A stretch of DNA of 64,000 bases from Herbaspirillum autotrophicum. Lineage in GTDB: Bacteria > Pseudomonadota > Gammaproteobacteria > Burkholderiales > Burkholderiaceae_D. Shown here in pieces: positions 1 to 64,000 of the stretch. The notes below the pieces were generated by a model that saw only the letters and a list, made by a program, of their open reading frames with translations, searched no databases and had not been told where the DNA came from. How positions within the stretch are numbered: the first letter of the stretch is position 1; each line of letters begins with the position of its first letter. A program made the translations under genes and the position numbers. The stretch lies in NCBI RefSeq assembly GCF_001189915.1, contig NZ_LFLS01000002.1:248001-312000 (forward strand). The letters are read 5' to 3'.

Positions 1-116
1 TTCTTGTGGCGCGATTGAACAAGAAAAGTGGGAGACAGCACACGCGGAGATGGTCAGCCATCTTCCGTAAAAACAGCCGCAGCAGCGCACGAACATCATG
101 CACATGCTTGCCGTAA

Positions 117-133
117 TGCACCAAGGTCGGGCA
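117..133 (+). promoter_or_regulatory. Possible NtrC-like enhancer site
   Basis: TGCACC, five bases, then CGGGCA. The left half matches the NtrC consensus TGCACC-N5-GGTGCA fully and the right half at 4 of 6 positions. It lies about 60 bases upstream of the sigma-54 promoter, an acceptable enhancer position. A single imperfect site is weak evidence. Confidence 0.3.
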
Positions 134-193
134 TTTTGACGTCATTTGCCTGATTTATTTCACAAAAATACCGCTTATTTGAGGAAAACCGGC

Positions 194-209
194 TGGCATG
201 AAGTTTGCT
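194..209 (+). promoter_or_regulatory. Sigma-54 (RpoN) -24/-12 promoter
   Basis: TGGCATG, four bases, then TTGCT: one mismatch from the consensus TGGCACG-N4-TTGCW. The GG and GC doublets are separated by the required 10 bases. It lies 83 bases before the start codon of the amino-acid transporter operon, giving a predicted leader of about 70 nt. Sigma-54 control fits nitrogen-regulated amino-acid uptake. The match is read directly from the sequence; activity is inferred. Confidence 0.7.
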
Positions 210-291
210 CAATAAAACAAGCAGCAAGGTGGCCTGACCACATGACAATTTGCCAGTCCAGTAATTCATCGATTCAGATTCAGGAAAGCAC

Positions 292-1017
292 ATGCTATCA
301 CTACAGAATGTCTCCAAATGGTACGGTGCCTTTCAGGTACTCGATACCTGCTCGCTCAACATCAAGCAAGGTGAAGTGGTTGTGGTTTGCGGCCCTTCCG
401 GTTCCGGCAAATCAACCCTGATCAAAACCATCAATGGCCTGGAATCGCATCAACAGGGAAGCATTACCGTCGACGGCACCGCCGTCGTGCAAGATGCAAA
501 AACCTTGTGTCAGCTGCGGGCGCGGGTTGGCATGGTATTCCAGCATTTCGAATTGTTTCCGCATCTGACGGTACTGGAAAACCTGACGCTGGCACAGATC
601 AAGGTATTGGGCCGCAATCAGACTGATGCTGCCAGGAATGCGCTGGCCCTGCTGGAACGGGTGCGCTTGCAGGCACAGGCGGAAAAATATCCGTCGCAAC
701 TCTCCGGCGGCCAGCAGCAACGGGTGGCGATTGCCCGCGCCCTGTGCATGAATCCGGTCGTCATGCTGTTTGATGAACCGACTTCGGCGCTGGACCCGGA
801 AATGGTCAACGAAGTATTGGAAGTCATGACCGAACTGGCCAATGAAAACATGACCATGGTCTGCGTCACGCATGAAATGGGCTTCGCGCGCCGGGTATCG
901 GACCGCGTGGTGTTCATGGATCGCGGCGCGATTGTCGAAGACCGCCCGACCCAGGATTTCTTCAGCGCGCCGCAAACCGACCGCGCACGTGATTTCCTGC
1001 AACAGATTTTGCACTGA
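292..1017 (+). CDS. Polar amino-acid ABC transporter, ATP-binding protein (GlnQ/GltL type)
   Basis: This 241-residue cytoplasmic ATPase powers an amino-acid importer. Walker [10 protein letters not shown] is at residues 34-42, the Q-loop [11 protein letters not shown] at about 81-91, the signature LSGGQQQR at 137-144, and Walker B with the catalytic pair DE at about 156-162, followed by TSALDPE. Length and motifs are typical of the GlnQ/HisP/ArtP family. The ATG has a Shine-Dalgarno sequence AGGAA at 282-286. It is the first gene of a four-gene operon with a binding protein and two permeases, preceded by a sigma-54 promoter. The family is certain. The substrate (glutamate/glutamine, another polar amino acid, or a related compound) cannot be told from sequence. 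Confidence 0.95.
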
Positions 1018-1095
1018 CTCCGGCATTGCACTTTGTATCGTGATTTGTCTTAACGCCGTTCTTACTTCACCTCTTTCAATTGAACAGGACCTCTT

Positions 1096-1911
1096 ATGAA
1101 AACCGTAGCCACTTCCGCCCGCCGCCGCATGTTCCTTGCCCGCACCGCCGCCAGTCTGGCGATGGTCGCAGCCGGCGCCGGCTATTCCTGGTCGGCGCAT
1201 GCCGACACCCTGCAAAACGTGACTTCCAGCGGCGTGTTGAAAATCGGCGTGTTTCAGGATTACCCGCCGTTCGGTTCGGTCGGCACCGACATGAAACCGC
1301 GCGGCTTCGACGTCGATTTTGCCGAAGTCCTCGGTAAAGGTCTGGGCGTGAAAGTGGAACTGATTCCGGTCACCGGCGCCAACCGCATCGCTTATCTGAC
1401 CGACCGCAAACTGGACATGCTGATGTCGGTCGGCCAGACCCCGGCGCGTGAAAAGATTCTCGACTTCAGCGCCGCCTATGCGCCCTACTACATCGCCGTT
1501 TATGGTCCGCCAGCGCTGGCCGTCAAGGATCCGGCCGGTCTGGTGGGCAAGCGTATCGCCACTGCCGGCGGCACCAACGAAGACATGAGCCTGGTCAAGG
1601 TCGCGCCGCCGGAAGCCGTGATCAAGCGTTTCGATGACCAGAGCGGCGCCATCTCGGCCTACTTTGCCGGTCAGGTTGACCTGATTTCGCTGGGCGGCGA
1701 CGTTGCCCGCAAATTGCGCGCGCCCAATCCGAAGGTCGCGCTCGATGAAAAATTCAAGCTGATGAATTCGCCAATGCACATGGCCTACAACAAAGGCGAA
1801 ACCCGTCTCAAGGAAAAACTCGACGTGATCGTCGGCCAGGCCCTCAAGGATGGCACGCTCAACAGCATTTCCCTGAAGTGGCTTGGCGGTCCGCTGCCAG
1901 GCTCGCTGTGA
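1096..1911 (+). CDS. Amino-acid ABC transporter, periplasmic substrate-binding protein
   Basis: This 271-residue protein has an N-terminal export signal with a twin-arginine-like motif (RRRMFLA at residues 9-15), an Ala-rich hydrophobic stretch and a likely cleavage after SAHA near residue 36. That suggests Tat export, although Sec cannot be excluded. The mature part is a type II periplasmic binding fold of the SBP_bac_3 family: GVLKIGVFQDYPPFG near the start, then GFDVDFAEVLGKGLGV and the DLLMSVG-like segment LDMLMSVGQTPAREK. It would deliver its ligand to the two permeases encoded next. It follows the ATPase gene after a 78-base gap. Specificity is unknown. Confidence 0.93.
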   Translation: MKTVATSARRRMFLARTAASLAMVAAGAGYSWSAHADTLQNVTSSGVLKIGVFQDYPPFGSVGTDMKPRGFDVDFAEVLGKGLGVKVELIPVTGANRIAYLTDRKLDMLMSVGQTPAREKILDFSAAYAPYYIAVYGPPALAVKDPAGLVGKRIATAGGTNEDMSLVKVAPPEAVIKRFDDQSGAISAYFAGQVDLISLGGDVARKLRAPNPKVALDEKFKLMNSPMHMAYNKGETRLKEKLDVIVGQALKDGTLNSISLKWLGGPLPGSL

Positions 1912-1918
1912 GGCTGAC

Positions 1919-2584
1919 ATGTATGTAATGGATTTTTCCGCGCTGGAAGAATACGCCATCCTGTTCCTGCGCGGCGCCGGCATGACACTCTGGCTCACGG
2001 CCGTCTCCAGCGCTTGCGGTATCGCGCTGGGGCTGGCCGGCGCCCGCTTGTCGACCAGCGGCGGCAAATGGGTGCGCGGCTTCATCGCCAGCTATGTCGA
2101 GGTGATCCGCAACACACCCTTTCTGATCCAGATGTTCGTGATTTTTTTCGGCTTCCCCTTGCTCGGCATTCAGATCAGCGAATGGTGGGCGGCATTTCTG
2201 GCCATGACCATCAACATCGCCGCCTATGCCAGTGAAATCCTGCGCGCCGGCGTGATCGCGGTCTCGGTCAATCAGATGCGGGCCGGACTGGCGCTCGGCA
2301 TGTCGAGCATGCAAACCTTTCTGCATGTGGTGTTGCCGCAAGCGATTGCCAAGGTGTATCCGGCGCTCAAGAGCCAGATTCTGCTGATGATGCTGGCCTC
2401 GGCAGTGATTTCGCAAATTTCGGTGCGCGATCTGACCTATGAAGCCAATTTCATTCAGGGCCGTACCTTCCGCGCGTTTGAGGTGTACATGCTGACTGCG
2501 GCGATTTATCTGGCGTTGTCGTTTTTGGTCACGCAGGTGCTGGACCGGTTTGCCAAAAAATCGTTAAAAGGAAGCAAGGCATGA
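1919..2584 (+). CDS. Amino-acid ABC transporter permease (HisM/GlnP type), first subunit
   Basis: This 221-residue inner-membrane permease has about five hydrophobic segments. The EAA-type loop contacting the ATPase is around EILRAGVIAVSVNQMRAG and the following GLALGMS stretch. The segment EVIRNTPFLIQMFVIFFGFPLLG is typical of the His/Glu/Gln/Arg permease family. I place the start at the ATG at 1919, just after the binding-protein stop, because GAGG at 1910-1913 gives good spacing. A longer in-frame reading from 1883 would overlap the preceding gene. Its stop overlaps the next start (ATGA), so translation is probably coupled to the partner permease. Confidence 0.93.
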   Translation: MYVMDFSALEEYAILFLRGAGMTLWLTAVSSACGIALGLAGARLSTSGGKWVRGFIASYVEVIRNTPFLIQMFVIFFGFPLLGIQISEWWAAFLAMTINIAAYASEILRAGVIAVSVNQMRAGLALGMSSMQTFLHVVLPQAIAKVYPALKSQILLMMLASAVISQISVRDLTYEANFIQGRTFRAFEVYMLTAAIYLALSFLVTQVLDRFAKKSLKGSKA

Positions 2585-3237
2585 GTGAGTTTTCGTTCTG
2601 GGATATTTTCAGCAATCTGGTGCTGGCAGCGCGCTGGACCATCGTACTGTCGCTGGTGGCATTTGTCGGCGGCGCGGTGGTGGCAGTGGCGCTGCTGCTG
2701 GCCAAGCTCAGTTCGCAGCGCTGGATACGGCTGCTGGTCGATACCTGGATCAAGCTGCTGCAAGGCTCGCCGTTGCTGATCCTGCTGTTCATGGGATTTT
2801 TCGGCTTGCCGCTGCTGGGCGTGCATGTCACCGCATGGATGGCCGCAGTAGTGATTCTGATTGCCTATACCAGCGCCTTTCTGGCAGATATCTGGCATGG
2901 CAGCATCGTCGCCATTTCACGCGGCCAATGGGCCGCCGCCGCCAGTCTCGGCCTGACCACGCGCCAGCAGTTCATCAGCGTGATCATGCCGCAGGCAGCC
3001 CGGATCGCGACGCCACCGACAGTCGGCTTTCTGGTACAGGTAGTGAAAAATACCTCGCTCACCTCGATCATCGGCTTTGTTGAACTGAGCCGCACCGGCG
3101 CCATGCTCAACAATGTCACGTTCGAACCGTTCCCGATCTACATGAGCGTGGCAGTCATCTACTTCGTGATCTGTTTCCCGATGACGTATTCATCGCGGAT
3201 ACTGGAACGTCATCTGGCCAAGGGCAGCGCGCATTGA
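2581..3237 (+). CDS. Amino-acid ABC transporter permease, second subunit
   Basis: This 218-residue polytopic membrane protein is of the same family as its upstream neighbour. It carries LLQGSPLLILLFMGFFGLPLLG, the counterpart of the paired permease's NTPFLIQ segment, and an EAA-like loop around ADIWHGSIVAISRGQWAAAASLG. With the preceding permease it should form a heterodimeric channel. It begins inside the stop codon of that gene (ATGA overlap) and is the last gene of the transporter operon. A convergent regulator gene follows after 61 bases, and I see no strong terminator between them. Confidence 0.93.
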   Translation: MSEFSFWDIFSNLVLAARWTIVLSLVAFVGGAVVAVALLLAKLSSQRWIRLLVDTWIKLLQGSPLLILLFMGFFGLPLLGVHVTAWMAAVVILIAYTSAFLADIWHGSIVAISRGQWAAAASLGLTTRQQFISVIMPQAARIATPPTVGFLVQVVKNTSLTSIIGFVELSRTGAMLNNVTFEPFPIYMSVAVIYFVICFPMTYSSRILERHLAKGSAH

Positions 3238-3298
3238 GCCGGCTGTGGCCGCCTTGCGGTTGGCCGCCACGAACCCGTTCTGCTGCCGCGCTAGAATC

Positions 3299-4033
3299 TC
3301 AGGCCGGCAGCAGCCGGTCATATTCCCTTTTCACCACCGCATAACATTCGCAGGTGCGGCGTTCCAGCCCGGTCCGGTCCAGCACCGTGATGTGACCGCG
3401 GTGATAGCGAATCAGGCCGGCGTCCTGCAAATGCCCGGCGGCTTCTGTCACACTCTCGCGCCGCACGCCGAGCATGTTGGCAATCAATTCCTGCGTCATG
3501 CTGAGTTGCGGCGAATCGATCCGGTCCAGACTCAGCAGCAGCCAGCGGCATAATTGCTGATCGAGTGAATGATGGCGGTTGCACACGGCGGTTTGTGCCA
3601 TCTGCGTCAGCAGCGCCTGGGTATAGCGCAGCAACAGATGCAATACCGGACCGGCCTGATTGAATTCCTGCAACATCACATCGCCACGCAACCGGTATGC
3701 CTGCCCGGCGTTCTGGATCACGGCCCGGCTCGGGGTCGATTCGCCGCCCATGAACAAGGACACCCCCACCAGCCCTTCCCGGCCCACCACGGCAATTTCT
3801 GCCGACGCCCCGTCTTCCAGTACATACAGCAGCGAGACGATGGCGTTGAGCGGAAAGTACACATGACTGAGTTTGCTGCCGGACTCGTACAGCACCGCAC
3901 CGAGCGGCATATCCACCCGTTCCAGTTGCGGCAGCCAGCGCGCCATTTCAGCCTGCGGCAGGGCTGCCAGCAAGCGGTTTTGACGCGGATCGTGAGGTTG
4001 CATCATGCGCGGCTCCGTCACTGTCAGGGGCAA
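3299..4033 (-). CDS. Crp/Fnr-family transcriptional regulator (no Fe-S cysteine cluster)
   Basis: This 244-residue protein has an N-terminal cyclic-nucleotide-binding-like beta-roll (about residues 25-130) and a C-terminal winged helix with QELIANMLGVRRESVTEAAGHLQDAG as helix-turn-helix. The N-terminus lacks the four-cysteine iron-sulfur cluster of true FNR, and the recognition helix (RRESVTEA) differs from the FNR ExxSR type. It is therefore unlikely to be the factor that reads the FNR boxes later in this window. A later start at 4006 or 4003 (MMQPHDPRQ) is also possible. It is divergent from the slipin gene, so control of that gene or of itself is a reasonable guess. The effector is unknown. 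Confidence 0.88.
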   Translation of the reverse strand: MPLTVTEPRMMQPHDPRQNRLLAALPQAEMARWLPQLERVDMPLGAVLYESGSKLSHVYFPLNAIVSLLYVLEDGASAEIAVVGREGLVGVSLFMGGESTPSRAVIQNAGQAYRLRGDVMLQEFNQAGPVLHLLLRYTQALLTQMAQTAVCNRHHSLDQQLCRWLLLSLDRIDSPQLSMTQELIANMLGVRRESVTEAAGHLQDAGLIRYHRGHITVLDRTGLERRTCECYAVVKREYDRLLPA

Positions 4034-4140
4034 CTGCTTGCGCTATGTGAGGTGGCGTACAGACAAGGGGTCCGGTTTGGCGCATAGCTTGGGCATCCAT
4101 GTTGCATTGATCGTATCACTTTTTGAAAGTGAGCCTTACC

Positions 4141-5013
4141 ATGAACCAGATCACTTCTGCCATCGTTGCCTTATTTGCAGCGCTGGGCGCATTTGCCGTG
4201 ATGTCGGGGCATCCGGTCGCCGGCGCCGTGTCGGCCGCCATCGCCGTCATCGTCATGCTGTCGCTGAAAATGGCCAATACCTGGGAAAAATTCGTCATCT
4301 TGCGGGCCGGCAAGTTGCACGCCGTCAAGGGTCCCGGTTTGTTCGGGATCATCCCGGTGGTCGACAATATCGTCGCCATCATCGATGAACGGATTCAAAC
4401 CACCGCCTTCAATGCCGAACAGGCGCTGACGCGCGATACCGTGCCGGTGAATGTCGATGCCGTGATTTTCTGGCATGTGCATGACGCCCAGAAAGCGGCA
4501 CTGGCCATCACCAATTTCCAGCAGGCCATTGATCGCGTGGCGCAAACCTCGTTGCGCGAAATGATCGGTTCCTCGATGCTGGCGGCCTTGCTGTCGGAGC
4601 GCAAGCAAGCCGATCTGCAATTGTGCGAAAGCATTGGCAAAAAAACCATCGCCTGGGGCATCACCGTGGGCTCGGTCGAAATCCGCGATGTCGCCATTCC
4701 GGTTGCGCTGCAAGACGCCATGTCGCGTCAGGCGCAGGCCGAACGCGAGAAACAGGCCCGCATCATCCTCGGCTCGGCCGAAGCGGAAATCGCCGGCAAG
4801 TTCGTGGCGGCAGCAAAAATCTATGCCGGCCAACCGGCGGCGCTGCAATTGCGGGCGATGAACATCATTTATGAAACCACCAAGGAACGCGGCACCACCA
4901 TCCTGATTCCGAGCTCGATGGTCGACAGCATGAACCCGGCTGCCGCCGTTGCCGTCTCGCTGGCAACCCAGACCGGCGCAGTCCATGCGGCCGGCGTGGA
5001 GCCGGTGCATTGA
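4141..5013 (+). CDS. Slipin / stomatin-like SPFH (band 7) membrane protein
   Basis: This 290-residue protein has two short hydrophobic segments at the N-terminus (about residues 1-45), then a band 7 domain beginning around WEKFVILRAGKLHAVKGPGLFGIIP and continuing through ERIQTTAFNAEQALTRDTVPVNVDAVIFWHV. An Ala/Gln/Glu-rich region such as SRQAQAEREKQARIILGSAEAEIAGKF follows, typical of slipins that oligomerise on membranes. The ATG at 4141 has GTGAG at 4129-4133 as ribosome site, whereas an in-frame TTG at 4123 has none. No NfeD protease-like partner is encoded beside it. A small basic gene follows at once. The cellular role is probably membrane-domain scaffolding, by family. Confidence 0.9.
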   Translation: MNQITSAIVALFAALGAFAVMSGHPVAGAVSAAIAVIVMLSLKMANTWEKFVILRAGKLHAVKGPGLFGIIPVVDNIVAIIDERIQTTAFNAEQALTRDTVPVNVDAVIFWHVHDAQKAALAITNFQQAIDRVAQTSLREMIGSSMLAALLSERKQADLQLCESIGKKTIAWGITVGSVEIRDVAIPVALQDAMSRQAQAEREKQARIILGSAEAEIAGKFVAAAKIYAGQPAALQLRAMNIIYETTKERGTTILIPSSMVDSMNPAAAVAVSLATQTGAVHAAGVEPVH

Positions 5014-5042
5014 GCATTGTTGACGTACAACCGGAGCACACC

Positions 5043-5219
5043 ATGAAATCAGGCACCAGGAGTCATCACTTCAAGAAAATGCCGGCGGCAATCAGCGATC
5101 TGGTCGCCGAAGGCGGCCATGTATTGAGTTCCGATGATGAAGCCGTCGGCTGCCGTGCGCGCGAAGCCAAACTGCGCTCGCACAGCGTGATCCGCAAAAG
5201 CCATGATCGCAAGCGTTAG
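5043..5219 (+). CDS. Small basic hypothetical protein (58 aa)
   Basis: This is a short 58-residue protein with many Lys, Arg and His residues at both ends (MKSGTRSHHFKKMP... and ...RKSHDRKR) and an acidic middle (SSDDEAV). It has no membrane segment or signal peptide. I choose the ATG at 5043, which has GGAGC about 6 bases upstream, over a TTG at 5010 that would overlap the slipin stop codon. It sits 29 bases after slipin and may be co-transcribed with it. I do not recognise the family. The ribosome site and position favour a real gene, but a short spurious frame cannot be excluded. Confidence 0.5.
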   Translation: MKSGTRSHHFKKMPAAISDLVAEGGHVLSSDDEAVGCRAREAKLRSHSVIRKSHDRKR

Positions 5220-5607
5220 CCGCTGACACGGTCCGGCGCTGACATGCATCGGCTGCAGGCCTGCCTGCGGCCGATTGTTGCGTGCCAACCGGCAGCGCCG
5301 GGAGCCGTGGTAGACTGGGCCTTCAATTTTTAGCTGGAAAAAACGTAGAAGCTGTTGAAGCATGGTTCCGAAAGCGCCAGTTCAGTCTTCAATTCTTCGT
5401 GTTTGCGTTGCCGGTGTATTCCTTCGAATCGACCCGCGACCCACGCTCCTCCTAAGTGCAGTCCTGCACTACCCATTTTCCGCTGCAGCCGTTGCAGCAT
5501 TTTCAACACTCGACTGATCGCCCGGGCTGAACGCCACGGCGATCCGTTGTTGTTTATCTCCGTTTGCGCTGCGGCAGCCGGCCGCGCGCAGCAACCGAAA
5601 GTCAGAC
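5220..5607. other. Intergenic region with hairpin, upstream of the glucan synthase
   Basis: This is 388 bases without a convincing gene. At 5248-5275 a 12-bp stem (one G-T wobble) with a CCTG loop could end transcription of the slipin pair, but it lacks a run of T. The remainder presumably contains the promoter and a long leader for the glucan synthase. No clear -35/-10 pair stands out. Confidence 0.5.
5248..5275 (+). terminator. Hairpin, possible terminator lacking a U-tract
   Basis: ATCGGCTGCAGG and CCTGCGGCCGAT pair over 12 positions (one G-T) around the loop CCTG. It is 29 bases after the small basic gene. No T-run follows, so it could be a Rho-related or processing hairpin rather than an intrinsic terminator. 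Confidence 0.4.
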
Positions 5608-8600
5608 TTGAAACTGGACAGCCTCTTCCTGCGCGCTCATGTGGTCGCCCTGAAAAACCTCCTGAATGGCAGCCGTACGCGGGCCATCACGCCAAGCCAG
5701 GAGTTGCCGCTGCGGGCTGAATTGTTCAGCGCCCAGCAGATGGAGCAACACGGCAAGGTGCTGGCCAAGGCCCACAAGCTCGATACCGAACGCGGCGACA
5801 ATCATTTGCTGGCACGACTGGCGGACAATGAAAAGGTCATCTTTCAGGCCAGCAACAGTCTGACCGACGCCATCAAGGCCGGTCGTCAGGTAACGCCGGC
5901 AGCCGAATGGCTGCTCGACAATTTCTATCTGATCGAAGAACAGATCCGCACTGCACGCCGCCATCTGCCCAAGAACTACAGCAAGGAATTGCCGCGTCTG
6001 CTGCAAGGCAGCTCGGCCGGCCGGCCACGGGTCTATGACATCGCACTGGAAACCATTTCGCACGGCGATGGCCGCGTCGACCCGGAAAGCCTGTCGCGCT
6101 TTGTCGCCTCGTATCAGCAAATCACCATGCTGGAACTGGGCGAGTTGTGGGCCATTCCGATCATGCTGCGATTGGCGCTGATCGAGAATCTGCGCCGTGT
6201 GGCGGCCCGTCTGGCAACCACCCGCATCAGCCGCAATCTGGCCCACGTCTGGGCCGACAACATGTCCGACGCCGCCGAGAAAGATCCCAGCAAGCTGATT
6301 TTGCTGGTGGCCGACATGGCCCGTTCCGATCCGCCGATGGACAGTTCCTTCGTGGCCGAACTGGTGCGCCGCCTGCAAGGCAAAGGCCCGGCGCTGAGTT
6401 TGCCGCTGACCTGGCTGTCGCAACATCTGGCCGCCGCCGGTGAAACCATCGACCGCCTGGTGCACTTCGAGACCCAGCAACAAGCGGCGGATCAGGTATC
6501 GATCAGCAACAGCATCGGCAGCTTGCGCTTCCTCGGTTCGATGGATTGGCGCGAATTCGTCGAAACCATGAGCATGGCCGAACAAATCCTCAGGCAGGAT
6601 CCGGGCGACGCCTACCTGCGCATGGATTTTGCAACCCGCGATCAATACCGTCACGTGGTGGAAAAGATTGCCCGCAACAGTACCCAGACCGAACCCGCCA
6701 TCGCCGCGCACGCCCTGCGGCTGGCGACCGACGCTGCTGCTACCCGGGGCAGCGCCGACCGCCGCGCCCATGTCGGCTACTACCTGATCGGCAACGGTCT
6801 GCCGCAACTGGAACAGGCCGCCGCATTCCAACCCGATTGGCAGCAACGCTTGCGCAACACCGTGCGTAGCGCACCGCTGGCGGTCTATCTCGGCAGCATC
6901 TTGCTGCTGACCCTGCTTGGCACCACCGGCGTGGCCCTCAAAGCCTGGAACCTCGGCGCCGAAAACTGGTTGCTGGCGCTGGTGACTATCGCGGCGCTGA
7001 TCAGCAGCAGTCAATTGGCGCTGGCGCTGGTGAACTGGGCCGCAACGCTGGTGGTGCTGCCGCATCCGTTGCCGCGCATGGATTTTTCCGAAGGCATCCC
7101 GCGCCATGCACGGACGCTGGCGGTAGTGCCGTCGATGTTGTTCAGCACAGACAATATCGATAGCCTGATCGACACCATGGAAGTGCATTTCCTCGCCAAT
7201 CGCGATGACAATCTGCGCTTTTGCCTGTTGACCGATTTCGCCGATGCCGCCACCGAAAGCACGCCTGCCGATGGGCCGCTGCTGGCACACGCGCAGGCGG
7301 GCGTGCACGCCTTGAACGCTAAATATCAACGCCCCGGCGGCGACTATTTCTTCTTGCTGCACCGGCCCCGCCGCTGGAATCCGCAAGAAGGCGCGTGGAT
7401 GGGACAAGAGCGCAAGCGCGGCAAGCTGGGCGATCTCAATGCGCTGTTGTGCGGCGCCACCGCTGCCGCGCATGCCTTTTGCGCCGCCAGCGGCGATCTC
7501 GATAGCCTGCTCAATATCCGCTACGTGATCACGCTCGATACCGATACCGAATTGCCGCGCGATGCGGCCCGCAGTTTTGTCGCGACCATGGCCCATCCGC
7601 TCAACCGCGCCGTGGTTGATGTCGTGCGCGGCCGGGTGTGCGAGGGGTATGGCATTCTGCAACCGCGCGTGGCGGTCAGCCTGCCGGGCAGTCAGGCTTC
7701 GCGCTACGAATTGCTGTGCGGCGGCGAAACCGGGATCGATCCTTATACCCGCACCGTATCCGACGTCTATCAGGATTTGTTCGGCGAAGGTTCCTTCATC
7801 GGCAAGGGCATTTACGACGTTCAGGTATTCGAACAGGTACTGCACGGCCGCATGCCGGAAAACCGCATCCTCAGCCATGATTTGCTGGAAGGCTGTTATG
7901 TGCGCGCCGGTTTGCTCAGCGACGCCCAACTGCACGAACAATATCCGTCACGCTACAGCACCGACATCAGCCGCCGCCATCGCTGGATACGCGGCGACTG
8001 GCAAATTGCCTCATGGTTGCTGCCGTGGGTACCGGGGCCGCGCGGCCACGGCGCAACAGACGATGGAAAGATCACGCGCCAGCGCAATCCGCTGTCGGCG
8101 CTGTCACGCTGGAAACTGTTCGACAATCTGCGCCGCAGCATGGTGCCGATTGCCCTGACCACCTTGCTGGTGACCGGCTGGACCGCATTGCCGGCAGCCT
8201 GGTTCTGGAGCCTGACGGCGCTGGCGGTATTGCTGGTGCCGGCGCTGTGCGCGCTGACCGTCAATCTGCTGCGCAAACCGCCGGATGTCCTGTTGCGCCA
8301 ACATATTGCAGCCCTGTTGAAAGCGACCCGGCAACATTTGCTGCATCTGTTCCTGAATCTGAGCTTCCTGCCTTACGAAGCGGCCAGCAATCTGGATGCC
8401 ATCGTGCGCACCCAATGGCGGGTCGTGGTGACCCGCAAAAAGCTGCTGGAATGGACCTCCTCTGCCGAAGCCAGCCTGCTCGACAAACATGGCCTGCCGG
8501 CCAGTTTCGTGGTCATGTGGCCGGCGCCGGTACTGGCCTTCGCCACCGCCCTGGCGCTGGTGGTGTACCAGCCCGGTGCGCTCTATGCAGCTTTGCCGAT

Positions 8601-11600
8601 TCTGGTGCTGTGGTGGATTTCGCCGCTGGTGGCATGGTGGATCAGTCGTCCGCAACATCCGCGCGCGACCGAATTGTCGCCATCGCAGACGCGCTATCTG
8701 AACATGCTGTCGCGCAAGACCTGGCTGTTCTTTGAAACCTATGTCGGCCCGGCCGACAACTGGCTGCCGCCGGACAACGTGCAGGAACATCCGGTGGAAG
8801 TGATCGCCCATCGCACCTCGCCGACCAATATCGGCATGTCGCTGCTGGCCAATCTGGCGGCACGCGATTTCGGCTATATCTCGGCCGGCCAGTTGCTGAC
8901 GCGCACGCATTACACCCTGACCACGCTGGCAACGCTGGAACGCTTCAAGGGCCATTTCTATAACTGGTACGACACCCAATACCTCAAGCCATTGCTGCCG
9001 ATGTATGTATCGACGGTCGACAGCGGCAATCTGGCCGGCCATCTGTTGACCTTGCGGCCCGGATTGCTGGCGCTGGCCGATGATCCGATAGTGGAGTTGC
9101 GCGCCATCACCGGTTTGCGCAGCAGTTGCGATCTGTTGCTGGCCGCCGCCACGCAGCGCAGCGCGGCCGACGCTGAGGCTGACGCCGCCGGGATGCCGGC
9201 GCTGACGCGTTTCAGCGAATTGCTGGCAACCGCATCGCTGGCGCCGCCGCGCAGTTTGCAGGCGGCACACATGACGTTGACGCCACTGGCCACTGCTGCC
9301 GCAGCGATCCGCGCGACGCCGGCGCAAACATCATTGCAACACACCTGGAGCCGCGCGCTGGAGGCGCAATGCAGCGATGCCCTGGCAGATCTGACGCAAC
9401 TGGCGCCGTGGGTCGGCCTGACCACGTTGCCGGTCACACCGGCATTACAGGAACGCCTGCAACAGATTCCCACGCTGCGGCAACTGGCGCGCCTGCATAC
9501 CGATCTGCTGCCGGCCTTCGAAACCGAACTGGCAAACTGCGCCGGTGACGAATCAGGGTCAGCGCATCGGCATCAGATCGACGCGCTGCAGGCGCTGGTT
9601 GCCAACGGCAGCCGTTGCGCCGCCGAACGCATGCTGCTGATCGCACAGCTGGCCTTGCAGTGCAATGACTTTGCCCACATGGAATACGGTTTCCTGTACG
9701 ATCCGGCGGCGCATCTGCTGGCGATCGGCTATAACGTCAGCGAACGCCGGCGCGACACCAGTTATTACGATCTGCTGGCGTCCGAAGCGCGGCTGGCGAC
9801 CTTCATCGGTATCGCCCAGGGTCAGTTGCCGCAGGAAAGCTGGTTCGCACTGGGACGCCAACTGACCATTGCCGGCGGCGATCCGATCCTGTTGTCGTGG
9901 AGCGGCTCGATGTTCGAGTATCTGATGCCGTTGCTGGTAATGCCGACCTTTGGCAATACCCTGCTCGACCAGACTTATCATTCCGCCGTACAGCGCCAGA
10001 TCGACTATGGCATCCAGCGCGGCATCCACTGGGGAATATCGGAATCCGGCTACAACAGTTTCGATACCAGCCTGAATTATCAATACCGCGCCTTCGGCGT
10101 ACCGGGACTGGGTTTCAAACGCGGGCTCGGCGACGATCTGGTGATCGCACCGTATGCCTCGATGATGGCCTTGATGGTGGAACCGGAGCAGGCTTGCAGC
10201 AATCTGCAGCAACTGGCGGCGGCCGGCTTCGAAGGCAACTTCGGCTTCTACGAAGCGATTGACTACACGCCGTCGCGGCTGCCGCGCGGCCAAACGTATG
10301 CCTTGATCCGCTCATTCATGGTGCATCATCAGGGCATGGGATTGCTGTCGCTGGCGTATCTGTTACTGAACCAGCCGATGCAGCGCCGTTTCGAATCCGA
10401 TCCCTTGTTGCAGGCCACCATGTCGCTGCTGCATGAACGGGTACCGAAAGCCACTGCAATTTATTCCAATACCACCGACCTCGCCGACATTCGCAGCGTA
10501 TCCGGCAACAGCCCGTTGCCGATGCGGATTCTGCACCGTCCGGACAGTCGCACGCCGGAAGTCCAGTTGCTGTCGAACGGCCGTTATCACGTGATGATCA
10601 CCAATGCCGGCGGCAGTCAGAGTCGCTGGAATGATCTCGCCATCACGCGCTGGCGCGAGGATGGCACGCGCGACAACTGGGGCGCGTTCTGCTATGTGCG
10701 TGACGTCGACAACGGCCAGTACTGGTCGACCTGCTTCCAGCCGACGCTGGTCATGCCGCGCAACTACGAAGTCATCTTTTCCGAAGGCCGCGCCGAATTC
10801 CGGCGCAGCGACAATGACTTTGACATGCATACCGAAATCATCGTGTCGCCGGAAGACGATATCGAACTGCGCCGCACGCGGATCACCAACCGCAGCCGCA
10901 GCAGCCGTACCATTGAAGTCACCAGCTATGCCGAAGTGGTGCTGGCGCCGGCTGCCGCCGACAATGCCCATCCGGCCTTCAGCAATCTGTTCGTGCAAAC
11001 CGAAATCGACCGTCAGCGCAACGCCATTCTGTGCACCCGGCGACCGCGTTCGATGGATGAAAAGATGCCGTGGATGTTTCATCTGATGGCGGTGCATGGC
11101 GGTCAGATTGGTACGGTGTCATACGAAACCGACCGCATGCGCTTCCTCGGACGCGGCAACGGCACCGACCGCCCGCAAGCCATGCAGACGCAGACGCCGC
11201 TGTCGGACAGCAGCGGCTCGGTACTCGATCCGATTGTAGCGATCCGCACGCTGATCACGCTGGAACCGGAACAGACCGCCACCATCGACATGGTGACCGG
11301 CGTCGGTGACAGTCGCGATATCTGCCAACATCTGATTGAAAAATATCAGGATCGCCATCTGGCCGATCGGGTGGTGGAATTGTCCTGGACCCATAGCCAG
11401 GTAGTGTTGCGCCAACTCAACGCCAGCGAAGCCGACGCCCAGTTGTACAGCCGTCTGGCCAATTCCGTGATTTTCATCAATCCGTTGCTGCGCGCCGATG
11501 CCAGTGTGCTGATCCGCAATCATCGCGGCCAGTCGGCCTTGTGGAGTTACGCCATTTCCGGCGACCTGCCGATTGTGCTGGTCAAGATCCGCGATCTGGA

Positions 11601-14430
11601 AAACATCGAACTGGTACGGCAACTGGTGCAAGCGCATGCCTACTGGCGCTCCAAAGGCATGGCGGTCGATCTGGTGATCTGGAATGAAGATCACGCCGGC
11701 TACCGTCAGGTATTGCAGGAACAGATCATGGGCTTGATTTCATCGGTTACCGGCAGTCATGCGATTGACCGCCCGGGCGGCATTTTCGTGCGCTGGATCG
11801 ATCAGATTTCCGACGAAGACCGGGTGCTGTTCCTGGCCGTGGCGCGCGTGATCTTGTCGGACAGTCGCGGCACGCTGGAAGAACAGCTCAACCGGCGTGA
11901 CTTGCCGGCGGCGCGCATACCGCAACTGGTGATTGATGCTGATGCCGATACCGGCAGCAACCACACGCCACGCCTGCTGCCACACCAGCAATTGCTGATC
12001 GACAACGGCATCGGCGGTTTTGCCGGCGATGGCCGCGAATACGTGATTACGACCTCGGCCAGTCAAATGACGCCGGCGCCGTGGGTCAATGTGATCGCCA
12101 ATGCCGGTTTCGGCAGCGTGATTTCGGAAAGCGGCCAATCCTATACCTGGGGTGAAAACGCCCATGAATTCCGGCTCACACCGTGGGCCAACGATCCCGT
12201 CAGCGATACCGGCGGCGAAGCCTTTTATCTGCGCGACGAAATCAGCGGCCGCGTGTGGTCGCCCACGCCATTGCCCTGCCGGGGCAGCGGCGACTACATC
12301 AGCCGCCACGGTTTCGGCTACAGCGTGTTCGAACACCGCGAAGACAGCATCAGTTCCGAACTGACCGTCTATGTGGCACTGGAAGCCGCCGTCAAATACA
12401 GCGTGCTGCGCCTGCGCAACGATGGCGACAGCAAACGCAGCCTGTCGGCCACCGGTTATGTCGAATGGGTGCTCGGCGACTTGCGCGCCAAGACTGCCAT
12501 GCATGTGGTGACCGAGGCCGATCCGGCCACCGGTGCCCTGCTGGCGCACAACAGTTACAACACCGAGTTCACCGAACGGGTGGCGTTCTTTGATGTCGAC
12601 AGCGCACAACGCAGCGTGACCGGTGATCGCACTGAATTCATCGGCCGCAACGGTTCGTTGCAACAACCGGCAGCGATGCGTCTGCAACGGCTGTCCGGCA
12701 AGCTCGGCGCCGGGCTCGATCCATGCGCGGCAATTCAGGTGCCGTTCGAACTGATGCCGGGCGAGGAACGCGAGATTGTCTTCATGCTCGGTCTGGCCGA
12801 CACCCATCAGCAAAATGTGGTGTCACTGGTGCAGCGCTGCCGTGGTGCGACTGCCGCCCACGAAGCGCTGGATGCCGTACATCGTTACTGGCATCAGGCC
12901 CTCGGCACGGTGCAAATCGATACCCCGGACCTGGCGCTCAACGTACTGAGCAACGGCTGGCTGCTCTATCAGACCATCGCTTGTCGTCTGTGGGCGCGCA
13001 GCGGTTACTATCAATCCGGCGGCGCCTTCGGTTTCCGTGATCAATTGCAGGATTGCATGGCGCTGGTACACAGCCAGCCGCAACTGGTGCGCGCGCATTT
13101 GCTGGTGAGCGCCGCCCATCAATTTGTCGAAGGCGATGCCCAGCACTGGTGGCATCCGCCGACCGACCGTGGCGTGCGCACCCATTGTTCGGATGACTTC
13201 CTGTGGCTGCCGCTGTCAGTCGAGCGCTATGTCAGTGTCACCGGTGACCATGGCGTGTTGCAGGAAAACGTCCATTTCATTGACGGACGCGCAGTCAACG
13301 CCAACGAGGATTCTTACTACGACTTGCCGACCCGTTCCGGACAAAGCGCCAGCTTGTATGTGCATTGCGTGCGCGCCATCGAAAACGGTTTGCGTTTCGG
13401 CGTACATGGTCTGTCACTGATCGGCTCCTGCGACTGGAACGATGGCATGGACAAGGTCGGCGAGCATGGCAAAGGTGAAAGCGTCTGGCTCAGCTTTTTT
13501 CTGTACGACGTCTTGACCCGCTTCAGCCCGCTCGCCGCAGCGCATCAGGATGCGCCGTTTGCCGAACGTTGTCTGGCGCAGGCGGCACTGCTGCGCACCA
13601 ACATCGCGGCGCACGGCTGGGATGGCGAATGGTATCGCCGCGCCTATTTCGATGACGGCACACCGCTGGGGTCACATAAAAACGAGGAATGCCAGATCGA
13701 TTCCATTTCGCAAAGCTGGTCGATCCTGTCCGGTGGCGGCGATCCGCAGCGTTCGCAACAAGCCATGCAGCAGGTGGAACAGCGGCTGGTGCGACGCACC
13801 GCCGATGGCGGCATCATCCAGTTGCTCGATCCGCCGTTCGACAAATCGGCGCAGAATCCCGGCTATATCCGCGGCTATGTGCCGGGCGTGCGGGAAAACG
13901 GCGGTCAGTACACACATGCCGCGATCTGGACCGTGATGGCCTTTGCCAGTCTGGGCGACCAGCAGCGCACCTGGGAGTTGCTGGACATGATCAACCCGAT
14001 CAACCATGGCCGCACGCCGCAGCAAGTCGCTGCCTACAAGGTGGAACCGTACGTGATGGCGGCCGACGTCTATGCCGTCTCGCCGCATGTCGGACGCGGT
14101 GGCTGGACCTGGTACACCGGCTCCGCCGGCTGGATGTACCGGCTGGTGATCGAATCCGTGCTGGGCTTGCACGTGCATACCGATCAGCTGACGCTGACGC
14201 CGTGCATGCCGCCGCACTGGCCGGAATGCACCATGCATTACCGCTATCGCCACACCAACTACCGGATCGAACTGGTGCAGGATGGCACGCCACAGGTATT
14301 GTTGCTCGACGGCGTGGTACAAACGAGCGCCAGCATTACACTGGTGGACGACCAGCATGAACATGTGATTCTCATGAAAACCGGCGGCAACAATCCCCAT
14401 CTCGTGGCCGGCAATGCCATGTTGCGATAA
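5608..14430 (+). CDS. ndvB: Cyclic beta-(1,2)-glucan synthase, NdvB/ChvB type (GT84-GH94 giant membrane enzyme)
   Basis: This 2940-residue enzyme is slightly longer than rhizobial NdvB/ChvB (about 2800-2870). It would polymerise glucose from UDP-glucose, cyclise it and trim it to a cyclic beta-glucan for the periplasm. The N-terminal part holds LFSAQQMEQHGKVLA, then membrane segments near residues 430-490. The glycosyltransferase core follows, with the TLDTDTELPRD acid motif near 643 and RRHRWIRGDWQ near 790. More membrane segments lie near 840-880 and 970-1020, then two large glucan-binding modules. The GH94 phosphorylase-like C-terminal domain contains GSCDWNDGMDKVG near 2606. The frame opens at a TTG at 5608. 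No in-frame ATG lies between the upstream stop at 5515 and that point, so the exact start is uncertain. The gene appears intact and stands alone. Confidence 0.95.
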   Translation: MKLDSLFLRAHVVALKNLLNGSRTRAITPSQELPLRAELFSAQQMEQHGKVLAKAHKLDTERGDNHLLARLADNEKVIFQASNSLTDAIKAGRQVTPAAEWLLDNFYLIEEQIRTARRHLPKNYSKELPRLLQGSSAGRPRVYDIALETISHGDGRVDPESLSRFVASYQQITMLELGELWAIPIMLRLALIENLRRVAARLATTRISRNLAHVWADNMSDAAEKDPSKLILLVADMARSDPPMDSSFVAELVRRLQGKGPALSLPLTWLSQHLAAAGETIDRLVHFETQQQAADQVSISNSIGSLRFLGSMDWREFVETMSMAEQILRQDPGDAYLRMDFATRDQYRHVVEKIARNSTQTEPAIAAHALRLATDAAATRGSADRRAHVGYYLIGNGLPQLEQAAAFQPDWQQRLRNTVRSAPLAVYLGSILLLTLLGTTGVALKAWNLGAENWLLALVTIAALISSSQLALALVNWAATLVVLPHPLPRMDFSEGIPRHARTLAVVPSMLFSTDNIDSLIDTMEVHFLANRDDNLRFCLLTDFADAATESTPADGPLLAHAQAGVHALNAKYQRPGGDYFFLLHRPRRWNPQEGAWMGQERKRGKLGDLNALLCGATAAAHAFCAASGDLDSLLNIRYVITLDTDTELPRDAARSFVATMAHPLNRAVVDVVRGRVCEGYGILQPRVAVSLPGSQASRYELLCGGETGIDPYTRTVSDVYQDLFGEGSFIGKGIYDVQVFEQVLHGRMPENRILSHDLLEGCYVRAGLLSDAQLHEQYPSRYSTDISRRHRWIRGDWQIASWLLPWVPGPRGHGATDDGKITRQRNPLSALSRWKLFDNLRRSMVPIALTTLLVTGWTALPAAWFWSLTALAVLLVPALCALTVNLLRKPPDVLLRQHIAALLKATRQHLLHLFLNLSFLPYEAASNLDAIVRTQWRVVVTRKKLLEWTSSAEASLLDKHGLPASFVVMWPAPVLAFATALALVVYQPGALYAALPILVLWWISPLVAWWISRPQHPRATELSPSQTRYLNMLSRKTWLFFETYVGPADNWLPPDNVQEHPVEVIAHRTSPTNIGMSLLANLAARDFGYISAGQLLTRTHYTLTTLATLERFKGHFYNWYDTQYLKPLLPMYVSTVDSGNLAGHLLTLRPGLLALADDPIVELRAITGLRSSCDLLLAAATQRSAADAEADAAGMPALTRFSELLATASLAPPRSLQAAHMTLTPLATAAAAIRATPAQTSLQHTWSRALEAQCSDALADLTQLAPWVGLTTLPVTPALQERLQQIPTLRQLARLHTDLLPAFETELANCAGDESGSAHRHQIDALQALVANGSRCAAERMLLIAQLALQCNDFAHMEYGFLYDPAAHLLAIGYNVSERRRDTSYYDLLASEARLATFIGIAQGQLPQESWFALGRQLTIAGGDPILLSWSGSMFEYLMPLLVMPTFGNTLLDQTYHSAVQRQIDYGIQRGIHWGISESGYNSFDTSLNYQYRAFGVPGLGFKRGLGDDLVIAPYASMMALMVEPEQACSNLQQLAAAGFEGNFGFYEAIDYTPSRLPRGQTYALIRSFMVHHQGMGLLSLAYLLLNQPMQRRFESDPLLQATMSLLHERVPKATAIYSNTTDLADIRSVSGNSPLPMRILHRPDSRTPEVQLLSNGRYHVMITNAGGSQSRWNDLAITRWREDGTRDNWGAFCYVRDVDNGQYWSTCFQPTLVMPRNYEVIFSEGRAEFRRSDNDFDMHTEIIVSPEDDIELRRTRITNRSRSSRTIEVTSYAEVVLAPAAADNAHPAFSNLFVQTEIDRQRNAILCTRRPRSMDEKMPWMFHLMAVHGGQIGTVSYETDRMRFLGRGNGTDRPQAMQTQTPLSDSSGSVLDPIVAIRTLITLEPEQTATIDMVTGVGDSRDICQHLIEKYQDRHLADRVVELSWTHSQVVLRQLNASEADAQLYSRLANSVIFINPLLRADASVLIRNHRGQSALWSYAISGDLPIVLVKIRDLENIELVRQLVQAHAYWRSKGMAVDLVIWNEDHAGYRQVLQEQIMGLISSVTGSHAIDRPGGIFVRWIDQISDEDRVLFLAVARVILSDSRGTLEEQLNRRDLPAARIPQLVIDADADTGSNHTPRLLPHQQLLIDNGIGGFAGDGREYVITTSASQMTPAPWVNVIANAGFGSVISESGQSYTWGENAHEFRLTPWANDPVSDTGGEAFYLRDEISGRVWSPTPLPCRGSGDYISRHGFGYSVFEHREDSISSELTVYVALEAAVKYSVLRLRNDGDSKRSLSATGYVEWVLGDLRAKTAMHVVTEADPATGALLAHNSYNTEFTERVAFFDVDSAQRSVTGDRTEFIGRNGSLQQPAAMRLQRLSGKLGAGLDPCAAIQVPFELMPGEEREIVFMLGLADTHQQNVVSLVQRCRGATAAHEALDAVHRYWHQALGTVQIDTPDLALNVLSNGWLLYQTIACRLWARSGYYQSGGAFGFRDQLQDCMALVHSQPQLVRAHLLVSAAHQFVEGDAQHWWHPPTDRGVRTHCSDDFLWLPLSVERYVSVTGDHGVLQENVHFIDGRAVNANEDSYYDLPTRSGQSASLYVHCVRAIENGLRFGVHGLSLIGSCDWNDGMDKVGEHGKGESVWLSFFLYDVLTRFSPLAAAHQDAPFAERCLAQAALLRTNIAAHGWDGEWYRRAYFDDGTPLGSHKNEECQIDSISQSWSILSGGGDPQRSQQAMQQVEQRLVRRTADGGIIQLLDPPFDKSAQNPGYIRGYVPGVRENGGQYTHAAIWTVMAFASLGDQQRTWELLDMINPINHGRTPQQVAAYKVEPYVMAADVYAVSPHVGRGGWTWYTGSAGWMYRLVIESVLGLHVHTDQLTLTPCMPPHWPECTMHYRYRHTNYRIELVQDGTPQVLLLDGVVQTSASITLVDDQHEHVILMKTGGNNPHLVAGNAMLR

Positions 14431-14462
14431 GCTGCGCTGGTCGCATTTTTTCAGGATAACGG

Positions 14463-15770
14463 ATGATTTCAGCACCAGACCAGGCAACCACGACCGGCGA
14501 GGAAGCCAGCCGTCCGCCCAAAGATTCCTGGCTCGGCAAACTCGGCCCGGGACTGATCACCGGCGCCGCCGACGATGACCCCAGCGGCATCGCCACCTAT
14601 TCGCAGGCCGGCGCGCAGTTCGGTTTCAATACATTGTGGACAGTGATTCTGACCTTCCCGCTGATGGTCGGGATTCAGGTCATCAGCGCCAAGATCGGCC
14701 GTGTCAGCGGGCGCGGGCTGGCCACCAATATCCGCCATCATTATCCGGCGTCCCTGCTGTATGGCATTGTCAGCCTGCTGCTGATTGCCAATACCATCAA
14801 CATTGCGGCCGATGTGGCCGCCATGGGCGATGCCCTGACCTTGCTGATCGGCGGGCCGTCGCATCTGTATGCGGTCGGCTTCGGGGTATTTTCCCTGTTG
14901 CTGCAGGTATTCATTCCCTACAACCGTTATGTGCGCGTACTCAAATGGCTGACGCTGGCCTTGCTGGCCTATGTCGGCACCGTATTCGTGGTACGCATTC
15001 CCTGGCTGCAAGTGATGCACGCCGCAGCAGTGCCGGCCATTTCCTGGAAACCGGAATACATCACCATGGTGGTCGCCATCTTCGGCACCACCATCAGCCC
15101 TTATCTGTTTTTCTGGCAAGCGTCGCAAGAAGTCGAAGACCTGATCGCGGCGCCGCTGGCGCGGCCCCTGGTTGATGCACCGGAACAGGCGCCGGCCAAC
15201 TTCCGCCGCATCAAGATCGATACCATCATCGGCATGGCGTTTTCCAATATCATCGCCTTTTTCATCATGCTGACCACCGCGGTCACGCTCAACATGCATG
15301 GCCTGACCGACATCCAGACTTCGTCCCAGGCCGCCACGGCATTGCGCCCGATTGCCGGCGAGTTCGCGTTCTGGCTGTTCAGCGCCGGCATCATCGGCAC
15401 CGGCTTGCTGGCCATTCCGGTACTGGCCGGCTCGGCTGCCTATGCCATGGCCGGCACCTTCAAGTGGAAAAACAGCCTGGAAGACAAACCGGCAGCCGCC
15501 AAACAGTTCTACAGCATCATCGCGATCGCGACCTTGCTCGGGGTAGCCATCTGCTTTGCGCCGATCGACCCGATCAAAGCCCTGTTCTGGAGTGCGGTGA
15601 TCAACGGCGTGATGTCGGTGCCGATCATGGTGGTCATGATGCTGATGGCCGGACGCCGCGACATCATGGGCAAATTCGTGATCAGCCGGCGGCTCACCAT
15701 TCTCGGCTGGATTTGCACCGGTGTCATGGCGCTGGCAGTGCTGGCCATGTTCTGGGGTTTCTTTGTCTAG
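14463..15770 (+). CDS. Nramp-related divalent cation transporter with altered metal-site motifs
   Basis: This 435-residue integral membrane protein has about eleven hydrophobic helices in the Nramp/SLC11 arrangement. Helix 1 carries DDDPSGIATYSQAG where canonical Nramps have DPGN. Helix 6 carries FGTTISPYLFFWQAS where canonical ones have a GATxMPH motif. Thus the coordinating Asn and Met of Mn/Fe transporters are both replaced (by Gly and Ser). Related proteins with altered sites include Nramp-related magnesium transporters, so substrate should not be assumed to be manganese. ATG 14463 follows an AGGATAACGG sequence. The stop codon overlaps that of the convergent TetR gene through a shared CTAG. 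Confidence 0.88.
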   Translation: MISAPDQATTTGEEASRPPKDSWLGKLGPGLITGAADDDPSGIATYSQAGAQFGFNTLWTVILTFPLMVGIQVISAKIGRVSGRGLATNIRHHYPASLLYGIVSLLLIANTINIAADVAAMGDALTLLIGGPSHLYAVGFGVFSLLLQVFIPYNRYVRVLKWLTLALLAYVGTVFVVRIPWLQVMHAAAVPAISWKPEYITMVVAIFGTTISPYLFFWQASQEVEDLIAAPLARPLVDAPEQAPANFRRIKIDTIIGMAFSNIIAFFIMLTTAVTLNMHGLTDIQTSSQAATALRPIAGEFAFWLFSAGIIGTGLLAIPVLAGSAAYAMAGTFKWKNSLEDKPAAAKQFYSIIAIATLLGVAICFAPIDPIKALFWSAVINGVMSVPIMVVMMLMAGRRDIMGKFVISRRLTILGWICTGVMALAVLAMFWGFFV

Positions 15771-16471
15771 AACTGCCGCCCGTCCGCCGGCGCCGGTGCC
15801 GGCGGTGATCCCGCCGTGTCGTCCTCACCGCCCCACAATTCGATCAGCAACGCCAGGTGCGCCCGGCGCCGCTGATCGATCGTGTGCGGCGCGTTATCGC
15901 CGAAAATGCTCTGCGCCACCATGGCGTAGATCAGCGGCGCCACCAGTAACCACGGTTCGCGGATCAGGATGCTGTCGGCCTTCTCTGCCCGGCCTTCAAG
16001 CAGCCGCTTCAGCATGATGCCCAGCACCGCCAGATGCGGTTCCACCACATTCCGGCGCCAGGCGCTGATCAGCGCCGGTACGCGGGTGCTTTCGGCGATC
16101 AGCAAGCGCAACATCGAAACCGCCGCCGGGTCTTCCAGCACCACATACAGCCGTTGCAGCAGCCATTGCGCCAATTGCCTGACACTGGTGCCAGCGGCGG
16201 CCGGCATGTCATGCAAGTCGGGCAAGCTGAGCCGCCGCGCCAGCAACATTTCGAAAATGTCGTCCTTGCTTTTGAAATGACAATAAATTCCGCCCTTCGA
16301 TAAACCGCAACGCCAGGCAATATCGTCAATCCGGGCGGCGGCAAAACCGCGTTCCGAAAATTCGATATGGGCGGCGTCAAGGATTTGCGCAATCCGCGCC
16401 GCCGCTGGCAAGCGCTGGCGTTTGCGCGGCATGCTGCAGTCGTCTGCAAGGATGGCATTCAAGGTGGGCAT
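15767..16471 (-). CDS. TetR/AcrR-family transcriptional regulator
   Basis: This 234-residue protein has an N-terminal TetR helix-turn-helix: ARIAQILDAAHIEFSERGFAA, then IDDIAWRCGLSKGGIYCHFKSKDDIFE. The C-terminal ligand-binding half (about residues 95-215) is mostly helical. It is transcribed divergently from the phaC operon, and a palindrome (16512-16525) lies between them, so it probably represses that operon, itself, or both. An acyl-CoA or fatty-acid-like ligand would fit the context but is a guess. An alternative start at 16432 (MPRKRQRLP) removes 13 poorly conserved-looking residues. Neither start has a clear ribosome site. Confidence 0.88.
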   Translation of the reverse strand: MPTLNAILADDCSMPRKRQRLPAAARIAQILDAAHIEFSERGFAAARIDDIAWRCGLSKGGIYCHFKSKDDIFEMLLARRLSLPDLHDMPAAAGTSVRQLAQWLLQRLYVVLEDPAAVSMLRLLIAESTRVPALISAWRRNVVEPHLAVLGIMLKRLLEGRAEKADSILIREPWLLVAPLIYAMVAQSIFGDNAPHTIDQRRRAHLALLIELWGGEDDTAGSPPAPAPADGRQF

Positions 16472-16511
16472 GAAGAAAAACCGGCTGATAAGTAATTTCC
16501 ACAGTAGATAC

Positions 16512-16525
16512 CGACCAGCCGGTCG
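16512..16525. promoter_or_regulatory. Candidate TetR operator between TetR gene and phaC
   Basis: CGACC-AGCC-GGTCG is a perfect inverted repeat with 5-base arms. It lies in the divergent promoter region only six bases before the FNR box of phaC. The size suits a TetR-family operator core. Position and symmetry are visible; binding is inferred. Confidence 0.4.
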
Positions 16526-16530
16526 ATAAG

Positions 16531-16572
16531 TTGATCTGCATCAAGCCATGGATGAAATCTTGTTACTACAAT
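16531..16572 (+). promoter_or_regulatory. FNR/ANR-dependent promoter of the phaC operon
   Basis: TTGAT-CTGC-ATCAA at 16531-16544 is an exact match to the FNR/ANR consensus TTGAT-N4-ATCAA. A -10 hexamer TACAAT sits at 16567-16572. If the box is centred at -41.5, as in class II FNR promoters, transcription starts at about 16579 and the -10 falls exactly on TACAAT. This implies activation under oxygen limitation and places the ATG at 16571 upstream of the transcript start. Confidence 0.75.
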
Positions 16573-16633
16573 GCAATCAGCTACTCATGAGGTAGTCACC
16601 CGTTCGTCACCCACTCGTTCAGATCGGACCATC

Positions 16634-18439
16634 ATGTCAGGCACCCGCACCAAGGCCAGTACAACAGTCCCGCCGGCAGTTGCAGCAACGACAACAGCTA
16701 CCCCGAGCCAGTTCGCCCAACTCGATCAACAGGTGCACGCCACGCTGGCGCGCCTGTCATCCTCGCTGTCGATTGCATCCGGGCTGCTGGCCGGCAGCGA
16801 CTGGGCGATGCATCTGGCGGTCTCGCCCGGCAAGCAACTGGAACTGTTGCAACTGGCATGGATGCAGGCGGCGCAGCTGACGCAATATGGCATGGCCAGC
16901 GCCTCTGCCGGCGGCAGTATCGGCGCGGATGCGACCCGACTGACGGCGGCGGCACCGATTGTCGACCGCCGCTTCAGCGCGCCTGAATGGCAACAGTGGC
17001 CCTTCAATCTGCTGCATCAATCCTTTTTGCAAACCGAACAATGGTGGGCCGCCGCCACGCAAGACATATGGGGCGTGGAAAAACATCACGAACAGGAAGT
17101 CGCATTCGCGGCCCGGCAATTGCTGGACATGTGCTCACCCGGCAATCAATTGCTGTCGAACCCGGAAGTGCTGCGCCAGACCATCGCCGAACACGGGCAA
17201 AATCTGGTGCGCGGTGCACAGCAGGCATTGCAGGACATTCAGCAACAATTGTCCCAGGCCCCTCGCAGCGATCCGGAAGGCTTTGCGGTGGGCCGCGAGC
17301 TGGCTATCACGCCGGGCCAGGTGGTGCTGAAAAATCAACTGATGGAATTATTGCAATATGCGCCGGCAAGCACTGCCGCCAAGGTCTATCCGGAGCCGGT
17401 CCTGATCGTGCCGGCCTGGATCATGAAGTATTACATTCTCGATTTGTCGGCCACCGATTCGCTGATCAACTATCTGGTGCAGCAAGGCCATACCGTCTTT
17501 TGCATTTCCTGGAAAAACCCCGGCCCGGCCGAACGCGATCTGGGCATGGATGATTATCTGCAAAGCGGCTTTCATGCGGCGCTGGATGCAGTATCGGCGA
17601 TGGTGCCGAAGCGCCGCGTGCATGGCGTCGGTTACTGTCTGGGCGGTACCCTGCTGGCGATTGCCGCTGCCGCCATGGCGCGCGATGGCGACCACCGGCT
17701 GGCGACACTGACCATGCTGGCAGCGCAGACCGATTTCAATGAACCCGGCGAGATCGGCTTGTTCATCGACGAAAGCCAGGTCAGTTTGCTGGAAGCACAG
17801 ATGGCCGAAGCCGGCGTATTGAAAGCCGAACAAATGGCCGGCGCATTTCAAATGCTGCGTTCGTATGACTTGCTGTGGTCACAACTGGTCAAGAAATATC
17901 TGCAGGGCGAAACCGGCAGCATGAACAATCTGATGGCCTGGAATGCCGATGCCACGCGCATGCCGGCGCGCATGCATTCGCAATACCTGCGCCGCCTGTT
18001 TCTCAATGACGATCTCAGCGAAGGCCGTTATCCGGTCAACGGCAAACCGGTGGCGCTCAGCGATATCGTGCTGCCGACGTTCATGGTCGGCACCCTCACC
18101 GATCATGTAGCGCCATGGCGTTCGGTCTACAAATTGCATTATCTGAGCCCGGCCGAGATCACCTTCGTCCTCACCAGCGGCGGCCATAACGCCGGCATCG
18201 TCAGCCCGCCGGGCAAGCCGCATCGCCAATATCAATTGATGCAACGCAAGGCCGGCGCGGTGTATATGCCGTCGGAACAATGGCAAGCCAAGGCGCCGCA
18301 GCATGACGGCTCATGGTGGCCGGCGTGGCAGGCATGGCTGGCCGCGCACTCCGGCGCCAAAGTCAAGCCGCCGTCACTGGGCAATCACGCCTACCCGCCG
18401 CTGGCGCCCGCGCCCGGTTCTTACATCATGGAGAAATAA
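16634..18439 (+). CDS. phaC: Class I poly(3-hydroxyalkanoate) synthase PhaC
   Basis: This 601-residue polymerase joins (R)-3-hydroxyacyl-CoA units into storage polyester on granules. The lipase-like box GYCLGG supplies the nucleophile Cys335; Asp490 (in DHVAPW) and His518 (in GGHNAG) complete the triad. The PhaC N-terminal domain covers roughly residues 60-230. Length fits class I synthases acting without PhaE or PhaR partners. An in-frame ATG at 16571 would add 21 residues, but it lies upstream of the transcript start predicted from the FNR promoter, so I choose 16634. It is the first gene of a nine-gene run, and fabI begins 1 base after its stop. Confidence 0.93.
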   Translation: MSGTRTKASTTVPPAVAATTTATPSQFAQLDQQVHATLARLSSSLSIASGLLAGSDWAMHLAVSPGKQLELLQLAWMQAAQLTQYGMASASAGGSIGADATRLTAAAPIVDRRFSAPEWQQWPFNLLHQSFLQTEQWWAAATQDIWGVEKHHEQEVAFAARQLLDMCSPGNQLLSNPEVLRQTIAEHGQNLVRGAQQALQDIQQQLSQAPRSDPEGFAVGRELAITPGQVVLKNQLMELLQYAPASTAAKVYPEPVLIVPAWIMKYYILDLSATDSLINYLVQQGHTVFCISWKNPGPAERDLGMDDYLQSGFHAALDAVSAMVPKRRVHGVGYCLGGTLLAIAAAAMARDGDHRLATLTMLAAQTDFNEPGEIGLFIDESQVSLLEAQMAEAGVLKAEQMAGAFQMLRSYDLLWSQLVKKYLQGETGSMNNLMAWNADATRMPARMHSQYLRRLFLNDDLSEGRYPVNGKPVALSDIVLPTFMVGTLTDHVAPWRSVYKLHYLSPAEITFVLTSGGHNAGIVSPPGKPHRQYQLMQRKAGAVYMPSEQWQAKAPQHDGSWWPAWQAWLAAHSGAKVKPPSLGNHAYPPLAPAPGSYIMEK

Positions 18440-18440
18440 G

Positions 18441-19208
18441 ATGCTGCCATCACTGCAAGGAAAAAAGGGATTGGTGGTCGGCATCGCCAATCAACACAGC
18501 ATCGCCTGGGGCTGCGCACGCGCCTTTCACGCTGCCGGCGCGGAATTGGCCGTGACCTGGCTCAATGACAAAGCCGAACCGTATGTAGCGCCGCTGGCGC
18601 AGCAACTGGACGCCGTGCTTGCGATGCCGCTCGATGTCGAGCAAGACGGTCAGATGGAAGCCGTGTTTGCCGCCATCGAACAACAATGGGGACAGCTCGA
18701 TTTCATCCTGCATTCGATTGCCTTCGCTCCGGCAGAGGATTTGCACGCGCGTGTCACCGACAGCTCGGCGGCCGGCTTCGCCCGCGCGATGGATATTTCT
18801 TGTCACTCCTTCATGCGCATGGCGCGGCTGGCCGAACCCTTGATGCGCAATGGCGGCTGCCTGCTGACCATGAGCTATCTCGGCGCCGACGAAGTGATTG
18901 CCAATTACGGGCTGATGGGTCCGGTCAAGGCAGCACTCGAAGCCAGCGTGCGCTACATGGCCACCGAACTCGGCCCCAAGGGCATCCGCGTCAGCGCCGT
19001 GTCGCCGGGGCCACTGGCGACCCGTGCTGCGTCCGGCCTGGCCGATTTTGATCAGTTGCTGGACGACGCCGCGCGCCGGGCGCCACTGCGACGGCTGGTC
19101 GATATCGATGATGTCGGCGCCTTGTGCACCTTCCTGGTCAGCGACGGCGCCCGTTCCATTACCGGCGACACCTTGTATGTCGATGCCGGTTATCACATTC
19201 TGGGGTGA
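18441..19208 (+). CDS. fabI: Enoyl-[acyl-carrier-protein] reductase, FabI family
   Basis: This 255-residue NADH-type reductase belongs to the divergent short-chain dehydrogenase group of FabI. The cofactor loop GIANQHSIAWG is at residues 14-24. The catalytic residues Tyr146, Tyr156 and Lys163 fall at the same numbers as in E. coli FabI (SYLGAD, then NYGLMGPVKAALEASVRYMA). The C-terminus has the usual GDTLYVDAGYHILG. It starts 1 base after phaC. Its place in a PHA/acyl-phosphate operon instead of a fatty-acid cluster suggests a specialised role, perhaps reducing enoyl intermediates as an electron sink at low oxygen. That role is inference; the housekeeping copy may be elsewhere. Confidence 0.9.
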   Translation: MLPSLQGKKGLVVGIANQHSIAWGCARAFHAAGAELAVTWLNDKAEPYVAPLAQQLDAVLAMPLDVEQDGQMEAVFAAIEQQWGQLDFILHSIAFAPAEDLHARVTDSSAAGFARAMDISCHSFMRMARLAEPLMRNGGCLLTMSYLGADEVIANYGLMGPVKAALEASVRYMATELGPKGIRVSAVSPGPLATRAASGLADFDQLLDDAARRAPLRRLVDIDDVGALCTFLVSDGARSITGDTLYVDAGYHILG

Positions 19209-19215
19209 ACACGGC

Positions 19216-20664
19216 ATGATGTCATTTCGTACAGCAGCACTGCCGTTGTCTGTCGTCGCCATGCTGGTGGCCGGTTGCAGTTCGATGGCGCCGGACTATG
19301 TGCGGCCGGCGCTGCCGGTGCCGGCACAGTATGACGCCGCCGCCCCGGCACCGGTACCAGCCGCGCTGGCCGGCTGGCGTACCTTCTTCAGCGATCCGAA
19401 ATTGCAGGCGCTGATTGAACAGGCGCTGCGCAATAATCGTGATGTGCGGATCGCCGTCTTGCGCGTGGAACAGGCGCGCGCCACGTATGGCATCCAGCGC
19501 GCCGACCTGTTTCCGGCCATCGGCGCGCAAGCCGGGCTGGATCGGTCCAGGGTACCGGGCGATCTGAATCTGACGCAACAACCGGTAATCGCCAGCCAGT
19601 ATCAGGTTGGCTTGGGTCTGGCCAGTTGGGAACTGGATTTCTGGGGCCGCGTGCGCAGCTTGCGCGACGCCGCGCTCGAAGAATATCTTGCCAGCGACGC
19701 CATGCAACGCGCCGCCACCGTGACGCTGATCGCCCAAGTGGCGCAAAGCTGGCTTGATCTGCGCGAACTGGATCAACGCATTGCGTTGGCGCAGCGCACG
19801 CTGGCGACGCGCCAGGAAAGTTACCGGATTTTTTCGCGCCGGGTAGAAGTCGGTTCCACCTCACGTCTGAATCTGACCCAGGTCGAAACCTTGTTGATTC
19901 AGGCACAATCGCTGACCGTACAACTGCAACAGGAACGCGACAGCAAACGCCACGCCCTGCAATTGCTGATCGGCGCCACGCCGGACTTGCCGGCGCCGTC
20001 GCTGAGCGCCGATGCCGCGCTGCCCGATACGCCCTTGCCGCCGGTGCCGGCCGGATTGCCCTCGGCCTTGCTGGAACAGCGGCCCGACATCGTCGCCGCC
20101 GAACATCAGCTCAAGGCGGCCAATGCCAATATCGGTGCCGCCCGCGCAGCGTTTTTCCCGCGCATTGCGCTGACCGGCTCCATCGGCACTGCCAGCGCCG
20201 AACTCAGTGGTTTGTTTGGCAGCGGCAGCCGGGCCTGGATATTTTCCCCGAACATTGCATTGCCGCTGTTCGATGGCGGTCGCCGCCGCGACAACCTCAG
20301 TCTGGCCGAGGCGCGCCGTGACAGCGCCGTCGCCGCCTATGAAAAAACCATCCAGGGCGCGTTTCGCGATGTCGCCGATGCCTTGTCGGCGCGACTCTGG
20401 CTGACCCGGCAATTGGAGATTGCCGGCAATGCCTTGCGCGTGCAGCGTGAACGCGCACGCTTGTCGCAATTGCGTTACGACAACGGCGCCGCGCCTTTTC
20501 TCGATGTGCTCGACGCCCAGCGCGACCTGCTCATCGCCGAGCAGCAACTGGTGCAGGTGCAGCGCGCCGTCCTGTCCAGCAACGTCAGCCTGTACACCGC
20601 ACTCGGCGGTGATGGCGGCCATGCTGCAACCCATCCTCTTCCGACTCCAGGCAATCCATCATGA
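19216..20664 (+). CDS. Outer-membrane efflux lipoprotein, NodT/OprM family
   Basis: This 482-residue TolC-like channel subunit has a lipoprotein signal (lipobox LVAGC, cysteine near residue 20). It contains two repeated outer-membrane-efflux domains with WELDFWGRVRSLRDAALEEYLAS in the first and the family hallmark EQRPDIVAAEHQLKAANANIGAARAAFFP in the second. It would form the exit duct for the adaptor and ABC proteins encoded next. The start is the first of two tandem ATGs at 19216, 7 bases after fabI; the ribosome site is weak. Its stop overlaps the adaptor start (ATGA). Confidence 0.92.
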   Translation: MMSFRTAALPLSVVAMLVAGCSSMAPDYVRPALPVPAQYDAAAPAPVPAALAGWRTFFSDPKLQALIEQALRNNRDVRIAVLRVEQARATYGIQRADLFPAIGAQAGLDRSRVPGDLNLTQQPVIASQYQVGLGLASWELDFWGRVRSLRDAALEEYLASDAMQRAATVTLIAQVAQSWLDLRELDQRIALAQRTLATRQESYRIFSRRVEVGSTSRLNLTQVETLLIQAQSLTVQLQQERDSKRHALQLLIGATPDLPAPSLSADAALPDTPLPPVPAGLPSALLEQRPDIVAAEHQLKAANANIGAARAAFFPRIALTGSIGTASAELSGLFGSGSRAWIFSPNIALPLFDGGRRRDNLSLAEARRDSAVAAYEKTIQGAFRDVADALSARLWLTRQLEIAGNALRVQRERARLSQLRYDNGAAPFLDVLDAQRDLLIAEQQLVQVQRAVLSSNVSLYTALGGDGGHAATHPLPTPGNPS

Positions 20665-21734
20665 TGTCTTCCCGCACCAAGAAACTGCTGGCAACGGCGC
20701 TCGCCGCACTGCTGGTCGCCGCTGCCAGTTATGCCTGGTGGCGCACTCACCCGACCGGTCCCGGAGCCGGCTTTGCCAGTGGCAACGGCCGTATCGAAGC
20801 GACTGAAATCGATGTCGCCGCCAAGTTGCCGGGGCGTTTGCAAGAGGTGCTGGTCAACGAAGGCGACTTCGTCAGCGCCGGCCAGGTATTGGCGCGCATG
20901 CAAGTGCAATCGCTGAGCGCCCAGCGCGACGAAGCACGCGCCCAGCAACAGCAGGCACTGGCCAGCGTGGCCAGTGCCGAAGCGCTGGTGGCAATGCGCC
21001 AAAGCGACCATCAGGCGGCGCTGGCGGTGGTGACCCAGCGTGCCAGTGAACTCGATGCCGCGCAACGGCGGCTGGCGCGTTCCGAAACACTGGTGCGCGA
21101 AGGCGCGTCGTCAGAACAGGAAGTCGATGATGACCGGGCCCGCGTGCGCAGCTTGCAAGCCGCGCTGAATGCGGCGCAGGCGCAGGCCGCTGCCGCGCGT
21201 ACTGCAATCGATGCCGCCCGCACCCAGGTCAGCGGCGCACGCGCCAGCGTGACGGCGGTGCAGGCCACGATTGCCCGGATTGAAGTCGATCTCACCGATG
21301 GCGCACTGGTGGCGCCGCGCGCCGGCCGCGTGCAATACCGGATTGCGCAACCGGGCGAAGTGCTCGGCAGCGGCGGCAAGGTACTCAATCTGGTCGACCT
21401 CAGCGATGTCTACATGACCTTCTTCGTCCCCGAAACTGCCGCCGGCAAGCTGGCGCTGGGCAGCGAAGTGCATCTGATACTGGACGCCGCGCCGCAGTAT
21501 GTGATCCCGGCGCGGGTCTCGTTCGTCGCCAGCACCGCCCAGTTCACGCCGAAGACCGTGGAAACCGCCAGCGAACGGCAAAAACTGATGTTCCGCGTCA
21601 AGGCCCAGATCGACCCGGCCTTGTTGCAGCAACATCTGAAACTGGTCAAGACCGGCTTGCCCGGCGTGGCCTGGGTCAAGCTCGATGGCCAGGCACTGTG
21701 GCCTGAAGCGCTGGCGGTCAAGGTTTCGCAGTGA
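20661..21734 (+). CDS. HlyD-family periplasmic adaptor, YhiI/YbhG-like
   Basis: This 357-residue membrane-fusion protein has one N-terminal membrane anchor (about residues 8-27), a split biotinyl-lipoyl domain ([29 protein letters not shown]), and a long Gln/Ala/Arg-rich coiled-coil hairpin around residues 80-200. A beta-barrel region follows with [30 protein letters not shown]. It would bridge the inner-membrane ABC pump and the outer-membrane lipoprotein. Start and stop overlap both neighbours by 4 bases, indicating translational coupling. Length and order match E. coli YhiI, which precedes RbbA and YhhJ. Confidence 0.92.
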
Positions 21735-24496
21735 CGCCAATATCCGCAGCAGATACTGGCGGCATGGTCGCCAGCGTGCGTCATGTCAGCCAGCACTACG
21801 GCAAGGTCGCGGCGTTGAGCGATATCACGCTGGCAGTGCCGGCGGCGCGCATGGTCGGTTTGATCGGGCCGGACGGCGTCGGCAAATCGAGCCTGCTGTC
21901 GCTGCTGGCAGGTGCGCGCGCGGTACAGCAAGGCACGGTTGAGGTACTGGGTGGCGACATGCGCGAAAAACAGCACCGCGATGCGGTCTGCCCGCGCATC
22001 GCCTATATGCCGCAAGGCCTCGGCAAGAATCTCTATCCCACCTTGTCGGTCGAAGAAAACCTGCAATTCTTTGGCCGCCTGTTCGGCCACGGCAGCGCCG
22101 AACGCCGGCGCCGCATTGACAGCCTGACCGCCAGCACCGGTCTGTCCGGCTTTCTGGCGCGCCCGGCCGGCAAACTGTCGGGCGGCATGAAACAAAAGCT
22201 GGGTCTGTGCTGCGCACTGATTCATGATCCCGATCTGCTGATTCTGGATGAACCGACCACCGGCGTCGATCCCTTGTCGCGCGCCCAGTTCTGGGACCTG
22301 ATCCAACAGATTCGCGGCCAGCGGCCCGGCATGAGCGTGATCGTCGCCACTGCCTATATGGAAGAAGCCGACCGCTTCGACTGGCTGGTGGCGATGGATG
22401 ACGGCCAGATTCTGGCCACCGGCACGCCGCAGGAATTACATCAGCGCACCGCCACGACATCGCTGGAAGCCGCCTTCATCGCCTTGTTGCCGGAACACAA
22501 ACGGCGTCAGCATCATGCCGTCAGCATTCCGCCGCTGGCCGCCGGTGCCGACGATGAAATCGCTATCGAAGCCAAGGGCCTGACCATGCGCTTCGGAGAC
22601 TTTGTAGCCGTCGACAATGTCGATTTCCGTATCCGGCGCGGCGAGATTTTCGGCTTTCTCGGCTCCAACGGTTGCGGCAAATCGACCACCATGAAAATGC
22701 TGACCGGTTTGCTGCCTGCCAGCGCCGGTCAGGCTTCCTTGTTCGGACGCGTGGTTGATCCGCGCGACATGGCGACACGCCGCCGCGTCGGCTACATGTC
22801 GCAGGCATTTTCGCTCTACGGCGAATTGACGGTGCAACAGAATCTGGTGCTGCATGCGCGCTTGTTCAGCGTGCCGCAAGCCGAGATCGCCGGACGCGTG
22901 CAAGAGATGGCAAGCCGCTTCAATCTTGAGCAAGTGCTTGATACGCTGCCCGAGCAATTGCCGCTCGGAATCCGTCAGCGCTTGTCGCTGGCAGTGGCGA
23001 TGGTGCACAAACCGGATTTGCTGATTCTGGATGAACCGACTTCCGGCGTCGATCCGGTGGCGCGCGACCTGTTTTGGCAACTGATGATTGATCTGGCGCG
23101 GCACGACCGCGTCACCATTTTCATCTCCACCCATTTCATGAATGAAGCCGAACGCTGCGACCGCATCTCGCTGATGCATGCCGGCCGCGTGCTGGTCAGC
23201 GCTGCCCCGGCGGCGCTGGTGCAGGACAGCGGTTGCGCCACGCTGGAACAGGCATTCATCGCTTATCTGCAACGGGCGGCCGGCACCGCCCCTGCACCTG
23301 CCACGCCTGCCGCACCGGCCATGACGACGGTCGAGGCCGCACCGGCGGCGGCCATGGCCGGGCAGCGCTGGCGTCACAGTTTGACGCGCGCCCTCAGCTA
23401 CACCCGCCGCGAAACGCTGGAATTGCAACGCGATCCGGTACGCGCCACGCTGGCGCTGCTGGGCACGGCGATCCTGATGTTCATCATCGGCTACGGCATC
23501 AACATGGATGTCGAGAATCTGTCGTATGCCGTGCTGGATCGCGATCAGACCGCATTGAGTCAAAGTTACGCCCTGAACATGTCGGGCTCGCGCTATTTCA
23601 TTGAACATGCGCCGCTGAGCGATTACGCCGACCTCGACCGCCGCATGCGCAACGGCGAACTGGCACTGGCAATTGAAATCCCGCCCGGTTTCGGACGCGA
23701 TATCGAACGCGGCGGCAAAGTGGCTATCGGCGCCTGGGTCGACGGTGCCATGCCGTTGCGCGCGGAAACCACACGCGGTTACGTGCAGGCCATGCACCAG
23801 ACCTGGCTGGCCGACATGGCCTTGCACCGGCTCGGCATCAGCAATGCCAGCGCCGGCACCATCGAAACCCGCTATCGCTACAATCCTGACGTCAAGAGCC
23901 TGCCGGCCATGATTCCGGCGGTGATCCCATTGTTGCTGATGATGATTCCGGCCATGCTGACCGCGCTCTCGGTGGTGCGGGAAAAGGAACTCGGCTCCAT
24001 TCTCAACCTGTACGTGACGCCGGTGACGCGGGCCGAATTCCTGCTCGGCAAACAACTGCCCTACATCGTGCTCGGCATGCTCAACTTCCTGTTGCTGACG
24101 CTGCTGGCGGTCACGGTATTTGGCGTGCCGGTGAAAGGCAGTTTCCTGACCCTGACGGCGGCGGCGCTGATCTTCGTGGTCTGCTCGACCGGCTTCGGCC
24201 TGCTGGCATCGACCTTCACCAACAGTCAGATTGCGGCGCTGTTCGTGACCATGATCGGCACCATCATTCCCTGTGTGCAGTTTGCCGGCCTGCTCAATCC
24301 GGTGTCGTCACTGGAAGGCATCGGCGCGCTGATCGGCCGGATTTATCCGGCCACCCACTTCCTGACCATCAGTCGCGGCGTTTTCAACAAGGCGCTCGAC
24401 TTCAGCAGCCTCGGCAATGCCTTCTGGCCGCTGTTGCTGGCCGCGCCGGTGATTCTCGGTCTGTCGGTGGCCTTGCTCAAAAAGCAGGAGTCTTAA
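21731..24496 (+). CDS. rbbA: RbbA-type ABC protein: two ATPase domains fused to an ABC-2 permease
   Basis: This 921-residue protein is close in length and layout to E. coli RbbA (911). The first ABC domain has Walker [10 protein letters not shown], signature LSGGMKQK and [13 protein letters not shown]. The second has GSNGCGKST, the RbbA-like variant signature LPLGIRQR, and [10 protein letters not shown] linker rich in Ala and Pro (about residues 515-540) leads to an ABC-2 membrane domain with six helices and a large extracytoplasmic loop. RbbA was first described as a ribosome-associated ATPase, but this gene context (adaptor, second permease, outer-membrane channel) supports an export role. 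The GTG start overlaps the adaptor stop. ATG 21764 is an alternative start. Confidence 0.92.
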
Positions 24497-24515
24497 TCAT
24501 GCAGGAATCCTGATC

Positions 24516-25643
24516 ATGCGCACTGCCCTCAACCACATCTACCGGCTCGGCATCAAGGAATTGTGGAGCCTGCTGCGCGATCCGATCATGCTGGTACTGA
24601 TCGTCTACACCTTTTCGCTGTCGATCTATGTCGCCGCCACCGCCATGCCGGAAAGTCTGCACAATGCCGCCATCGCCATCATCGATCAGGATGCGTCGCC
24701 GTTGTCGGCACGCATTGCATCCGGTTTTTATCCGCCGCATTTCAAGACCCCGGCGCTGGTCAATCCGGCGCAAGCCGATGCCGGTCTGGATAACGGCGAT
24801 TACACCTTCGTGCTCGACATCCCGCCCGACTACCAGCGCAATACCCTGGCCGGCCGCACCCCGGCAATCCAGCTCAATGTGGACGCCACCCGCATGAGCC
24901 AGGCGTTTACCGGCAACGGCTATATCCAGCAAATCGTGGCCGGCGAAGTCAGTGAATTTCTGCAACGTCACCGCAACGGCGTCAGTCTGCCGGTCGATCT
25001 TGAATTGCGCATGCGCTTCAATCCCAACCTGGAACAATCCTGGTTCGGATCGCTGATGGAAATCATCAACAACGTCACCATGCTGTCCATCATCCTGACC
25101 GGGGCGGCGCTGATCCGCGAACGCGAACACGGCACCATCGAACATTTGCTGGTAATGCCGGTGACACCCGCGCAAATCATGCTGGCCAAGGTGTGGTCAA
25201 TGGGACTGGTGGTATTGCTGGCGGCGCTGGCGGCACTGGTGTTTATCGTGCAGGGCGCGCTGCAAGTGCCGGTGCGCGGTTCGATTGCGCTGTTTGCACT
25301 GGTTGCCGCGTTGCATCTGTTTGCCACCACCTCGATGGGCATTTTTCTGGCGACACTGGCGCGCAGCATGCCGCAATTCGGTATGCTGCTGGTATTGGTG
25401 CTGTTACCCTTGCAAATGCTGTCGGGCGGTACCACACCACGCGAAAGCATGCCGGCGCTGGTGCAAGACCTGATGCTGGCAGCGCCGACCACCCATTTCG
25501 TGGCCGCCGGACAAGCCATTCTGTATCGCGGCGCCGGCATCGATGTCATCTGGCCGCAACTGTTGGCGATCATGCTTATCGGCGCCCTGCTGTTTGCCGC
25601 TTCACTGGGGCGCTTTCGCAAGACCATTGCACAAATGGCCTAG
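24516..25643 (+). CDS. yhhJ: ABC-2 type permease, YhhJ-like
   Basis: This 375-residue inner-membrane protein has one N-terminal helix (about residues 22-42), a large periplasmic domain (about 45-175), and a cluster of helices at the C-terminus. The conserved ABC-2 segment REREHGTIEHLLVMPVTPAQIMLAKVW is present. It should pair with the membrane half of the preceding RbbA-like protein, as yhhJ follows rbbA in E. coli (YhhJ, about 374 residues). The ATG has AGGAAT at 24503-24508. It is separated from rbbA by 19 bases and from the phasin gene by 36. Confidence 0.92.
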   Translation: MRTALNHIYRLGIKELWSLLRDPIMLVLIVYTFSLSIYVAATAMPESLHNAAIAIIDQDASPLSARIASGFYPPHFKTPALVNPAQADAGLDNGDYTFVLDIPPDYQRNTLAGRTPAIQLNVDATRMSQAFTGNGYIQQIVAGEVSEFLQRHRNGVSLPVDLELRMRFNPNLEQSWFGSLMEIINNVTMLSIILTGAALIREREHGTIEHLLVMPVTPAQIMLAKVWSMGLVVLLAALAALVFIVQGALQVPVRGSIALFALVAALHLFATTSMGIFLATLARSMPQFGMLLVLVLLPLQMLSGGTTPRESMPALVQDLMLAAPTTHFVAAGQAILYRGAGIDVIWPQLLAIMLIGALLFAASLGRFRKTIAQMA

Positions 25644-25679
25644 TTGTTTCTCTGTTGCTCTTTACTGGAAGGAATCACC

Positions 25680-26099
25680 ATGACCTCCGCTAACGATTTG
25701 CCGTTCTCGGCTTGCCGCACTCATCTCGACTTCTGGCTGCGTTCGGCACAGCTGTTGCAAGAGAATCAAGAACAATGGATGCGCCTGTGCACCCAGATCG
25801 CGCAAGAAGACATCCGCCTGCGACAAGCCGAAATGGCGCAGTTGCGGGAAGCCAAGGACTGGAACAGCCTGGCCTTGCTGGCGCCGATGGCCGGCTGGCA
25901 CAACGTTCAGGAACGCATGGCAGTATTGCAAGGGGTGGCGCAAACCGCCATCAACAGCCAGACCGCCTTGTATGCCGAATACCGCAAAGCGTGGGAAGAA
26001 TTGCAGGCCGGCGCCGGCTTGCCGGATGCCGGTCAGGCCCCGGCGACGCCGCCCGCCGCATCAACGCCAGCCAAACCACGCAGCCGCCGCACACGATGA
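25680..26099 (+). CDS. Phasin-like polyhydroxyalkanoate granule-associated protein
   Basis: This 139-residue protein lacks a signal peptide. Its predicted helical core (about residues 10-110) is rich in Gln, Trp, Leu and Ala, for example LDFWLRSAQLLQENQEQWMRL and later WHNVQERMAVLQGVAQTAINSQ. A Pro/Ala-rich tail with basic end (KPRSRRTR) follows. This pattern matches small phasins that coat PHA granules, and the gene is in an operon with phaC. GGAAGGAATCACC precedes the ATG at 25680, giving a strong ribosome site. Its stop overlaps the start of the MaoC-Pta gene (ATGA). Function is inferred from composition and context, not from an unmistakable motif. Confidence 0.7.
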   Translation: MTSANDLPFSACRTHLDFWLRSAQLLQENQEQWMRLCTQIAQEDIRLRQAEMAQLREAKDWNSLALLAPMAGWHNVQERMAVLQGVAQTAINSQTALYAEYRKAWEELQAGAGLPDAGQAPATPPAASTPAKPRSRRTR

Positions 26100-27553
26100 T
26101 GATGACAACTACCGCTGCCTCTGCACTACCCGCTGCCGAGCTTCAGGCCGACGATCTCGGCCTGATCCGCAACCGCGTATTCGATGAACTCGCCATCGGC
26201 GATTCAGCCCGAATTGTGCGTACCCTGAGCGCCGACGACATCAAACTGTTCGCTGTGTTGTCGGGCGATGCCAATCCGCAGCATCTGGACCCCGACTTTG
26301 CCGCGCATACCCGTTTCCATGGCGTGATCGCGCACGGCATGTATGGCGGCGCGCTGATTTCGGCGGTGCTGGGTACGCAACTGCCGGGGCCGGGTACGAT
26401 TTATCTGAACCAGACGCTCAAATTTGTGGCGCCGGTGCATATCGGCGACACGCTGACCACCAGCGCTACCGTGACCAGCCTTGAGCCGCTCAAGAAACAT
26501 GTAAAACTGGCATGCCTGTGTGTCAATCAGGATGGCGTCACGGTGATCTCCGGTGAGGCTGAAGTGATCGCGCCCACCGAGGCCATCGTGCGTGCCCGCA
26601 CCACGCTGCCGGAAGTGCGCCTGACCAGCAACGATCAGAACGGCGGCGTGCAATTGTTGCTCAACCATGTACGGCCGCTGGCGGCAGTCGTCACCGCCGT
26701 GGTACATCCCTGCGATGCGCTGAGCCTGTCGGGCGCGCTCGACGCGCACGCCGCCGGCCTGATCGTGCCGGTGCTGGTGGCGCCGCGCGAGAAGCTGCTG
26801 GGAGTGGCTGCTGCTGCCGGCCTCGACATTTCCGGTTTGCGCATAGAGGATGTGCCGCACAGCCATGCTGCTGCCGCACGCGCAGTGGAAATGGCCTTGC
26901 AGGGTGAAGTTGAAGTGCTGATGAAAGGCAGCCTGCACACCGATGAACTGATGTCGGCAGTGACCGGCTGTGTGGCGCTGCGCACCAAGCGCCGCATCAG
27001 CCACTGTTTCCTGATGCAGACCCCGGCCTATCCGCGCCCGTTCATCATCACCGATGCCGCCATCAATATCGCCCCCACCCTCGATCACAAGGCCGACATC
27101 ATCCGCAACGCCATCGACCTGGCGCATGCGATTGGCGTCGCCCGGCCACGAGTGGCGATTCTGGCGGCGGTCGAAACCGTCAATCCGGCCATGCCGGCCA
27201 CACTCGATGCCGCCGTGTTGTGCAAGATGGCGGAACGCGGTCAGATCAGCGGCGCCATCCTCGACGGACCGCTGGCGTTTGACAATGCGGTGTCGGCCAC
27301 TGCCGCGCGCATCAAGGGCATCGTCTCGGAAGTGGCCGGCCAAGCCGACATTCTGGTGGTGCCCGATCTGGAGAGCGGCAACATGCTGGCCAAGCAACTG
27401 GAATACATGGGCCACGCCGCCAGCGCCGGTATCGTACTCGGCGCACGCTTGCCGATTGTACTGACCAGTCGCGCCGACTCGCGCGAAAGCCGCATCGCGT
27501 CCTGCGCGCTGGCCTTGCTGCTGGCGCATCGTTACCGGGGCACGCCGCCATGA
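26096..27553 (+). CDS. Bifunctional enoyl-CoA hydratase (MaoC) / phosphate acyltransferase (Pta) fusion
   Basis: This 485-residue fusion has a MaoC hot-dog hydratase domain at about residues 1-165, with the catalytic-type segment SGDANPQHLDPDFAAHTRFHGVIAHGM. A phosphate acetyl/butyryltransferase domain at about 185-480 carries GSLHTDELM, ITDAAINIAPTLDHKADIIRNAIDLA and LDGPLAFDNAVS. The first domain interconverts enoyl-CoA and (R)-3-hydroxyacyl-CoA, the phaC substrate. The second converts acyl-CoA to acyl-phosphate for the kinase encoded next. Three tandem ATGs occur at 26096, 26099 and 26102; I list the first, which overlaps the phasin stop. The fusion class is known in proteobacteria. The preferred acyl chain is unknown. 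Confidence 0.9.
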   Translation: MMMTTTAASALPAAELQADDLGLIRNRVFDELAIGDSARIVRTLSADDIKLFAVLSGDANPQHLDPDFAAHTRFHGVIAHGMYGGALISAVLGTQLPGPGTIYLNQTLKFVAPVHIGDTLTTSATVTSLEPLKKHVKLACLCVNQDGVTVISGEAEVIAPTEAIVRARTTLPEVRLTSNDQNGGVQLLLNHVRPLAAVVTAVVHPCDALSLSGALDAHAAGLIVPVLVAPREKLLGVAAAAGLDISGLRIEDVPHSHAAAARAVEMALQGEVEVLMKGSLHTDELMSAVTGCVALRTKRRISHCFLMQTPAYPRPFIITDAAINIAPTLDHKADIIRNAIDLAHAIGVARPRVAILAAVETVNPAMPATLDAAVLCKMAERGQISGAILDGPLAFDNAVSATAARIKGIVSEVAGQADILVVPDLESGNMLAKQLEYMGHAASAGIVLGARLPIVLTSRADSRESRIASCALALLLAHRYRGTPP

Positions 27554-28764
27554 GCGATCCGCAGATGAATGAATTGATTCTGGTACTCAACTGCGGTTCC
27601 TCAAGCATCAAGTTCGGCTTGTTCGAAGCCGGTCCTGAGCAGTTGGCACGACAGGCAATCTGGCGCGGCAAGGCGGACGGCATCGGTAGCCACAACGCGG
27701 TGCTGGAGATTCACGGCAGCGCCACCAGCGCCTTGACCCTGTCTGCGGAAAATCCCTACCACGATGCGCTCGGCGCCATCCGCACCGAGGTGCTGGCCTA
27801 TCTGACGCACACCGGCAGCCGGCTGCTCAGCATTGCCCATCGCGTAGTGCATGGTGGCGCCAAATATTTTGCGCCGGTGCGGGTCGATCATGCGGTGCTG
27901 GAAGATTTGCGCAGCTATATCCCGCTGGCACCGTTGCACCAGCCGTTTGCGCTGGAAGCGATTGAAGCCTTGCTGAACTCGCATCCGGAATTGCCGCAGG
28001 TAGCTTGTTTCGATACCGCGTTTCACCACACCGTACCGCGCGTCGAGCAAATGTTGCCGCTGCCGCAAGCGGCCTGGGACCGTGGCTTGCGGCGCTACGG
28101 TTTTCATGGCTTGTCGTATGAATACCAGTCACTGGTGCTGGCGGAACGCTATGGCGATGCCGCCCGTGGCAAAACCATCGTCGCCCATCTCGGCAGCGGT
28201 GCCAGCCTGTGCGCCATGCAAGACTTGCGCAGTGTCGCCACCACCATGGGCTTTTCCGCCCTCGATGGCCTGATGATGGGCACCCGCTGCGGCACTCTCG
28301 ACCCCGGCGCAGTCTTGTATCTGCTGGAAATCGAAAAGCAGACGCCGCAACAGATCGGCCAGTTGCTGTATCGCGAGTCGGGTCTGCTCGGCGTGTCCGG
28401 AGTGTCTTCCGATCCGCGCATCCTGTTGCAGCAGGAACAAGATAATCCGGCGGTGCGCGATGCTCTCGATTTGTATGTGCGCCGCATCGTCCGTGAAATC
28501 GGCGCCCTGACCGCCGTGCTCGGCGGTCTCGACTTGCTGGTCTTCACTGCCGGTATCGGCGAAAACAATGCCGAAATACGCAGCCGCATCTGCCACGCCC
28601 TGTGCTTTCTCGGCATCGGTCTCGATAACGTCGCCAATGCCGGCAACGCCGCCGTCATTTCGCGCAGCGGACGACAACCGCTGGTGGCGGTGGAAGCCAC
28701 CAATGAAGAATGGATTGCCGCCTCACACGCCCGTCAGTTGCTGACCGTACAACAACACCACTGA
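27550..28764 (+). CDS. ackA: Acetate/propionate-family kinase (AckA type)
   Basis: This 404-residue kinase converts acyl-phosphate and ADP to a carboxylate and ATP. Visible family motifs are LNCGSSSIKF near residue 13, RVVHGG near 97, CFDTAFHHT near 155, AHLGSGASLC near 213, GLMMGTRCGTLDPG near 239 and FTAGIGENNAEIRSRIC near 335. It begins inside the stop codon of the MaoC-Pta gene and closes the nine-gene run. Together the two enzymes make ATP by substrate-level phosphorylation, sensible under the oxygen limitation implied by the FNR box. Acetate, propionate or butyrate as substrate cannot be decided here. Confidence 0.94.
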   Translation: MSDPQMNELILVLNCGSSSIKFGLFEAGPEQLARQAIWRGKADGIGSHNAVLEIHGSATSALTLSAENPYHDALGAIRTEVLAYLTHTGSRLLSIAHRVVHGGAKYFAPVRVDHAVLEDLRSYIPLAPLHQPFALEAIEALLNSHPELPQVACFDTAFHHTVPRVEQMLPLPQAAWDRGLRRYGFHGLSYEYQSLVLAERYGDAARGKTIVAHLGSGASLCAMQDLRSVATTMGFSALDGLMMGTRCGTLDPGAVLYLLEIEKQTPQQIGQLLYRESGLLGVSGVSSDPRILLQQEQDNPAVRDALDLYVRRIVREIGALTAVLGGLDLLVFTAGIGENNAEIRSRICHALCFLGIGLDNVANAGNAAVISRSGRQPLVAVEATNEEWIAASHARQLLTVQQHH

Positions 28765-28803
28765 CACAGGGAAGTCGGCGCCGGCAGCGTGTTTGCGCTG
28801 CAA

Positions 28804-28845
28804 TTGACCTGGATCAATCCGGCCGGCCCGAAACCGGCAGATGAT
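28804..28845 (+). promoter_or_regulatory. FNR/ANR-type promoter of the universal stress gene
   Basis: TTGAC-CTGG-ATCAA at 28804-28817 differs from the FNR consensus at one of ten conserved bases. With class II geometry the -10 would lie at 28840-28845, where GATGAT (4 of 6 to TATAAT) is found. The start codon of the universal stress gene is 115 bases beyond the box. It suggests co-activation with the phaC operon. Confidence 0.6.
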
Positions 28846-28931
28846 GCAGGTAACCGCTGCGCGCCTCACACTGCAAGGCGGCAGCGCCGTGCCGCGGGCC
28901 GGTCCGCATCTGTTTCGTCAAAGGTGACCTC

Positions 28932-29756
28932 ATGACATACAAAACCATTCTGGTACACGTCGATCAGTCCAGCCATGCAGCAGCCAGAATCAAGGCCGCA
29001 GCCGAACTGGCGATTGCCCAGGAAGCGCATCTGGTCGGCACCGCCGCCACCGGCATCTCGCGCTACATTTACTCGGATGGCGCCGCTTTCGTCGGCTCGG
29101 TCATCGATACCCTGCGCCAACAGGCCGGTCAGGCGCTGGACCAGTTCGATGAAATCGCGCGCCGGCTCGGGGTGCATTCGTATGAACGGCGTCTGATCGA
29201 TGACGACCCGGCCAGCGCCCTGGCGCTGCAGGCGCGCTACAGCGATCTGGTAGTGGTCAGCCAGGAAGATTTCGGCGAGCGCAGTATCGGCGACGCCGGC
29301 GACTTGCCGGAATATGTCATGCTCAATTGCGCGCGCCCGGTCCTGATGATTCCCTATGCCGGCAAATTCGAACACATCGGCCGCCATGTCCTGATTGCCT
29401 GGGACGGCAGCATGGAAGCCACGCGCGCCATCACCAGTGCGATTCCGCTCTTGAAACGGGCACGTTCGGTGACGGTGGCGCTGTTCAATCCCTCCGCCAG
29501 CGACGATGCCCACGGCCAGCAACCGGGTGCCGATATCGGCCTGTATCTGGCGCGCCATGGCATCCGTGTTGAAGTCGCACAGGAAACCACCGAACTCGAT
29601 ATCGGCAACGCCCTGCTCTCGCTGGCCGCCGACAAAGGCAGCGATCTGATCGTGATGGGCGGCTATGGCCACACCCGTTTCCGTGAAGTCTTGCTGGGCG
29701 GCGTCACGCTCACGGTTCTCAGAACCATGACGGTGCCAGTGTTAATGTCGCATTAA
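28932..29756 (+). CDS. Universal stress protein, tandem UspA domains
   Basis: This 274-residue cytoplasmic protein has two UspA folds. The first starts at KTILVHVDQSSHAAAR. The second starts near residue 152 with HVLIAWDGSMEATRAI and ends in the ATP-loop-like GGYGHTRFREVLLGGVT, which has the G-x2-G-x9-G spacing but Gly in place of the following Ser/Thr. Double-domain Usp proteins of this type are often induced at low oxygen in beta- and gammaproteobacteria. The ribosome site is AAGGTGA just before the ATG. An FNR-type box upstream links it to the preceding operon, but its own promoter suggests separate transcription. Confidence 0.92.
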   Translation: MTYKTILVHVDQSSHAAARIKAAAELAIAQEAHLVGTAATGISRYIYSDGAAFVGSVIDTLRQQAGQALDQFDEIARRLGVHSYERRLIDDDPASALALQARYSDLVVVSQEDFGERSIGDAGDLPEYVMLNCARPVLMIPYAGKFEHIGRHVLIAWDGSMEATRAITSAIPLLKRARSVTVALFNPSASDDAHGQQPGADIGLYLARHGIRVEVAQETTELDIGNALLSLAADKGSDLIVMGGYGHTRFREVLLGGVTLTVLRTMTVPVLMSH

Positions 29757-29943
29757 GTTGGCCGGCAGCACGTTGGTATGGTCGATGGCAATCGATAACG
29801 AGAAATGAAGCGCCGCCTCGCCTGTATCGCGCAAGCTGCTGGCAGCAATGCACCGAAACACGCGTGGCGGGGAACAGACTTTATTGCCGACACCTTGATG
29901 TCAAGGCCGTGTTTGCAGCAGATCGAGAGACCTGATACCTGCC

Positions 29944-30618
29944 TTACAGATAAAGCACTTCAAGGGTCACAGAACCATCCAGCGGAACGTCTTGTGTCAG
30001 TGGCAGATTTTCCGGCTTGTTCAGATAGGCTCTGACAGAAATGGTGCCACTTACGGTCTGCGCTGCGAACGGTACAGTGGTGCCTGCCGCCGCCCAGGAG
30101 AAACGCCGGTCTTTGCCGAGCATGCCGCTGCCGGTAGTTGCCGATACCGCACCGGTGTCGATCCACGCACCGCCATTGACCGAAAAGATCTGCGTGGCGG
30201 GTTCATTGTCGGTGGTAATCACGTTGCGCGGCATGAACATCATATAGCCACCGACCTTGCTTGCACCCACTGTACCCAAACCATAAATCCAGTCGTCAGG
30301 GGCAGCAGTGCCGGAAACGCCGGAGACGACCGATGATGCCCGGTTATCGATGGTCTTCAAGGCCATTCGGATTTTTGCATTGCACGTAATGGCGAACGAA
30401 ACGTCCTTTCTTTCATGCCTGGTATAGGCACCCCTGCTCAGCGAAGAGGGTGAAATAACCCCGTAATCGACGATGCCATTTGCGCCGAGTGTAATATCGC
30501 AGGAAGGAGGACTGATTACGCCGGTGACTTTCAGTTCGGCTTGCTTGGCTGCATGAGCCGAAAATACAGTCAGCAAGGCACTGGCAAGAATAGATACGCG
30601 AGCAAGATTTTTCATCAT
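29944..30618 (-). CDS. DUF1120 fimbrial-subunit-like secreted protein
   Basis: This 224-residue protein has a signal peptide (MMKNLARVSILASALLTVFSAHA, cleavage near residue 23). The mature part resembles DUF1120 proteins: ELKVTGVISPPSCDITLG near the N-terminus, then VDYGVISPSSL, a disulfide-like Cys pair (CDI and ITCNAK), and ISVRAYL near the end. DUF1120 proteins usually accompany chaperone-usher pilus genes. None is near, so this is an orphan or a remnant of such a cluster. AAAGGAAA precedes two tandem ATGs; the first is at 30618. Base composition looks a little more AT-rich than neighbours. Confidence 0.8.
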   Translation of the reverse strand: MMKNLARVSILASALLTVFSAHAAKQAELKVTGVISPPSCDITLGANGIVDYGVISPSSLSRGAYTRHERKDVSFAITCNAKIRMALKTIDNRASSVVSGVSGTAAPDDWIYGLGTVGASKVGGYMMFMPRNVITTDNEPATQIFSVNGGAWIDTGAVSATTGSGMLGKDRRFSWAAAGTTVPFAAQTVSGTISVRAYLNKPENLPLTQDVPLDGSVTLEVLYL

Positions 30619-30869
30619 GTTTTCCTTTAAAGATTTGGATTGCTATGGACACATGCCCATTTGCTTCCATATGGAAACATTTTTATTTTGCAGACCGTGG
30701 CTTGCGATCAACATGAATGAGGGGAAAATGGCGCGCAAAATGCGAATTCGCAGAAAAAAGTTTTCTCGCAATCCGCGACAACACTTCGATCAGTGACAAC
30801 CGTTTGCAGGCCGGGCTCGCCGTACCGGGCTTCGATCTCTCCCTTGCGGTCGCGGTGGCATGGATCTAA

Positions 30870-31066
30870 ACGGAGGGCAATACGGCCATCATTCTGGCGC
30901 ATCACGGCCTGTTCGCTTGCGCATCGAAAGAGGCGACGCAACTGTCTTGCGCACACCAACATCATTTTGAGATTTTTCTCGTAGCTGCCGCACGAGCGCT
31001 TCGCCACACTGGATACATCTTCACTTTCCGGTGTCCTGGCGTATGCAAATTCTTCTTTTTATGTGG
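30870..31066 (+). pseudogene. Possible decayed class II aldolase-like fragment
   Basis: After an in-frame stop at 30867, the plus-strand frame reads TEGNTAIILAHHGLFACASKEA, resembling the conserved aldolase II stretch (I-L-x-x-H-G-L-L-x-x-G-x-x-x-x-E-A), followed by a helix-like segment and a stop. Nothing clearly homologous lies further upstream. The match is short and made from memory of the family, so it is only a suggestion. Confidence 0.22.
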
Positions 31067-31396
31067 CTGATCCCGCTTCTGCCGCTGCTGGTAGCATGGC
31101 TCACGCGTCCCGACGAAAAGCCGGTCGTCATGCCGCCATCCACGCCTGCCAGCGCAACGCGTGTTTGCGCGAATACCCAAGCCACGGCACCGGCCCGGCA
31201 ACCGTTGCCGCAATTCTCCGCGGCCTATCGCCAGCGGGCGCTGTGTGCTTATCAGGAAATGCAGGCCATGGAGGGGGAAGATCGGCGGTGCGGACCTCCG
31301 GATGCTGCGCATCTTGTTGCTGACATGGGCAATGCAACACCCTCCGGCCATCATGCACGTCACATCACCATCGTGCTGGCGCATGAGCGCGCATAA
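31043..31396 (+). CDS. Doubtful small membrane protein
   Basis: This 117-residue frame begins with one strongly hydrophobic segment (MQILLFMWLIPLLPLLVAWL) followed by a polar, Ala- and Pro-rich tail. The start at 31043 has no clear ribosome site. I do not recognise a family. It overlaps the possible aldolase fragment in another frame. It may be a real membrane-anchored small protein or chance. Confidence 0.22.
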   Translation: MQILLFMWLIPLLPLLVAWLTRPDEKPVVMPPSTPASATRVCANTQATAPARQPLPQFSAAYRQRALCAYQEMQAMEGEDRRCGPPDAAHLVADMGNATPSGHHARHITIVLAHERA

Positions 31397-31588
31397 TTCC
31401 GGCAAAATTCCGAGCATGCGAGGGCTGCTGTTGCGGAGGATATTGAATGGACTGCCATGCCATTATCAAAGCACGGCTCACCTGACAATCAGGACCAAGG
31501 AACTGTTGCAACGGGAAAACGAGATATTACTGCCAGCTGGTGGTCGTGGCGTTTGCATTCGCGATGCGGGATTGCTCTGCCGGCAGTG

Positions 31589-31855
31589 TCAAGACGACAC
31601 AAACACTTCCACGGCAACCTCACCTGTCAGCTGGTCCACCTGCGCGCAGCTGAATATTTCCGGTGCACGCGGGTCTCTGGCCGGCAGATAGAATTCGAAA
31701 CCGGCTTTACCGGCACCCGTGACGTGACGCAGCGTCAGGCAATCGGCGATTTGCCAGTCCGGCGGCAATTGATCAAGGTGCGCGGCCAGTGCGGCGCAGG
31801 TGGCATTCTTGGCAATCATTTCCAGCTCGGCCGGTGCGTAGACTTTCTTTTCCAT
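31589..31855 (-). CDS. Hypothetical 88-residue protein
   Basis: This small soluble-looking protein has no signal peptide or membrane helix. It starts MEKKVYAPAELEMIAKNATC and ends with VDQLTGEVAVEVFVSS. Three cysteines are spread along it. GGACAG lies about 6-11 bases before the ATG. Codon use looks normal for the window and the sequence is not low-complexity, so I think it is a genuine gene. I do not recognise the family. Nothing nearby indicates a function. Confidence 0.5.
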   Translation of the reverse strand: MEKKVYAPAELEMIAKNATCAALAAHLDQLPPDWQIADCLTLRHVTGAGKAGFEFYLPARDPRAPEIFSCAQVDQLTGEVAVEVFVSS

Positions 31856-31932
31856 GCTATCTGTCCAATTTCATATTGACGTTCAGAGATGGCGATAACA
31901 CGTGGAGTGTATTCCGTAGTGTGCAGTTGTGC

Positions 31933-31976
31933 AAAGCCTCCCGGGCCCGGTTACGGTAACGGTAACGGGAGGCTTT
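31933..31976 (-). terminator. Terminator-like hairpin after the beta-barrel gene
   Basis: AAAGCCTCCCG (31933-31943) and CGGGAGGCTTT (31966-31976) pair perfectly over 11 bases. It lies 44 bases beyond the stop of the leftward beta-barrel gene. On that strand the stem ends in TTT, giving only a short U-tract. Confidence 0.55.
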
Positions 31977-32020
31977 GGCGTCTGCCGCGAAGACTGCTGC
32001 GGCAGATTGACGCGAAAAAA

Positions 32021-32656
32021 TCAGAAGCGATAGCGCAGGCCCAGTGTGGCCATGTCGGTACGGACCTTGACTTCATTGTCGATTTTTTGTTGCCCATAGT
32101 ATTCATACTCGGCACGCAATGCCAATTGTGGCGTCAGCTTGTACTCGACGCCGACACCCAGCAGAGGTACGGTGCTTATTCGTTTTTCGGAAAACCGGGA
32201 ACGGGGACCCGAGGATTTCGAATCCATCTTGCTCAGCATGACACCAAGTTTGCCGAAAACAGAAAAATCTTCGCCGAAATAGTAGCTGCCGACACCATTT
32301 ACAGCGATGCCTTGCACCTTGATGTCTGCCGTTATACCTTTCATCGGCCCCGTGCCGTCAGCCTTGTACTTGCCGAGATGGATGTACTGGGTTTCGAGCG
32401 CCCAGTTTTGGTTGAACTGATAGCCGCCATACAATTTGAAGCCGGCATTGTTTTTCTTCTGCGAGGAATTCTGTTCCAGCTTCGGGTTATCCAGTTTCGG
32501 ACTGATCGTCGAATAACCAATCCCGGTCCCGAGATACCAGCCTGACTGATCTTGCTCACTGGCAGCCACACTGCTGCCCGCCGCTACGGCGCACAACACG
32601 CCCAGCGACAAGGTTTTACTGAAGCGCTTATTGCATCGGATATGCGGAAATTTCAT
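32021..32656 (-). CDS. Outer-membrane beta-barrel protein (OmpA-barrel/OmpW-like)
   Basis: This 211-residue protein has a signal peptide (MKFPHIRCNKRFSKTLSLGV..., cleavage near SVAA, about residue 32). The mature part is a small eight-strand-type barrel: GWYLGTGIGYSTI, AGFKLYGGYQFNQNWALETQYIHLG, GVGSYYFGEDFSVFGKLG, and a typical final strand TDMATLGLRYRF ending in Phe, which outer-membrane insertion machinery recognises. It resembles the OmpA N-terminal barrel with no peptidoglycan-binding domain. ATG 32656 has AGAAAG upstream; a longer reading adds 34 unlikely residues. Function beyond barrel formation is unknown. The upstream stretch contains an imperfect palindrome near 32891-32907. Confidence 0.88.
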   Translation of the reverse strand: MKFPHIRCNKRFSKTLSLGVLCAVAAGSSVAASEQDQSGWYLGTGIGYSTISPKLDNPKLEQNSSQKKNNAGFKLYGGYQFNQNWALETQYIHLGKYKADGTGPMKGITADIKVQGIAVNGVGSYYFGEDFSVFGKLGVMLSKMDSKSSGPRSRFSEKRISTVPLLGVGVEYKLTPQLALRAEYEYYGQQKIDNEVKVRTDMATLGLRYRF

Positions 32657-33192
32657 TGCTGTTTTCTTTCTGAAATAGATGAATGTGGACCTGATGAACG
32701 TATCGTCAGGTTTTCCCGTCCGACCGAATTTCTGCGATGCGCAGGGGCCGGAACTCAAGCCGCGAACTTGATCCGTTCTGCTGCATCTGTTTGCTTCTGG
32801 TTGCCGGCGGGGTACCTGAAATTCGACGGGACGGGAGCGATGGTGATAACGATTGCCGCAGCGATTTTCATGTTCGGGACCTCAAGACAAGATTTGAATT
32901 TCGAATCGCGTTGGAGGCGCAATTTTATTAAAATGACAACTTAATCGAAATAGAAAAACAACCAAAATCGGCTAGCGTTAATTTCAAATTGCGGATTGCC
33001 TTAACGATTTTTTGCATACCGATAGAAGAGAAGATTCGTAGTCTTGCCAGCGCAATTTCTCTACTATCCATCCCCTCTGCTTGCGGTCACGCCTCTGCCC
33101 GGCGCACGCTGTCCAATCATCGTCAGCGCCGGAGCCAAACCAGTGGCGCGCGCCCTCTTAGTTTTTTATCAATTTTGTTCAAGGATTTATTC
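32657..33192. other. AT-richer intergenic region between divergent genes
   Basis: About 536 bases separate the leftward barrel gene from the rightward esterase. The part from 32880 to 33010 is notably AT-rich. An imperfect 17-base palindrome, GATTTGAATTTCGAATC, lies at 32891-32907 and could be an operator. No gene is convincing here. Promoters for both neighbours are expected. Confidence 0.4.
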
Positions 33193-34902
33193 GTGTCATC
33201 CATTCCCGCTGATCTGCATTCCGCTTCGCTTTCTGCGACACCTTCCCTTTCACGTCGTCGCTTTCTGACCAACACCGCCGCTACCGGCGCCATCATTGCC
33301 AGCGCCGGTGCACTGTCGGCGTGCGCCAGCGCGGTGTCGGGAAGCAGTGCAGAGCCGTTGGCGGAAACCACGCTCGGTCGTGTGCGCGGCGTGCAGGCCC
33401 AAGGCGTGTATGCCTTCAAGGGTGTACCGTATGCAGCCAGCACTGCCGGTGCCAACCGTTTTCGTGCGCCGCAGCCACGCGCGCCATGGGCTGGCGTGCG
33501 CGATGCCACGGCCGGCGGCGCGTCGGCACCGCAACTCAAGGGCGGCAGCCCGGTCGAATTTGCCTGGTATTGGTCGGATATCGCCGCCAGCGAAGATTGC
33601 CTGTCACTGTCGATTTTTACGCCGGCACTGCGTGACAACAAGCGCCGTCCGATTCTGGTGTGGTTGCACGGCGGGGCGTTCTCGGCTGGTGCCGGCACCT
33701 CGGCCGGTTTCGACGGCAGTCATCTGGCCAAGGCGCAGGATGTGGTCGTGGTGTCGATCAATCATCGCCTCAATGTGCTGGGGTCGTTATACACCGGCGA
33801 ACATGCTGACCAACTGTCGCCAGAGTCGGCCAACACCGGTGTGCTGGATCAGGTAGCGGCATTGCAATGGGTCAAGGCCAATGCCGAAGCCTTCGGCGGC
33901 GATGCCGGCAACATCACCGTATTCGGACAATCCGGCGGCGCCGCCAAAGTGACTGCCCTGCTCGGTGTGCCGGCAGCGCGCGGTTTGATTCAGCGGGCTG
34001 TGGTGCAAAGCGGTTCGGGCGCCTGGCGCCTGGCGCAACCGGATGCCGCAGCGCGCGCCGGCCATGCCTTGTTGCGTGAATTCGGTCTGACGTCGGCCAA
34101 TGCCGGACGTCTGCGCGATGTGCCGGTGGAACAATTGATTGCCGCGTTCGGCAAGGTCACTGCCGCCACTGGCGGCGCCAGCGAATTCCGGCCGACGCTG
34201 GACGGCGTGGTGTTTGCGCAAGATCCGTTCGATCCCAAGGCATCACCGCTGGCAGCCAATATTCCGCTGCTGATCGGCAATGCGGCGCAGGAAGCGACCT
34301 TCTTTCTGGCCGCCGATCCGCGCAATTTCTCCTTGACGCAAGAACAGGTGCACAAACGCATCCAGCGCTTCATCCGTCTCAATGATGCCGATACCAAACG
34401 CTTGATCGGCGCTTACCGTGACAACAACAGCACAGCGTCGCCGAGCGAATTGTTGATCGCCATCGCCGGCGATTACAACTATCGCTTGCCGACACTGGCG
34501 GTGGCCGATCGTCAGAGCGCGCAAAACGCAGCGCCGGTCTATGCCTATGAATTCGACTGGAAATCGCCGGCCCGCAACGGCGTGCTGGGTTCGCCGCATA
34601 CTTCCGAAGTGCCATTCATTTTCGGTACGCTTGAGGCGGCACGGCCATTGATTCAGGACAGCCCCGATCAGTTGCAGGTGCGCGACCGCATCGGTGCCAT
34701 CTGGGCCCAGTTTGCCCGCACCGGCAATCCGGTCACCGCGGCCGTTCCCGGCTGGACGCCTTACACGGCGACCAATCGCACCACTGCCCTGCTCGGCCAG
34801 AGCTGGCGTGCGGCGGCTGATCCGGCGGCCAAGGCGCGCGCGGCATTTGCGGCAGTGCCGTTGTATGAGTACAGTTTCCCGGTGTCGTTTACGCGTGACT
34901 GA
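33193..34902 (+). CDS. Tat-exported type B carboxylesterase (para-nitrobenzyl esterase-like)
   Basis: This 569-residue alpha/beta hydrolase starts at GTG 33193, 7 bases after AAGGA. The leader has a canonical twin-arginine motif SRRRFL near residue 19, a hydrophobic stretch and LSACAS, which could be a lipobox or a signal peptidase site. The esterase part shows FKGVPYA, EDCLSLSIFTPA, the oxyanion loop WLHGGAFSAG, the nucleophile elbow FGQSGGAAKV, and a candidate catalytic His in LGSPHTSEVPFIFG. It probably hydrolyses carboxylic esters in the periplasm. The natural substrate is unknown. It stands alone and is followed by a strong terminator shared with regA. Confidence 0.9.
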   Translation: MSSIPADLHSASLSATPSLSRRRFLTNTAATGAIIASAGALSACASAVSGSSAEPLAETTLGRVRGVQAQGVYAFKGVPYAASTAGANRFRAPQPRAPWAGVRDATAGGASAPQLKGGSPVEFAWYWSDIAASEDCLSLSIFTPALRDNKRRPILVWLHGGAFSAGAGTSAGFDGSHLAKAQDVVVVSINHRLNVLGSLYTGEHADQLSPESANTGVLDQVAALQWVKANAEAFGGDAGNITVFGQSGGAAKVTALLGVPAARGLIQRAVVQSGSGAWRLAQPDAAARAGHALLREFGLTSANAGRLRDVPVEQLIAAFGKVTAATGGASEFRPTLDGVVFAQDPFDPKASPLAANIPLLIGNAAQEATFFLAADPRNFSLTQEQVHKRIQRFIRLNDADTKRLIGAYRDNNSTASPSELLIAIAGDYNYRLPTLAVADRQSAQNAAPVYAYEFDWKSPARNGVLGSPHTSEVPFIFGTLEAARPLIQDSPDQLQVRDRIGAIWAQFARTGNPVTAAVPGWTPYTATNRTTALLGQSWRAAADPAAKARAAFAAVPLYEYSFPVSFTRD

Positions 34903-34942
34903 GCCTGACGGCGACTGAGGCACGCAGCGATATGCGCCGGTG

Positions 34943-34982
34943 ACGTAAAAAAGGCTTCCTGATCAGGAAGCCTTTTTTACGT
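34943..34982. terminator. Perfect 40-bp palindromic bidirectional terminator
   Basis: A perfect inverted repeat centred at 34962/34963 has outer ACGTAAAAAA and TTTTTTACGT and core GGCTTCCTGATCAGGAAGCC. Each strand gives a GC-rich stem flanked by six A then six T. It is placed exactly between the rightward esterase and the leftward regA gene, so it can stop transcription from both sides. Confidence 0.9.
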
Positions 34983-35003
34983 GCTGCGAAAAGTCACGGC
35001 AGA

Positions 35004-35540
35004 TTATTTGATGCGCTGCTTTTCCAGCTTGCGTGCCAGCGTGCGGCGGTGCATGCCGAGGCGGCGCGCGGTTTCCGAAATATTGAATTCGGTCTCCACC
35101 AGCACTTCGTGGATGCGCTCCCATTCGAGCGTCTTGATCGACGTCACACGGGTACCGACTTCGACTTCCACGTTACCGGCGACGTGGCCGAAGGCGGCTT
35201 CGATATCGTCGGTATTCGATGGCTTGGCCAGATACTGCCGGGCACCCAGCTTGATGGCTTCGACTGCGGTGGTGATGCTGGCGAAACCGGTCAACACCAC
35301 GATCAGCATCTTGGGATCGTGCTTGACCAGCATTTGCACGCACGCCAGCCCGGAGGTATTGCCGTCGAGCTTGAGATCGACCACCGCATAACCGGGCGAG
35401 TGATGCCGCAGCAGTGTCGCTGCGGCGTCATAACTGTTGGCCAGCAACACGGTATAGCCGCGCCGCTCGAACGAACGGCCCAGCGTGCGGGCGAAGGCGG
35501 CATCGTCTTCGATGATCAGCAACAGGCGGTTAAGCGACAT
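35004..35540 (-). CDS. regA: Redox response regulator RegA/PrrA/ActR family
   Basis: This 178-residue regulator has a receiver domain with acid pocket EDD (residues 11-13), phospho-acceptor Asp55 (AVVDLKLDG), Thr in VLTGFAS near 84, and Lys near 106 (YLAKPS). A short linker leads to a Fis-type helix-turn-helix ISETARRLGMHRRTLARKLEK at the C-terminus, near identical to the RegA family. It would control respiratory and redox genes in response to RegB. Its start overlaps the end of the regB gene by 11 bases. It is the last gene of the cyo-SURF1-regBA run. Confidence 0.94.
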   Translation of the reverse strand: MSLNRLLLIIEDDAAFARTLGRSFERRGYTVLLANSYDAAATLLRHHSPGYAVVDLKLDGNTSGLACVQMLVKHDPKMLIVVLTGFASITTAVEAIKLGARQYLAKPSNTDDIEAAFGHVAGNVEVEVGTRVTSIKTLEWERIHEVLVETEFNISETARRLGMHRRTLARKLEKQRIK

Positions 35541-36888
35541 CGCTGTCTCCTTCCTGTTCCAGACGAATCGCGCTCAGCGGCAGATTCAACAACACTTCGG
35601 CGCCACCGATATCGGGATTGCGCGCAGTGACCGTGCCGCCGAGCTTGCGCGCCACATTCACCACAAAGAACAAGCCCAGCCCGCCGCCGGTTTTACCCTT
35701 GCTCGATTGATAGGGCTTGCCGAGCTGCGCCAGCATCGGTGCCGCAAAGCCGGGGCCGGCGTCGGCCACCAGCAGCAGCAGCGCCTCATCCTGCTGCCAG
35801 GCTTCCAGCCGCAGCCACAACGGCGACGCTTCCAGCGCATTGTCGAGCACGTTGCAAATCATTTGCTTGAGTGCCGAATCAAACACCACCGGCAAATCCT
35901 GACCGATGCGGTTTTCATATTCGAATGCCACCACCGGCCGCGTATCGCGGAATTCTTGCACCAGATCGTCGAGAAAGGTATGAATGGTGGTCTTGACCGA
36001 AGATTCGCCACGCGCTTCACCGGCCGACAGCAGAATGCCGCTGACAATCGTCTTGCAGCGCTGCAACTGCGTCTGCATCTCGGCAATTTCTTCCTGCAAT
36101 ACCGGATTGCGGCTGAATTCCGGCATGCGCCGCCAGTCGCCCAGAATCACCGACAAGGTCGCCAGCGGCGTACCCAGTTCATGCGCCGCCCCGGAAGCCA
36201 GCAAGCCCATGCGCACGATGTGATCTTCTTCGGCGGCGCGCTGCTTCAAGTCGGCCAGTTGGGTATCGGCGGCGCGCTGATTGCGGCTGATGCGGGTAAT
36301 CAGGATCACCAGCAAGGCGGCATTCAGGACAAAGCAGAACAGCATGCCGAGCAGATACAGCGGCGACAAACCGTTGTCGGGGCCGGGATGCAAGGCCAGC
36401 GGCTCCGAGAACAGCGACAGTCCGACCAGACAGGCGCTGGTGATGGCGACGATGGTCCAGGTCGACCAGGCCTCCAGCAGCACTGCACTCAGGATCACTT
36501 GCAACAGATACAGGAAGGCGAATGGATTGGTGGTGCCGCCGCTCAGGTAGAGTTGCGCGGTCAGCGTGGCGACATCCACCAGCAAGGCCAGGAACAATTC
36601 GCGATTGGTGACCACGGTGCGTTCCTGCCAGCGCAGATGGCTGGCGATATTGAACGCGACCAGACACGCCAGCACTTCCAGCATGTGCGGCAATGGCAAC
36701 CGGATATCGAAGCCGAGAATGACAATGGCAATCGTGGTGATCTGGCCGATCACCGCCAGCCAGCGCAACTGAATCAGTTGCAACATATTTTGATGACCGG
36801 CGCCGGAGGCACTCCGGCTTGCTGCAATCCCTCGCCCCAGCAGATCGAGCGCTGTTTCTGCTTTACTTGCCATCTTCCCTGTTTTCAC
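35530..36888 (-). CDS. regB: Quinone/redox sensor histidine kinase RegB/PrrB family
   Basis: This 452-residue membrane kinase has about six N-terminal helices (residues 40-200) containing the RegB ubiquinone-binding heptad GGTTNPF at 117-123. The H-box GAAHELGTPLATL places the phospho-acceptor at His236. Cys278 in LQRCKTI corresponds to the redox-active cysteine described for RegB. The ATPase part has NVLDNALEASP (N box), DAGPGF (G1) and GGGLGLFF (G2). It senses the quinone pool or thiol redox state and phosphorylates RegA. It follows SURF1 by 11 bases. An alternative start at 36873 (MASK) is possible. Confidence 0.94.
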   Translation of the reverse strand: MKTGKMASKAETALDLLGRGIAASRSASGAGHQNMLQLIQLRWLAVIGQITTIAIVILGFDIRLPLPHMLEVLACLVAFNIASHLRWQERTVVTNRELFLALLVDVATLTAQLYLSGGTTNPFAFLYLLQVILSAVLLEAWSTWTIVAITSACLVGLSLFSEPLALHPGPDNGLSPLYLLGMLFCFVLNAALLVILITRISRNQRAADTQLADLKQRAAEEDHIVRMGLLASGAAHELGTPLATLSVILGDWRRMPEFSRNPVLQEEIAEMQTQLQRCKTIVSGILLSAGEARGESSVKTTIHTFLDDLVQEFRDTRPVVAFEYENRIGQDLPVVFDSALKQMICNVLDNALEASPLWLRLEAWQQDEALLLLVADAGPGFAAPMLAQLGKPYQSSKGKTGGGLGLFFVVNVARKLGGTVTARNPDIGGAEVLLNLPLSAIRLEQEGDSDVA

Positions 36889-36899
36889 TCATTCAGAAA

Positions 36900-37724
36900 T
36901 CAATCACCCGGACCGGCAGCGGCGCCCTTGCCTTCAGACAACGGTTGCCGCTGTTTGCGATCCTCGCGCACCAGCCAACAAGCGGCTCCTGTCAGCATCA
37001 ACGCCAGTGCGTACCAGGTGAGAGCATAAACCAAATGATTGTTATGGAAGGAAATGACGGTCAAACCACCCGCCGGATAACGTATTTGCGCGTTGTCGCC
37101 AGCCACCGGCGCACTGGCGGCGGCATCGATGAAGTATGGCGCCACCTGTTGCAATCCGTGCGCGGCGGCAATGGCAGCCGCATCGCGCGAGAACCAGCGA
37201 TTGCCGGCGGCATCGTTGTGCCGCAGAAAGCCGCCGCCCGGCTCGCTCATGCGCAGCAGACCACTGACGCTGGTGATGCCGGCCGGTGCCGCACTGACTT
37301 CAGCCGCCGCGCCGGCCGGAATGTAGCCGCGATTGATCAGCGTGATGCTGCCGTCGGCACTGCGCAATGGCGTCATGAGCCAGAAGCCGCTGCCGAGATC
37401 GGTCACGGCTTGCACTTTGGTACTCAATGCATCGAGGAACACGCCACTGACGCGCACGCGCCGGTATTCATCATTGGCGGCACTGATCTGCGACCAGTGC
37501 GCCGGATCGGGTGCCGCTACCGGTGCTGCATGCACCCGTTGCTGCACCCGTTCGATCAGATCAAGCTTCCATTGCAGTCGCTTGAGTTGCCAGGTACCGA
37601 GTCCGAGCAATCCCGCCAACAAGATGCCCGCGCACGCCAGCAGCAAGATCAGCGTGCGGCGTGAACGCCGCACCGGTGCAGACGGCGCAATGCCATCTGC
37701 ACTGCGGTGGGGGGCCGGACTCAT
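36900..37724 (-). CDS. SURF1-family oxidase assembly protein
   Basis: This 274-residue protein has the SURF1 layout: an N-terminal helix (about residues 24-44, LILLLACAGILLAGLLGLGTWQ), a periplasmic domain with WQLKRLQWK, FLDALSTKV and LINRGYIPAG, and a C-terminal helix near 235-255. SURF1 assists heme insertion in subunit I of heme-copper oxidases. It is encoded directly after cyoD with a 4-base overlap. It is therefore probably dedicated to this quinol oxidase, as known for quinol-oxidase-linked SURF1 in Paracoccus. The tail is rich in Gly and Ala. Confidence 0.92.
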   Translation of the reverse strand: MSPAPHRSADGIAPSAPVRRSRRTLILLLACAGILLAGLLGLGTWQLKRLQWKLDLIERVQQRVHAAPVAAPDPAHWSQISAANDEYRRVRVSGVFLDALSTKVQAVTDLGSGFWLMTPLRSADGSITLINRGYIPAGAAAEVSAAPAGITSVSGLLRMSEPGGGFLRHNDAAGNRWFSRDAAAIAAAHGLQQVAPYFIDAAASAPVAGDNAQIRYPAGGLTVISFHNNHLVYALTWYALALMLTGAACWLVREDRKQRQPLSEGKGAAAGPGD

Positions 37725-38158
37725 TTCATGTTCGGCATGGAGGGCATATTGTTCATGTCATGCATCGATTCCGGCACGGTTTCATGCATCATGCTCGGCA
37801 TCATGTTGTGATTCAGGTGATACATCACCCACAGCGAACCAGCCAGCATGATGACCACGATCATGATGGTAAAGATCAGTCCCAGCATGGTCCAGCCGCC
37901 TTCGGACTTGGTATTCATGTGCAGGAAGTACACCATGTGCACCACGATCTGCACCGCCGCCAATCCCAGCAACACCATGCCGGTGGTGCTCGATTTGTCG
38001 AATACCTTGCCCATCACCAGCCAGAACGGAATGGCCGTCAGGATCACCGCCAGCACGAAACCGGTCATGTAACTCTTGAAGCTGCCGTGATCGGCGTGCA
38101 TGTGATCGTCATGGTGGCCATGATCATCATGCGCCGGATGTTCTTGATGCGCGCTCAT
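37721..38158 (-). CDS. cyoD: Cytochrome bo3 quinol oxidase subunit IV (CyoD)
   Basis: This 145-residue subunit has three membrane helices, including YMTGFVLAVILTAIPFWLVM, VLLGLAAVQIVVHMVYFLHM and MLGLIFTIMIVVIMLAGSLWVMYHLN. The N-terminus is His/Asp-rich (EHPAHDDHGHHDDHMHADH) and the C-terminus is Met/His-rich (NMMPSMMHE...MPNMK). Both extensions are longer than in typical CyoD (about 110 residues) and could bind copper or other metals. Start ATG 38158 overlaps the cyoC stop, and its stop overlaps SURF1. It probably helps assembly of subunit I. Confidence 0.92.
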   Translation of the reverse strand: MSAHQEHPAHDDHGHHDDHMHADHGSFKSYMTGFVLAVILTAIPFWLVMGKVFDKSSTTGMVLLGLAAVQIVVHMVYFLHMNTKSEGGWTMLGLIFTIMIVVIMLAGSLWVMYHLNHNMMPSMMHETVPESMHDMNNMPSMPNMK

Positions 38159-38787
38159 GGCAATACTCCCATCAGATAGACAAAGGTGAAGACGCCGATC
38201 CAGACCACGTCCAGAAAGTGCCAGAACATCGACAGGCACATCAGGCGACGGTTATTGGCTGCGGTCAGACCATGGCGCTTGAGCTGGAACAACAGCGTGA
38301 CCAGCCAGATGATGCCGAAGCTGACGTGCAGGCCGTGGGTTGCCACCAGCGCGAAGAACGAGGTCAGGAAACCGCTGCGTTGCGGGCCTGCGCCTTCGTG
38401 GATCAAATGGGCAAACTCATACAGTTCGAGGCCGATGAAGCAGGCGCCGAGCAAACCGGTAACGATCAGCCAGGCGATGGTCGGGTTCAGACGACGGCGC
38501 GCCATTTCCAGCATGGCGAAACCATAGGTGATCGACGACAGCAACAGCAGCGCGGTATTCATCGCCACCAGCGGCAGGTCGAACAGTTCGGCGCCGGTCG
38601 GACCGCCGGCATAGTTGCGGCCGAGGACGGCGTAGGTCGCGAACAGGCAGGCGAACACCAGACAGTCGCTCATCAGGTACAGCCAGAAGCCGAGCAAGGT
38701 GCCGTTTTCAGGATGGTGCTCGCGCACATAGAAGCGCGCGCTGGGGTCGGCGTCCAGCACGCCGGCGGAAGTATTGATCTCAGACAT
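38155..38787 (-). CDS. cyoC: Cytochrome bo3 quinol oxidase subunit III (CyoC)
   Basis: This 210-residue subunit has five membrane helices of the heme-copper oxidase subunit III family, with [32 protein letters not shown] and [22 protein letters not shown] use the ATG at 38787 (MSEINTSAG), since a longer reading would extend 31 residues into cyoB. It overlaps cyoB by 8 bases and cyoD by 4. It stabilises the catalytic core and carries no redox centre. Confidence 0.95.
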
Positions 38788-40783
38788 GGCTATCCAGCAG
38801 GCGTGTGCGAATGGCTTCAGTACGGACGACGTCGTCGACCGGAATGTAGTAATCGCGGTTGTAGTTGAATGTATGGGCAATCACGGCTGCCACCATGGCG
38901 ACGAAACCGAGACCGGCCACCAGCCACATTTGCCAGATCAGGGCGAAGCCGCAGGCTGCGCTCAGGGCGGCGATGATGATGCCGGCCGCCGTATTCTTCG
39001 GCATGTGAATCTTGGTGAAGCCCTTCAGCGGACGCTGATATCCCTGCTTTTTCATATCGGCCCAGGCATCGTTGTCGTACACCTTCGGCGTAAAGGCGAA
39101 GTTGTAATCCGGCGGCGGCGACGAAGTCGACCACTCCAGCGTACGGCCACCCCATGGATCACCAGTGGTATCGCGCAACTGATCGCGACGGCGATAGCTG
39201 ACCACCAGCTGGATGATGAAGGAAATGATACCGAACAGGATCAGCACGGCGCCGAAGGCGGCAATCTCAAACCAGATTTTCAGCGACGGATCGACGAAAT
39301 GGCTGAGACGACGCGTTACACCCATCAGGCCCAGCACATACAGCGGCATGAAGGCCACGTAGAAACCGATGGTCCAGAACCAGAAGCAGCACTTGCCCCA
39401 GAAATCGTCGAGCTTGTAACCGAAGGCTTTCGGGAACCAGTAGTTGATACCGGCAAACATGCCGAACAACACACCGCCGATGATCACGTTGTGGAAGTGG
39501 GCAATCAGGAACAGGCTGTTGTGCAATACGAAGTCGGCTGGTGGCACCGCCAGCAGCACGCCGGTCATGCCACCGATGACGAAGGTGATCATGAAACCGA
39601 TGGTCCACAGCATGGGGACTTCAAAGCGGATGCGGCCACGGTACATGGTAAACAGCCAGTTGAAAATCTTGGCCCCGGTCGGGATCGAGATGATCATCGT
39701 GGTGATGCCGAAGAACGAGTTGACGCTGGCCCCCGAGCCCATGGTGAAGAAGTGATGCAGCCAGACCAGATACGACAGGATCGTGATCACCACGGTGGCG
39801 TACACCATCGAGGTGTAACCGAACAGGCGCTTGCTGCAGAAGGTGGACACCACTTCCGAGAAAATCCCGAAGGCCGGCAGGATCAGAATGTAAACCTCGG
39901 GGTGACCCCAGATCCAGATCAGGTTCACATACATCATGGCGTTGCCGCCCATGTCGTTGGTGAAGAAGTTGGTGCCGACGATACGGTCCAGCGACAGCAT
40001 GCCGAGCACGGCTGTCAGAACCGGGAAGGCGGCCACGATCAGGACGTTGGTACACAACGCAGTCCAGGTGAAGACCGGCATCTTCATCATGGTCATGCCG
40101 GGTGCACGCATCTTGATGATGGTGACCAGCAGGTTGACCCCCGATAGCAGCGTTCCGACCCCCGCTATCTGCAAGGCCCAGATGTAATAGTCGACCCCCA
40201 CGTCCGGACTCGACAGGATGCCCGACAGCGGCGGATACGCCAGCCAGCCGGTACGTGCGAATTCACCGACGAACAGCGACGCCATCACCAGGCCGCCGCC
40301 AAAGGCAGTCATCCAGAAGCTGAAGTTGTTGAGGAACGGGAACGCCACGTCGCGCGCACCGATCTGCAGCGGCACCACGTAGTTCATGAGACCGGTCACC
40401 AGCGGCATGGCGACGAAGAAAATCATGATCACGCCGTGCGCCGTGAAAATCTGGTCGTAATGGTGCGGCGGCAGGAAGCCGGCCGAATCGCCGAAAGCCA
40501 TGGCCTGCTGGGCACGCATCATCAGCGCATCGGCAAAGCCGCGCAGCAGCATGACAATACCGAACACCACATACATGATGCCGATTTTCTTGTGATCGAT
40601 ACTGGTAAACCAGTCGCGCCACAACGGGCCCCACAAGCGGTAATAGGTCAACGCGCCGAGTACCGCGATGCCGCCAATGGCGACCCCGATGAAGGTGAAC
40701 AAGAGAATCGGTTCATGAAAGGGAATCGCATCCCAGGTCAGACGGCCGAAAATCAGCTTGGTCAGATCAATATTGTCTAGCAT
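38780..40783 (-). CDS. cyoB: Cytochrome bo3 quinol oxidase subunit I (CyoB)
   Basis: This 667-residue catalytic subunit has about fifteen membrane helices and all heme-copper hallmarks: [14 protein letters not shown] (low-spin heme His), [15 protein letters not shown] with the CuB His-Tyr pair, [13 protein letters not shown] (two CuB His), the K-channel region, and [12 protein letters not shown] carrying two heme-ligand His. It reduces O2 to water with electrons from ubiquinol while pumping protons. The gene lies 81 bases after cyoA and overlaps cyoC. A heme O synthase (cyoE) is not in this cluster, so it must be encoded elsewhere. Confidence 0.97.
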
Positions 40784-40864
40784 CGTTACTTTCCGGAAAA
40801 GAAGGGAAATGCGGCGCGCTCACACTGGCCGTGCGCACCCGGGCTGCTGCATTCTTTGCCTGCA

Positions 40865-41842
40865 TCATTCATGGTGCTTGCCGCCATGGCTGCCGGCTTC
40901 GGCCGGTGCTTCAGCGCCGGCAGCCTTGGCTTCCTTGACGTTGAGGTCGGTCATCATCATCTTGTCCATGCACACCTGCCCCGCTGCAACGCAACGGTTG
41001 ACGATGGCGTGGAACAAACTGGGGTCAACGCTGCCGTAGTGTTTCACCGGATCACGTTCGCTCGGTTTTTCGAGTTCGATATAATCGGCGCGCTTGAGTC
41101 CGCTGCCGTTGGCCTTGGCGGTCTTGACCCAGTTGTCGAAACCTTCCTGGCTCATGCCGTGGAACTTGAAGCGCATGCCCGAGAAGCCGGCGCCGCTGTA
41201 GTTGGCCGAAAAGCCGTCAAACTCGCCCGGTTTGTTGATCACCGCGTGCAGCGTGGTTTCCATGCCCGGCATGGCGTAGATCTGCCCGGCCAGTGCCGGA
41301 ATGAAGAACGAGTTCATGACCGACGACGCGGTAATCTTGAAGCGGATCGGCACATCGACCGGTGCCGCCAGTTCATTGACGGTAGCGATGCCCTGCTCCG
41401 GATAAATGAACAGCCACTTCCAGTCGAGCGCCACCACTTCCACGGTCATGGTCTTGGTCGACGCCGGAATCGGACGATTTTCATCGAGGCGCGACAGCGC
41501 GCGGTAGGGATCGAGCGTATGGGTGCTGATCCAGGTCAGCAGCCCGAGTGCAATGATGATCAGCAGCGGCGCGCCCCAGATCACCAGTTCGAGCTGAGTC
41601 GAATGATCCCACTCGGGATCATAGACAGCCTTGGTATTATTTTTGCGGTAGCGCCATGCAAACAGGATGGTCAGAGCAATCACCGGCACGATCACCAGCA
41701 GCATCAGCAAGGTCGAGACCACGATCAGGCGGCCTTGTTGCGAGGCAATATCCCCCGAGGGGTTCATCAACACCGTATTGCACCCGGCCAATAAAAGCGC
41801 GGGCAAGAGGAGCAGTGCGCGACGGGGAATTAAGGAAGCCAT
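40865..41842 (-). CDS. cyoA: Cytochrome bo3 quinol oxidase subunit II (CyoA), lipoprotein
   Basis: This 325-residue subunit begins with a lipoprotein signal (LLLLPALLLAGC, lipid-modified Cys near residue 21). Two membrane helices follow, then a cupredoxin-fold periplasmic domain with WKWLFIYPEQGIATVNELA and FKFHGMSQEGFDNWV. The CuA-binding Cys residues of cytochrome c oxidases are absent, which is the mark of quinol oxidases. The C-terminus is Ala/Glu/His-rich. It is the first gene of the run that continues through regA; its promoter should lie in 41843-42140. Confidence 0.95.
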   Translation of the reverse strand: MASLIPRRALLLLPALLLAGCNTVLMNPSGDIASQQGRLIVVSTLLMLLVIVPVIALTILFAWRYRKNNTKAVYDPEWDHSTQLELVIWGAPLLIIIALGLLTWISTHTLDPYRALSRLDENRPIPASTKTMTVEVVALDWKWLFIYPEQGIATVNELAAPVDVPIRFKITASSVMNSFFIPALAGQIYAMPGMETTLHAVINKPGEFDGFSANYSGAGFSGMRFKFHGMSQEGFDNWVKTAKANGSGLKRADYIELEKPSERDPVKHYGSVDPSLFHAIVNRCVAAGQVCMDKMMMTDLNVKEAKAAGAEAPAEAGSHGGKHHE

Positions 41843-42140
41843 GGAGTAAAAGTCCAGTCGAAACTATCAGATCGTGCTAATGTACACCCACTAAAGTGTG
41901 TTGGCGATTGGACGTTTTGTCCTACCCTGATTTTGCAACAGTGCCGCCAAAGCAGATATATTTTACTTTCAGGCGCAGTAGCATATATGCCAGCTGCGCC
42001 CGGCTTCATGCTGATCCCGGTGCGCTGCAAGGCACTACCGGCAAGGATTGGCGGCAAGCAGCAGCAAGGCAGTACGAGTGCTAAATCAGGATGGTTCAGG
42101 CGCGTTCACCGACCGAAACCCAATTTGAGAGACCCTTATC

Positions 42141-43490
42141 ATGTCAGGCATTCATATTTCTAACGGCGACCTCAGCGCCGATCTCCCTCACAACACCAAT
42201 ATCGGTGGCGGTGCGCACAGCGCGCCCGGCCATGCCGAAATTGCGCCCGGCGAAATCGCCATCGGCGTGGTGATCGGACGCGCTTCGGAATATTTCGACT
42301 TCTTCGTCTACGCAATGGCCTCGGTACTGGTGTTTCCATCGGTATTCTTTCCGTTTGAACAACGTCTCGAAGGTACGCTCTATGCCTTCGTCATTTTTGC
42401 CTTTGCCTTTCTGGCACGGCCGTTCGGCACCGTCATCTTCATGGCGATTCAGCGTCGCCACGGACGTGAGGTCAAACTGACGCTGGCGCTGTTCGTGCTC
42501 GGCATATCCACGGCTGGCATCGCTTTCCTGCCAACTTACGAACATCTCGGCTTTGCCGCCATCGTGCTGCTGTCGTTCCTGCGTATCGGTCAGGGCATTG
42601 CGCTCGGCGGTTCATGGGACGGTCTGCCGTCGCTGCTGGCGCTCAATGCGCCGAAAAACAAGCGCGGCTGGTATGCGGCACTGGGCCAGCTCGGTGCACC
42701 AGTGGGCTTCATGATTGCCGGTGGCCTGTTTGCCTATCTGCTGAGCGACCTGACCACGGAAGAGTTTCTCGACTGGGGCTGGCGCTATCCGTTCTATGTT
42801 GCCTTCGCCATCAATGTGGTAGCGCTGTTTGCCCGCCTGCGCCTGGTGTCGACACCGGAATATGCGCGCCTGCTCAATGAGCGCGAACTGGAGCCGACCG
42901 GTGCCGTCGAGATGGTGCGTTCGCAGGGTCGCAATCTGATCATCGGTGCGCTGGCTGCCCTGGCCAGTTACGCCCTGTTCCATCTGGTAACCGTGTTCCC
43001 GCTGTCGTGGATCACGCTGTATTCGCTGCGTCCGCTCAGCGAGTTCATGGTAATTCAGGTCATCGGTGCCGCCATCATGGCGCTGGGCGTGGTCGTATCG
43101 GGCCTGATCGCTGACCGCTTCGGCCGCCGCACCACACTGGGTGCCACCGCCATTCTGATTGCCGCGCTCAGCGCCTTCATCCCGACCCTGATGAATGGCG
43201 GCGATGTGGGTCAGGACACCTTCATTCTGATCGGCTTCGGCTTGCTGGGCCTGTCCTACGGACAAGCGGCCGGTGCCGTGACGGCCAATTTCCCGGCCAA
43301 GTATCGCTACACCGGCGCGGCCCTGACTTCCGATCTGTCGTGGCTGGTCGGCGCCGGTTTCGCACCGCTGGTAGCGCTCGGACTGTCGGCCCACTTCGGC
43401 CTGGCCTATGTCAGCTTTTACCTGCTGTCCGGTGCGGTTTGCTCGCTGGCGGCACTGAGCCTGAACCGGGCCCTGGAAATTCGCGACTGA
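42141..43490 (+). CDS. MFS transporter, metabolite:H+ symporter (MHS) type
   Basis: This 449-residue, 12-helix transporter has the MHS/sugar-porter features GRASEYFDFFVYAMASVLVFPSVFFP in helix 1 and LARPFGTVIFMAIQRRHGRE for the loop 2-3 motif. RIGQGIALGGSWDGLPSLL lies in helix 4, and SGLIADRFGRRTTLG is the repeated motif in the second half. Substrates of such carriers include organic acids, shikimate and compatible solutes. The exact one cannot be inferred. It is divergent from cyoA across 298 bases and ends at a strong terminator, so it is a single-gene unit. Confidence 0.92.
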   Translation: MSGIHISNGDLSADLPHNTNIGGGAHSAPGHAEIAPGEIAIGVVIGRASEYFDFFVYAMASVLVFPSVFFPFEQRLEGTLYAFVIFAFAFLARPFGTVIFMAIQRRHGREVKLTLALFVLGISTAGIAFLPTYEHLGFAAIVLLSFLRIGQGIALGGSWDGLPSLLALNAPKNKRGWYAALGQLGAPVGFMIAGGLFAYLLSDLTTEEFLDWGWRYPFYVAFAINVVALFARLRLVSTPEYARLLNERELEPTGAVEMVRSQGRNLIIGALAALASYALFHLVTVFPLSWITLYSLRPLSEFMVIQVIGAAIMALGVVVSGLIADRFGRRTTLGATAILIAALSAFIPTLMNGGDVGQDTFILIGFGLLGLSYGQAAGAVTANFPAKYRYTGAALTSDLSWLVGAGFAPLVALGLSAHFGLAYVSFYLLSGAVCSLAALSLNRALEIRD

Positions 43491-43512
43491 TCTGCCGCGT
43501 ACCTCCATACTG

Positions 43513-43552
43513 CGGGGTTGTCAGAATGACGTTCTGACAACCCCGTTTTTTT
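43513..43552 (+). terminator. Rho-independent terminator after the MFS gene
   Basis: A 14-bp perfect stem (CGGGGTTGTCAGAA with TTCTGACAACCCCG) surrounds the loop TGACG and is followed by seven T at 43546-43552. It lies 22 bases after the MFS stop codon. This is a textbook intrinsic terminator. Confidence 0.93.
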
Positions 43553-43638
43553 GCCCGCGCTACGCGTTCTGTCGCATCTTGCCCAATCCGCTGCCATCGA
43601 ATTAATTTGAGATTGCCTAAGTAGACCCTGCTCGCCTA

Positions 43639-43659
43639 AAATAGGAATAATTCTTATTT
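43639..43659. promoter_or_regulatory. Fur box before the ECF sigma gene
   Basis: AAATAGGAATAATTCTTATTT is a 21-base near-palindrome centred on 43649 that matches an idealised Fur operator of the AAATGAGAATAATTCTCATTT type at 18 of 21 positions. It lies 18-26 bases upstream of the sigma factor start, where a repressor would block transcription under iron sufficiency. Confidence 0.7.
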
Positions 43660-43677
43660 ACATCCATGGAGACCGCA

Positions 43678-44214
43678 GTGTCGGTGGCAGAGTCAGCAGC
43701 AACGTCGATCGGGCATCACGAAGTGCACACGCTCTACTGCGACCACCACCGCTGGCTGGTCAGTTGGTTGCGGCGCAAGCTGAACGGCGCCGACCAGGCG
43801 GTCGATCTGGCACAGGACACCTTCGTCCGGATTCTCGATCAGCATAAAAGCCAGCGCCAGCAAACCTTGCTCGAACCGCGCGCCTACCTGACCACGATTG
43901 CGCACCGCTTGCTGATCAATCATGTGCGCCGGCAATCGCTGGAACAAGCCTATCTGGAAGTGCTGGCCACCCTGCCCGAGCCGCAAGCCATGTCGCCGCA
44001 GGCGCGCATGATCATCCTCGAAACCCTGCACGAAATCGATGCCATGCTGGACGGTTTGCCGGTCAAGGCGCGCGAAGCGTTTTTACTGTCGCAACTGGAA
44101 GGCCTGACTTACGGCGAAATTGCGCGCCAGATGGATGTCACCGAACGCACGGTAAAACGTTATATGGCAAGCGCATTCGAACATTGCCTGCTGCTGGCGG
44201 CGGACAGCTTGTGA
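43678..44214 (+). CDS. ECF RNA polymerase sigma factor, FecI family
   Basis: This 178-residue ECF sigma factor has region 2 with LAQDTFVRILDQ, a short linker, and region 4 with LDGLPVKAREAFLLSQLEGLTYGEIARQMDVTERTVKRYMASAF. This is the FecI-like iron-starvation class. I choose GTG 43678 because GGAG lies 6 bases before it, whereas the ATG at 43666 has no ribosome site. Both give nearly the same protein. It should activate the downstream receptor when the ferric-siderophore signal passes through the FecR-like partner, whose GTG start overlaps its stop. Confidence 0.92.
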   Translation: MSVAESAATSIGHHEVHTLYCDHHRWLVSWLRRKLNGADQAVDLAQDTFVRILDQHKSQRQQTLLEPRAYLTTIAHRLLINHVRRQSLEQAYLEVLATLPEPQAMSPQARMIILETLHEIDAMLDGLPVKAREAFLLSQLEGLTYGEIARQMDVTERTVKRYMASAFEHCLLLAADSL

Positions 44215-45206
44215 ATACCGCACATTCCATCGCTGCGCCAGCTCGTCATGCCGGCGACAGTGTCACGCCGGCGGCAGCCAAAGCTGCAGCACAATGGCTG
44301 ATGCGCTTGCATGCCGGCGACATGAGTGACGCCGACCATCAAGCCTGCGCCCGCTGGCGCGCCAGTCACCCGGACCACGAATTTGCCTGGCAACGGGCAG
44401 AACAGATCAGCCGTAAATTCGGCCTGGTGCCGGCAGCACTGGGCGCCCCCACCTTGCGCCAGGCCGCACAAAACAACCGGCGCGCCACACTCAAGGCGCT
44501 GACGCTGATGATTGCCGCCGGCCCGCTGACCTGGGTTGCCTGGCGCAATACACCGTGGCAAGAGTGGACCGCACAGCAGCGCACCGCCACCGGCGAACAG
44601 CGCCAGATCACGCTGATCGATGGCACCCGGCTCACCCTCAATACCGGCACCGCGGTGGATATAGCCTTCGATGGTCAGACCCGGCGCCTGATATTGCGCA
44701 GTGGTGAAATCCTGATTCAGACCGCGCCCGACCCGCAAACACCAGCGCGCCCTTTTATCGTAGAAGACAATCACGGCAGCCTGCGCGCACTCGGTACCCG
44801 TTTTGTCGTGCGCCAGCATGAAAAAAGCAGCTCGGTGGCAGTATTGCAAGGTGCGGTGGAAGTCACGCCGCGCGCCAACGCGGCGGCACGCTATATTGTC
44901 GGCACCGATCAGCAATCCACGTTCAATCAGCACCATGGCGACGGCTTGCAGCCGCTGACACCGCATGCCGATGCCTGGAGCGGCGGCACCCTGTACGTCG
45001 AACGCATGCGGCTCGGCGAATTCGTGGCCGAAGTCGCCCGTTATCGTCCCGGCATTCTGCGTTGCGATCCGGCAGTCGCACAATTGCAGGTGGCCGGCGT
45101 ATTTCAGTTGCGCGATACCGACGCCATCCTGACCGCACTGGTGGAATCCTTGCCGCTGCGCGCCACCTTTGTTACCCGCTACTGGGTAACGCTGCAGCCG
45201 GCATGA
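44211..45206 (+). CDS. FecR-family anti-sigma / sigma regulator
   Basis: This 331-residue membrane protein has an N-terminal cytoplasmic DUF4880-like part (AAAQWLMRLHAGDMSDADHQACARW, WQRAEQISRKF), one membrane helix near residues 90-105 and a periplasmic FecR domain (GEQRQITLIDGTRLTLNTGTAVDIAF, LRSGEILIQT, LGTRFVVRQ). The C-terminus contacts the signalling domain of a TonB receptor. GTG 44211 overlaps the sigma factor stop (GTGA), indicating coupled translation. It would receive the signal from the receptor encoded next and release the sigma factor. Confidence 0.93.
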   Translation: MNTAHSIAAPARHAGDSVTPAAAKAAAQWLMRLHAGDMSDADHQACARWRASHPDHEFAWQRAEQISRKFGLVPAALGAPTLRQAAQNNRRATLKALTLMIAAGPLTWVAWRNTPWQEWTAQQRTATGEQRQITLIDGTRLTLNTGTAVDIAFDGQTRRLILRSGEILIQTAPDPQTPARPFIVEDNHGSLRALGTRFVVRQHEKSSSVAVLQGAVEVTPRANAAARYIVGTDQQSTFNQHHGDGLQPLTPHADAWSGGTLYVERMRLGEFVAEVARYRPGILRCDPAVAQLQVAGVFQLRDTDAILTALVESLPLRATFVTRYWVTLQPA

Positions 45207-45430
45207 GTCAGCAGCGATATTTGCCCTTTCACCTGTCCTGTCATCTGCACCCTCCGGCTCCCCGCTTGTTGCAGCGCCATGCAATGACGACCACCGTCAC
45301 TGCCGGTTACCGGCAAGCGGCACAAGAAAAATCATTCCATTTGAAAAAAGCATGTCCCCTTTTGCCAACTCGTTGGTCAGACAAGATAGGAAGCACGACA
45401 TCTGACACCGCGAAAGGACAGCTTTTCATC
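45207..45430. other. Gap between fecR-like gene and receptor
   Basis: These 224 bases should hold the sigma-dependent promoter of the receptor. The receptor reading frame stays open through the gap, with an ATG at 45203 overlapping the fecR stop. The encoded residues there have no signal-peptide character. A ribosome site AAAGGA occurs at 45413-45418. Confidence 0.4.
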
Positions 45431-47809
45431 ATGCGTCACCCCTCACCATCATCACGTCGTACCACCGGCGCCGGCATCATGCGCCGGCCGGCCAGCAGCA
45501 CCGGCAATGCCAACCGCAGCTACAATATCGCGGCGGGACCGTTGCATCAGGCCTTGTCCAGTTTTGCCGGCAGCGCCGGCGTCACCTTGGCGGCCGATCC
45601 GGCATTGACTGACGGCTTGCACAGCCCCGGCTTGCGCGGCAATCACTCGGTCACGCAAGGTTTTGAACAACTGCTGGCCGGTACCGGGCTGACCGCCGTG
45701 GCGCGGGGCAAGGATGTCTTCGTCTTGCGCAAGATCAATACTGCGGCCTTCACGCCGGTCACCAGCAATAGCGCGCTGCCGGAGATCAAGGTCAGCGCCG
45801 CCGCCGAGCGCAGCGTGGTTACCGAGGGTACCGGCGCCTACACCACACCGGCTACCGCTGCCGCTACTGGCCTGACGCTGTCGCCACGCGATACGCCGCA
45901 ATCGGTCAGCGTGGTCACGCGCCAGCAAATCGATGACCAGAGCCTGGTCTCGCTGAGCGATGTGCTGATGCAAGTCACCGGTGTCACCGTCACCGGCAGC
46001 GACAGTGACCGCAATGACTTTTACTCACGCGGCTTTTACATCGACAATCTGCAATACGATGGCGTGCCGACCTCCATCGGCTTGTCGTTCTTTGGTGAGT
46101 CCGGCAACGACTCCATCATCTATGACCGCATTGAAGTGGTACGCGGCGCCACCGGTTTGCTGACCGGTGCCGGCGAGCCGTCGGCGTCGATCAATCTGGT
46201 GCGCAAGCATGCCAACAGTAAAGTGTTCACCGGCGAAGTGTCGGCCGGCGTTGGATCCTGGAACCGCTATCGCGCCAGCGCCGACTTGTCGACCCCGCTC
46301 AATGCCGATGGCAGCGTGCGCGGCCGTTTCATCGCCATGCGCGAAGAACGCGATTCGCATGTCGACCTGTATCACGGACAGAAAAGCGTGATGTATGGCG
46401 TCATCGATGCCGATCTCAGTCGCTCGACCACCCTCAGCATCGGTGCCGACTATCAGGCCAATCGTCCGACCGGCTCGACCTGGGGAGGCTTACCGCTGCG
46501 TTTCACCGACGGCAGTTTTACCGACTGGGACACCTCCAAGACCACGGCCGCCAACTGGACGCGCTGGTACAGCACCAACAAGACGGTGTTCGTCAATCTC
46601 GAACATCGCTTCGACAATGACTGGAAAATCAAGGCCAACCTCACGCATCGCGAAAGCGATTACGATGCCAAGCTGCTGTATTTATTCGGCACACTCGATA
46701 AAAATACCGGCACCGGCTTGCGCGCCCTGCGCAACTATACCGAAACCAGTTTCCGCCAGAACAGTCTCGACTTGCAGGCCAGCGGTCCGTTCAGTCTGCT
46801 CGGCCGCAAGCACGAGCTGGTGGTTGGCGTAACGCGCAGTCAGGCCAAGACTGATCGCGCCAATCACAATCCCGGCACCGCGCCTGGCACCGGCAATTTC
46901 TATCAATGGGACGGTTCCTATCCGGAACCGGCATGGGGCCCGCTAACCTCAGCCGGCAGCGAACGGATTACTCAGGATGGCCTGTATAGCGCATTACGGC
47001 TGTCGTTGAGCGATCCGCTCAAGCTCATCGTCGGTGGCCGCTACAGCCGCTGGAAGTCGGAAACCGGCGTCGCCAGTCAGCAACGTGAGCATAAAATATT
47101 CACGCCGTACGCCGGCCTGATTTTTGATATCAATAGTATCTATTCTGCCTACGCCAGCTACACCGGAATTTTCCAACCGCAAAGCTATCGCGATGAAACC
47201 GGCAAATTTCTTGATCCGGTCACCGGCAAGAACTATGAAGCCGGCATCAAGGCCGAGTATCTCGATGGCCGCGTCAATGCATCCTTTGGCGTATTCCGTA
47301 TCGAGCAGGACAATGTCGGACAGATGGACCCCAACACGCTGGTGCCAGGCAGCACCGACAATGCCTACACCACGGCCAAAGGGGTTGTCAGCAAGGGCTT
47401 CGAAGCGGAGGTTTCAGGTGAACTGGCACCCGGTTGGAATCTGGTCGCCGGGGTTTCCTTCGCCATCGCCAGGGATGCCAAAGACCAACGCATCAACCCC
47501 GAGATGCCCCAGACCCGTGCTCATCTGTTCACTGCCTATCGCCTGCCGGGTGCCTGGAGTGCACTGACCGTGGGTGGCGGTGTCAACTGGCAAAGCAGTT
47601 CTTACTACCCGTTCGACAACAGCGCGCCGTTTGAACAGCAATCACTGACCATCGTCAATGTGATGGCACGCTATGCATTTACCCCTAAAATATCGGGGCA
47701 AATCAATATCAATAACTTGCTCGACAAAAAGTATTACAGCAACTTCGCGGGACAAGGTCAGTTCGGTACGCCACGCAATCTGATGGCAACCCTCAGCTAC
47801 AAATTTTAG
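45431..47809 (+). CDS. TonB-dependent siderophore receptor with N-terminal signalling domain (FecA/FpvA type)
   Basis: This 792-residue outer-membrane receptor begins, in recognisable terms, with an STN signalling domain (RSYNIAAGPLHQALSSFAGSAGV, about residues 33-105). A plug domain follows with TPQSVSVVTRQQIDDQ and EVVRGATGLLTGAGEPSASINLVRK, then a 22-strand barrel ending in NLMATLSYKF. The STN domain allows transcriptional signalling through the FecR-like protein. The chosen ATG gives a polar, basic N-terminus (MRHPSPSSRRTTGAG...) with no hydrophobic core. An alternative ATG at 45203 gives none either. Either the start is misjudged or part of the leader has been lost. The siderophore is unknown. 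Confidence 0.9.
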   Translation: MRHPSPSSRRTTGAGIMRRPASSTGNANRSYNIAAGPLHQALSSFAGSAGVTLAADPALTDGLHSPGLRGNHSVTQGFEQLLAGTGLTAVARGKDVFVLRKINTAAFTPVTSNSALPEIKVSAAAERSVVTEGTGAYTTPATAAATGLTLSPRDTPQSVSVVTRQQIDDQSLVSLSDVLMQVTGVTVTGSDSDRNDFYSRGFYIDNLQYDGVPTSIGLSFFGESGNDSIIYDRIEVVRGATGLLTGAGEPSASINLVRKHANSKVFTGEVSAGVGSWNRYRASADLSTPLNADGSVRGRFIAMREERDSHVDLYHGQKSVMYGVIDADLSRSTTLSIGADYQANRPTGSTWGGLPLRFTDGSFTDWDTSKTTAANWTRWYSTNKTVFVNLEHRFDNDWKIKANLTHRESDYDAKLLYLFGTLDKNTGTGLRALRNYTETSFRQNSLDLQASGPFSLLGRKHELVVGVTRSQAKTDRANHNPGTAPGTGNFYQWDGSYPEPAWGPLTSAGSERITQDGLYSALRLSLSDPLKLIVGGRYSRWKSETGVASQQREHKIFTPYAGLIFDINSIYSAYASYTGIFQPQSYRDETGKFLDPVTGKNYEAGIKAEYLDGRVNASFGVFRIEQDNVGQMDPNTLVPGSTDNAYTTAKGVVSKGFEAEVSGELAPGWNLVAGVSFAIARDAKDQRINPEMPQTRAHLFTAYRLPGAWSALTVGGGVNWQSSSYYPFDNSAPFEQQSLTIVNVMARYAFTPKISGQININNLLDKKYYSNFAGQGQFGTPRNLMATLSYKF

Positions 47810-47826
47810 GATATGAAAGCGTAACA

Positions 47827-48159
47827 ATGCCTGATGCGACATCCGGCGCAACCCTGATCAGGGTGCGCAGTTTTTACCATACCGTACTCAGCAAGCTGGC
47901 CGTGATCTTCGCGGCCTACTTGCTGGCCTCCGCCGCAGCCGCTTTGGTCGCTGCGGTTTTTTCGCGTTACGCCAGTCAGTCGGTACTGATCGGCGGCCAG
48001 CTCGGTTTTGCGGTATTTACGCTGGCGCTGATTCTGGCCTTTGGCTATCGTGATTTGACGCGCGCGTGGCTGGTGCTGCTCGCGATCACCGCGATGCTGA
48101 TGTTGCCGGTACTCGGGCTGGCTGCCTTTGCCGGCATGCCGCAGACAGGCGGTGCGTAA
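47827..48159 (+). CDS. DUF3649-family small membrane protein of iron-uptake module
   Basis: This 110-residue protein has three predicted membrane helices (KLAVIFAAYLLASAAAALVAAVF, VLIGGQLGFAVFTLALILAFGY, WLVLLAITAMLMLPVLGLAAF). Genes of this type commonly follow FecA-like receptors and precede a PepSY membrane protein and a DUF3325 protein, as here. It is named an iron transporter or uptake protein in many genomes without firm proof. Its stop (TAATG) overlaps the next start by 1 base. The role is inferred from gene neighbourhood. Confidence 0.82.
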   Translation: MPDATSGATLIRVRSFYHTVLSKLAVIFAAYLLASAAAALVAAVFSRYASQSVLIGGQLGFAVFTLALILAFGYRDLTRAWLVLLAITAMLMLPVLGLAAFAGMPQTGGA

Positions 48160-49811
48160 TGACAATGCAATCAACCCCGATGTTCGCCGGTTTCCGGCAA
48201 CGCATGGCGTGGCTGCACACCTGGAGCAGCCTGTGGTTTTGCTGGCTGATGTTCGCCATTTTCCTGACCGGTACGCTGTCCGTATTCAATGCGCAGATTA
48301 CCCAGTGGATGCAGCCGGAACGCATGCAAACGGCAGATGGCGATCCGGCCACCGTGCAGCCGGGTCAGCACCTGACGCCGCAAGATCATGCAGCGGCCGT
48401 CAATCAGGGCCTGCGGCAACTCGCAAAGTACGCACCCGACAGCAATATGTGGGAAATCTGGCCGCGTGCCGGCGAGGACAGCGTACGCTTGTTCTGGCTC
48501 GATAAACATGGCATGTTCGCCGACCGCCGGGTGTCGGTGAGCACCGGCGAACAAGTGCCGGAACCGCCTCGCCCCGGGCGCGATACCACCGGCGGCAATC
48601 ATTTCGTCGAATTCCATCACGAACTGCATGCCGAAACCGTCGGCCTGTGGATCGTTGGCATCGCCTCGATGGCAATGCTGGTGGCGCTGGTATCGGGGAT
48701 CGTCACGCATCGCCGCATCTTCAAGGATTTCTTCACGTTCCGTCCCGGCAAAGGCCAGCGTTCGTGGCTCGATGCCCACAATGCCCTGGGCGTGCTGACG
48801 CTGCCGTTCCTGTTCATGATTACCTATACCGGGCTGGTCATCAGCGTCTATACCTATATGCCGGCGGCACAACTGGCACAAGGCATGCTCAACGGCCAGC
48901 GCACGCCCGTCAGCGAGTTCGGACCGAGCGCCGCCAGCCAGGGGCAGCCGGCGCAACTGACGGCACTCGGCCCCTTGATCAAACAAGCTGAAGCCGCGCT
49001 CAACAGCTGGACTTACGCGGTCGTGATCGACCATCCCGGCGATGCTGCCATGAAAGTGAAAGTCTATGGCGCGGTCCATCAGGCCGAACAACCGCGTCAC
49101 ATTCTGACCACACGCGGATTCCTGACCTTCGATGGCGTGAGCGGCGCGCTGCTCGCCACCAATCTGCCGCACAGTGCACCTGACGGCAGCGGCGATGCCA
49201 GCCAGCGCACCATGGCCGATCTGCATGAAGTCAAGTTTGCCGATCCTGCGGTGCGCTGGCTGTATTTCATTTGCGGCCTGGCCGGCAGCGCCATGATGGC
49301 GACCGGCGCGATTCTGTTCATGGTCAAGCGCCGCCAGAAATCCTTGCGCGAATTCGGCCGCGCCACGCCGCAGGTGTATCGGCTGATCGAGATTCTCAAT
49401 GTCGCCGCCATCGCCGGTCTGGCGCTGGCTTGCGTCGCCTATTTGTGGGGCAACCGCTTGCTGCCGCTGGCACTGGATGAGCGTCATGACTGGGAAATCA
49501 TGACTTTCTTTGCAGTCTGGCTGCTGACACTGCTGCATGCAGCGCTGCGCCCGGCGCTGCCGGCCTGGTACGAACAACTGACGCTGACCGCCATCCTGTG
49601 CCTGTGCCTGCCGCTGCTGAACTGGCTGACCACCGGCCAGCACTTGCTGGTCTATGCTGCACAGGGTGAATGGGGGCGCGGCGCGGTCGAACTGACCACG
49701 CTGTTGTTCGGTGCGCTGTTGTTGCGCGCGGCCTGGAAGGTACGTCAAAAAACCAGACCGGCGGCGGCGCTGCCGGTCAAACACACACGCCACATGCAGG
49801 GCCAGCCATGA
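48159..49811 (+). CDS. PepSY-associated TM helix protein, putative ferric-siderophore reductase
   Basis: This 550-residue inner-membrane protein of the PepSY_TM family starts with WLHTWSSLWFCWLMFAIFLTGTLSVF, a helix with His near its start. It also contains NHFVEFHHELHAE, WLDAHNALGVLTLPFLFMITYTGLVIS and a DLHEVKFADPAVRWLYFICGL segment, and ends with four more helices. Several conserved His residues could bind heme or metal. Relatives lie next to siderophore receptors and some act in reductive release of iron from siderophores. It overlaps both neighbours slightly (TAATG and ATGA). Confidence 0.88.
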   Translation: MTMQSTPMFAGFRQRMAWLHTWSSLWFCWLMFAIFLTGTLSVFNAQITQWMQPERMQTADGDPATVQPGQHLTPQDHAAAVNQGLRQLAKYAPDSNMWEIWPRAGEDSVRLFWLDKHGMFADRRVSVSTGEQVPEPPRPGRDTTGGNHFVEFHHELHAETVGLWIVGIASMAMLVALVSGIVTHRRIFKDFFTFRPGKGQRSWLDAHNALGVLTLPFLFMITYTGLVISVYTYMPAAQLAQGMLNGQRTPVSEFGPSAASQGQPAQLTALGPLIKQAEAALNSWTYAVVIDHPGDAAMKVKVYGAVHQAEQPRHILTTRGFLTFDGVSGALLATNLPHSAPDGSGDASQRTMADLHEVKFADPAVRWLYFICGLAGSAMMATGAILFMVKRRQKSLREFGRATPQVYRLIEILNVAAIAGLALACVAYLWGNRLLPLALDERHDWEIMTFFAVWLLTLLHAALRPALPAWYEQLTLTAILCLCLPLLNWLTTGQHLLVYAAQGEWGRGAVELTTLLFGALLLRAAWKVRQKTRPAAALPVKHTRHMQGQP

Positions 49812-50170
49812 ATCTGATCACACTCATCACGACCGGCTCGGCGCTGCTGCTGTGCCACGCCGGCATGAGCGCCCTGTGCCTGGCGATGGACCGTCATCAG
49901 CGCCAGTTGCTGGGCTATGAAACCGGCGCGCGGCCACGCCGCCACTTGCGCATCGTCGGCGGTGTCTTGCTGTTGCTGGCGCTGTTGCCTTGCGTCTGGC
50001 TGTGGCATGGTGGCGTCGGCACGCTGGCATGGACCGGTTTGCTCGCCGTTGCCGCCTTGTTGCTGGCCGCCATGCTGTCTTATGCGCCGCGCCATGTCAT
50101 GCGGCTGGCTTCGGTCGGACTGGTGCTGGGACTGGCCGGATCGGTCTGGTTGTTGCAAGCCGATATGTAA
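49808..50170 (+). CDS. DUF3325-family membrane protein of iron-uptake module
   Basis: This 120-residue protein has four predicted helices and conserved polar positions CHAGMSALCLAMDRHQRQLLG typical of DUF3325. It begins inside the stop of the PepSY gene (ATGA). It ends the DUF3649-PepSY-DUF3325 trio that accompanies FecA-like receptors. Function is unknown, and a supporting role for siderophore reduction or iron transfer across the inner membrane is a guess from context. Confidence 0.82.
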   Translation: MNLITLITTGSALLLCHAGMSALCLAMDRHQRQLLGYETGARPRRHLRIVGGVLLLLALLPCVWLWHGGVGTLAWTGLLAVAALLLAAMLSYAPRHVMRLASVGLVLGLAGSVWLLQADM

Positions 50171-50240
50171 CGTTGGTTTGCCGCAAAATATATTTGCGCC
50201 GGCACTGGCCTTTTTTGCCATCTCAAACGTCATATGAATA

Positions 50241-50262
50241 GCGGCGCATTTATTTGCGCCGC
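50241..50262 (+). terminator. Hairpin between DUF3325 and DUF4198 genes
   Basis: GCGGCGCA (50241-50248) and TGCGCCGC (50255-50262) form an 8-bp stem around TTTATT. Only a mixed pyrimidine stretch (GCTCTCTTTC) follows, so termination may be partial. It lies 71 bases after the DUF3325 stop. Confidence 0.4.
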
Positions 50263-50302
50263 GCTCTCTTTCATTTCCTCATTTTCATCGTCAAGGTTTG
50301 TC

Positions 50303-50956
50303 ATGCGATCCACCCGTTCTGTTGTTACCAAAACCTCCCTGCTGCTGTTGACGGCCGCGACTGCCATGGCCTGGTCGGCAGCGGCGCGCGCCGATTACAT
50401 CTGGATGCAACGCGACGGCAATGGTGCCCATGCCTATATCGGCGAACTGGAACGGCCATTGACGCCGGCTGCCGGCGGCCTGACAACGCTGCGGGCGTAT
50501 TTGGCCGATGGTATGGCCAATGGCAAGGATCTGCCGCTCGCGGTGCAGGACCGCGATTATGCGATCACCGCACCGGCCAGCGGCGATATACGGGTGCTGG
50601 CCAGCCGCGTCAGTGCCGATGGCGTGCTGCATTATTATCAGGCCCGCTATGGCCGTACCGAAACCAAACCGGTCAATGATCTGGAACTGGTACCGACTAC
50701 CGCCAACGGCAATACCTTCAAACTGATCTGGAAAGGCAATGTGGTCCCGGCGTCACAAGTCAATGTCGTGACCAGCGCCGGCTGGCGGCGCACGCTCAAG
50801 CCCACGGCCGACGGCGCAGTCACACTGGCGACGCCGTTTCCCGGCTTGTACGTGCTGGAAATCACGGCCAGGCTGAACGGTTCCGTCACCGTCGACGGCA
50901 AGCAATACGAGAATGTGCACCACACCGCCACCCTCAGTTTTGAGGTGGGTTCGTAA
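50303..50956 (+). CDS. DUF4198-like secreted protein
   Basis: This 217-residue protein has a signal peptide (SLLLLTAATAMAWSAAARA, cleavage near residue 31). The mature N-terminus DYIWMQRDGNGAHAYIGELERP resembles DUF4198 proteins, which have beta-rich folds and are often tied to metal or iron uptake genes. The C-terminal part (KPTADGAVTLATPFPGLYVLEITARLNG) looks like an immunoglobulin-like domain. The ATG at 50303 follows AAGGTTTG. Its stop overlaps the macA-like start (TAATG), so it is probably co-transcribed with the exporter. Function is not known. Confidence 0.75.
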   Translation: MRSTRSVVTKTSLLLLTAATAMAWSAAARADYIWMQRDGNGAHAYIGELERPLTPAAGGLTTLRAYLADGMANGKDLPLAVQDRDYAITAPASGDIRVLASRVSADGVLHYYQARYGRTETKPVNDLELVPTTANGNTFKLIWKGNVVPASQVNVVTSAGWRRTLKPTADGAVTLATPFPGLYVLEITARLNGSVTVDGKQYENVHHTATLSFEVGS

Positions 50957-52137
50957 TGGCTGCCGCCAGATCTGGCTGGCGACAACGCCGGATTGGCGTA
51001 CTCGCCGTAGTGCTGGTATTGATTGGCGGCGCCGTTGCCTGGTGGGCCACACGCCCGGCGCTGCACTACGAAACCACCACGCTGGGGCGGGCCGATATTG
51101 AAGCCGCGGTCACCGCCGTCGGCACCCTGCAGCCGCGTCACTATGTGGATGTCGGCGCGCAGGTATCAGGACAAATCAATCGCCTGCACGTACAGCCGGG
51201 GGCCGAAGTACGCAAGGGACAATTGCTGGTCGAGATTGACCCGAGCGTGGCACAGGCCACGGTGGATGCCGGCCGCGCAGCGCTGGCCGCCTTGCACGCG
51301 CAACTGGCCGAGCAGCAGGCGCAACAGCGTCTGGCCAGCCAGCAACTGACGCGGCAACAGCGCATGGCCGGCGACGGCGCCACCCGCGATGAAGATGTGC
51401 AACAGGCCGAAGCGGCAGTGGCCGGTACCAGTGCCAGAGTCGCCAATCTGCGCGCGCTGATTGAGCAAAATCAGGCCAATCTCAAAGGCGATGAAGCCCG
51501 TCTCGGTTACACCCGTATCTACGCACCGATTGCCGGCACCGTGGTGTCGCTGGAGGCGCGTGAAGGCCAGACCCTCAACGCCACCTATCAGACCCCGAAT
51601 ATCCTGCGCATTGCCGACCTGTCGCACATGACGGTCTGGACCGAAGTGTCGGAAGCCGACGTGCGTCGCGTCAAACCGGACATGAGTGTGTATTTCACCA
51701 CCCTCGGCGGTGAGCGGCGCCGCTGGCCAAGCAAGGTACGGCAAGTATTGCCGTCGCCGCCGGTGCCGGAAGGCAAAGGCGGTTCCGCGCCGCCGGCCGC
51801 AGCCGTCGGCAAGGTGGTGTTGTACACCGTGCTGTTCGATGTCGCCAACGCGGATGGCGAACTGATGCCGCAAATGACGACGCAAGTGACCTTCGTCACC
51901 GCCGCCGCCCGCAATGTGGTGAGCGCGCCGCTGACCGCACTGCAACCGCAAGCCGGCCAGGCCGGACGCTATCGTGGCCGGGTTCTCAACAAGGAGGGCA
52001 AGATCGAAGCGCGCGAGATCCGCATCGGCGTGCGCAACCGGCTGCATGGCGAAGTGCTGGATGGCGTCAGCGAAGGTGAACGACTGGTGACCGGTGAACG
52101 CATGGTCAGTAACGCCGCCCGGAGATTCAAGCTTTGA
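50956..52137 (+). CDS. macA: MacA-like periplasmic adaptor
   Basis: This 393-residue HlyD/MacA-type adaptor has an N-terminal membrane helix (about residues 13-32). A lipoyl half-motif [40 protein letters not shown] follows, then a long coiled-coil hairpin (about 95-180) and [30 protein letters not shown], the second lipoyl half. The order adaptor, MacB, NodT-type channel defines a MacAB-TolC-like tripartite exporter, similar to PvdRT-OpmQ of Pseudomonas in a siderophore setting. Its stop overlaps the macB start. Confidence 0.92.
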
Positions 52138-54080
52138 GCGCAGTACCGCTGATTGAACTGCAAGACATCCGCAAACGCTATGGCGGTCTGGATGGCGCGC
52201 CTGCGGTGGAAGTGCTGCGCGGCGTCACGCTGTCGATTGCGGCCGGTGAATTCGTGGCGATTGTCGGCGCCTCCGGCTCCGGCAAATCGACCCTGATGCA
52301 CCTGCTCGGCTGCCTCGACCGCCCGAGCGGCGGCACCTATCGCTTCAACGGCCATGACGTGGCCGGCCTCGACGCCGATGCGCTGGCATGGTTGCGGCGT
52401 GAAGCCTTCGGTTTCGTATTTCAGGGCTATCACCTGATTCCCTCCGAATCCGCGCGTGAAAACGTGGAAGTGCCGGCGATCTACGCCGGCATGCCGGAAG
52501 CCGAACGACGCGCGCGCTCCGCTGCCTTGTTGCAGCGACTGGGACTGGGCGAACGGCTCGGCTATCGGCCGGCGCAATTGTCTGGCGGCCAGCAGCAACG
52601 GGTATCGATTGCGCGTGCGTTGATGAACGGCGGCCGCATCATTCTGGCCGACGAGCCCACCGGTGCGCTCGACAGCAAGAGCGGCGCCGAAGTCATGGCG
52701 CTGCTGCACGAATTGGCCGATGCCGGTCACACCATCATTCTGATCACGCATGATCGCAAGGTGGCGCAGCAGGCGCGGCGCGTGATTGAAATTCTGGATG
52801 GCCAGATCGTGGCCGACTCCGGCAGCGCCGCTGCGCCTGTCAGCAATTTGCCGCCGCTCGACCTGCAACAGGCCGGGCGCGATGGTGGCGCGTCGGCCTG
52901 GGATGATCTGCGTGAAGCCAGCCGCACTGCCTGGCGCGTGATGTGGATCAACCGTTTTCGTACCGGACTGACGCTGCTGGGAATCATCATCGGCGTGGCG
53001 TCGGTGATCGTGATGCTGGCAGTCGGCACCGGTTCGCAACAACGCGTAATGGCGGAAATGGAAATTTTCGGCGCCCGCACCATGTATATCTCACCGATGC
53101 CGCAAAGCAGCCGCGCCCGCAGCGGCAAGCTGACACTGGATGACATCGATGTCATTCGCCAGGTACCGAATGTCACCGTCGCCATGCCGTATATCGAAGG
53201 CCAGGTGATGGTGCGCCGTGGCAATATCGATCATCAGACCGAAGGCGGCGGCGCCACGACCGATTTTCCGGCAGCCCTGAACTGGAGTGTCAGTCACGGC
53301 ATCCTGTTCGACCAGAGCGATCTCGACAGTCTGGCCAAGGTGGCCGTGATCGGCACCTCGGTGCGCAAAGCCTTGTTTGCCGACGGCAGCGATCCGATCG
53401 GTCAGGACATCCTGATCGACAGCGTGCCGTTCCAGGTGATCGGCATCCTGACCAGCAAAGGCGCCGGCAACGGTGAAGATCAGGATGAGCGCGTGATCGT
53501 GCCGCTCACCACTGCCGCCGCGCGGCTGTACGGCCACACCAATCCGAACTGGATCGCGGTGCAGATCGGCGATGCCAAACACGCCAATCAAACCGCCGAA
53601 GCCATCAGTGCGGCACTGGAGAAAAGCCGCCGCGCCAAGGATGTACGCATCTACAATCACGCCGAGACCGTGCGCGTGCAATCCGAAACCGAAAGTACCA
53701 TGACCCTGATGCTCGGTCTGATCGCGGCGATTTCACTGCTGGTCGGCGGGATCGGCGTGATGAATGTAATGCTGATGACGGTGCGCGAACGCACCCGCGA
53801 GATTGGCATCCGCATGGCCACCGGCGCGCGCGAGCGCGACATCATGCGCCAGTTTCTGGCCGAGGCGGTGCTGGTCTCGCTGGTCGGCGGCATTGCCGGC
53901 GTCATCATCGGTGTGGCTATCGGTCTGCTGCTGATGGTGTGGAACGTCCCGGTGATCTTTTCCCTGCGCGCGATCATCGGCGCCTTTTCCTGCGCCGTGG
54001 CAACCGGCCTGATCTTCGGTTTCATGCCGGCGCGCAAAGCGGCGCGGCTGGATCCGGTTATTGCATTGGCAAGCGAATGA
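52134..54080 (+). CDS. macB: MacB-type ABC exporter (ATPase-permease fusion)
   Basis: This 648-residue protein has an N-terminal ABC domain with Walker [10 protein letters not shown] near residue 44, the signature LSGGQQQR near 148, and [15 protein letters not shown] as Walker B. A first membrane helix lies near residue 285 ([18 protein letters not shown]). A large periplasmic domain follows, then three C-terminal helices with the FtsX-like [28 protein letters not shown]. Mechanotransmission by MacB drives export through the outer-membrane channel encoded next. The start is TTG 52134, overlapping the macA stop (TTGA). The stop overlaps the start of the NodT gene. Confidence 0.94.
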
Positions 54081-55498
54081 CTATGTCAGATTCCCGTTTC
54101 ACCTTATCGCGCTTGCGCCCCCTGCCTTGGCTGTTGCTGGCAGCGATAGTCACCGGCTGTAGCGGCCTGCCATCAGCCAGCGATCAAAGTGCGCCAGCCA
54201 CGCCTGCGGCCTGGCGCACCAACGCCGGTGCCGCGCTGTCGCCATCGCCTGTCGATCAGCAATGGTGGCAAAGCTTTGGCAGCACTGAATTGAATGCCGT
54301 GGTTGTCGCGGCCCGGCAGCAGAGCCTGGATGTCGCAGCCGCCAGTGCCCGCGTTCGCCAGGCCGAAGCGCAGGCGCGCATTGCCGGCGCACCGCTGCTG
54401 CCCGAGCTGGCGCTGACTGCCAGTGCCAATCGCGACGGTCGCTTCGACAGCGGCAACACGGCGTTCGGCAATACCTACAGCGCGGGTCTGGCAGCCACCT
54501 ATGAAGTCGACTTCTGGGGCCGCAATCGCGCCGTGCGCGACGCTGCCGTCGCCACCCTGCAAGCTGCTGCATTCGAGCGCGATACCGTGCGGCTTACGGT
54601 CACCGCCGGCGTCGCCTCGGTGTGGCTGTCGCAACAGGGATTACAGGCACGCTTGCTGATTGCCCAAGCCAACCTGAGCAGCGCCGAACGAATACTGGAA
54701 CTGGTGGCAGCGCGTCAGCGCGCCGGCGCCGCGACACCGCTGGAACTGGCCCAGCAGCGCGGTCTGGTTGCCGCCCAGCGACGTGCGGCGGCGGTGCTGA
54801 CGAGGCAAATCCGCGACAGCGAATCAGCGCTGGCGGTATTGCTGGCGACACCACTGACCGCCCTGCAACAACGGCCGCGCGCCGGCACATTCGAACAGCT
54901 CACCGAACCGGCCATCAGCGCCATGCTGCCGTCGGATTTGCTGCTGCGCCGGCCTGACATCGCCCGCGCCGAAGCCGATCTGGCGGCCGCCGATGCCAAT
55001 ATCAGCGCGGCCCGCGCCGCCATGCTGCCGCGTCTGAATCTGAGTGCCGCAGTCGGCCTCGGCAGCAACCGTCTCAATACCGTGTTCGATAATCCGCTGT
55101 ACAGTCTGGCGGCTGGCTTGACGGCGCCGATCTTCAATGCCGGCCGGCTCGCTGCCGGACGCGATCTGGCGCGGGCGCAACGGGAAGAATTGCTGGCGGT
55201 ATACCGCGCCAGCATCATCGCCGCCTTCGCCGATGTGGAAGATGCGCTCAACGCCGTCGCCAGTATCGATACCGAGCGCCGCTTGCAACAGGACGAAGTG
55301 ACCCAGGCGCGTACCGCATTTGCTTTGGCGCAGGCCCGCTACCGTGCCGGTGCCGAAACATTGTTGACATTGCTGGACACACAGCGCACGCTGTACGCGG
55401 CGCAAGATGTCGCGACCCAGCTGCAACAGGCGCGCCTGCAAGCCTCGGTAGCGTTGTTCAAGGCGCTTGGCGGCGGCTGGCAACCGCCAGCATCCTGA
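54077..55498 (+). CDS. Outer-membrane efflux lipoprotein, NodT family (MacAB partner)
   Basis: This 473-residue TolC-like lipoprotein has a lipobox AIVTGC near residue 24. The first repeat contains [24 protein letters not shown], and the second the hallmark [34 protein letters not shown]. It completes the tripartite exporter with MacA and MacB. ATG 54077 overlaps the macB stop (ATGA), with a second ATG at 54083. It is the second NodT-type gene in the window and differs clearly from the one at 19216, so they serve different pumps. Confidence 0.93.
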
Positions 55499-55504
55499 TC
55501 GCCG

Positions 55505-55545
55505 GCTGTCTGCGCTGAACCAAAGCGGACAGCTGCCGGTCTACC
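55505..55545 (+). terminator. Weak hairpin after the exporter operon
   Basis: CCGGCTGTC and GACAGCTGCCGG can pair imperfectly over a loop of about 17 bases. No T-run follows. It could be a weak stop for the macAB operon. Confidence 0.25.
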
Positions 55546-55570
55546 GCTTTCATTCATCACGGAGATGACC

Positions 55571-56404
55571 ATGCCGGTTGCTGTGCGCCCCATTCTGTTC
55601 CTCTTTTGTGTGCTGTTGCTGACATCCTGCACCCACGCCGACCCGCGACCCTCAGCCGCCAGGGTACTCCCGGTCACGGCCGAAGATTGCGCCCGGATGC
55701 GCGCCGCGCAAGTCATCCAGGATGACAATCCGGTGCCGTGCGAACGTCTGCGCCGGGTCAATTTCGACTATGTCGATTTTGAAGGCACAACCGGCACCGG
55801 CAATGTGGTGGTGCTTGACGTCGTGGCCACGCAGACGGCCGGTATTTTTGCCGATTTGAAGACGCACGGCTTTCCGCTCGGAAAAGCGCGGCTGATGGAG
55901 TATTACAAAGGCGATGACCAGGCCGCCATGCGCGACAATAATACCTCTGCCTTCAATGGCCGCCCTATTACCGGTGGTGGCGACTGGTCCAAGCATGCTT
56001 ACGGCGTCGCCATCGATATCAACCCGGTACAAAATCCCTATCTGGCATTCGACGATGAAGGCCACGCCACCATCCTGCCGCCGGACAGCGCCAAGACTTT
56101 CGTCAATCGCAGCGAAACGCGCGCCGGTAAAGCCCCGCGCAGCGGCATGGCGGAGTTGGTGCTGGATATTTTCGCGCGCCACGGGTTCCTGATCTGGGGC
56201 GGCGACTGGAATTTCCCTGTCGATTACCAGCACTTCGAAATCGGCAGCCGCACTTACATCAACGACCTGTTGCAGAAAACGCCGGAGGTCGCGCGCGACA
56301 ACTTTGACCGCTACGCGCAACGCTATCGCGACTGTACCGCACAGAGCAGCGAGACCGATCCTGCAAAAAAACGTGCGACGTGCGCAGCACAGGTGCAGCG
56401 CTAA
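55571..56404 (+). CDS. M15-family D-Ala-D-Ala carboxypeptidase-like extensin-type lipoprotein
   Basis: This 277-residue protein has a lipoprotein-type signal (FLFCVLLLTSC, Cys near residue 20). The catalytic domain at about residues 115-225 shows the zinc set of M15C peptidases: SKHAYGVAIDINP (His and Asp), FLIWGGDWNFPVDYQHFEIG with the second His, and aromatic residues around them. It is related to VanY and phage-type L-Ala-D-Glu endopeptidases and probably trims peptidoglycan peptides in the periplasm. GGAG at 55561-55564 favours ATG 55571 over the ATG at 55565. It stands alone and has no resistance genes next to it. Confidence 0.88.
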   Translation: MPVAVRPILFLFCVLLLTSCTHADPRPSAARVLPVTAEDCARMRAAQVIQDDNPVPCERLRRVNFDYVDFEGTTGTGNVVVLDVVATQTAGIFADLKTHGFPLGKARLMEYYKGDDQAAMRDNNTSAFNGRPITGGGDWSKHAYGVAIDINPVQNPYLAFDDEGHATILPPDSAKTFVNRSETRAGKAPRSGMAELVLDIFARHGFLIWGGDWNFPVDYQHFEIGSRTYINDLLQKTPEVARDNFDRYAQRYRDCTAQSSETDPAKKRATCAAQVQR

Positions 56405-56454
56405 GACCGGCGTCCCTGTGCCGGATAACGGCGCAGGTGTATCGCATCCTCAAG

Positions 56455-56478
56455 TTAAATAGAATTTATTCTATTTAA
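56455..56478. promoter_or_regulatory. AT-rich palindrome upstream of the PqaA-like gene
   Basis: TTAAATAGAAT-TT-ATTCTATTTAA is a perfect inverted repeat with 11-base arms and a 2-base centre. It is followed by a pyrimidine-rich T-run at 56482-56496, so it might be a terminator of the peptidase gene or an operator for the next gene. Its half-site resembles the Fur-type sequence at 43639 (AAATAGgAAT) but the spacing differs. Confidence 0.45.
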
Positions 56479-56594
56479 TATTTTCTTTTTTTCTCTCATC
56501 ATCGCCACTTCGATCTCGATAAAACACTGTTTTCATCGCGATCAAACGTCTCTGCCATTGGCATCCTGCATTGACAGATCTACCGGAGTTGGCA

Positions 56595-58094
56595 ATGAAT
56601 CGTTGGTCCCCCTGTGCTGCGCTGCTATCCCTGTGCTTTCTGACCGGCTGCAGTACCACCGCGCCCGACACGTCCGCTGTGGCGCAGCAATGTTTTGACG
56701 CGCACCAGCAGCGCTTCAGCGAGGTCCTCACCTGTTATCGCGCCGCCCAGGCAAAGGAGCCGCTGCACTATGTCGCCGGGGAAACCACGCAGTTGCCGGG
56801 CGTGGAAAAGCGCAGCTTTGCACTGACTTCCCAGCACTGGTCGCCGCACCAGTTGGTGACGCCGGCGGACTGGCAACACGAGGTCACTATCTATATTCCG
56901 GCCGATGCCTTGCCCGGCAAGGCGCTGCTGGTCGCCAACAACGGCACCAACAGCGTCAATATCAGCGGCAGCGGCCCCCAGGTCCCTTCCGACTTCACCG
57001 AAGCCATGGCGCTGACGGTGGCCCGCCAAACCAGAACCATCGTCATTGCCGTCAGCAATATTCCCAACCAGTACCTGCACTATGCCGATGATGGCGTGGC
57101 GCGCCGCGAAGACAGCAGCGTGGCGCACAGCTGGGCATTGTTTTTGCAGGCACCGGAGACCCGGCCATTCATGCCCTTGCACGTGCCGATGATGGCAGCG
57201 ATTGTAAAAACCATGGATCTGGCGCAACAGGAATTGCAGCCTTGGCATATCCACAGCTTTATTGCCGCCGGCGCTTCCAAGCGTGCCTGGGCCAGTTGGC
57301 TGGCGACACTGGCCGATACCCGTATTGAAGCGATAGTGCCATTCGTGATTGATATTCTCGGCACGGATCAGGTACTGGAACATACCCGGCAGACGTATGG
57401 CGGCAATTGGCCGCTGGCGTTTGGCGATTATCAGCGTGACGGCATTACGGTCCGGCGCAAGACGCCGCAATTCGACCAGCTGCTGCGGATTCAGGATCCC
57501 TTGCGTTATCTCGACAGCCCGCATGCGGCCCGGCTTTCGATCCCCAAGTACATCGTCAATGCCAGTGGCGATGACTTTTTCGTGCCGGACAATACACAAT
57601 TCTATGTCGATAAGCTACCCGGCGAGCAGGCCTTGCGGATGGTACCGAACTCCAGTCACTACGGCATCAGGGCATATGTGGAAACATCATTGATCACGTT
57701 CATCAATCGCCTGCAGCATGGCGTGGCGCTGCCGACTGTCCAGACACAACGGATCAGGGATCCGGCGTCGCCGGGACAGGACAGCCAGCTGCTGCAAATC
57801 AGCTTCTCGGAAACACCGGTCAGGGTGCAGCAATGGAGTGCCAGCAATCCGGCCGCGCGTGATTTCCGCTTTGCCTGCGGCATCCGCTATCACTCCACAC
57901 CGCTGCGCGCGGCGCAGCATATCGCGGTGCAACTCAGCGCGCCGGCTACCGGCTGGAAAGCCACGTTTGTCGAAGCGCAATTTTCTGATGGTTTCGTCGT
58001 GACGACACCGGTGCGCATCTTGCCGCAGACCTATCCCGCCACGCCGCCGCCATCGTCCGGGCCGACCTGCAAGACGATTCCCGACGCGCCGTGA
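56595..58094 (+). CDS. PqaA-family (PhoPQ-activated pathogenicity-related) lipoprotein
   Basis: This 499-residue protein has a lipobox LTGCST (Cys near residue 18) and an alpha/beta-hydrolase-like PhoPQ-related domain. It contains LLVANNGTN, TMDLAQQELQPWHIHSFIAAGASKRAWASW with the putative nucleophile Ser in GASKR, IVPFVIDIL, and later YIVNASGDDFFVPDN (Asp) and MVPNSSHYGI (His). This arrangement matches PqaA and its homologues, whose enzymatic activity is not firmly established. ATG 56595 has GGAG 6 bases upstream; a longer reading from 56571 has none. No PhoPQ genes are nearby. Confidence 0.88.
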   Translation: MNRWSPCAALLSLCFLTGCSTTAPDTSAVAQQCFDAHQQRFSEVLTCYRAAQAKEPLHYVAGETTQLPGVEKRSFALTSQHWSPHQLVTPADWQHEVTIYIPADALPGKALLVANNGTNSVNISGSGPQVPSDFTEAMALTVARQTRTIVIAVSNIPNQYLHYADDGVARREDSSVAHSWALFLQAPETRPFMPLHVPMMAAIVKTMDLAQQELQPWHIHSFIAAGASKRAWASWLATLADTRIEAIVPFVIDILGTDQVLEHTRQTYGGNWPLAFGDYQRDGITVRRKTPQFDQLLRIQDPLRYLDSPHAARLSIPKYIVNASGDDFFVPDNTQFYVDKLPGEQALRMVPNSSHYGIRAYVETSLITFINRLQHGVALPTVQTQRIRDPASPGQDSQLLQISFSETPVRVQQWSASNPAARDFRFACGIRYHSTPLRAAQHIAVQLSAPATGWKATFVEAQFSDGFVVTTPVRILPQTYPATPPPSSGPTCKTIPDAP

Positions 58095-58124
58095 ACAGAC
58101 TGTCATCTGCGCGCAAATCCGCGC

Positions 58125-59159
58125 TCAATCCAGAGGGCCGATCTCTTTGGTCCAGCGCTGGTTCCAGTTGCTGCGATTGCGGATCACGAATTGCTGGTCG
58201 ATGGCGATCGGTGTGATACCGGCCGGGATGAAACCGTTTGGTCTGACCGGCATATCTTTGCGCAGCGGCAGCAGCCCCACTTCATCGGCAAACAGCTTTT
58301 GTGCCGGTGCCGACAACACCGTGTCGACAAACGCCTGCGCCAGTGCCTGCCGCTTGCCGGCCGCTACCGGACACACCGCCACCAGCACCGTGGGCACGCC
58401 TTCGCGCGGATACGCGATGCCCACCGGCATGCCGCTTTCCGCTGCCAGTTGCTGGGCCCGGATACTGCCCCACGGCACCATGACGATCTGTTCCGACTGA
58501 AACATGGTCAATAATGTCGCCGGCGTATTCGCCAGACCCGGTGTCAATGGCAACACCGCGTTGCGGATCATGTTGAATGCAGCATCCATGCCTTTGTCAT
58601 TCACGCCACCGTTGACGTGGGCCAGCGCCAACAAGGTAGTCAGACCGTAGCCGTTTTTGGGCGACGCCAGACTGACCCGGCCGCTGAACTTCGGATCGGC
58701 CAAATCGCGCCACGAAGCCGGTGCCGGCCATTTGTTATCGGCAAACAGTTTTTTGTTGTACATCAGGCCGAGCGCGACCAGGCCAATCCCTGCCGCCCGA
58801 TTGTCGTGGAAATGCGCTGCCGCGTCGAACCCGTGCGTCACATCGGCGCTGATTTTCCCGCACAATTTTTCGTCCACCGCCTGCTCCATCAAACTGTCAT
58901 CCATGAAAGCAACGTCAGTATCGGTGCCGCGCTGCTGATCCGTGCGCAAGCGCTGTAAGGCTTCGGCTGAATTTTCCGGATAGTAAAGCACCGTGACGCC
59001 GAATTTCTGTTCGAATTCAGGTATCAGGCGGTTTTTGACGAGCACCGCAGCAGCACCGCCAAGGCCGGCCACGACCAGCGTTTCACCGGCCATCGCCGGC
59101 AGCGGCAAGGGCAATAGTGCGGACAGCATCAGCGACAACAACATGGTTCGACATTTCAT
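58125..59159 (-). CDS. Orphan ABC transporter substrate-binding protein (PotD/AfuA-like)
   Basis: This 344-residue periplasmic protein has a signal peptide (MLLSLMLSALLPLPLPAMAGE, cleavage near residue 24). The fold is of the type II extracellular solute-binding family (SBP_bac_6/8): ETLVVAGLGGAAAVLVKNRLIPEFEQKFG, then LGLMYNKKLFADNKWPAPASWRDLADPKFSGRVSLASP, and VMVPWGSIRAQQL. Relatives bind polyamines, iron(III) or 2-aminoethylphosphonate. No permease or ATPase for this class is encoded nearby, so its partner genes are elsewhere or it acts alone. I start at the ATG at 59159, since an upstream reading adds 24 unlikely residues. Confidence 0.87.
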   Translation of the reverse strand: MKCRTMLLSLMLSALLPLPLPAMAGETLVVAGLGGAAAVLVKNRLIPEFEQKFGVTVLYYPENSAEALQRLRTDQQRGTDTDVAFMDDSLMEQAVDEKLCGKISADVTHGFDAAAHFHDNRAAGIGLVALGLMYNKKLFADNKWPAPASWRDLADPKFSGRVSLASPKNGYGLTTLLALAHVNGGVNDKGMDAAFNMIRNAVLPLTPGLANTPATLLTMFQSEQIVMVPWGSIRAQQLAAESGMPVGIAYPREGVPTVLVAVCPVAAGKRQALAQAFVDTVLSAPAQKLFADEVGLLPLRKDMPVRPNGFIPAGITPIAIDQQFVIRNRSNWNQRWTKEIGPLD

Positions 59160-59545
59160 AGAGCACCTTGGAGCGGATTCGGTTGGCATGTTGCGCAGCC
59201 TGCTGTTCGCTGCACGCCACCAATGTAGCATCTGCTTTTGTCGCTGCGCATGGCCAATGCGTGTAAAGAAAAATCAATTCCGGTTTGTCCACAAAAATCG
59301 ATCCGGTTATCCCGCACATCTCGGCGGCAGTGCCGAACAATATCTCTGGCTGCCCGAGGCCGGCAACGGCAGCGCATATCGATATGCGCTTTCCTTCCTT
59401 GTGCTGCCACCGGCCTTGTCTCTATCATGGATGCCCTGCATCGGTTTCGTACGACGCACCGGCGTTCATTCACAGGTGCGGATATGTGGATCGTCCGCTA
59501 CAATCCCCCGTTCCGACTATAACTTTTATCAAGGAAGGCGCTTCA
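59160..59545. other. Intergenic region between divergent genes
   Basis: These 386 bases separate the binding-protein gene from metY. Short frames exist, but none looks real. It should contain two divergent promoters. I see no riboswitch-like element such as a SAM or SAH aptamer, judging by eye. Confidence 0.4.
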
Positions 59546-60817
59546 ATGCGACTTGAGACTATTGCCGTTCATGGCGGCTACTCCCCTGACCCGACCACCA
59601 AGGCCGCAGCGGTGCCGATTTATCAGACCGTTTCGTACGCGTTTGACGATACCCAGCATGGTGCTGATCTGTTCGATCTGAAAGTGGCCGGCAATATCTA
59701 CACGCGCATCATGAATCCGACTCAGGATGTACTGGAAAAGCGCGTGGCCGAACTCGAAGGCGGTATCGCCGCGCTGGCACTGGCGTCCGGCCAGGCCGCG
59801 ATCACGTATGCGATCCAGACTATTGCCGAAGCCGGCGACAACATCGTCTCGGCCTCGACCCTGTACGGCGGCACTTACAATCTGTTTGCGCATACGCTGC
59901 CACAGTTCGGCATCGAAACCCGCTTCGCCGACTATCGCGATCCGGAATCCTTCGGCAAGCTGATCGATGACAAGACCAAAGCCGTCTTCGTCGAATCCAT
60001 CGGCAATCCGCTCGGCAATATCACCGACATCGAAAAGATCGCCGAGATTGCGCACCGCCATGGCGTGCCGCTGATTGTCGACAACACCGTGCCTTCGCCT
60101 TACCTGCTGCGTCCGATCGATTTCGGCGCTGACATCGTGGTCCATTCGCTGACCAAATATCTGGGCGGCCATGGCAACTCGCTGGGCGGCGCGATTGTCG
60201 ATTCCGGCAAATTCCCGTGGGCCGAGCACAAGCAAAAATTCAAGCGCCTCAATGAGCCGGACGTGTCCTACCACGGCGTGGTCTACACCGAAGCGCTCGG
60301 TGCCGCCGCCTATATCGGACGTGCGCGTGTGGTGCCGCTGCGCAATACCGGCGCGGCGATTTCGCCATTCAATGCCTTCCTGATCCTGCAAGGGATTGAA
60401 ACACTGGCGCTGCGCATGGAACGCATCACTTCCAACACCGCGCACATTGCCCAGTTCCTGCAACAGCATGCCAAGGTACAGTGGGTCAACTACGCCGGTT
60501 TGCCGGACCATCCCGACCATGCGCTGGCGCAGAAATATCTGGGCGGTCGTCCGTCCGGCATTCTGACGTTTGGCGTCAAGGGCGGTCTGGCCGGCGGCAC
60601 CCGTTTCCAGGATGCACTGAAGTTGTTTACGCGCCTGGTCAATATCGGCGATGCCAAGTCACTGGCATGCCATCCGGCTTCGACGACGCATCGTCAATTG
60701 AATCCGGAAGAATTGGTCAAGGCCGGCGTCACCGAAGATACGGTGCGGCTGTCGATCGGCATTGAGCATATCGATGATTTGCTGGCCGATCTGGAGCAGG
60801 CACTGGCTGCGGCATAA
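59546..60817 (+). CDS. metY: O-acetylhomoserine aminocarboxypropyltransferase (sulfhydrylase), MetY family
   Basis: This 423-residue PLP enzyme makes homocysteine from O-acetylhomoserine and sulfide. The N-terminus has VPIYQTVSYAFDD, NIYTRIMNPTQDVLEKRVAELEGG and SGQAAITYAIQTI. VDNTVPSPYLLRPIDFGADIVVHSLTKYLGGHG includes the PLP Lys in HSLTKYLGG, and the C-terminus has SLACHPASTTHRQLNPEEL. Length matches MetY (about 425-430), longer than cystathionine gamma-synthase. AAGGAAGG lies 8 bases before ATG 59546. The leftward YeeE/YedE pair next to it suggests sulfur supply to this enzyme. Confidence 0.95.
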   Translation: MRLETIAVHGGYSPDPTTKAAAVPIYQTVSYAFDDTQHGADLFDLKVAGNIYTRIMNPTQDVLEKRVAELEGGIAALALASGQAAITYAIQTIAEAGDNIVSASTLYGGTYNLFAHTLPQFGIETRFADYRDPESFGKLIDDKTKAVFVESIGNPLGNITDIEKIAEIAHRHGVPLIVDNTVPSPYLLRPIDFGADIVVHSLTKYLGGHGNSLGGAIVDSGKFPWAEHKQKFKRLNEPDVSYHGVVYTEALGAAAYIGRARVVPLRNTGAAISPFNAFLILQGIETLALRMERITSNTAHIAQFLQQHAKVQWVNYAGLPDHPDHALAQKYLGGRPSGILTFGVKGGLAGGTRFQDALKLFTRLVNIGDAKSLACHPASTTHRQLNPEELVKAGVTEDTVRLSIGIEHIDDLLADLEQALAAA

Positions 60818-60842
60818 GCACACCACGGCAGCAGCAGGACAA

Positions 60843-60873
60843 ACCTGATCGCTTCCGCAAGCGGCGATCAGGT
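60843..60873. terminator. Hairpin between convergent metY and YedE genes
   Basis: ACCTGATCGC (60843-60852) and GCGATCAGGT (60864-60873) form a 10-bp stem. On the leftward strand it is followed by TTTGTCC, a partial U-tract. It is placed between two convergent genes, so it may act on both. Confidence 0.55.
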
Positions 60874-60896
60874 CTTGAAAATTGAGGAAAAAACAG

Positions 60897-61328
60897 TCAG
60901 CGCGCCAGATTCAACTGACGCCGTTGCAGCAATTCAAACACCACCATGCCGCACAGCATGGCCAGCACGAATACCGCACCCTTGCTCATGCCGGCACCGA
61001 GTAACACCAGCGCCGGACCGGGACAGATACCCGCCAGGCCCCAACCGATTCCGAACAGAATGCTGCCGCCAGCCAGACGGCCGTCGATCTCGCGCGTGGC
61101 TGGCAATTGCAGCGGCAAGCCCAGCAATGAGCGGCGACGTTTTGCCGCGATCCGAAAGGCAATGGCCGCCACCGCGATGGCGCCCACCATCACCAGCGCC
61201 AGCGACGGATCCCAGTGACCGCCGATATCGAGAAAACCGAGCACTTTTTGCGGATCGGCCATGCCCGCGATGATCAGGCCGATGCCGAATACCAGGCCGG
61301 TAGCGAAAGCAGAAAGAATAGGCAGCAT
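60897..61328 (-). CDS. YeeE/YedE-family (DUF6691) membrane protein, putative sulfur-compound transporter
   Basis: This 143-residue protein has four membrane helices. The conserved elements are FATGLVFGIGLIIAGMADPQKVLGFLD near the N-terminus and GSILFGIGWGLAGICPGPALVLLGAG, with a cysteine in the GICPGPA motif that is conserved in the family. YeeE (TsuA) of Spirochaeta imports thiosulfate using such cysteines. The half-size pair here probably corresponds to the two halves of that transporter. It follows its partner by 3 bases and ends next to metY, consistent with sulfur assimilation. Confidence 0.88.
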   Translation of the reverse strand: MLPILSAFATGLVFGIGLIIAGMADPQKVLGFLDIGGHWDPSLALVMVGAIAVAAIAFRIAAKRRRSLLGLPLQLPATREIDGRLAGGSILFGIGWGLAGICPGPALVLLGAGMSKGAVFVLAMLCGMVVFELLQRRQLNLAR

Positions 61329-61331
61329 GAT

Positions 61332-61760
61332 TCAGAACAGGTGACGAACGAAATAGACCGTCAGGAATCCGGCAGCCATGAACAAGACGGTAGCGACCAG
61401 CGAGCGCGGCGACCAGCGCGAAATGCCGCACACGCCATGACCGCTGGTGCAGCCGGAACCATAACGGGTACCAATGCCGACCAGCAGGCCGGCCACGATC
61501 AGCGTGCCCCAGCCGGCATCCACCTGTACCGGTGGCAATGCGGTCCACAACCGGAACAGCAAGGGTGCCGCAACCAAGCCGGCGACAAACGCCAGCCGCC
61601 AGCCGAGATCGCCTTTGACCGGTCGCAGCAGACCGCCGACGATGCCGCTGATACCGGCGATGCGACCGTTGAGCAACAGCAGCATGGTGACCGCCAGCCC
61701 GATCAATACCCCGCCGGCCAGCGCTGTATAAGGTGTGAAATGCCCCCAGTCGATCGACAT
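61332..61760 (-). CDS. YeeE/YedE-family membrane protein, half-transporter for sulfur compounds
   Basis: This 142-residue protein has four membrane helices. It contains [16 protein letters not shown] and the signature [28 protein letters not shown] with two conserved cysteines, which fit the TsuA/YeeE sulfur-handling motif. AAGGAAAG precedes the ATG. It is the first gene of a two-gene operon with the DUF6691 partner, and the two are expected to act together. Thiosulfate or another sulfur species is the likely substrate by family. Confidence 0.9.
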
Positions 61761-62027
61761 CCGTTACTTTCCTTGGCATGAAAAAATGTGGTGCCGGTAT
61801 TATGCACCAGCCGGCACCCGGGCTCGCATTCCCCGGCGTTGTTTACTGCGAAATATGACGAAATCATGAAAACTTGCGTACAACATATCCAACTGCGGGG
61901 GATATCGCCGCGATATGGCATGGTGCAGCGGTCAATTATTGCCCGATTGAAACAATGTCAATTTGCGGTTGCATTCGGTCCCGGCAGGCAAACTGATGAA
62001 AACCAGTCAAGCACCCGCCGGCCTGAC

Positions 62028-63053
62028 TTACAGTCCATGCGCCGCCGCCAGCAATTCAAATGACCGTATCCGGTCTTGCGGTGCATGGGTCCAGCAGGTA
62101 ATGCCGATTTCATCGGCCTGCACCCGATCCGCCAACTGATGCAAACGCGCCATCACGTCCTGCGGCGTCCCCACCAGGTTGGGTTGCATTTGCTGCGCAA
62201 TCCGCTCGCGCTGAGCCGCAGTAAAGGAATGCGCCTGGGCCTGGGCCGGCGTTACCAGCGGCGCCCGCACGCCGTCATCCAGCCGGGTGCGCCACAAGGC
62301 GCGTGGTCCGAACAGATATCGCGCATGCTCGTCGGTATCGGCGGCCAGCGCCCATACCATGACGGCGGTATAAGGTTGCGCCCCCAGCGAACCGGGGCGG
62401 AACGCCTGGCGATAAGCGGCAAATGCCTGCTCCACGCAACCGACACTTTGTTCGGCCGAATAATTGAAGCACAGCGGCAAGCCCAGACTGGCGGCACTTT
62501 CCGCGCCGGCCACCGAGGTCGCCAGCAACCACGGCTGGGCGCAACCGGGATTGCGCGGCAATACCTTCAACCCGGCCACATCGGCCTGCACCGCCGGCGT
62601 TTCACCCCTCAACCAGCACATCAATTCCCTGATCTTTTGTTCGAACTCTTCACGGTCGCCGCTGGCTCCCGGATTGAGCGCATTGAAACTGCGACCATCC
62701 CCGCCCGGCGAACGTCCCAGCCCGAGATCGATACGTCCCGGCGCCAGCGCTTCCAACACACTGAATTGCTCGGCCACCTTGAACGGCGCATAAAACGGCA
62801 GCAACACGCCGGCGGCGCCGATGCGCATGCGGCTGGTCAATACGCTCAGCGCACCGAGCAGAATTTCCGGTGCACTGCCGACAATCGCCGGGTTGTTGTG
62901 ATGTTCGGATACCCAGAAACGGTGATAACCGGCTTGTTCGCAACGCTGCGCCAGCGCCAGCGTGTTGCGCAAGGCGCTGGCGTGCGTGCTGTCTTCGTTG
63001 CAGGCGGATTGTTCAAACGCAATCAGCGGCCGGCGTCGGGCTGGCGCACTCAT
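62028..63053 (-). CDS. LLM-class flavin-dependent oxidoreductase (luciferase-like)
   Basis: This 341-residue bacterial-luciferase-family protein is of the MsnO8-like group. Recognisable parts are LAQRCEQAGYHRFWVSEHHNNPAIVGSAPEILLGAL and RMRIGAAGVLLPFYAPFKVAEQFSVLEALAPGRIDLGLGRSPGGD, then FNYSAEQSVG, and WTHAPQDRIRSFELLA at the end. It probably uses reduced flavin and O2. Start ATG 63053 overlaps the stop of the FecE-like ATPase, so it belongs to that importer operon and may act on the imported compound or its ligand. That coupling is inferred. Confidence 0.9.
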   Translation of the reverse strand: MSAPARRRPLIAFEQSACNEDSTHASALRNTLALAQRCEQAGYHRFWVSEHHNNPAIVGSAPEILLGALSVLTSRMRIGAAGVLLPFYAPFKVAEQFSVLEALAPGRIDLGLGRSPGGDGRSFNALNPGASGDREEFEQKIRELMCWLRGETPAVQADVAGLKVLPRNPGCAQPWLLATSVAGAESAASLGLPLCFNYSAEQSVGCVEQAFAAYRQAFRPGSLGAQPYTAVMVWALAADTDEHARYLFGPRALWRTRLDDGVRAPLVTPAQAQAHSFTAAQRERIAQQMQPNLVGTPQDVMARLHQLADRVQADEIGITCWTHAPQDRIRSFELLAAAHGL

Positions 63054-63811
63054 GCCGGCACCGGAATCACATACGGCATGCCATCGGCCTGCCCCACCAG
63101 CGCGCCGATGCCATACACAGTGGCGATATTGGCTGGCGTCAAGACTTCTTGCCACGGCCCCTGTGCCAGGTTGCGGCCCTGATGTAACATCACCAGCCGG
63201 TCGGAAAAGCGACTGGCCAATCCGAGGTCATGAATTGCAATCAAAATACCGGCGCCTTGTTGCCGCGCCAATTCGCGCGCAATCGACATGGCTTGCACCT
63301 GATGCCGCAAATCCAGATCGCTGGTCGGTTCATCAAGCAACAGGAACTGTGCCTGTTGCGCCAGCGCCCGTGCCAGCAATACGCGTTGCCGCTCGCCGCC
63401 GCTGAGCTGCTCATATGAACGCAGTGCCAGCGCTTGCAAGCCGAACCGCTCGATGGCATCGGCCACGATCCCGAAGTCATGTGCAGCACTGACACTGCCG
63501 CGATACGGTGCGCGCCCGAGCGCCACCATGTCCGCCACGTTCAAGGCCATCGCTGCCGCCGTCTGTTGCGGCACGTAAGCCACGCGCTGCGCCAGTTGCC
63601 GGCGTGACATCGCGTGCAGTGCCTGACCGTCAAGTGTCACGCTGCCGGCGTGCGGCCGCAAAATCCGGTTGAGACACTTGAGCAAGGTACTCTTGCCGGC
63701 ACCATTCGGCCCCACCAGACTGACCACTTCGCCCGGCCGCACCTGCAAGTCAACCCCATCCAGCACGCTCTTGCCGCCGTAGCGATACTGCAAGCCACTG
63801 ATGTTGAGCAT
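63050..63811 (-). CDS. Iron-complex/vitamin B12-type ABC transporter ATP-binding protein (FecE/BtuD-like)
   Basis: This 253-residue ATPase has Walker A GPNGAGKST at residues 34-42, the Q-loop VAYVPQQ, the signature LSGGERQR near 139 and Walker B LLLDEPTSDLDLRHQ. The D-loop and H-loop IHDLGLASRFSDR follow. The sequence type is the FecE/FhuC/BtuD group that energises uptake of ferric siderophores, heme or cobalamin. It is encoded between a FecCD permease (TGATG, 1-base overlap) and the LLM oxidoreductase (ATGA overlap). The substrate is not determinable. Confidence 0.93.
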   Translation of the reverse strand: MLNISGLQYRYGGKSVLDGVDLQVRPGEVVSLVGPNGAGKSTLLKCLNRILRPHAGSVTLDGQALHAMSRRQLAQRVAYVPQQTAAAMALNVADMVALGRAPYRGSVSAAHDFGIVADAIERFGLQALALRSYEQLSGGERQRVLLARALAQQAQFLLLDEPTSDLDLRHQVQAMSIARELARQQGAGILIAIHDLGLASRFSDRLVMLHQGRNLAQGPWQEVLTPANIATVYGIGALVGQADGMPYVIPVPA

Positions 63812-64000
63812 CAGGCACCTCCCCGATGGCGGCTCGACAACAGCAAATGCAAGAATAACGGCACCCCGAGATAGGCCACTACGATGCCGACCGGAATGAT
63901 CACCGGGGCGAACAGCAAACGCCCGGCCATGTCCGCCAGCAGTACCAGCAAGGCCCCGGTCAGTGCGGCGAACGGCAGCAGGCGGCGATGATCGCCACCG
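63811..64000 (-). CDS. FecCD-type ABC transporter permease (partial, cut by window end)
   Basis: Only the last 62 codons are in the window. The leftward frame reads GGDHRRLLPFAALTGALLVLLADMAGRL, then FAPVIIPVGIVVAYLGVPLFLHLLL, and ends in RHRGGA. The D-x2-R-L-LP and PVGI-V-A-G-P-FF-like patterns are the typical end of FecC/FecD/BtuC permeases. The stop codon overlaps the ATPase start by 1 base. The substrate-binding protein is expected further right, outside the window. Confidence 0.88.
   Translation of the reverse strand, partial: GGDHRRLLPFAALTGALLVLLADMAGRLLFAPVIIPVGIVVAYLGVPLFLHLLLSSRHRGGA

Follow-up and report, generated by a model that had tools for sequence, protein, structure and literature searches.

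A candidate low-oxygen operon of Herbaspirillum autotrophicum with polyester and acyl-phosphate enzymes, an RbbA-type exporter and a putative composite TetR/FNR promoter

The oxygen data on the lxa locus of Burkholderia cenocepacia are reportedly those of Sass et al. 2013. Table 2 of PMC4981469 lists in this locus PhbB, a PHA polymerase (BCAM0297), a phosphate acetyl/butyryl transferase (BCAM0298), another ABC transporter set (BCAM0302-0304) and, missing from J2315, a set of outer-membrane lipoprotein, HlyD, ABC ATPase and permease; the fold changes given there compare two isolates, not oxygen levels. According to PMC4981469 and PMC4505428, lxa of B. cenocepacia and B. contaminans also includes universal stress proteins and an FNR-family regulator. 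lxa has about 50 genes, whereas in the window (the whole stretch of 64,000 nucleotides analysed) we found a nine-gene operon plus an adjacent universal stress protein gene. The likeness to lxa proposed in a preliminary description of this DNA is borne out by that table, and a PHA polymerase, a phosphotransacylase and an ABC exporter share one neighbourhood in both. The window locus is not a large island with six universal stress proteins and its own FNR regulator; a scan of 10 neighbouring proteins gave one universal stress protein. An lxa-like locus (L042, genome G285) contained an SDR reductase, PhaC, transacylase and Zn-alcohol dehydrogenase followed by an OMF-HlyD-RbbA-YhhJ set with 56-73% identity to the window pump proteins, but there the pump genes are read from the opposite strand, and the transacylase lacks a MaoC half.

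In H. seropedicae the dksA-phaC2-fabI-Hsero_2407 operon is a direct Fnr1 target (PMC5934665), phaC2 transcripts are 100-fold lower in a triple fnr mutant (PMC5862806), and phaC2 is reported in an operon with pta-ackA (PMC8222739). Hsero_2407 is, we infer, a MaoC-Pta fusion. The phaC-fabI core is common to that operon and the window, but the H. seropedicae operon begins with dksA and has neither pump nor TetR operator. Three loci of the same genus (L047, L048 and L050) carried phaC, fabI and MaoC-Pta together with a gene of DksA/TraR type, checked against Pfam in L047. According to PMC8231600, the group D1 phaC clusters in Burkholderia sensu lato comprise phaC, a fused phaJ-pta, ackA and fabI, all of which we found in the window operon; unlike it, they are given no pump, "efflux" being absent from the main text. 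The same paper describes a phosphate-controlled ORF-pta-ackA-fabI operon in S. meliloti and interprets phaJ-pta/ackA-type genes as acetate metabolism.

Most parts of the locus are already known, namely the phaC-(phaJ/pta fusion)-ackA-fabI clusters, Fnr1 control and the lxa exporters. The RbbA family model is common to the window and to the E. coli operon, which we take to consist of yhiI, rbbA and yhhJ; E. coli was the one control genome that matched it. Our literature search found no paper in which RbbA and polyhydroxyalkanoate occur together. To our knowledge, low-oxygen studies of PHA synthesis and of phosphotransacylase-kinase genes have involved no exporter, and we know of no agreed substrate for RbbA-YhhJ pumps. 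A recurrent pump-enzyme link, together with a short composite promoter that marks the pump genome-wide, is a concrete handle: the promoter predicts pump production at low oxygen plus ligand, the substrate search can be directed to metabolites of the linked acyl-CoA pathway that the cells release, and a part of the lxa locus, tied to anoxic persistence in the literature, would gain a testable function.

Nine collinear genes extend over 16634-28764 on the + strand (Table 1). Their junctions are, in order, gaps of 1 and 7 bases, two overlaps of 4, gaps of 19 and 36, and two overlaps of 4, so that on re-reading the gene order with overlaps or gaps of 1-36 bases was found as earlier described. Judging from this spacing, the nine genes would form one transcript. 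The scans revealed 7 terminator-like sites (11.0 in shuffles) and 4 promoter-like sites (3.5 in shuffles), nothing beyond the shuffle level in either. The sole + strand terminator-like site inside the operon falls within rbbA. No promoter-like site was found in the internal gaps. The second FNR-like box and the universal stress protein gene behind the operon are probably a separate unit.

Table 1. Features of the operon and its surroundings, in positions of the window
Feature	Position	Strand	Basis or remark
TetR-family regulator gene	15767-16471	-	divergent from operon; TetR_N 56.8 bits
Putative TetR-type operator ACCGACCAGCCGGTCGATA	16510-16528	+	imperfect palindrome, 2 bp 5' of FNR box
FNR box TTGATCTGCATCAA	16531-16544	+	0 mismatches, centre 16537.5
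Predicted -10 hexamer TACAAT	16567-16572	+	class II spacing; predicted +1 = 16579
phaC	16634-18439	+	PhaC_N 182.6 bits; TIGR01838 542.2 bits; motif GYCLG
fabI, accessory SDR FabI-type enoyl reductase	18441-19208	+	NF005717 458 bits, over cut-off
Outer-membrane efflux lipoprotein, NodT type	19216-20664	+	TIGR01845 425 bits, over cut-off
HlyD/YhiI-like membrane fusion protein	20661-21734	+	PF13437, PF16576; NF002939 152.9 bits, under cut-off
RbbA-type fused ABC-2 exporter	21731-24496	+	two ATPase domains + permease; NF033858 1585.6 bits
YhhJ-like ABC-2 permease	24516-25643	+	PF12698 121.5 bits
Phasin-like protein (weak call)	25680-26099	+	Phasin_2 (PF09361) 18.7 bits
MaoC-Pta fusion	26096-27553	+	NF006045 726 bits, over cut-off
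Domains of MaoC-Pta fusion			R-specific enoyl-CoA hydratase (MaoC) + phosphotransbutyrylase-type phosphotransacylase
ackA, acetate/propionate family kinase	27550-28764	+	TIGR00016 344.5 bits, over cut-off
Second FNR-like box TTGACCTGGATCAA	28804-28817	+	before universal stress protein gene
Universal stress protein gene	28932-29756	+	Usp 70.8 bits

By pattern scan, the FNR box before phaC is the single perfect TTGATN4ATCAA site in the whole window; with one mismatch permitted there were 5 sites, against a shuffle mean of 1.45. The whole genome (6.01 Mb) contained 20 perfect sites and none of the reversed control pattern. The centre of the box lies exactly at -41.5 from the predicted +1, which together with the -10 hexamer gives, by this predicted start, the geometry of a class II FNR promoter, and the perfect box with a perfectly spaced -10 that had been described before was thus found again. 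Because of the predicted +1, the start of phaC is placed at the in-frame ATG 16634 and not at ATG 16571. Relatives have -10 hexamers at the matching register of their promoters, and 24 of 44 loci had FNR boxes 5' of phaC (0.031 expected per equal-length stretch). The genome has two genes for FNR-type proteins that bear the cysteine motif at the N-terminus, on contigs C13 and C41.

The pump in the middle of the operon had been regarded as not explained by known PHA physiology, and a comparison of gene order in relatives had been proposed. In this comparison an RbbA-type pump was found at most 10 kb away in 35 of 80 MaoC-Pta loci, which are the best 80 of 555 matches and not a random sample, and which include one genome twice (L069 is from the genome of L046) and the near-copy pair L090/L091. 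In 31 loci the linked pump lies immediately upstream and on the same strand; it is divergent in three (Roseovarius twice, Hyphomicrobiaceae once) and downstream in one, and is preceded by fabI in 26 of the 35. Within the genus, five of nine genomes with the fusion were pump-linked. In the order sample, 55 genomes had a full-length fusion and 14 held both genes; of the 13 other genomes holding both, 3 had them at most 15 kb apart, where 0.13 was expected (P 0.0004), with the limit picked after the matches were known and 4 of the 13 assemblies fragmented. On the RbbA tree, made by a quick search and having several long branches, the linkage state changed at least 6 times, counted as forced label changes. 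Its rows had at least 850 aligned residues, and copies were left out (L069 and L091, and L011 and L022 as copies of the window locus); "linked" meant the fusion on the same fetched stretch (13 kb away in L041, without MaoC in L042), and the "alone" stretches cover about 7 kb upstream and about 3 kb downstream. The window RbbA protein itself exceeds the NF033858 cut-off of 1050 bits and covers positions 1-908 of the 909 in the model. The pump is a recurrent partner and not a stray. Since it lies beside these genes in many relatives, it looks like a real part of the low-oxygen response.

The pump could also be a passenger, that is, a mobile multidrug-pump cassette that landed in an FNR operon and has no low-oxygen role. 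This would agree with the operon core lacking a pump in relatives (L062, L064 and L065 besides the three loci of the same genus with a DksA/TraR-type gene), with the pump standing alone at 37 other loci, and with the window TetR, which resembles generic efflux regulators in its DNA-binding domain only. We consider it unlikely, as the linkage spans several orders and all three arrangements, was repeatedly changed on the RbbA tree and, with the post hoc limit, exceeds expectation in the order sample. Also against it, pumps that start their own unit beside pha/pta genes have their own perfect FNR box (L043, L044, L046, L134 and L135), and exporters that are only distantly similar stand beside fabI-pta-ackA in L051, L052, L071 and L083. 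FNR-like boxes (at most one mismatch) were found at 15 of 37 stand-alone pumps, 4 of them with no mismatch, and FNR-like boxes at the 5' genes of 27 of 44 linked loci, so the pump is not everywhere under FNR control. The first, strict scan (TTGATN4ATCAA, at most one mismatch) had shown none at stand-alone pumps of the genus; a degenerate scan then found a conserved CTGACN6TCAA-type site at 9 of 10 of them, and we gave up the view that FNR control is restricted to linked pumps.

Beside the FNR box we found a divergent TetR gene and a putative operator, both missing from the preliminary description. The promoter, as read from these motifs, is a composite of a TetR-type operator and an FNR box, and this is the new element here. 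The putative operator is kept at the equivalent position in relatives. Operator and FNR box occur together before phaC-first operons (L060, L087, L095, L098, L101 and L106) as well as in front of stand-alone pumps (L169, L170, L154-L156 and L158-L163); in a scan permitting 0-6 bp between them the spacing was 2 bp in all but L169 (3 bp), three extra reads in L098, L101 and L106 being the same palindromes met on the opposite strand, and the reversed control gave 0. With the 2-bp spacing fixed, there were 3 sites in 300 order genomes and 10 in 34 genus genomes, together 11 distinct sites, and the reversed-pattern control again gave none. All 11 are on the strand of the RbbA gene, 2.6-5.2 kb 5' of it, and pha genes are absent downstream in 10. 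The composite being confined in these searches to RbbA-pump sites, mostly without pha genes, the promoter and the TetR gene track the pump and not phaC. In the order sample 3 of 42 genomes with RbbA carried it, in the genus 10 of 15, so the composite is a minority form and most RbbA pumps of the order do without it. No composite was found in the pump-linked genus loci G304, G306, G314 and G320. The loci with the best operators belong to few genera.

The palindrome occurs in 19 of 50 pump loci (one, L117, looks like chance) and in none of 22 pump-less loci with an FNR-like box. A TetR match above 60 bits was found in 8 of the best 80 MaoC-Pta loci, all pump-bearing (Fisher P 0.0008, the loci not being independent). 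With none in the 45 pump-less loci of the 80, TetR as phaC's own regulator was ruled out. The pump-less locus L118 has a weaker TetR match (39% over 71 residues) at a distance of 4 kb from its fusion. In nine Herbaspirillum stand-alone pump loci the FNR half of the composite is degenerate (CTGAC...), and none of these nine has a TetR gene above 60 bits. From the preliminary interpretation, the FNR-type operon and the lxa likeness are retained; amended are the view of the pump, now a recurrent partner, and that of the promoter before phaC, now a composite that follows the pump.

Considering the fixed adjacency of operator and FNR box before phaC-first and pump-first units alike, joint control is suggested, and we judge it rather probable that the locus is a single low-oxygen operon under a two-signal TetR/FNR promoter, including TetR repression and release by ligand. 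FNR would activate the operon at low oxygen, by analogy with H. seropedicae. TetR, whose repressing role is deduced from position, may keep it repressed, with both the FNR/RNA polymerase zone and its own promoter blocked, until a ligand presumably tied to the pump substrate releases it. The products would be a tripartite ABC-2 exporter (NodT-type lipoprotein, HlyD/YhiI-like adaptor, RbbA-type ATPase-permease and YhhJ-like permease) and an enzyme set (PhaC, accessory FabI, phasin-like protein, MaoC-transacylase fusion and acyl kinase) that may handle hydroxyacyl-CoA and, when respiration is limited, convert acyl-CoA via acyl phosphate to ATP. An ordinary FNR-controlled operon for PHA plus acetate overflow, with TetR acting on its own gene only and the pump serving general envelope stress, seems somewhat unlikely to us; Fnr1 control of the orthologous H. 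seropedicae operon (PMC5934665) and pta-ackA with phaC2 in one operon (PMC8222739) speak for it, and the operator set directly against the FNR box at fixed spacing, in both kinds of unit, speaks against it.

The name MaoC-Pta used earlier holds for the fusion, but its Pta half is phosphotransbutyrylase-like. Among solved structures it is closest to phosphate butyryltransferase 7vg9 (228 bits), against at most 58 bits for solved phosphotransacetylases, and in NCBIfam TIGR02706 reached 283 bits versus 69 for TIGR00651; the best NCBIfam name is phosphate acetyltransferase NF008852 (459.9 bits, over cut-off). Elsewhere the genome encodes an additional, true Pta (344 bits) and another FabI-like protein (47% identity to the operon FabI). 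The kinase has Val in HRVVHGG, as do 84 of 85 motif matches from 100 loci, at a position which presumably sets pocket size; it is Ala in the propionate kinases 7fj7 and 1x3m and Val in 4xh4, also named propionate kinase. Propionate kinase identity was rejected, the best solved matches giving only 240 versus 232 bits (acetate kinases) and Val being acetate-type.

These matches, the extra Pta and FabI, and fabI preceding most linked pumps would fit a butyrate-type fermentation from 3-hydroxybutyryl-CoA to crotonyl-CoA (MaoC), butyryl-CoA (FabI on CoA esters), butyryl phosphate (phosphotransbutyrylase domain) and butyrate + ATP (kinase), with PhaC and phasin as the storage side of the same pool. 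We hold this distinctly unlikely, considering the retained Val, the phosphate acetyltransferase name, and that known FabI members act on ACP esters. The acetate reading of PMC8231600 is also against it. Quite improbable in our view is that exporter and acyl-CoA/polyester enzymes are one machine, in which hydroxyacyl-CoA or stored polyester would pass through MaoC, an enoyl-CoA-reducing FabI, phosphotransbutyrylase and kinase during low-oxygen fermentation. The gain would be ATP and NADH re-oxidation, with a hydrophobic acyl by-product leaving via the RbbA pump and sensed by TetR, so that the promoter would work as an AND gate, requiring low oxygen together with acyl overload.

The phaC product, a PHA synthase of class I type, falls below the cut-off (622.65) of the class I PHA synthase model TIGR01838; when it is aligned with the other PhaC of the genome, its catalytic Cys, Asp and His are seen to be retained. 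According to PMC5862806, PhaC2 of H. seropedicae may be of no importance for PHB, and by this analogy PHA synthesis by the operon is uncertain. The earlier call of a phasin is weak, the Phasin_2 match (E 0.002) lying below the gathering cut-off of 24.9 bits. Its homologue in L100 scored 30.1 bits, over the phasin cut-off.

H. autotrophicum carries a real low-oxygen operon of an already known kind; in this variant the exporter genes are part of the operon, and a putative two-signal promoter goes with them across genomes. The nine plus-strand genes are separated by gaps of 1-36 bases or joined by 4-base overlaps. Through profile search, the gene order was identified as PhaC, FabI, NodT-type outer-membrane (OM) lipoprotein, HlyD/YhiI-like adaptor, RbbA, YhhJ-like permease, phasin (a weak match), MaoC-phosphotransacylase fusion and an acetate/propionate-family kinase (AckA). 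A sequence scan revealed no internal promoter or terminator above the shuffled-sequence level. The catalytic residues of PhaC are kept in the alignment and the acetate-type Val is present in the kinase. For the transacylase half of the fusion, the nearest solved structure is phosphate butyryltransferase and the best NCBIfam name is phosphate acetyltransferase; at other places the genome encodes a true Pta and a second FabI.

Features in the window and at compared loci (L-numbers, locus coordinates)
Feature	Position	Location or strand	Basis
Open frame of 2940 codons	5608-14430	+ strand, upstream of Nramp gene	
TetR gene	15767-16471	divergent, upstream of operon	profile match
TetR-type operator ACCGACCAGCCGGTCGATA	16510-16528	2 bp before FNR box	
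Operon FNR box	16531-16544		
TACAAT	16567-16572		
Predicted start	16579		
Nine-gene operon	16634-28764	+ strand	profile search
FNR-like box TTGACCTGGATCAA and universal stress protein (USP) gene	28804-29756	just downstream of ackA	site scan, profile
SURF1 and cytochrome oxidase subunit I genes	36900-40783	- strand, about 8 kb from operon	
Cation P-type ATPase	L043 4464-7148	adjoins cluster	Pfam-checked
Cation P-type ATPase	L047 11892-14453	adjoins cluster	
DUF3141 protein	L059 7670-9919; L040 11034-13526; L039 8325-11192	between pump and MaoC fusion	
FNR-type regulator gene with cysteine motif	L049 5531-6352	between ackA and USP gene, same-genus genome	

Related systems are known. PMC8231600 already describes clusters that join phaC to ackA, fabI and a fused phaJ-pta, and PMC8222739 groups phaC2 with pta-ackA. 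In Herbaspirillum seropedicae, direct control of dksA-phaC2-fabI-Hsero_2407 by Fnr1 is reported in PMC5934665, and PMC5862806 indicates that PhaC2 may not matter for PHB. For the low-oxygen-activated (lxa) locus of Burkholderia cenocepacia, PMC4981469 (Table 2) lists PHA polymerase, transacylase and exporters, and locus L042 has an RbbA pump in a neighbourhood of the lxa type. The lxa locus, like the clusters of L043 and L047, comes with a cation P-type ATPase. Our literature search found no paper treating RbbA together with polyhydroxyalkanoate.

By gene neighbourhood, the pump is a recurrent partner of fusion loci. In the genus sample the full fusion was found in 9/34 genomes, with the RbbA pump adjoining in five of the nine. 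Among the best 80 of 555 fusion matches, which come from named genomes and were taken with 10 kb flanks each, 35 contained the pump. In 31 it lies upstream in the same orientation, in three it is on the other strand and in one it is downstream. Ahead of these 31 pumps were phaC and fabI (11), fabI (15), phaC (3) or neither seen (2). The linked loci came from Janthinobacterium, Curvibacter, Ramlibacter, Pseudacidovorax, Xenophilus, Acidovorax, Roseateles, Duganella, Pseudoxanthomonas and Roseovarius, among others. Both RbbA and fusion occurred in 14 of the 300 genomes sampled from the order, less than 15 kb apart in four (our genome, G064, G133 and G218); without our genome this is 3/13 versus 0.13 expected, with the 15 kb limit set post hoc and four assemblies fragmented. 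An RbbA tree of 78 rows requires 8 switches between the linked and alone labels, and well-supported branches force at least 6 of them.

A DUF3141 protein (about 950-970 bits) was observed between pump and fusion in Janthinobacterium and two other genomes. A different exporter (HlyD, split ABC and permease; 29-51% similar) stands beside fabI, MaoC fusion and ackA in L051, L052, L071 and L083.

The 6.01 Mb genome has 20 perfect FNR sites, the operon box among them (reversed-pattern control, 0); this box lies at -41.5 from the start predicted by TACAAT. Genes for two FNR-type proteins that have the cysteine motif lie on contigs C13 and C41; the one on C13 adjoins a FixG-like gene, as read from the sequence. 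Over all compared loci, FNR boxes were found upstream of phaC in 24/44, of the OM lipoprotein gene in 6/37 and of HlyD in 4/44, and none upstream of RbbA (0/47), YhhJ (0/47) or ackA (0/89). In L043, L044, L046/L069, L134 and L135 the pump does not follow fabI, and its first gene there has a perfect box directly in front. In the alphaproteobacterial L115, L117 and L123, phaC-fabI and the pump are in divergent orientation, with an FNR-like box ahead of HlyD.

The operator and FNR pair also precedes phaC-first operons of Curvibacter, Roseateles and one Burkholderiales genome. It occurs ahead of stand-alone pumps too, at nine Herbaspirillum-genus loci and in G138 and G237. When distances of 0 to 6 bp were allowed over the compared loci, the spacing was 2 bp in all but one (L169, 3 bp), and the reversed control gave 0; three further reads were the opposite strand of the same palindromes. 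With spacing fixed and up to 2 mismatches, the genome-wide search found 3 composite sites in the order sample (300 genomes) and 10 in the genus sample (34), 11 in all, with 0 in the reversed control. All 11 have an RbbA gene on their own strand, 2.6 to 5.2 kb further downstream. The composite promoter thus seems to belong to the pump, although its rarity counts against this: among genomes with RbbA, 39 of 42 in the order sample and 5 of 15 in the genus sample showed no such site. No description of it was found in the literature searched, which does not prove absence. Control by two signals is a reading well supported by the comparison of these putative sites. In L154-L163, stand-alone Herbaspirillum-genus pumps, the fetched stretch held no TetR gene above 60 bits and the operator and FNR pair was kept.
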